IMG/VR virus record: IMGVR_UViG_3300046009_006318 | Location: 1-24,722 of that record | Source of the DNA: a virus | DNA length: 24,722 bases | Reading direction: 5' to 3' (one strand) | Shown here: positions 1-24,722 of the stretch, piece after piece | Layout of the letters: each line of letters begins with the position of its first letter | Position numbering within the stretch: the stretch's first letter is position 1 | Translations under genes and position numbers: made by a program | The notes under the pieces: generated by a model | Databases searched by the model: none | What the model saw: only the letters and a program-made list of their open reading frames with translations | What the model was told of the DNA's origin: nothing

Positions 1-660
1 GAGAGCCAGATGTACCAGATGATCCACTTTCACCCGAAGTACCAGATGATCCAGATTCGCCAGATGTACCAGATAGTCCAGATGATCCAGATGATCCAGA
101 TTCGCCAGATGTACCAGATGATCCAGATTCACCAGATGTACCAGATGATCCAGATTCGCCAGATGTACCAGATGATCCAGATTCACCAGATGACCCAGAA
201 GAGCCAGATGTACCAGAAGAACCGCTCTCACCAGATGTACCAGATGAACCAGCTATCCCAGATGTACCAGACGAACCACTTTCACCCGAAGTACCAGAAG
301 AACCAGTTAACCCAGATGTACCAGAAGATCCAGAAGACCCAGATATCCCAGATGTACCAGAAGAACCGCTCTCACCAGATGTACCAGATGAACCAGCTAT
401 GCCAGAAGTACCAGATGAACCAGCTATCCCAGATGTACCAGATGAACCACTTTCACCCGAAGTACCAGAAGAACCAGTTAACCCAGATGTACCAGAAGAT
501 CCAGAAGACCCAGATATTCCAGATGTACCAGATGAACCAGCTATCCCAGAAGTACCGGAAGAACCAGCCATACCAGAAGTACCAGATGAACCAGCTATAC
601 CAGAAGTACCAGATGAACCAGTACCACCAGATGTACCAGATGTACCAGTACCCCCGGTTC
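1..660 (-). repeat. 9-bp/27-bp repeat tract encoding Gly-X-Y triplets, with a 144-171 bp tandem duplication
   Basis: Nearly the whole stretch is built from 9-base units that encode Gly-Thr-Ser-like triplets on the minus strand. At 46-200 the units group into 27-base blocks with a few base differences. A longer block starting at 211 (GTACCAGAAGAACCGCTCTC) recurs from 355, an offset of 144; after a 27-base insertion in the second copy the offset becomes 171 (AACCAGTTAACCCAGATGTA at 301 and 472). All offsets are multiples of 9, so the frame is kept. This pattern fits expansion by slippage or unequal recombination. Confidence 0.85.
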
Positions 661-856
661 CAGACCCAACTTCAACCCATGATGTTCCGGTATAATAATA
701 TAAACTTTGGCTTGGAGTTAAGTAAATTACATCACCTTCAGTAGCGATGAGAGTTGGAAAATCATCATATCGAGGTAGATTTAAGTATTCGTTCAGAGTT
801 ACACCTATGAGAGATGCATCACTGTCCTCAGTTATAATCTTTTTCCAATCAAGCAC
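1..856 (-). CDS. Collagen-like Gly-Thr-Ser repeat fibre protein, C-terminus cut by window edge
   Basis: The frame is open from a GTG codon at 854-856 to position 1, giving 285 residues with the C-terminus outside the window. The GTG directly follows an in-frame TGA and sits 7 bases after a GGAG ribosome site (complement of 864-867); I see no in-frame ATG nearby, so GTG is the best start. Residues 1-63 form a non-repetitive head beginning MLDWKKIITEDSD, with a hairpin-like GDVIYL...YYYTGTSWVEVG segment of a kind common at the head of phage fibre proteins. From about residue 64 it is almost entirely Gly-X-Y triplets (GTS, GSS and similar) to the edge. Role inferred: trimeric tail fibre or virion decoration, because Gly-X-Y repeats form collagen-like triple helices in phage fibres. 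It lies 55 bases downstream of a glycosyltransferase gene and resembles the fibre at 2030-4234. Its adhesive or trimerising C-terminus is not visible, so exact function is open. Confidence 0.85.
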   Translation of the reverse strand, partial: MLDWKKIITEDSDASLIGVTLNEYLNLPRYDDFPTLIATEGDVIYLTPSQSLYYYTGTSWVEVGSGTGGTGTSGTSGGTGSSGTSGIAGSSGTSGMAGSSGTSGIAGSSGTSGISGSSGSSGTSGLTGSSGTSGESGSSGTSGIAGSSGTSGIAGSSGTSGESGSSGTSGISGSSGSSGTSGLTGSSGTSGESGSSGTSGIAGSSGTSGESGSSGTSGSSGSSGESGSSGTSGESGSSGTSGESGSSGTSGESGSSGSSGLSGTSGESGSSGTSGESGSSGTSGS

Positions 857-897
857 TCAGAGTCTCCAAATGAAGGTTTAAAATTATATATAAATAT
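857..897 (-). promoter_or_regulatory. Upstream region with GGAG ribosome site and shared A/T element
   Basis: This gap between the glycosyltransferase stop and the GTG start at 856 holds a GGAG ribosome site (complement of 864-867, 7-base spacer). Upstream, at 885-897, is the element read on the minus strand as ATATTTATATATA. The identical 13-mer lies at 4265-4277 before the other collagen-like gene, and a related form lies near 21804-21813, each about 30 bases from the start codon. It may be a phage promoter, but in an AT-rich genome chance is a real alternative. I do not assign it to a sigma class. Confidence 0.3.
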
Positions 898-911
898 CAA
901 AAAAAAGATTA

Positions 912-2021
912 TTAAATATCTATTTTTAATACATCAGATATTGCTTTTATAACATCTTCAGCTGTTATTTGTTTGGTGCAAATAAATTGATTTTCTGTGC
1001 CTTTAAAAGAAGGACACCAATTCCAATCCCCAGCATCGAGCTTATGATTATTAAAACAACCATGGCATACATTTTCATTTATTATTCTTTTTGATGGTGT
1101 AAATTCTGAGTATTTTTCAGAAAACCCTGATATTAATACAGTGTCTATTCCAGTTGCCCATGCTAACCACGATAGCCCGCTACCCAGACCAATAAATAAT
1201 TTACTTTCTGCTAATTGGTATATTCTATCATTTAAGCTGTACTGGCCTGTTTTATCAGTAACTCCAGTAATTACTTCTGATCCCATCCAACCGTTATGTT
1301 CTTTTGTTATTAATAAAACTTCATAATTTTTTTCATTTAGAAAATCTATTACCTTCTGCCAAGCCCCAGGATTATTCCAATATTTAGATTTTGCAGTTGC
1401 ATGAATTCCAATACACACTTGATTTTTCTTTTCAATAATCGGTACATTCAGTTTAGGTCTTATCTCTGTGTATGATAATCCTAATATTTGAAATGCGGTA
1501 TCTTGAAGATTAAATTTTTTAAAATCATTAGGATTCATATCATAATTAATCAAATCTCCATCATAAAACCAACCTATTTTATATTGTGCGTATATATTAT
1601 CTACACTAGAACCCGGCTGTATGAAGGTTAAATTCGGATATTGTTGTTCAAACAAATTATTTATGAACCCAGAACAATAAACTTTACAATTATGTTTTTT
1701 TTGAAATTCATCTATAGCGGGTATCCATGCTAGGGTATCCCCTAAACTTGATGAACATAATTCTATTAATACAGCTTTATTGTTAAAATCTAAATTATGT
1801 TCATAAATTTTTAAATCATTACAATATAATTCAATACGCCAATCAATAAAATATTTTTTAGAACTTTTTGCCCATGAATTTATAGGTATCTCTGTTTGGT
1901 AATCAATTTTATTTGTTTTTTTATTTATAAATTTTACATTATATTTTTTTGTATCGCTTGCATTTCCTAAAATTTCTATAAATGCGCCATCTATAAAATG
2001 ACAATTTATTTTTAAATCCAT
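912..2021 (-). CDS. Glycosyltransferase, TibC/Aah autotransporter heptosyltransferase-like (GT-B fold)
   Basis: A 369-residue protein resembling the bacterial autotransporter heptosyltransferases TibC and Aah/BAHT. Those enzymes transfer heptose from ADP-heptose to serine or threonine hydroxyls in repeat-rich adhesins. Residues 1-80 form a beta-type head. A first Rossmann-like half carries SLGDTLAWIPAIDEFQKKHN (about 92-111) and VYCSGF. The second half carries GIHATAKSKYW and the nucleotide-sugar-side motif FIGLGSGLSWLAWA. The C-terminal part has C319-HG-C322, C336 and C348, matching in order the four-cysteine iron finger known in TibC. Donor and acceptor in the phage are not shown. The gene begins 8 bases after the stop of the collagen-like fibre gene and is followed by a second one, which suggests that the Thr/Ser-rich repeats are the acceptors (inference). 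ATG start at 2021; AGGA lies about 12 bases upstream. Another GT9-like specificity is possible. Confidence 0.83.
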   Translation of the reverse strand: MDLKINCHFIDGAFIEILGNASDTKKYNVKFINKKTNKIDYQTEIPINSWAKSSKKYFIDWRIELYCNDLKIYEHNLDFNNKAVLIELCSSSLGDTLAWIPAIDEFQKKHNCKVYCSGFINNLFEQQYPNLTFIQPGSSVDNIYAQYKIGWFYDGDLINYDMNPNDFKKFNLQDTAFQILGLSYTEIRPKLNVPIIEKKNQVCIGIHATAKSKYWNNPGAWQKVIDFLNEKNYEVLLITKEHNGWMGSEVITGVTDKTGQYSLNDRIYQLAESKLFIGLGSGLSWLAWATGIDTVLISGFSEKYSEFTPSKRIINENVCHGCFNNHKLDAGDWNWCPSFKGTENQFICTKQITAEDVIKAISDVLKIDI

Positions 2022-2029
2022 ATATGTTT

Positions 2030-4234
2030 TTATCCTATAATGTTAACCTTAACTGCATTTACTGGTATAACTGCATTGAAATCCATAGTAATTTGATTGT
2101 TTGATGTAAAATAAATATCTGGGTATACACGCTCATACGGTGCAGTATTTTCACGAACCATGACAAATACATGCTTTGAATTTAAATCATGTGTTATTGT
2201 ATAAACTTGTTCTACGCCATTACCTACATTTTGTGTATAAACAGTACCAAGACTACTCGTAAATGGAACTACATTTACTACATATTGGTCTGGGGTAGGT
2301 GGAACATTAAAATTCAATGTCACATCATTTACTGTAGTGTAGTAAATATCTGGTATTACATTTTCATAACTAGAGAATGAGCTTGATTCTCTTATATATA
2401 CAAGCGCTTCGCGTGTATTAAAGTTGTGTGTTATTGTAAATTGGTCAAGAATTCCATCACCAATAACCGTTGAATAGCTAGAAGTATTATAGTTTAGAAT
2501 TGATGCGGATATCTGGTTAAATGTGATTGCTGCAGGTGTGAAATCTAAGTCAACCGATTCAGATGTTGCATAATATATTGTTCCAAGAATTTCATCATCA
2601 AACGATGAATCGAATGTAACCACTCCAACATCTTGATATCCTGTATTATGTGTTATAGTGTATTCAGATCCACCGTTTCCTAATACATATCCGGATATAA
2701 ATTGACTTGGTGCGTTACCAGATGTACCTGCACCAGTAGTTCCTGATGTTCCGGTTGTTCCAGATGTTCCAGATGTTCCCGCGCTACCTGATGTACCCGA
2801 TGTTCCAGACGTGCCTGAAGTTCCTGATACACCGGAGCTACCAGATGTTCCTGATGTTCCAGACGTGCCTGAAGTTCCTGATATACCGGAGCTACCAGAT
2901 GTTCCTGATGTGCCCGAGGTTCCCGATGTTCCCGATACACCGGAGCTACCAGATGTTCCTGATGTTCCTGTTGTTCCCGATGTTCCCGATACACCAGAGC
3001 TACCAGATGTTCCTGATGTGCCTGTTGTTCCCGATGTTCCCGATACACCGGAGCTACCAGATGTTCCTGATGTGCCTGCTGTTCCCGATGTTCCCGATGT
3101 TCCCGATATACCGGAGCTTCCAGATGTACCAGATACACCCGAGCTGCCAGATGTTCCTGATGTTCCCGCTGTGCCAGATGATCCAGCAGCACCAGATGTT
3201 CCCGATGTTGCGAATGTATCACCCGATGTTCCCGATGTCCCGGATACTCCTGAGCTACCAGACGTTCCCGATGCTCCCGAGCTGCCAGATGTTCCTGCTG
3301 TTCCAGAAGAGCCAGATGTTCCCGATGCTCCCGAGCTACCGGATGTACCAGATGCACCCGAGCTACCGGATGTACCAGATGCACCCGAGCTACCGGATGT
3401 ACCAGATGCACCCGAGCTACCGGATGTACCAGATGCACCCGAGCTACCGGATGTTCCTGCTGTTCCAGAAGAACCAGATGATCCAGCAGCACCAGATGTT
3501 CCCGATGTTGCAAATGTATCACCAGATGTTCCAGAAGATCCACTTGCACCCGATGTTCCAGAAGATCCACTTGCACCCGATGTTCCAGATGTTCCAGACG
3601 TTCCAGAAGATCCACTTGCACCCGATGTTCCAGATGTTCCAGATGATCCCGCGATTCCTGAAGTACCAGATGTTCCAGCTGTTCCAGCTGTTCCAGATGT
3701 TCCAGATGTTCCAGATGTTCCCGTAGCACCCGAGGTTCCTGAAGTTGCGAACGTATCACCAGATGTGCCAGATGTACCAGAAGGACCAGATGTACCAGAA
3801 GTACCAGAAGTTGGAGCTGGTCTTGTTGATCCAGTTGGTCTGCTTCCTGTAACTTCTATTGAATAAACAAAGAAATCACCAGTAACAGTATTTATATATA
3901 AAGTACCAATTCCACCAGTTCCACCAAATATGGGTGGTGCTATGGGATCTACCGTACCATGCTGTAATACTGCGATTGATGCAGATGCAGGTGTTGTCTC
4001 ATTTTTAATAGTTGGACGCGTTGTAGCTGGGTCTATATAAACTGAAATTTGTGATGAATCGGGTAAATTTGTTTTTAATTTTGATCCAATTTCCAAACTT
4101 CCGGATATTTTTAAGTCTGCTACATAACTACCAGTGCCAAACAATAACGTTTTGTTATCGTTTGGATCTATTTGTGCAAGCCGTTGAAATGACTGTGACA
4201 CATATAAATTTGACAAATCTCTGGTAATTGGCAT
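2030..4234 (-). CDS. Collagen-like Gly-Thr-Ser repeat tail fibre protein with three C-terminal beta repeats
   Basis: A 734-residue protein in three parts. Residues 1-141 are a non-repetitive head with phage-fibre-like phrases (LLFGTGSYVADLKISGSLEIG, GTLYINTVTGDFFVYSIEVTG). Residues about 142-508 are Gly-X-Y triplets, mostly GTS, GSS, GAS and GVS, interrupted three times by GDTFATSGTSG. Residues about 516-734 contain three diverged repeats of 60-75 residues, each with YTITHN or a variant, then a V-x-V strand, then IYYTT or IYFTS and a final D/N-F strand; this beta module is common at the C-termini of phage fibres. Predicted role: trimeric fibre with a triple-helical shaft and distal binding or trimerisation domains. 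Proline is nearly absent from the triplets, so stability may depend on Thr/Ser modification (inference). ATG at 4232-4234 follows GGAG with a 6-base spacer. The next gene downstream is a glycosyltransferase. Confidence 0.88.
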   Translation of the reverse strand: MPITRDLSNLYVSQSFQRLAQIDPNDNKTLLFGTGSYVADLKISGSLEIGSKLKTNLPDSSQISVYIDPATTRPTIKNETTPASASIAVLQHGTVDPIAPPIFGGTGGIGTLYINTVTGDFFVYSIEVTGSRPTGSTRPAPTSGTSGTSGPSGTSGTSGDTFATSGTSGATGTSGTSGTSGTAGTAGTSGTSGIAGSSGTSGTSGASGSSGTSGTSGTSGASGSSGTSGASGSSGTSGDTFATSGTSGAAGSSGSSGTAGTSGSSGASGTSGSSGASGTSGSSGASGTSGSSGASGTSGSSGASGTSGSSGTAGTSGSSGASGTSGSSGVSGTSGTSGDTFATSGTSGAAGSSGTAGTSGTSGSSGVSGTSGSSGISGTSGTSGTAGTSGTSGSSGVSGTSGTTGTSGTSGSSGVSGTSGTTGTSGTSGSSGVSGTSGTSGTSGTSGSSGISGTSGTSGTSGTSGSSGVSGTSGTSGTSGTSGSAGTSGTSGTTGTSGTTGAGTSGNAPSQFISGYVLGNGGSEYTITHNTGYQDVGVVTFDSSFDDEILGTIYYATSESVDLDFTPAAITFNQISASILNYNTSSYSTVIGDGILDQFTITHNFNTREALVYIRESSSFSSYENVIPDIYYTTVNDVTLNFNVPPTPDQYVVNVVPFTSSLGTVYTQNVGNGVEQVYTITHDLNSKHVFVMVRENTAPYERVYPDIYFTSNNQITMDFNAVIPVNAVKVNIIG
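2700..3810 (-). repeat. 9-bp unit tract encoding the collagen-like shaft
   Basis: The tract is made of 9-base units reading Gly-Thr/Ser/Ala-Ser on the minus strand. At 3333-3440 there are four perfect tandem copies of a 27-base unit (GAGCTACCGGATGTACCAGA then TGCACCC on the plus strand), followed by a partial copy. Another 27-base unit containing CCAGAAGATCCACTTGCACC repeats between about 3534 and 3630. The GDTFATSGTSG interruptions fall near 3200, 3505 and 3740. The unit lacks stops in most frames, so several long overlapping open frames appear here; they are artefacts. Confidence 0.9.
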
Positions 4235-4277
4235 CTACATCTCCATTAACAATAATATTTGGCGTATATATAAATAT
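4235..4277 (-). promoter_or_regulatory. Upstream region of the fibre gene: GGAG ribosome site and shared 13-mer
   Basis: A GGAG ribosome site (complement of 4241-4244) lies 6 bases before the ATG of the 734-residue fibre gene. The 13-mer ATATTTATATATA (minus strand, 4265-4277) is identical to one before the other collagen-like gene and overlaps the stop codon of the upstream nuclease-ATPase gene. Its position about 30 bases from the start suggests a promoter for the fibre module, but this is inference from three sites. Confidence 0.3.
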
Positions 4278-7200
4278 TAGAAATATATTTTTGAAAAACC
4301 TTCATCTTTATAAATTTCTATTTGCTTCTCCGCCATGTCTTTTAATGAATCTATGTGTGAAATCACCAGTATAAATTGATATTGTGTCTTCAAAAATTGA
4401 AACAGATTGTATAAAGATGACATATTTTCGCTATCTAATACGCCAAATCCTTCATCAATTGCCATAAAGTTTGGTCTTGGAAGATTTGAATAATTAATCA
4501 AAGCGTTCCGTATAGCAATCGCAGATATAAATTTTTCCATACCGGAAGCTAATTCCAACGCCCAGAATTTATCATTATCGTATATAATATATATGTTTAT
4601 ACTTTTACCATCGGATTCCAACGCAATTCTAAAGTCCGCCAGATAGCTAAGTATATCATTGACTTCATTTTCAATTTGTGGTAATATATTTGAAATTAAA
4701 TCATAGGGAACGCCATTTCGGTTAGTAGCTTTAATATATAAATCATATATCTTAAATTGCTCTTCTAATTTTTCAAGTTTTAAAATTCCATCCTTTCCAA
4801 GTTTTATAGAATTTTCATGTATTTTAATTTGACTGTTTGCGTTTGATAACTCATTCTCAATTGAGGATAACTGTAGATTTAACTGTTGCTTCTTATTAGT
4901 ATATTGATCTATAAGCTTAGTTATTTCTATATTATGTGTTATCGCCTTTTCATTTTGAATGTACTTGCTATGCTTCTCTTTTAGCTGACTCAGCGCAATT
5001 TCAATTTTATTTTCTAATAAATCTATTTCCTTTAGCTTGTTATCACATTCCATTAAATTGTTATTTAATGTCAAGTACTCTGTTTTACTAATTGTATATT
5101 GTTCATACTCATTTAATGCGTTTTTGTACGCCATCGATTCAGATTTAAGACTCTCCAGTTCATTATAAACTTCTGTTTTCTTTGCCAATAATAAGTCTAA
5201 TTCATCTTTTGCTTTGAATGCATCTTGAACAAATTCATTGTTTACACAGTGTTTGCAATTTGGATTATATTCATGTGTATCTAGCTTATCTATTTTTGAT
5301 TGTAGATTAGCTTCTATGATATTTATTTTTTCTATTTTTAAATTTAAATCATTGATTTTAGTATCATATTTTTCTTTTGTTTCTTTATTTAAACGAAGAC
5401 GAGTTTCATCTGTATTGTTTATAGAAATGCGCATAGAATTTATAGCATTTTGAATAGAGTCACGGCGTTGATTTATCTCTTCTTTTTTTAATTTACATGT
5501 ATTTAATTTTCCAGTTAAATCTGCAGTTTCTTTGTTTAATGTATCAATATTCAATGATATAATATGCTCATCAATTGGATGTAGCTCTATAGTGTGTTGT
5601 ATTATTTTTTCATCAGCAATTTCTAATTGTTTTAGTATTTCCTCTTTTTGTTTTGAAACAGATTTAGCCTGTTCGGTATATATCTTTTTATTAGCCAGCC
5701 CATCTGCAATTTGAGTGGAAAAATCCTGTTTTATGTAATCTTTTATAAGACCTTTGATTTGATTTGCTTCAGTTGTTGCCAACTGAGTTAATTCCTCAAA
5801 CACATTTAAATCTAAGAATTGAGAAAGCAAGTCCTTTCGTTCACGCTGTGCCTTATCTACAAAGTTTGAATTATTATTTTGAAGTGATAATGTTGTCAAA
5901 ATAAATTCATCATAGTTTCCTAAATATTCACGTATAATATTATTTGTATCATCACGATCTTGCCCACTTAAGTCTATCTCAGCATTTTTATCAAAAGTGT
6001 AAAATTTTACGTCAACCTTAACATGGCCCTTTTTATCTTTAATTCCAATTCTTTCTATAAAATATTGTTTTCCATGTATTTCAAACACAAATTTACAGGT
6101 AAACGCATCCTTTTTGTTATTCAAAACTTGTGCTGCTTTAAAAGTTCTGGAGCATTTATCGAAAATACAGAAGGTCAATGCATCCAATACGCTTGATTTA
6201 CCAGCCGCATTGTTTGCAAATAACCCGTATATTCCGTTCATATTTTTAAAATCGATTTTATTACCTTCGCCATACGAAAACATATTTGAAAATTCAAAAT
6301 GAATTGGAACCCATGTAATATTCTTTATTGATTTTGAAATATCAATATTAGTATTTAATTGACGATTTATATTACATATACCATCTTTAGTGTGTTGGTC
6401 TAGTGCATTTGTTTTTTCTATGAAATTTAGAATTAGATTATTCTGGTATTCAACGTCTCTAACATCACCAACTTTTATTTTATTTATAACAGAAGTATCG
6501 GCCTTTGATGTCATTTTTGTAACCTTTACTTCTTCGATCTTTACTTTTGTTTTTAAAGAGGTAACAAGTTTTGTTATATCGGCTTGTGCTGTATCATATG
6601 CTTTTATTCGTATAGTTGGCTTTTTAACAAAGTGAGTAGGTAATTCAACAAATTTACCGTTTTTTACTTCTAATGTATAATACCCATGATCATTTGGAAT
6701 TTCAACAAATTTAGAAAACCCAGTCTTCATATACCACAGTACATAACCGTGTGATAGTGATTCTCCAAAGTTTTGCTGTACAGTACTCCCGCAATAGCAT
6801 ATTCTTTTATTTTCGTCCAAGTACTGATACTTGTGTATGTCACCTAGTAATACATAATCAAATCCGTTTAACATATTCAACGTAATTTTATTATTACGTA
6901 TTTCAATTCCTTGTTCAGTTTGTGCTGTATCAATCGCCCCATGAAAAAACAAAACTTGTTCATTTTTAGACTTTTTTGGAACTTTATAATTTCCAATATC
7001 ATCTGTTATTGACCAAACAACAAAGTCTAAAGTACGAGTTCGATAGATTCCCGTATCACGCAAAAAATATAAATTAGGATGATTTAAGCTGTTTACGATT
7101 GGTGTTAGCGCATCCAACCTGTTTTTATTATTCAAGTTACAATCGTGATTTCCAAGAATCATAAACGTTGGTGCTATATCTGCACACGCCTTTAAAAACT

Positions 7201-7429
7201 TGTAAGTTACCTGAATTAATTCAGGTGACATGTCTAGTTTAGCATGTACGATGTCTCCACCAAGATATATAGCAAGTCCTGGATGATGTTCCTTTTCCTC
7301 TTTTATACTTGCATAAAGTTTTTCAAACACGGCCTCATATTCTGGGTGACGTTTTGTATTTCTTATATGAACATCTGCCAGATGAACAATGTGTGTAATT
7401 GACAAATCTATATTTTGTAAAACTTTCAT
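4277..7429 (-). CDS. Fused Mre11-Rad50 type recombination nuclease/ATPase (gp47-gp46 / SbcD-SbcC fusion)
   Basis: A 1050-residue single polypeptide with two enzyme halves. Residues 1 to about 280 are a calcineurin-like metallophosphoesterase of the Mre11/SbcD/gp47 family: D19-V-H21, GGD (57-59), GNHD (93-96), H163 and GDIH (196-199) are the expected metal ligands. Residues about 370-1050 are an SMC-like Rad50/SbcC/gp46 ATPase. Its Walker A is GLFANNAAGKSS (402-413), a long coiled coil follows with the zinc hook C725-KH-C728, and then come a signature-like LASGMEKF (960-967), Walker B FMAIDEG (about 988-994), the D-loop GVLD and the switch histidine H1025 in VISHID. Known role: resection of DNA ends for recombination and repair; in T4 it supports recombination-dependent replication. 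T4 and most bacteria encode the two halves separately, so the fusion is unusual. The start overlaps the primase stop by 4 bases (ATGA), implying translational coupling. Confidence 0.93.
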   Translation of the reverse strand: MKVLQNIDLSITHIVHLADVHIRNTKRHPEYEAVFEKLYASIKEEKEHHPGLAIYLGGDIVHAKLDMSPELIQVTYKFLKACADIAPTFMILGNHDCNLNNKNRLDALTPIVNSLNHPNLYFLRDTGIYRTRTLDFVVWSITDDIGNYKVPKKSKNEQVLFFHGAIDTAQTEQGIEIRNNKITLNMLNGFDYVLLGDIHKYQYLDENKRICYCGSTVQQNFGESLSHGYVLWYMKTGFSKFVEIPNDHGYYTLEVKNGKFVELPTHFVKKPTIRIKAYDTAQADITKLVTSLKTKVKIEEVKVTKMTSKADTSVINKIKVGDVRDVEYQNNLILNFIEKTNALDQHTKDGICNINRQLNTNIDISKSIKNITWVPIHFEFSNMFSYGEGNKIDFKNMNGIYGLFANNAAGKSSVLDALTFCIFDKCSRTFKAAQVLNNKKDAFTCKFVFEIHGKQYFIERIGIKDKKGHVKVDVKFYTFDKNAEIDLSGQDRDDTNNIIREYLGNYDEFILTTLSLQNNNSNFVDKAQRERKDLLSQFLDLNVFEELTQLATTEANQIKGLIKDYIKQDFSTQIADGLANKKIYTEQAKSVSKQKEEILKQLEIADEKIIQHTIELHPIDEHIISLNIDTLNKETADLTGKLNTCKLKKEEINQRRDSIQNAINSMRISINNTDETRLRLNKETKEKYDTKINDLNLKIEKINIIEANLQSKIDKLDTHEYNPNCKHCVNNEFVQDAFKAKDELDLLLAKKTEVYNELESLKSESMAYKNALNEYEQYTISKTEYLTLNNNLMECDNKLKEIDLLENKIEIALSQLKEKHSKYIQNEKAITHNIEITKLIDQYTNKKQQLNLQLSSIENELSNANSQIKIHENSIKLGKDGILKLEKLEEQFKIYDLYIKATNRNGVPYDLISNILPQIENEVNDILSYLADFRIALESDGKSINIYIIYDNDKFWALELASGMEKFISAIAIRNALINYSNLPRPNFMAIDEGFGVLDSENMSSLYNLFQFLKTQYQFILVISHIDSLKDMAEKQIEIYKDEGFSKIYF

Positions 7430-8364
7430 GTAGACAATTCCATCTTTATTAAAGAATCAAATGAGCACAGCGTAGCAGATTCCATCTGTGTTAAAAATTC
7501 AGAAGTTCCGATTTCACTTGGGTCTTTACCTTCCAAGTTTATCAAATACACGTTTAATCCTTGATTTAAAAAATACTTTATAAATTTCAATGCATCCTTA
7601 ATTGCATCAGAATCCAATGCTATATAAATAGTTTGAACTCTTTCTGATATTATTTTCTCCTTTAAATACGGAGAAATTGTTTTACCCAACAACGGTATAG
7701 CATTTATTTTTGCTGCTATTGCATCAAATACACCTTCGGTTAATATTAACGGCATCTTCCAGTTAATATAAAGCTCAAACGGTATTATATTTTTTGAAAC
7801 ATTTGGGTTCTTATATTTTATAAATGAATCAGTTAAAATAGAACGCCCAACAAAATAATTTAAATTACCATCGCCATCGTAGCTGGGTATGATTACCATG
7901 TTTTTATATTCGCCGGAATCACATATGCCTATATTATAGCGTTTTATATCTACTGCTGATATGTTTCTATTTTTTAGATATATCAGTGCACGTTTTATTG
8001 TTGGATTTTTTAACGATGACTTTTTTATTGAAGACAGTGCTACAAATTCATTGGGTAATTCCAATTTTGGTATTGTTAGCTCTACTTTTGTAGATGGTTT
8101 ATAATCGCTTACGATTTTATTTAATTCCGTAAATAGTTCTCTGTCAACTTTAAGTTTTTTAAACAGACTGTGTATTGTTTTTCCTTTTTCATTAGAAATC
8201 CAACAGTGCCATGGATTTTTACCATCCACAGTAGCCAAGTTTATTTCAAGTTTTGGTTTATAATGAGAACAAAACGGTGAAAAAAATGCGTAGTTCGTTC
8301 CGGAAGTTGCACGGCCTTCTCCCAGAACCTTTTCTAATAAAACCAATAATTTATAATTTACCAT
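7426..8364 (-). CDS. DNA primase, TOPRIM type (T4 gp61-like)
   Basis: A 312-residue primase expected to make RNA primers at the phage fork. The N-terminus holds a zinc-ribbon-like segment, S29-PF-C32-SHYKPKLEINL followed by H53-C54-WI-S57. The usual arrangement is two C-x2-C pairs, so the first and last cysteines are replaced by serine. The TOPRIM catalytic core is intact: E210-G in LILTEGVFDA, D251-S-D253 in IALDSDA and the later GKDPSE motif (279-284). The linker containing FVGRSI...KYKNP is typical of phage primases. ATG start at 8364 lies 6 bases after the endonuclease stop, without a strong ribosome site. The stop overlaps the nuclease-ATPase start. Whether it still binds zinc, perhaps through H34 and H53, cannot be decided here. 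Identification as a TOPRIM primase is firm; the gp61 assignment is by resemblance. Confidence 0.88.
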   Translation of the reverse strand: MVNYKLLVLLEKVLGEGRATSGTNYAFFSPFCSHYKPKLEINLATVDGKNPWHCWISNEKGKTIHSLFKKLKVDRELFTELNKIVSDYKPSTKVELTIPKLELPNEFVALSSIKKSSLKNPTIKRALIYLKNRNISAVDIKRYNIGICDSGEYKNMVIIPSYDGDGNLNYFVGRSILTDSFIKYKNPNVSKNIIPFELYINWKMPLILTEGVFDAIAAKINAIPLLGKTISPYLKEKIISERVQTIYIALDSDAIKDALKFIKYFLNQGLNVYLINLEGKDPSEIGTSEFLTQMESATLCSFDSLIKMELST

Positions 8365-8370
8365 AAAAAC

Positions 8371-8769
8371 TTACATACATTCATTAATCCATTCAATCGG
8401 TATATGCTTTTTAGCGTATTTCCATCCAAACTTTTCACATACATCAGCATATGTTGTTTTTGAATTTTTGCTTATTTTAGCATTTGGATTTGAAAAGACA
8501 AACCTAATGTCAAGTTCTGGGTATTGAGTGTGGATAAGTTCATGTTTTTTTCTATCATCCAATACCCACCTGCCTTTAGATTCTATGTACATTTTACTAC
8601 CATCTTTTTTATTTAAAATGAAATCAGGTGTATATGTACGCTTCTTTTCTGGTTGAATATACGAAATTTTTTCGGATTCATAGCTATATTTTTTTCCAGA
8701 TTCAACTAATTGTTCTTCAAGTAATCCCTCAAGACCACTTCTAAACCCTTTTTTTATTCCAATGTCCAT
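8371..8769 (-). CDS. T7 endonuclease I-type Holliday junction resolvase
   Basis: A 132-residue protein close to the full length of T7 gp3 (149 residues) and similar along its length. Shared landmarks are SGLE at the start, TYTPDFIL, ESKG, DDRKKH, the stretch PELDIRFVFSNP, and IPIEWI at the end. The catalytic residues known in T7 (E20, D55, E65, K67) correspond to E14, D49, E63 and K65. Known role: structure-selective cleavage of four-way junctions and branched DNA, which resolves recombination intermediates and replicating concatemers before packaging; it acts as a dimer. The ATG at 8767-8769 lies 2 bases after the stop of the LamG-containing structural gene, so it is probably co-transcribed with the tail genes. 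It is followed by primase and the Mre11-Rad50 fusion, forming a compact DNA-metabolism cassette. Confidence 0.95.
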   Translation of the reverse strand: MDIGIKKGFRSGLEGLLEEQLVESGKKYSYESEKISYIQPEKKRTYTPDFILNKKDGSKMYIESKGRWVLDDRKKHELIHTQYPELDIRFVFSNPNAKISKNSKTTYADVCEKFGWKYAKKHIPIEWINECM

Positions 8770-8771
8770 AA

Positions 8772-10760
8772 TTACTCTACGTCAAATCTTACTATTATGT
8801 TTAAGTCTTTATCTTGATATTTTGGTAACGGATTCACCAGTTTTGCAACTGCAACGAGTTCATACATGCTGTTGTACAGTCCAATCGTTGTAAAATAAAC
8901 ATTAAAAGCACTCTCAGAAACAAATGATTTAAACTCCGCACTGTTTGCCAGATTATTTTTCTTTAATGTTGGATTTGATGAATAATTAAACTCGTTTGCA
9001 CGAATTGGTATTACTATTTCATGTTGAAATATTTTCTTTTCCGATTTAAACTTTCCAGAAAACCCATAATAATTATTTAATTCATCTTCATAAACAAGAC
9101 TACCAGTTTTCCCAAGTAAAATATTCTTATACGTTGGTATTAACGATGATAATACAACGGTGCCTGTATTGTAATATATATTGCCAATATTATTTGTTTG
9201 TAGTGCTTGGAGATTATGGCAATTTGTATTTGAAAGTGACTGTATTTCTTGCGATGTTAATGCTTTCTTATAAACACGTACTTCATCCAAATTTCCATAA
9301 TATTCTGTTAATGATTTTTTTAATGAACCAATCAAGATATTAGATGAATTATACACACTACCATTTACTTCACAACTTCCAGTAGAATTTAGTGCCCCAT
9401 TTACATACATGTAAAAAATAGATCCGGACTTCTGGCATACAACATGATTATAACTCCCTGTTATTGATACTGATGAGGTTATAAATGCCTCATCGGTTCC
9501 ACCATATCTTGAAAAATATAGTTTACCAGCATCAGAACCAGTATTAATCATTCTTATTGAAAACGGATATACACCAGACAATGTTTTTAAGTTTCTAAAA
9601 TCAAAACTTTTTGTAAATTTATTTTTTATTACTTGCGATGTGTATTCTTGCTTTGCAATAATATATGAGTATGCACTGCCAGTATTCTGCGCATTTAAAG
9701 ATGCACTTATAAAAAATGAAATGGCGAAATCCGTATCATTAACAAATGTATACTCATCTATGTGTTTAATCTCGATTGGCAATCCAGTACAACGCAATGC
9801 AGTTCCAACTGGCTCTACAATTGAACCGGATGATAAAAACCCATTTGAATAGTAAGCCCCAGAAATTGCAGTTGCATGGTTTTTGTTTATAGATAAATCT
9901 TCTATATTAGAATATTCTAATGTTGATTCAATTTTTGCTTTATATTTTTCATTAAACCCAAGATATAATAACAAATTAGAATCAGAAACAAATGATTGCG
10001 TATTTATATTTGTTGTATAAATATTTGATATTCCATCATCGAGGATCTGTATGGGAGATGAAATACTACCTGATAAGCTGTAATCATTTAATTGAAATGA
10101 GTTACGTTTTATACCGTTTCCAAATAAGTCTTGCCGTACTTGCAATACAGAACACGATTCATATAAATTACGTACTGTATTTTTGTTTATAAAATATCCA
10201 GCATTATAATTCAATTCGTCAATATTTGATTTATAATATGTGTGATTTATAACGGCATGTATTAAGTGAGGATCAAACGATTGTGTTATGTTTGGTGCAG
10301 TATAAATTTGAGAGTTTAACGGTAGTTTTCCCAATGGATATTGCGATTTGTTTAAATATCTACCCTGGAATACATCGAATATGTATGGTGTTTCTATTTT
10401 AGAATTTTTTTTGTTTGATGGTTCTAAAAATAAACAACTGCATACACCTGCAAGTGTTTTTGTGAGTATTATTTTGTATATACCCTTATTCTGGGATGTA
10501 CTCTTTCCGTAAATCCATTCAATTGATACACCTTCGCCATTTGATATTAATGTGCAATCATATCCTAATGTATAAAAATCATCACACCCTCTAGGAGCTA
10601 CATCTTTTACAAAACTAATATTAGTGATAAATTTATATTTCTTTAAAAACTGTTCGCTAGAAAATGTCCATGATTTGTATACATCATATTTTGTTATAAT
10701 GTACTCACCACGTTTTATTTTTTTAAAGATTTTTAATCTATTATTATAATTTCTAGCCAT
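8772..10760 (-). CDS. Tail-array paralogue with inserted LamG/concanavalin-like domain
   Basis: A 662-residue protein, the last member of the eight-gene structural array. Residues about 145-250 match a motif set I know from large phage tail proteins: a his-containing VINHTYY segment, SVLQVRQDLFGNGIKRNSFQL and ILDDGISNIY. Residues about 262-512 form a LamG/concanavalin-like jelly roll: LLYLGFN at its start, SYNHVVCQKSGSIFYMYVNG in the middle and the classic ending GNLDEVRVYKKALTSQEI (489-506). The array's own sequence then resumes with NIYYNTGTVVL, ANEFNYSSNPT (588-598) and the terminal block FTTIGLYNSMYELVAVAKL (623-641). The LamG unit therefore appears inserted into an array-type protein and may bind host glycans (inference). 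ATG at 10758-10760; no strong ribosome site. It probably sits in the baseplate or tail tip, but its exact place is unknown. Confidence 0.75.
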   Translation of the reverse strand: MARNYNNRLKIFKKIKRGEYIITKYDVYKSWTFSSEQFLKKYKFITNISFVKDVAPRGCDDFYTLGYDCTLISNGEGVSIEWIYGKSTSQNKGIYKIILTKTLAGVCSCLFLEPSNKKNSKIETPYIFDVFQGRYLNKSQYPLGKLPLNSQIYTAPNITQSFDPHLIHAVINHTYYKSNIDELNYNAGYFINKNTVRNLYESCSVLQVRQDLFGNGIKRNSFQLNDYSLSGSISSPIQILDDGISNIYTTNINTQSFVSDSNLLLYLGFNEKYKAKIESTLEYSNIEDLSINKNHATAISGAYYSNGFLSSGSIVEPVGTALRCTGLPIEIKHIDEYTFVNDTDFAISFFISASLNAQNTGSAYSYIIAKQEYTSQVIKNKFTKSFDFRNLKTLSGVYPFSIRMINTGSDAGKLYFSRYGGTDEAFITSSVSITGSYNHVVCQKSGSIFYMYVNGALNSTGSCEVNGSVYNSSNILIGSLKKSLTEYYGNLDEVRVYKKALTSQEIQSLSNTNCHNLQALQTNNIGNIYYNTGTVVLSSLIPTYKNILLGKTGSLVYEDELNNYYGFSGKFKSEKKIFQHEIVIPIRANEFNYSSNPTLKKNNLANSAEFKSFVSESAFNVYFTTIGLYNSMYELVAVAKLVNPLPKYQDKDLNIIVRFDVE

Positions 10761-10777
10761 AATATTTCATTTTCTAC

Positions 10778-11869
10778 TTATTTTATTTCTAAATTTACCT
10801 GGAACATGTACATCTCATTGAAATTTTTCAGAAGTGGTTTTGACAATTTAGCAACTGCTAATAATTGATATTTGTTATTGTAAAATCCAATTGTTGTGAA
10901 GTATGTATTTGGATCATTTATGAATTGATTTGTTTTTATTCTACCGTACTGATCGTAAAATGTTGGATTTGTAGTATAATTCATTTGATCAAAACTTATT
11001 TTTATAGGCATAGTCATTACTTGACGCTCAATTACCCCATGTATATATGACCAGTATTTATATGTTGAATTATTAAAGTTATAGATAGACCCAGAAATAG
11101 AGCGTAAAAATCGTTCAGCATTTTTTCCGTTTGTGTAAGATGCAGTTTGTGTATTAAATGAAAGTTTTGTATCGAGTACATTTCCATCAAATAACGCGAT
11201 TGCTTCTTTCGGGTATAACTTTCCAAAATATATAGGAGACCCGTTTTCATAATAAATTCCGTTTTCCAGTGAACCGGAGACTAGATTGCATATATCGTAT
11301 GAATGGAAATCAAAGACAGACTGGCTTTGAAAATATTCTAGATTTATAATATCAGAATATCTTGAACTTGTGTACGGATTTGTTAATTTTATTTCGAATA
11401 ATTCAGAATACAGAGTATCTTGACTAGAAGATTTATTAAATTTTAATGCATAAAAATGCGTATAATCATCTAATACCCCTTGTCCAAATATTGATCCATA
11501 TTTTCTATATATTGCTTTAGTCTCGGTCTTTTCTGTTGGATATTCAATTGATGTACCGTATCCGTTTGCATGGCCATATTCTATTGTAAATTCTTTAGTA
11601 GGAGTACCACAACTTTTTGTAGAATACACATTTAGTGAATAATCTCTAAAGTTTGTAGTATCTTGATTTGATTGAGTATAAAAATTTGAAAGTATTGGTT
11701 GATTATTATTCCAAATTGGTATTATCTTTTTAGATGTATCATACTCGATTAACTCTTCAACTATTTGAGTATATGTTGATGATAAGTTATCTACATTTAA
11801 AAAATCAAATAACCAATTGACACCATAGTCACTTAAAAACCGGTTGTTATCGTACTCAGATTTTGTCAT
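10778..11869 (-). CDS. Tail-array structural paralogue, short form
   Basis: A 363-residue protein, the shortest array member. It keeps the shared landmarks in order: FTIEYGHANGYGTS (compare AYGNYYGSGS in relatives), TKAIYRKYGSI, YALKFNKSS, CNLVSGSLENGIYYENG, a strand corresponding to YGKIYPDYGIIVLDA (here FGKLYPKEAIALFDG), RFLRSISGSI, NYTTNPTFYDQ and the terminal block YFTTIGFYNNKYQLLAVAKLSKPLLKNF. The central helix-like segment with GNFELALAKLNG seen in other members is replaced by SELFEIKLTNP. Function is not recognised; I infer a tail or baseplate structural subunit from the context and from the size of the family. Its ATG at 11867-11869 lies a single base beyond the stop of the preceding 767-residue gene, so the two are probably translated together. 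Confidence 0.78.
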   Translation of the reverse strand: MTKSEYDNNRFLSDYGVNWLFDFLNVDNLSSTYTQIVEELIEYDTSKKIIPIWNNNQPILSNFYTQSNQDTTNFRDYSLNVYSTKSCGTPTKEFTIEYGHANGYGTSIEYPTEKTETKAIYRKYGSIFGQGVLDDYTHFYALKFNKSSSQDTLYSELFEIKLTNPYTSSRYSDIINLEYFQSQSVFDFHSYDICNLVSGSLENGIYYENGSPIYFGKLYPKEAIALFDGNVLDTKLSFNTQTASYTNGKNAERFLRSISGSIYNFNNSTYKYWSYIHGVIERQVMTMPIKISFDQMNYTTNPTFYDQYGRIKTNQFINDPNTYFTTIGFYNNKYQLLAVAKLSKPLLKNFNEMYMFQVNLEIK

Positions 11870-11870
11870 A

Positions 11871-14174
11871 TTAGTACTTCAAATTAACAACAAATTTTAA
11901 TGATTCATTGAAAGTTTTCTTCATTGGTTTACTCAGCTTTCCAACTGCCACTAACTGGAAGTTATCATCATATAAACCAATTGTTGTTATGTATGATACT
12001 GGTTCATAAAACCATTCCCTATTCTTTAAAGAGTACGGTGTAAGTTTTCCTTCAAATGGAGCAGTTTGAGCGTACCTAAACAATGGAGAACGATTACGTG
12101 AGTAATAGTATGATGGATTTGTTGAATAATTAAATTCAGATTCATCCACATTTATTCTTATTGTTTGTAAAATAGATGCTTCCGTTTGGCGTAGCATAAA
12201 TGGATATGTGGTCCCTCTTGTTGGTGTTGTAACAGCAGATCCACTTATTGACTTAAACAATCGGAGTGGATTCATGCCATCATAATTTGATTGCGTTACA
12301 ATTCCATAATTAAGTTCAGTATTCAGTTTGTTTGCATCTAATAATATCAATCCATACCCAGGATAAATTTTTCCATATACAGTAGGGGCTGACGGGTTAT
12401 GTACACCATCTTGCAAACTACCAGAAACAATATCATAATCAGTTGGCGGTATATACGCAGATCTGTATCTATATGAATCTTTTGTATCGCCTTCTAATAA
12501 TATACCCTGCGTGATGCTGGAATCTATTAACTTTATAACAGTATCGGACGTAGTATCCACCTCAGGAGAAGGGTTACCGTTTAGCTTTGCCAATGCTAAT
12601 TCAAAATTACCAGCATCTAATGAATTCTTTAATAATTTTGGATTAACTTGTATAGCGAATATTTTTTCGCTTTGCGCAAGTGGTATTAATTTCCTTAAAT
12701 CAGCTGTTGCATTCAAACCCGGTCTGTAATAAAAATCAGAGCCACTTGATACTATATACTGATTGAAATCGTTTACATTTGCTGAAATGTATGTATCATC
12801 ATCAAGTTTAAATGGAGGTAACAAATCCGATGTAACTCCCAACGTTAACTCTTGTAGTAAATACAAACTCTGACTCAAGCTGTTATCCGTGAACAGTAGC
12901 TTTTTATTTATTGAACGATTTCCTGTTAGAGAAACAAACATAGAATATACCGATTTGGAATACCCATACTGACGTCTATCATCGGATAATTTTATAGTAC
13001 CTGCGCCGTCAAAATCTCCGTAATAGATAGAAAACATCGTATCATTAGAATCACAACTTCCAGAAATTACATTTAATTTATAAGATTTTTCTGTATTAGT
13101 TTGTAATGAACTTGTATAGAACTCATATATTGTACCATCACCGCGCCATACACCACTTGTCTTACTAGTCAATGCAGTTATTGATGCGTCAGCTGCTTGT
13201 AATGGCTTAAATACATATATTGATTCTGCAGTTCTAGAAATTTCCTTTGAATAAACAACTTGTTCAGCAGATCCCGTTATAACAGCACCAGTTCTCTTGT
13301 TGCGTCTGCCTTTTATTTGATATCCAACTAACGTTGTAATTTGTGTGCCACGTGGTCCATCTGAAATAGATTCAACAAACCTCACAGGTCCAGTCAAAAC
13401 ATCCTCAAACTCATCTACAAATCTAGATGAACTAACAAGTTCAAATCGTTTTGGTTCAAACGGTAAAAATGGACCAGTTTGTAGCGTTCTATATCCAATT
13501 TCTTGGAATGTTGTTTTGAAATCTTTTTTATAATCACTAAAATCTACAAATGACCCGGTTAAACGGGATATTTCCAAATTGTCCGTGGCTCTTCCAGAAG
13601 TTCCAGATGTTCCGGTTGGCCCATAACAAGGACTGTTTGGATTTTGTTTATTAGTTCCCGGAAATACCTTTTCTTCAAAATCTAATTTTTCACACTTATC
13701 ATCATAATTGTATTCATACAATGTTATGCGCCGTATGTCAGGTATTTCAGACTTTCCATCCTTTGGTATTACAACAGCCAAGCGTTTTGTATTGTTGTAT
13801 TTGTAGGGCTTTCCTGCATCTAAAATTTCTCGCCGTTCATCTGGTGTAAGCGTTGTATCTTTTAATCGCCTAATGGCTAATTCATCTATAACAGTATCAT
13901 TTAAAAAGTATGGATTTCCTTCATAACCCTGTTCTCTTACATTTTCCTCAAATCCACGTTGATCATCTAATAAAAATGCACCATATTCATATGGATCATT
14001 AAGATCATATTTTTGTAGAACTGATATTGGTTGACGTGACTGTTGAACACCGGGTCCGTTATTTCCGTTTGGGTATGCAACATACCACAGAGTTACCCTA
14101 GTATTAACATATATTATACCGTCTAAGGTAACTGTATTACCTATACCCGATGTACCAGTCTGTGCACTTACCAT
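11871..14174 (-). CDS. Tail-array structural paralogue, long form with unique N-terminal region
   Basis: A 767-residue protein, the longest array member. Residues 1 to about 230 have no counterpart in the other members: a head with TGTSG at 6-10, charged segments such as LTPDERREILDAGKPYKYNN, and a small GTSGTSG (188-194) like a seed of the collagen-like repeats elsewhere in the window. The array part follows: ISGSCDSNDTMFSIYYGDFDGAG, YGYSKSVYSMF, KIFAIQVNPKLLKNSLDAGN, FELALAKLNGNPSPE, YDIVSGSLQDGVH, YGKIYPGYGLILLDANKLNT, RLFKSISGSA, EFNYSTNPSYYYS and the terminal block SYITTIGLYDDNFQLVAVGK then LSKPMKKTF. I infer a structural tail or baseplate subunit; the N-terminal part may give it a specific docking role. 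ATG start at 14174 with GGAA about 6 bases upstream. Function beyond that is not recognised. Confidence 0.8.
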   Translation of the reverse strand: MVSAQTGTSGIGNTVTLDGIIYVNTRVTLWYVAYPNGNNGPGVQQSRQPISVLQKYDLNDPYEYGAFLLDDQRGFEENVREQGYEGNPYFLNDTVIDELAIRRLKDTTLTPDERREILDAGKPYKYNNTKRLAVVIPKDGKSEIPDIRRITLYEYNYDDKCEKLDFEEKVFPGTNKQNPNSPCYGPTGTSGTSGRATDNLEISRLTGSFVDFSDYKKDFKTTFQEIGYRTLQTGPFLPFEPKRFELVSSSRFVDEFEDVLTGPVRFVESISDGPRGTQITTLVGYQIKGRRNKRTGAVITGSAEQVVYSKEISRTAESIYVFKPLQAADASITALTSKTSGVWRGDGTIYEFYTSSLQTNTEKSYKLNVISGSCDSNDTMFSIYYGDFDGAGTIKLSDDRRQYGYSKSVYSMFVSLTGNRSINKKLLFTDNSLSQSLYLLQELTLGVTSDLLPPFKLDDDTYISANVNDFNQYIVSSGSDFYYRPGLNATADLRKLIPLAQSEKIFAIQVNPKLLKNSLDAGNFELALAKLNGNPSPEVDTTSDTVIKLIDSSITQGILLEGDTKDSYRYRSAYIPPTDYDIVSGSLQDGVHNPSAPTVYGKIYPGYGLILLDANKLNTELNYGIVTQSNYDGMNPLRLFKSISGSAVTTPTRGTTYPFMLRQTEASILQTIRINVDESEFNYSTNPSYYYSRNRSPLFRYAQTAPFEGKLTPYSLKNREWFYEPVSYITTIGLYDDNFQLVAVGKLSKPMKKTFNESLKFVVNLKY

Positions 14175-14192
14175 TTAATTTCCATAAAAATA

Positions 14193-15665
14193 TTAATAAT
14201 CAACCCTAACATTAATAATTATCGAATTATTAAAACTTTTGCGCTGTGGTCTTGATAATTTAGCAACTGCTATTAAATTATATACAGAGTCATATAATCC
14301 AATAGATGTGATATAACTCTCTGGTCTTACGTAAAAATCAGTACTTCCAGAATAAAATGCCTTTACTCTCAGATCGCCTGATTTACCATCATAATAAGAT
14401 GGATTTGTTGAATAATTAAACTCTTCTGTGCCAAGTATGCACTTATAGAAGATGGAATTAATTGTTTGTTTTATATCAAACCGTGGAGTTGTTACAGTTC
14501 CCAGTTGTTGTGCTAATAAAGTAGTTTGTATATCAGGGTAGTACGGATTTGTTATATCTGGATTTCCATCTGCAAGTATAGCATATGTCTGTAAACTAGC
14601 AGACACTGCTTTATATAAGCGCTTACTGTTATTAGAAGTTACATTACTACCCGTTTGCAAATTTAAGTTTAAAAGATTATTTAATTTATCGGCATCTAAA
14701 ATTACAATTCCAGTATCATAATATATTTTACCGTATATGATGGGTAGATTGTTTTTTAAATGTACTCCATCTATTAAACTACCAGACACAATATAATCAA
14801 ACAATTGTGGAGTTGATATCTGTGTTGCTTTTTTAGTTAATTCAATAAATGAATAAATTTCTCGATCATAATATAAATCACGTGTTAAATTTGGATCAGT
14901 GTTATTATTAGACGCATATAAATTTATTTTATATTGTCTTTCAAGTTGATTTATGGAAGAACTTCCGTTCATTTTTGCCAGTTTTAACTCAAATGATCTA
15001 TTATTTGCTATACCATCATATAGATAATCAGCACTAACATTAATCGCAAACACGGAATCAACATTTCCAGAGATTTCTATCTTGTCAGCTGTTGGATTTT
15101 CATTTGAAAATGTATTCTGTTTTAATGAATGATATACCGCTTTTGTTGGATATGAAAAATCATAGTTTTGCGTTGCATCGTCATATGTTATTATAGTTCC
15201 ATCACTAGACCCACTGCCATAATAATTACCGTATGCTATATCAAATATTCTATATTCATCTTTACTTTTGATATCTGTTACCAATATGGGAGCAAACCCG
15301 TTTAAAAATTGGTATGATACACTAGCTGTGATATCGGGGGCTATATAGCATTTAGTTAAGTAATCAAATGATTCTTGTTGAACGCTTGACGTATAAAGGT
15401 TTTGTAATGCACCCGCCCCGTGTAACTCATAAAAATATTCTTCGTATACAGATTTTGTTACAATTGTTTTATTTACGGGTATTATTTCCGTTTGATCAAA
15501 CTGTTTAAATATTTTAAAATTACTAGATATACTTTCTGCTATAGATGCACTATGCTCAAATATAAAATAATCATCCCATAGTTTTTCTAACTCTTTTGAT
15601 TTATTTTTAAAATCATCCAAGCGCTGTGTTGTATTAAACCAATCTTTATATGAAAAAGTACTCAT
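14193..15665 (-). CDS. Tail-array structural paralogue
   Basis: A 490-residue array member. Residues 1-60 are charged and probably helical (KDWFNTTQRLDDFKNKSKEL). Then come the shared landmarks: LYTSSVQQESFDYL, FDIAYGNYYGSGSSDG, TKAVYHSLKQN, VFAINVSADYLYDGI, SFELKLAKMNG, FDYIVSGSLIDGVH, YGKIYYDTGIVILDADKLNN, RLYKAVSASL, EEFNYSTNPSYYDG and the terminal block ESYITSIGLYDSVYNLIAVA then KLSRPQRKSF. Its aspartate- and asparagine-rich middle (residues about 255-275) is longer than in its neighbours. I do not recognise a named family; tail or baseplate location is inferred from the array and from the large baseplate-type gene upstream. Its ATG overlaps the stop of the preceding 430-residue gene by 4 bases (ATGA at 15662-15665), so translation is probably coupled. 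Confidence 0.8.
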   Translation of the reverse strand: MSTFSYKDWFNTTQRLDDFKNKSKELEKLWDDYFIFEHSASIAESISSNFKIFKQFDQTEIIPVNKTIVTKSVYEEYFYELHGAGALQNLYTSSVQQESFDYLTKCYIAPDITASVSYQFLNGFAPILVTDIKSKDEYRIFDIAYGNYYGSGSSDGTIITYDDATQNYDFSYPTKAVYHSLKQNTFSNENPTADKIEISGNVDSVFAINVSADYLYDGIANNRSFELKLAKMNGSSSINQLERQYKINLYASNNNTDPNLTRDLYYDREIYSFIELTKKATQISTPQLFDYIVSGSLIDGVHLKNNLPIIYGKIYYDTGIVILDADKLNNLLNLNLQTGSNVTSNNSKRLYKAVSASLQTYAILADGNPDITNPYYPDIQTTLLAQQLGTVTTPRFDIKQTINSIFYKCILGTEEFNYSTNPSYYDGKSGDLRVKAFYSGSTDFYVRPESYITSIGLYDSVYNLIAVAKLSRPQRKSFNNSIIINVRVDY

Positions 15666-16954
15666 TGCTTTAGCTGTATTTTAATATTATATGCAGTTTG
15701 GAAATCTTTTTTTAATGGTTTGCTTAATTTTGCAACCGCTAAACATTGGCTGTCATCATTGTAAAGTCCGATTGTTGTTATATAAGTAAAAGGATTTTTA
15801 TAAAATACATCTTTTATTCTATCTCCTGCTAAATATGTTGGATTTGTAGACCGATTAAACTCCGCAGGTCCTATTTTTATATAATATTCATCACATATCT
15901 GTGTTTCCAAACCAATAGCAGTTAATTTTTTCTCTTGTGATCCACTATAAAATAAAAGTGATAACCTATGCATATTTGGATAGTATGATGCTGTATAAGT
16001 TTCTGTATTAACAGAATCAAGAGAATAGAATCCGTATTGATTAGAAAACGGATCAGTTTCATATATAACCTGCTCATATTGAAACAATGAACTGGTAAAT
16101 GATGCAGTTGTAAATAAATTACCAAATATAATTTCTAATTTAGGTACATCCAAAATTGCCAATGCATTTTTTCTGTCTAGCAATCCATAAATATCATAAT
16201 TACCAGAGACTAAACTTAAATTATCTTTATTTGATCCAGAAACTATATAAACAATATTATTTTCATTGAAATCAATATTATAGTCAGACGGATCAGTTAA
16301 ATACAGTGACCTATTTAATTGTTTTAAACATAGTTCAAACGAACCTTTTAAAATTTCTTCATGATATACTCTACGAGGTATTTTTATATACACAATTTCA
16401 CTCGTTGTAAATGATTGAGAAATTTGTATTAAATCGTTTTCAACAAATCTTTCATCACTTAATATATTTTTTATTGTTTTATATGCTATTTTCGTTGGAG
16501 ATAATTCTTTGGTTTCTTGTGGTATGTCATTTGTTTGACCACTTTGTGTTACATTAAATGGGCTACCACTTCCATAATAATTGGCATATCCATAATAATA
16601 CAATATATTGTTATGAGAAAGATCAGATTCTAATGTATTGTAATTTAACACGTAACCCATTGATGCACTGTGTGCAAAAATTTTTTGATTGCCTTTATTT
16701 GTATTGCTCCTACCAAGACGAGTAAAATCAACAGATGATGATACTAAATACTTAAATTGATTATATGATGGGGTATACGCTGATGATGAAAATGATGCGC
16801 TTGACTCCCACATATGAAATGGGGTTAAAACTTTTTGATTTAAAAAAATATTTTTTTGTTCTATTTTTTTAAAAGTCATTCCATTTGAATATAGATTATA
16901 CAACTGATAATCGTAATCTTCATTTTCTTCAATATGTGTATATACGTCTTTCAT
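15662..16954 (-). CDS. Tail-array structural paralogue, diverged
   Basis: A 430-residue array member with an acidic head (IEENEDYDYQLYNLYSNG). Shared landmarks are present but more diverged: YYYGYANYYGSGSPF, TKIAYKTIKNIL, VYIKIPRRVYHEEILKGSFE, LCLKQLNRSLY, VYIVSGS, IYGLLDRKNALAILDVPKLE, AEFNRSTNPTYLAGD and the terminal block TYITTIGLYNDDSQCLAVAK then LSKPLKKDF. In the NYSTNP motif the tyrosine is replaced by arginine, and the segment before it is rewritten, including SGSQEKKLTAIGLETQ. A structural role is inferred; no enzymatic motif is visible. Both ends are coupled: its ATG shares one base with the upstream TAA (TAATG at 16952-16956), and its TGA overlaps the next start. Confidence 0.78.
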   Translation of the reverse strand: MKDVYTHIEENEDYDYQLYNLYSNGMTFKKIEQKNIFLNQKVLTPFHMWESSASFSSSAYTPSYNQFKYLVSSSVDFTRLGRSNTNKGNQKIFAHSASMGYVLNYNTLESDLSHNNILYYYGYANYYGSGSPFNVTQSGQTNDIPQETKELSPTKIAYKTIKNILSDERFVENDLIQISQSFTTSEIVYIKIPRRVYHEEILKGSFELCLKQLNRSLYLTDPSDYNIDFNENNIVYIVSGSNKDNLSLVSGNYDIYGLLDRKNALAILDVPKLEIIFGNLFTTASFTSSLFQYEQVIYETDPFSNQYGFYSLDSVNTETYTASYYPNMHRLSLLFYSGSQEKKLTAIGLETQICDEYYIKIGPAEFNRSTNPTYLAGDRIKDVFYKNPFTYITTIGLYNDDSQCLAVAKLSKPLKKDFQTAYNIKIQLKQ

Positions 16955-18585
16955 TATGATTTTATATTAACCTTAAACATATATGTTGTTACACTATCTT
17001 TTTTTAATGGCTTACTTAACTTACCAACCGCCAATAGTCTATACATATCATCGTATAATCCAATAGTTGTTATATATGTTATTGGATTATATTTAAATTC
17101 ATCTTTAACTAAATATTTTTTAAATCTAGTATGTGGGAGTTGGTATTTTGCTTTATATGCTGAGAAATCACCCAAATACTCACATTCGCAATCGCCCTTT
17201 TCATACTTATAAAAATAAGCTGCGTAAATTTTAGTTGGTGATTGTTTTGAAGGATAATACCAATAAACATACCGCTGTTCTAACGGATTTAATTTATCAC
17301 ATCCTTCATCTGCATTTATAAATGATTGACAATTTTTTGGCAATGAGCTCGATTCTATAATCCCTGCCTCATTTAATTGATTTTTTATCCATGACGGGTT
17401 GTTTGTGTAATTAAATTCATTTGGTTTTACAACCAAAAACACAGGATTTATTACTCTATCCTCGTGTACTTTGCATTTAAAATACTGTGGAGAGTAATTA
17501 GATGCGGTTGTTATTAGTAAATCATTGCTTGACGGATTGCTGTTTAAATATGAACACGCCTGAAGTGATTTAAATAGTCTATAATGGTTTAATCCTTCTT
17601 CAAACATAGAAGTTGCAGAAGGTGGATACAAAAGATCCTCAGTTGATCCTGTATACATATTTAAATTTATCTTTTGATTTAATTTATTAGCGTCTAAGAC
17701 AAGAATACCCAAATCATAATAAATTTTTCCGTATATATCTGTTTCAATTGTATTACCAATCGTTCCACTAACTAATAACGAATATCCGCCTACTTGGTAA
17801 TCAAATTCATATTCTACTATGCTATCCGTTAATGTTATGTAACTGGATGTGTATATATTTGATGCGTTTGAGTAGTTATTCACAACTGCATTTTTCATAA
17901 ATGGTAATTGAACTGAACCAGTAATAATTCCATTTTTTAAAATATTTTTGTCTAAATGTATAACATATATGTTATCATATGACCCAGTTCCAACTAAAAA
18001 TGTACTACCTGTTTCATGTAAAATTGTTTTATATGTATTATATACACTGTTTGGTTGTTGATATATTGTTGGATTTGGTACGTAACTTGCGGTTGTTGCA
18101 TATGTATTTATCATACCTATGCTTTCTGATACACTTCCCCATGCCAACGTAAATACTCTAGAGTCTGGGATCAATCCGAATGTTGAATATCCGTATTCTG
18201 ATGCTGAATTTTCAAACACTATCTTTGGACTATCTGCATATATACCGTAACTAATATTAATATGCTCAGAGCCGGTTGTTTCTAAGGGGATTTTTATACT
18301 ACTATATATATCTAAGTAATATACATACGATGATACACTCTGCGTCAAGAACGAGTATGGTGTAATGCTTGGAAATACTATTTTGTTAAACGAAGAAGAT
18401 ACGTTATATGAAACAAAATGTATATATGGTGTTTTTTCAGATGGCCAGTTTCTAGGTATTTCTGCTATAGGCCACAATTTATTTGTTGGTGCAACCAAAT
18501 CGTTATTACCACCCCAAGCGCCAGATACTGAAGTGTTTTTTTGATTTAATACGCTTAGTACATCTACATTTTTATACGCAAACAT
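16954..18585 (-). CDS. Tail-array structural paralogue with cysteine-containing insertion
   Basis: A 543-residue array member. Shared landmarks: INISYGIYADSPKIVFENSA, YGYSTFGL, a stretch of tail-like beta sequence, YNTYKTILHETG, IYVIHLDKNILKNGIITG, GYSLLVSGTIGNTI, YGKIYYDLGILVLDANKLNQ, RLFKSLQAC, NEFNYTNNPSWIKN and the terminal block TYITTIGLYDDMYRLLAVGK then LSKPLKKDS. Between the NYTNNP motif and the terminal block lies an extra segment (roughly residues 425-500) absent from the others. It carries a lone cysteine in DEGCDKLNPLEQ, an aromatic run QRYVYWYYPSKQSP and a C-E-C pair in KGDCECEYLG. It may be a small structural or metal-binding insert. Function not recognised; a structural role is inferred from context. 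ATG at 18583-18585, one base from the upstream stop. Confidence 0.8.
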   Translation of the reverse strand: MFAYKNVDVLSVLNQKNTSVSGAWGGNNDLVAPTNKLWPIAEIPRNWPSEKTPYIHFVSYNVSSSFNKIVFPSITPYSFLTQSVSSYVYYLDIYSSIKIPLETTGSEHINISYGIYADSPKIVFENSASEYGYSTFGLIPDSRVFTLAWGSVSESIGMINTYATTASYVPNPTIYQQPNSVYNTYKTILHETGSTFLVGTGSYDNIYVIHLDKNILKNGIITGSVQLPFMKNAVVNNYSNASNIYTSSYITLTDSIVEYEFDYQVGGYSLLVSGTIGNTIETDIYGKIYYDLGILVLDANKLNQKINLNMYTGSTEDLLYPPSATSMFEEGLNHYRLFKSLQACSYLNSNPSSNDLLITTASNYSPQYFKCKVHEDRVINPVFLVVKPNEFNYTNNPSWIKNQLNEAGIIESSSLPKNCQSFINADEGCDKLNPLEQRYVYWYYPSKQSPTKIYAAYFYKYEKGDCECEYLGDFSAYKAKYQLPHTRFKKYLVKDEFKYNPITYITTIGLYDDMYRLLAVGKLSKPLKKDSVTTYMFKVNIKS

Positions 18586-18586
18586 G

Positions 18587-19822
18587 TTAAAACTCTAATT
18601 GTACTTTTATTAAATACTCTTTTCCAAAGTATTTTTTAAGAGGTCTTGATAATTTAGCAACTGCTAATAAATCAGACTGGTCATTATATAACCCAACTGC
18701 GGTTATGTATGTATATGGATTTTTTATAAATGAGTTATATTTTAACTGACCGCTTGAACCAGTTATATATGTTGGATTTGTACTATAGTTATAATCAAAT
18801 GAACTAGCATTTACAAAATAATAATTTATGTTTGTAACTGAATCGCCGCGAACAACAAAAGAGTGTGTTGGTGGTGATGATATAGTTGAAATTGAGCTAG
18901 TCCCCGCATTTAAAGAAACTGCTCCTTCAATCGATTTATATAATTTATATGAATTGAATCCATCTATATTTGAACCGGTTACACTATTAAAATTTAAGTA
19001 TGAATCTAAACGCGTAGCATCCAAAATAGCAAGTCCTAGGTCTGGGTATATTATTCCATAATACTCGTATGACCCATCTGATTTTGTCACAATACCAGAT
19101 CCAATTGACCCGGAAACTAAATTAAATACACGCCCATTTTGAGTTAAAATGTTATCATCTTGATTATTATCTGGGATTAGTGTTAACATTTTATAACTGC
19201 CTGTTTTATATGATACACTACTTCCAGTATGTTGGGCGTTTTGGTATAGATTTCCGTTTAATTCTCTAAGTGCAATTTGAAAATAATTAGGATTTATTGC
19301 ATCTTGAAAATATTGCTGTGTAAAACTTATTCCATAAATTCTATCGGAATTTATTCCATCTCCAAATGTGAATGTATCATCTTCTGGTTCCAGACATTTT
19401 GTTGCATACTGTTTATATACAACACGTGTTGGAAAATAATAATTAGTTTCCAATGACCCACTACCAAAACGATCTCCATAAAATAAGGAGAATTGTGCAG
19501 CAGAATTTATAGATTCAGTAAGAAAATAAGTATTTACATTAAATGCAGAATTCGTGACTTCGGTTTCTAAGTAAAACTTTTTTAAATTTTCATTTTGAAA
19601 AGATGATGTTTGTATGTTGATTAAATCAAATGTATTTGTATGCCAAAAATTGTTAGTTACAAATTTTTTTGAATTTAAAATAACTTCATCTTCGCCAAAT
19701 AATGTAAATATTTTACCGTAATTACCAAGTTCAATACTAGCTTTTCTGTTTTCGGTTAATTTATCCGATAAACTTTTTACAGTTTCATCAATAAAACCAG
19801 CTAATTGATTATTATCTGCCAT
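18587..19822 (-). CDS. Tail-array structural paralogue
   Basis: A 411-residue array member with near-complete conservation of the family pattern. It has a short helical head (ADNNQLAGFIDETVKSLSDK), then AQFSLFYGDRFGSGSLE, TRVVYKQYATKCLEPEDDTF, IYGISFTQQYFQDAINPNYF, QIALRELNGNLYQN, FNLVSGSIGSGIVTKSDG, YGIIYPDLGLAILDATRLDS, KLYKSIEGAV, FDYNYSTNPTYITGS and the terminal block TYITAVGLYNDQSDLLAVAK then LSRPLKKYF. It is closest in layout to the 419-residue gene just upstream, including the EPEDD/TPEDE phrase after the YKQY motif, which suggests a relatively recent duplication. A tail or baseplate structural role is inferred. ATG at 19820-19822, two bases from the upstream stop; the stop is one base before the next gene. 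Confidence 0.82.
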   Translation of the reverse strand: MADNNQLAGFIDETVKSLSDKLTENRKASIELGNYGKIFTLFGEDEVILNSKKFVTNNFWHTNTFDLINIQTSSFQNENLKKFYLETEVTNSAFNVNTYFLTESINSAAQFSLFYGDRFGSGSLETNYYFPTRVVYKQYATKCLEPEDDTFTFGDGINSDRIYGISFTQQYFQDAINPNYFQIALRELNGNLYQNAQHTGSSVSYKTGSYKMLTLIPDNNQDDNILTQNGRVFNLVSGSIGSGIVTKSDGSYEYYGIIYPDLGLAILDATRLDSYLNFNSVTGSNIDGFNSYKLYKSIEGAVSLNAGTSSISTISSPPTHSFVVRGDSVTNINYYFVNASSFDYNYSTNPTYITGSSGQLKYNSFIKNPYTYITAVGLYNDQSDLLAVAKLSRPLKKYFGKEYLIKVQLEF

Positions 19823-19824
19823 TA

Positions 19825-21084
19825 TTAGTATTCCAGCTTAATAGTAATCAAATATTCATCAAAAAATGTTTTCTTTAACGGTTTTGATAATTTTGCAACC
19901 GCCAATAATTCATAATTTGGATTATATAATCCGATGGATGTAATGTATGATACTGGATTGTACGTAAAATCACGGTGGACTAATTCTGCTCTGCTTCCCG
20001 TATAATATGTTGGATTGGTTGAATAGTTATATTGATAATTCCTTATTCTAACATAATAGTAAGAATTTGTCTTTATATCTACTTTTCTAGCAAAAAATGA
20101 TGATGTTGCAGTTCTAGTATTTGTTGGCTGGGCCGCACCTGAAATAGCGGTCAATAATTTTATATTATTATTTCCATTTACGTATGATCCAGACGTAACA
20201 TTGAATCCAAGTTCGCTGTTCAACTTATCGGCATTTAATACAAGAACACCATAGTCAGCATAGAATAATCCGTATGCTTCATTTGATGCGGTGTGTATTC
20301 CGTTCTCAATTGTCCCAGATACTATATTAAATACACGTGTTGATGTTGTAATGGATGGTGATACATCAACCGAATCGCGTGAATCATCTATTAATGTTAT
20401 TACTTTAGATGAACCAGAATCAACTTTAATTGCTGCACTTGCCGTGTATGTTCCGTTTGGATATAAATTACCATCAAGTTTAGCCAATGCAAGTTCAAAA
20501 TTACCAGGATCTACCTTGTCTCCAATTAATTTTGAATTAAAGTTAATAACATATATGTTATCTGAAGTTAAGTATGCAGAACCTGTCTTAAATGAAAACT
20601 GCTCGTCTTCTGGTGTCAACAATAATTGCCTATACTGCTTGTATATAGCCCTCGTTGGCGTATCGTCTGGTTGTCCCTCTGCTTCGGTTTCACCATAGCC
20701 AAATCTATTACCATACGCAATATAAAATTCCGTAGAATCATCACACGATGAAGTTGAAGACTGTATCTTCAAGTAATAATCGAGCTGGGCATCTGTTAAC
20801 CCAGATGCAGTATAAAAAGTGCTTAAACTAGCACTTGTATTGCTCCAAAGACCCTTTGTTTCTGCATAAACATTATTAGTTATGACATCTCCAGAGGAGA
20901 ACTGTGTATATACTAATATTACGTTTGATGGTGGATAACTAGTTAATGGCGCTACTATATCAGCATTGGTTATCTGATCGATATCCAATCCTCCCATAGC
21001 TGCATCCGCAGATTGAGCAGCTGAGGCCGCAGCCATGTTACCTGCAGCTGCCTGACCAGCCAATGTATTTTGATTTAAAGCCAT
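19825..21084 (-). CDS. Tail-array structural paralogue, first gene of the array
   Basis: A 419-residue protein that leads the eight-gene array. Residues 1-32 are low-complexity and Ala/Gln/Met-rich (TLAGQAAAGNMAAASAAQSA), unlike any other member. The body shows the clearest form of the family: FYIAYGNRFGYGE (about 121-133), TRAIYKQYRQLLLTPEDEQF, IYVINFNSKLIGDKVDPGNF, ELALAKLDGNLYPNG, FNIVSGTIENGIH, YGLFYADYGVLVLNADKLNS, KLLTAISGAA, YQYNYSTNPTYYTGS and the terminal block SYITSIGLYNPNYELLAVAK then LSKPLKKTF. I do not recognise a named domain. Its place after a large baseplate-type gene and a small structural gene supports a tail, baseplate or neck role (inference). ATG at 21082-21084, with AGGA about 9 bases upstream; the next gene follows after 2 bases. 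Confidence 0.82.
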   Translation of the reverse strand: MALNQNTLAGQAAAGNMAAASAAQSADAAMGGLDIDQITNADIVAPLTSYPPSNVILVYTQFSSGDVITNNVYAETKGLWSNTSASLSTFYTASGLTDAQLDYYLKIQSSTSSCDDSTEFYIAYGNRFGYGETEAEGQPDDTPTRAIYKQYRQLLLTPEDEQFSFKTGSAYLTSDNIYVINFNSKLIGDKVDPGNFELALAKLDGNLYPNGTYTASAAIKVDSGSSKVITLIDDSRDSVDVSPSITTSTRVFNIVSGTIENGIHTASNEAYGLFYADYGVLVLNADKLNSELGFNVTSGSYVNGNNNIKLLTAISGAAQPTNTRTATSSFFARKVDIKTNSYYYVRIRNYQYNYSTNPTYYTGSRAELVHRDFTYNPVSYITSIGLYNPNYELLAVAKLSKPLKKTFFDEYLITIKLEY

Positions 21085-21103
21085 TTAATTCATCCTTTTA
21101 ATA

Positions 21104-21775
21104 TTAACTAGCTGGGTTATTAGTTCCAGCTGCTGTTCCTGGGATTGCGGCTGATACTACGATTGGTATTACAATTCTTCCGCCTGTTTCATTTCCAATG
21201 ATTGTCAATGTTGTTGATCTTTGCAATACAGCATCATACTTAGGATTGATGCTACATTTCAGACCAACTCTAGTTATAGCTTGTGGTGCTTCCGTATCAC
21301 CAACAAACCTAGCAACTGTTGGTGTAATTGCTCTTGATGCAGGTGTAACATCTATTATGTCAGCAACTGTATTGTCACCAAGAATGAACGTATATCCTAA
21401 TGTTGAATTAGCTCCAACAAAATTGATTGTAGTTGGCTCAACAATTTTTGCACCTTCCCCAGAAAAAGTAAGACGTTCAACGTTTACTTTTATTACTGGG
21501 ATTACCGGAGTATTTCTTGGTAGTGTTATAAGTTTATATTTTAGATTTAATGTCTCATCTGGTACAGCTTCTGTTACCGGCATATTTTCGATAACAACGC
21601 CATAATAATCACTACCATTAGGGTGTGCAGGATTCCATAAATCATAATCAACTTCATCATCCGAAAGTGCAAACTGAGTTATCTTGAATTCATTTCTGTT
21701 TCTAGCTAATAACTCCCTGCCTTTTTTAGTTAAAATTGCATCTACTGTTATTGTAGAATTATTTAAATATCCCAT
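21104..21775 (-). CDS. Putative phage structural protein, unrecognised
   Basis: A 223-residue protein. The first half begins MGYLNNSTITVDAILTKKGR and continues with FKITQFALSDDEVDYDLWNP then GSDYYGVVIENMPVTEAVPD; I associate this kind of opening with uncharacterised virion genes of large environmental phages, but cannot name a function. The second half is beta-rich, with the phrases INFVGANSTLGYTFILGDN, ARFVGDTEAPQAITRVGLKC and TTLTIIGNETGGRIVIPIVV, consistent with an Ig-like or jelly-roll fold. No catalytic motif, signal peptide or membrane segment is visible. It has the strongest ribosome site in the window (AGGAG, 7-base spacer) and an A/T element upstream, so it may be the first gene of a transcription unit and highly expressed. 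It lies between the large baseplate-type gene and the paralogue array. Confidence 0.75.
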   Translation of the reverse strand: MGYLNNSTITVDAILTKKGRELLARNRNEFKITQFALSDDEVDYDLWNPAHPNGSDYYGVVIENMPVTEAVPDETLNLKYKLITLPRNTPVIPVIKVNVERLTFSGEGAKIVEPTTINFVGANSTLGYTFILGDNTVADIIDVTPASRAITPTVARFVGDTEAPQAITRVGLKCSINPKYDAVLQRSTTLTIIGNETGGRIVIPIVVSAAIPGTAAGTNNPAS

Positions 21776-21829
21776 TTCATTACTCCTATAAGAATTTCAT
21801 TTTAAATAAATATGTGTATAACAACTTTT
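21776..21829 (-). promoter_or_regulatory. Gap with AGGAG ribosome site and A/T element
   Basis: An AGGAG ribosome site (complement of 21783-21787) precedes the ATG of the 223-residue gene by 7 bases. At 21804-21813 the minus strand reads ATATTTATTT, sharing its first eight bases with the 13-mer before both collagen-like genes and lying at a similar distance from the start (about 29 bases). It could be a promoter for this gene and the downstream array. The evidence is three weakly informative A/T-rich sites. Confidence 0.28.
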
Positions 21830-24722
21830 TTATACTCCAGGTGGTATTATATTTGGATCTATAAATACATTATTATTAGGATTTCCAAGCGAAGAGCTAT
21901 ATTGTACATTTTGTGATCCTGACGGTATTATAGTTACAGGCACCGCTAATGCTAATCCTGGGTTATCTAGGTTTATGTAGTTGACATCAAACGATGATAC
22001 CTTCGATCCATAATACCTATGATTTTCAGCCCCCTTGTGTAATCTCTTTATAAAATATGGATTATTTCCAAATTTTAAACTTGCATCTGATGGTTTGTTT
22101 ATTGATGCAGACGCATCATTTCCAAAAGTATATTCAATTGTTGCATAGTAAAAATTATTAGCTGTACCATCTATTGTATTAAAAATATTTATCGATTTTG
22201 CATAATCCAAATTTTCGTATCCGCGCTGTCTTCCCAATAATGGACTAGTATAAGTATATGACAAATCGTTATTAGATACTGGATATACAAAATTATTTAT
22301 TTTTGTTTTTAGCTCTTTAGATGTTTTAGATAACAAAGGCAGTAATGTTATTGTTGAATTATACTCTGGTTTGCTACTCATTACTGAGTTTATTTGGGTT
22401 GATTGTATTAGAGAAGAATTCATTTGAAGAAACGAGTTTTTAATAGTATATATTTGGTCTATTGTACCCGAAGGTGGTACAGACGCGGATATATACAAGA
22501 TATCCTTTTCTTGAATCTTTCCATTAAACCCAGATAATGTTGCTGTTCTGTTTCCCTTTTTTACAAATTCAATTAAATTTGATTGATCAACTGTAGCAGA
22601 TAGCATAGGTAATTGCTTTAATTTTATTCTTTGTAACTCATTATTTTCTATTATCAATCCAATTATTGCATTTGCCTTTGCTGGTATAACTTGTTTTATC
22701 TGTTCAAATATGGTAAAATCATATATTTTTAATGCTTTTAGATAGCTGTGAATATCATCGGTTGTTCTACTATTCTGAAAATAAAACTTTGCTAGATCTA
22801 ACAGCTTTACGTAATATTTTTTATCGGTATCTACTGGAGATCCGATATATTCATCTAATTCAAATGTTCCAAATCTATTGAAAATATCTTCGTTTATATT
22901 AAACTGTGGTGAAAATCCTATTTTTATTTTATTTTCATCATTTGGTTTGTAATCATATGATGACAATTCTACACGAGTATTATACGATAAGTTGCCCAAT
23001 AAAGTTGATGATTCAACTCGCTCTTTTTCTGGTATTATTGCATTATCTGCTATTGTTGGAATTTCAAATTTAACAAACTCGCTGTATGCAACAACAGACC
23101 CAGTATCTCTTGATAAAATCACTTGGGCATTGTATATGTTGGTTTGATTAATATTTCCAACGGTAATCGGAGCAAGTTTATCATTTTGATATGCATTTTC
23201 CAACCATGCTGGATATCTGGCTATAAGGTCATATGTACTTTGTGATACATTATTTCCATGATATGAAAGAGGTGATAACATATGAGATTTCATAATCTCT
23301 TCATCAACCGGTGATTTCCAGTATCGAACTTCGTTCAAATAGAATTTTATATTACCATCATTGCAAAATGTTATAGATTCCGATGAAAAAAGTGCATTGG
23401 TATAATCACCGTAAAGATTTATGCTAGTTGATTCAAAGAAGTTAACTTTATCATAATTTTTTTGCAGAAAATATAGATTTAATGAGGCAGACTGTGCACT
23501 CTGTGATACTATTCTATCTGTTTGTAAAAATATTGCAGATGGTAATTCATCAATATATTCTATATTTTTTATAGAGCTTGATATCTGTCCTAAACTAGAA
23601 GATACTGTTAATATAATATTACCAGTATAATCAGTTGATCCACTTTTCTCTAAATCTATTTTTACATGATTTCCTTTAGAAAATAGGTTACCATACGCAA
23701 CTGTATTTGGGTCAAATATAAATCTAAAATAGGTTGATGTTGGGTAACTTAAAGATCCAGTGTAATCTGAAAACTGTATGAATGGTACTTGAAAATATTC
23801 GTCTAACTGTAAATCCAAGTACCTTATTAATTTTTCTTCTTTATGTTTTGGCCGTGTGTCTTGGTTACCAACTCCACCAAATTCTCGTATAAAAAATTGT
23901 GAAGCAGGTATACCATATGCAGATACCAATGCCTTTACCGAACGATCGGTTCCTTTAGATTTTAGGATTTTTGGTAAATTTAAAAGGATACGCTTCCAAA
24001 TTGCTTTTGTATAATCACTAGATGGCAATGCATATGATGTGTCATTTATATTGGTTCTCTTTAGTTTCTTCATTTCATCATAACCAAAGAAATTAAACCA
24101 CAGATCTTTTAATTTTTGACTCTCATTTAATTTCCATCCGTAATTATTAGCCATGTGTACTAATAAATCTTTTGATATACCAAAGTCTGGGTGCTCATCT
24201 TGTGCATATTTATCATTAAAATGTGTAATATATAACCATATAGTATCAAAATAGTGTGCTATCATATTAACAAATAAAAGATACTCGCTATTATTTGAAT
24301 CATCTCTGATAAATTCTGGTATTGTTCTTATTAATTGTGCTTCATTATCAAAGTCATATTCTCTTGCCGTTTCAATTGCTGCGTCTTTCCATGCCAAATA
24401 TATATCACTGTTAATATCAATTGTTTCAAATGCATATGGAATTCCAGGCCCAACCGCCCAAATAACATTAGCGTTTACCCAGGTTTGTGCCCAATCAATC
24501 CAGACAATACTTTCCAAATCCTCAGATCTTGTTGTTTTTATTATTGGTGGAATTGGATATGTTACATCATTTCTTTTTGATGAATCCAACTCATAATATA
24601 AAAACATTTCAAAATCATCAAATGATTGTAACAAAAGATTTTTAGATGTAGAATACAGCAATATATCAGAATTTTGCGTACTATCTAATCCGTATATGGC
24701 ATTTATTTGCTCTTGATACCAT
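21830..24722 (-). CDS. Large baseplate/tail protein with P2 gpI-like segment, N-terminus outside window
   Basis: The frame remains open from the stop at 21830 through the right edge, giving at least 964 residues. The first start-like codon downstream (TTG at 24659-24661) is preceded by about 20 more in-frame codons, including NAIYGLDSTQNSDI, so the real start lies outside. The segment LPKILKSKGTDRSVKALVSA followed by YGIP (near 23900-23990) resembles the helical core of tail proteins of the P2 gpI / baseplate wedge type. A later segment around 23260-23420 (FYLNEVRYWKSPVDEEIM) looks like the end of a concanavalin/LamG-type domain. Toward the C-terminus there are long beta-rich stretches and NYINLDNPGLALAVPV. 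Predicted role: a multidomain baseplate component linking the tail tube to peripheral proteins such as those in the array. Family assignment is by short motif resemblance only. Confidence 0.72.
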   Translation of the reverse strand, partial: WYQEQINAIYGLDSTQNSDILLYSTSKNLLLQSFDDFEMFLYYELDSSKRNDVTYPIPPIIKTTRSEDLESIVWIDWAQTWVNANVIWAVGPGIPYAFETIDINSDIYLAWKDAAIETAREYDFDNEAQLIRTIPEFIRDDSNNSEYLLFVNMIAHYFDTIWLYITHFNDKYAQDEHPDFGISKDLLVHMANNYGWKLNESQKLKDLWFNFFGYDEMKKLKRTNINDTSYALPSSDYTKAIWKRILLNLPKILKSKGTDRSVKALVSAYGIPASQFFIREFGGVGNQDTRPKHKEEKLIRYLDLQLDEYFQVPFIQFSDYTGSLSYPTSTYFRFIFDPNTVAYGNLFSKGNHVKIDLEKSGSTDYTGNIILTVSSSLGQISSSIKNIEYIDELPSAIFLQTDRIVSQSAQSASLNLYFLQKNYDKVNFFESTSINLYGDYTNALFSSESITFCNDGNIKFYLNEVRYWKSPVDEEIMKSHMLSPLSYHGNNVSQSTYDLIARYPAWLENAYQNDKLAPITVGNINQTNIYNAQVILSRDTGSVVAYSEFVKFEIPTIADNAIIPEKERVESSTLLGNLSYNTRVELSSYDYKPNDENKIKIGFSPQFNINEDIFNRFGTFELDEYIGSPVDTDKKYYVKLLDLAKFYFQNSRTTDDIHSYLKALKIYDFTIFEQIKQVIPAKANAIIGLIIENNELQRIKLKQLPMLSATVDQSNLIEFVKKGNRTATLSGFNGKIQEKDILYISASVPPSGTIDQIYTIKNSFLQMNSSLIQSTQINSVMSSKPEYNSTITLLPLLSKTSKELKTKINNFVYPVSNNDLSYTYTSPLLGRQRGYENLDYAKSINIFNTIDGTANNFYYATIEYTFGNDASASINKPSDASLKFGNNPYFIKRLHKGAENHRYYGSKVSSFDVNYINLDNPGLALAVPVTIIPSGSQNVQYSSSLGNPNNNVFIDPNIIPPGV

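Follow-up and report, generated by a model that had tools for sequence, protein, structure and literature searches.

A single-chain Mre11-Rad50 fusion encoded behind a primase gene in a probable T4-like phage

The DNA analyzed here, called the window, is a 24,722-base stretch that constitutes an entire virus record (IMG/VR IMGVR_UViG_3300046009_006318), to which no further contig belongs. Positions 4277–7429 on its minus strand hold a gene, with an ATG start and a TAA stop, for a 1050-residue protein in which an Mre11-type half is followed by a Rad50-type half. A first-pass annotation made from the letters alone had reported these coordinates and a single uninterrupted frame of 1050 residues without naming the strand. 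Translation of the minus strand bears this out, giving 1050 residues and no internal stop, while the plus-strand reading of the same positions contains many stops. Pfam places Metallophos, a calcineurin-type phosphoesterase domain, at residues 13–198 (39.5 bits; cut-off, 21.5) and, in the same frame, the Rad50-type AAA_23 at residues 381–608 (44 bits; cut-off, 27); SMC_N at residues 796–1043 reaches 36.1 bits, under its cut-off of 40. Residues 275–1048 match the SbcC-like PHROG family phrog_77 (5.2e-48). The NCBIfam models that test for bacterial SbcC and SbcD, TIGR00618 and TIGR00619, score 71.6 and 32.6 bits, both under their curated cut-offs of 478.5 and 77.65. Directly upstream on the same strand lies a gene for a DnaG-like primase of 312 residues (7426–8364), assigned by phrog_47 (E 1.4e-38) and by TIGR01391 at 45.3 bits, below the cut-off; its last 4 bases are also the first 4 of the fusion gene. 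The primase gene is preceded by one for a T7-type endonuclease I of 132 residues (8371–8769, minus strand; PF05367, 156 bits; phrog_945). A tRNA scan of the whole window found none, and Rfam gave 0 matches in the window at gathering scores.

The domain anatomy was examined with an AlphaFold2 model (mean pLDDT 81, pTM 0.48) computed from a 46-row alignment. These rows are the window protein, 44 loci from the best 80 of 549 viral relatives, and one of two genome-contig loci. Because the pTM is only 0.48, the mutual placement of domains is unreliable, and the single domains are credible. The Mre11/SbcD-type nuclease domain spans residues about 11–247 (6689–7399) and is supported by the Metallophos match, by the motifs DVH, GDIVH, GNHD, H163, and GDIH, and by a fold match to chain 7dog_B. 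A capping-domain-like part follows at residues about 248–306 (6512–6688), defined by the secondary structure of the model and by the 7dog_B alignment, which reaches residue 306. For both parts together (model residues 12–306), the match to this Staphylococcus aureus SbcD chain, itself a nuclease plus capping domain, has Z 23.7 over 274 aligned residues (rmsd 3.9). In the model, capping strands run up to residue 306, a weak stretch covers 307–318, and two helices at 326–340 and 345–359 form a helix-loop-helix (HLH; residues 326–359, 6353–6454). The Rad50 N-lobe, with Walker A and the Q-loop, occupies residues 372–541 (5807–6316; Pfam and a fold match to 7yzo_D). Model helices form the coiled-coil arms at residues 542–902 (4724–5806), which carry the zinc hook CKHC at residues 725–728 (5246–5257), with both cysteines present in 46/46 aligned rows. 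The C-lobe at residues 903–1050 (4280–4723) holds the SGME signature, Walker B with the D-loop, and the switch histidine, as assigned from Pfam, the alignment, and the fold match. The Rad50 part (model residues 373–1050) matches Escherichia coli SbcC, 7yzo_D, with Z 31.2 over 349 aligned residues (rmsd 3.8). The fold-search list consists mostly of Rad50/SMC chains because one domain fills it, and a sequence search of the PDB returned separate Rad50 or Mre11 chains, with no fusion among the entries.

Since the HLH helices end at residue 359 and Rad50 begins at 372, the true linker is residues 360–371 (6317–6352), as placed by the model and the alignment. It measures 12 residues in every one of the 46 aligned rows. 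The first-pass annotation had put a linker near residues 280–370; the linker does fall within about that range, at about 360–371, but most of the range is folded protein according to the model. By analogy with the fusions described in PMC3175470, the HLH is expected to hold the Rad50 coiled coil at its base.

The catalytic motifs were mapped from the translation and the alignment. The Mre11 part contains D19-V-H21, G58-D59, G93-N94-H95-D96, H163, and G196-D197-I-H199. The Rad50 part contains Walker A (N407-GKS412), Q517, the zinc hook C725-K-H-C728, the signature S962-G-M-E965, Walker B D992-E993, and the switch residue H1025. All 22 active-site, hook, and signature positions tested are identical in 46/46 aligned rows. 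The first-pass annotation had listed full Mre11 and Rad50 motif sets; every motif is present, but the Mre11 set is not quite canonical. GDIVH stands where the canonical sequence is GDxxD, with His for the third Asp, and GDIH stands where it is GHxH, with Asp for the second-last metal His; both replacements are invariant in 46/46 aligned rows. The SGME signature departs from the ABC signature at its second glycine. Because GDIH lacks one canonical metal His and SGME lacks the second ABC glycine, the activity could differ from that of canonical enzymes. GDIH was also considered as a hallmark of fused proteins and rejected, because the split pair of the T5-like PR1 has GDLH and the fused protein of PAU has GHIH.

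Relatives were collected in three scans of viral contigs, using as profiles the full-length alignment, the nuclease part alone, and the ATPase C-lobe alone, and the best 80 of 549, best 80 of 585, and best 80 of 509 confirmed relatives were examined. Together with one scan of genome contigs, these gave 234 loci, in which loci of one contig can recur. Because the best 80 were taken from each viral scan, the counts speak for nearer relatives, and distant relatives, split or not, lie outside them. The first-pass annotation had proposed looking for the same fusion in other phages. Both profile ends occur in one frame at 207 of the 234 loci, and the 207 fused frames represent 135 distinct proteins in 99 clusters at 95% identity. 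Another 26 loci show one profile end where the gene meets the contig end; in two of them (L155 and L178), the frame ends no more than 100 bases from it. At one locus (L015), a break interrupts the frame within the coiled coil; L014, a locus whose neighbours and coordinates match those of L015, is intact. Two genes, or a break between the halves, in close relatives would have spoken against the fusion; separate Mre11 and Rad50 genes were found at none of these 234 loci, and the coil break in L015 is the single frame break. At a huge-phage locus (L004) whose fusion gene contains an insert, Rfam gave 0 matches at gathering scores and thus assigns the insert to no known intron class.

These counts bear on whether an assembly or frameshift error has joined two adjacent genes. 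Such joins can arise: Listeria phage LMTA-57 has a joined frame of 1009 residues, and relatives about 98–100% identical to it, one base longer across this region, are listed with two genes. The broken L015 beside the unbroken L014 is likewise a point on that side. However, a second IMG/VR record (L002), possibly from the same sample, shows 100% identity to the window across 4952 bases, the junction among them, and carries residues 1–761 in one frame. The 207 fused and zero two-gene arrangements among the 234 loci (best 80 per viral scan plus genome contigs) and the constant 12-residue linker in 46/46 rows also argue against an error. The artefact reading is already refuted for the group of relatives, and we give it almost no credence overall. 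The Mre11-type and Rad50-type halves are truly joined in one chain.

A single gene could nevertheless yield two working proteins, if an internal start or a protease cut freed a separate Rad50. Met306 adjoins the stretch of lowest confidence in the model (307–318) and is preceded by a weak ribosome-site-like AAGG. However, it is Met in just 5/46 aligned rows, and any Met between positions 296 and 330 occurs in only 5/46. Met383 is present in 46/46 rows, but it has no ribosome-site-like sequence and lies about 11 residues into the Rad50 domain. As the linker is in addition short and fixed in length, we consider this alternative improbable and favour a chain that works as one piece.

The order of endonuclease I, primase, and fusion gene is common to nearly all relatives. 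Neighbours were counted among the best 80 of 549 viral relatives, at loci with enough upstream DNA. A primase gene is present at 78/78 such loci (77 by the script rule; L024 has an overlapping primase), endonuclease I at 68/69, a LamG-type gene at 59/59, and a tandem-array gene at 52/52; a 223-residue gene is within reach at only 29/47. Gp3 of Yepe2 and others, which figure in the comparison below, are presumably relatives of T7 endonuclease I as well. The endonuclease I-primase-fusion block is a handy metagenome marker for this phage group. The suggestion in the first-pass annotation that the fusion would help to define a phage lineage holds for this shared block (59/59, 68/69, and 78/78 among the best 80 of 549) but not for the fusion by itself, which, being present in giant viruses and in jumbo phages that infect Bacteroidota as well, defines no single lineage.

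A search of 50,697 phage records gave 413 matches, only four of which cover at least 80% of the protein: Mel-JY01, LR756508 (interrupted), and LR756501 and LR756503 (equal in length, with the same hit). Among named relatives, Mel-JY01 (PP395634), a cultured Microcystis phage of 190 kb, ranks best. Its protein WWT39521 is fused like the window protein, shares 42% identity with it over the whole length, and is labelled 'AAA domain containing protein' without annotation of a fusion. As in the window, the fusion gene stands behind a DnaG-like primase gene and after similar neighbour genes, whereas a GIY-YIG protein takes the place of endonuclease I. The annotation of Mel-JY01 includes RecA, a family B polymerase, a gp41-type helicase, a clamp loader, a T4-like capsid, and a gp19 tail tube. 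No second Mre11 or Rad50 was found in Mel-JY01, where each of the three profiles hits one place. Likewise, in each of nine long relatives (74–177 kb), the fusion alignment and phrog_77 hit one place each (9/9). A T4-type Gp23 capsid is found in 8/9 of these and RecA in 7/9 (6 over cut-off). Family B polymerase appears in just 3/9, in records that may be fragments, so the picture of a T4-like replisome is mixed across them. Pfam and PHROG matches in the 24.7-kb window include no capsid, terminase, RecA, or family B polymerase gene, and the T4 kinship of the window is therefore drawn from its relatives. Because the long relatives carry a T4-type capsid and RecA, the fusion most likely corresponds to gp47-gp46 in a clade of T4-like phages.

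From the sequence and the model, we propose that the window protein is the single-chain Mre11-Rad50 (SbcD-SbcC, T4 gp47-gp46) enzyme of a T4-like phage, with a probability of about 0.8. Our proposed mechanism is modelled by analogy on gp46/gp47 and SbcCD. Two chains would pair through their Mre11 parts and ATP-bound Rad50 heads to form the usual two-plus-two head, with the HLH of each chain holding that chain's own coil at the base. The ATP-closed Rad50 heads would bind DNA ends; hydrolysis would open the head, allowing the Mre11 nuclease to clip and resect the ends, and the zinc hook would bridge DNA. The resulting 3′ single strands would feed a phage RecA/UvsX-like recombinase for recombination-dependent replication and repair, and the enzyme may share in host DNA breakdown alongside endonuclease I. 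It follows logically from a single chain that the two activities should be tethered and present in equal dose (1:1), and, given the 12-residue linker, the halves probably pair in cis.

The protein could instead serve mainly as a weapon or defence factor, either a Lamassu-like SMC system or a destroyer of the host chromosome. PADLOC, applied to three window proteins, matches LmuB profiles to the Rad50 part (77 bits). Endonuclease I lies close by, and T4 gp46/gp47, which the T4 record describes as needed for recombination and host-DNA degradation, also take part in breaking down host DNA. However, the LmuB matches are expected because SMC and Rad50 proteins share ancestry, and a Pfam scan of 17 window frames revealed no Lamassu effector (LmuA-like). 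Furthermore, none of the nine long relatives yielded a Rad50-like gene other than the fusion, which stands behind a primase gene. We therefore judge a primary role in attack or defence to be unlikely and retain the recombination enzyme as the preferred reading.

Fusions of this kind are not new. In 2011, Yoshida, Claverie, and Ogata identified Mimivirus R555 as an Mre11/Rad50 fusion and gave a list of 12 others; besides Mimivirus, such fusions were described in a Bacillus phage, plasmids, bacteria, and eukaryotes (PMC3175470). They estimated the linker of such fusions at 9–12 residues. They also described ocean scaffolds on which homologues of R555 have phage-like primases and endonucleases (gp3 of Yepe2 and others) as neighbours, and suggested that many of these homologues belong to phages. 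The novelty that the first-pass annotation had implied fails because of this 2011 description (PMC3175470), and further fusions occur in named phage records. PMC3655615 mentions that paper only in its reference list. Among plasmid records, two gave partial matches and none a fusion; the plasmid fusions of PMC3175470 may be too distant for this search. A search of the open-access literature, a weak measure of absence, found no paper on this phage clade, its fusion, or Mel-JY01.

What is new is the link between R555-like fusions from water metagenomes and a group of phages that carry T4-type capsid genes, share a conserved gene block, and include a cultured member. This likely answers a question left open in 2011, namely, which small viruses own the many R555-like genes of aquatic metagenomes. 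A broader joint reading, which we hold tentatively and at somewhat less than even odds, is that aquatic R555-like fusions come largely from an undescribed T4-like phage clade. In that clade, a single-chain enzyme with an invariant 12-residue linker would wholly replace gp47/gp46 and be locked in an endonuclease I-primase-fusion operon, and the phage and giant-virus fusions would have one origin. If this reading is true, an end-processing enzyme has moved between the viruses of bacteria and those of eukaryotes. As a natural enzyme of about 120 kDa that supplies Mre11 and Rad50 1:1 from one gene, the fusion could also ease structural and single-molecule work on ATPase-nuclease gating.

A close parallel in architecture is the R555 type. 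As described in PMC3175470, it has the same single-chain order, Mre11-like N-terminal and Rad50-like C-terminal, and is recognized by Walker A, Walker B, a D-loop, and a Rad50 coiled coil, all of which the window protein has. The capping and HLH parts are kept, on the window side according to the model, and the 12-residue linker lies within the R555-type range. The departures of R555 itself, His for the third Asp of GDxxD and Asp for His206 of Pyrococcus furiosus Mre11, recur in the window protein, with equivalence to the P. furiosus residues judged from motif. The primase and endonuclease neighbours are of the same kind as those on the ocean scaffolds with R555 homologues. In contrast, the window protein has 1050 residues in a tailed-phage setting, and R555 has 1351 in a giant virus. 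In BFVD, the best fold matches come from giant viruses and are similar in length to the window protein; Tupanvirus ranks first (E 2.5e-76, 26% identity), and Harvfovirus, Yasminevirus, and Catovirus are also represented.

T4 provides the split counterpart. Its gp47 and gp46 have the same two activities that are predicted for the window halves, and the N-to-C order of the window protein matches the T4 operon order, 47 before 46. The first-pass annotation had given the T4 proteins as separate chains, and the T4 record confirms this, with chains of 339 and 560 residues and two small genes between theirs, whereas the window protein is one chain. The T4 motifs are GHFH and SEGE, as compared to GDIH and SGME in the window.

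A second, distant set of fusions is found in Tenacibaculum phages pT24, PTm1, and PTm5, Chryseobacterium phage MA9V-1, and Sphingomonas phage PAU (gp288). In pT24, PTm1, MA9V-1, and PAU, these jumbo-phage fusions are single frames of 1301–1326 residues with the nuclease first. The annotations in this set read DNA repair, DNA repair exonuclease, or metallo-phosphoesterase. A jumbo-phage overview (PMC7824862) describes SbcC and SbcD as nearly universal in jumbo phages, and its relevant passages do not mention a fusion. An Mre11/Rad50 fusion was also reported in 2011 from Bacillus phage 0305phi8-36; according to that report, one P-loop segment and the capping/HLH part are missing from it (PMC3175470). 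In a midpoint-rooted tree of 23 rows, which contains long branches, leaves out R555, and includes split pairs strung end to end, one branch with support 100/99 separates 17 fused rows from 6 split pairs. The jumbo-phage fusions, with GHIH in PAU, fall on the fused side, yet they form a distant, separate clade. This topology would fit, weakly, a single fusion event among the sampled rows.

Immediately 3' of the fused Mre11-Rad50 gene lies a minus-strand block (positions 2-4234 of the window) in which two tail-fibre-like frames with collagen repeats flank a family 9 glycosyltransferase (912-2021, minus strand). Elsewhere in the window, seven adjacent, mutually paralogous proteins of 363, 767, 490, 430, 543, 411, and 419 aa are encoded on the minus strand at 8772-21084. 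All seven share a C-terminal module of approximately 50-75 residues (YITTIGLY...LLAVAKLSKPLKK), which is also present in the adjoining 662-aa LamG-type protein. Pfam and PHROG searches returned a match for none of the seven; they may be receptor-binding or tail proteins that have multiplied into an array.

The phage fusion gene is also found on two contigs assigned to bacterial or archaeal MAGs, L085 (CALBOT010000005.1) and L086, one of which is assigned to Candidatus Nitrosopelagicus. L085 is probably a phage contig that was misbinned or co-sampled, because its endonuclease I-primase-fusion order is the same as that of the window. In the huge phage LR756508, the fused gene (locus L004, 4950-9175) is split by an insert of approximately 1 kb, located directly after the GDIHK metal motif of the Mre11 part. 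The insert encodes a 305-aa frame with a weak match to a TnsA-like endonuclease (27.2 bits; cutoff, 26.5) and is possibly a self-splicing intron carrying a homing nuclease; an Rfam search of the locus gave no matches. Listeria phage LMTA-57 also carries a joined Mre11-Rad50 frame (locus L094, 3851-6880). In near-identical Listeria phages the corresponding stretch holds two genes and is one base longer, a difference that reflects either an error in the LMTA-57 record or a very recent change.
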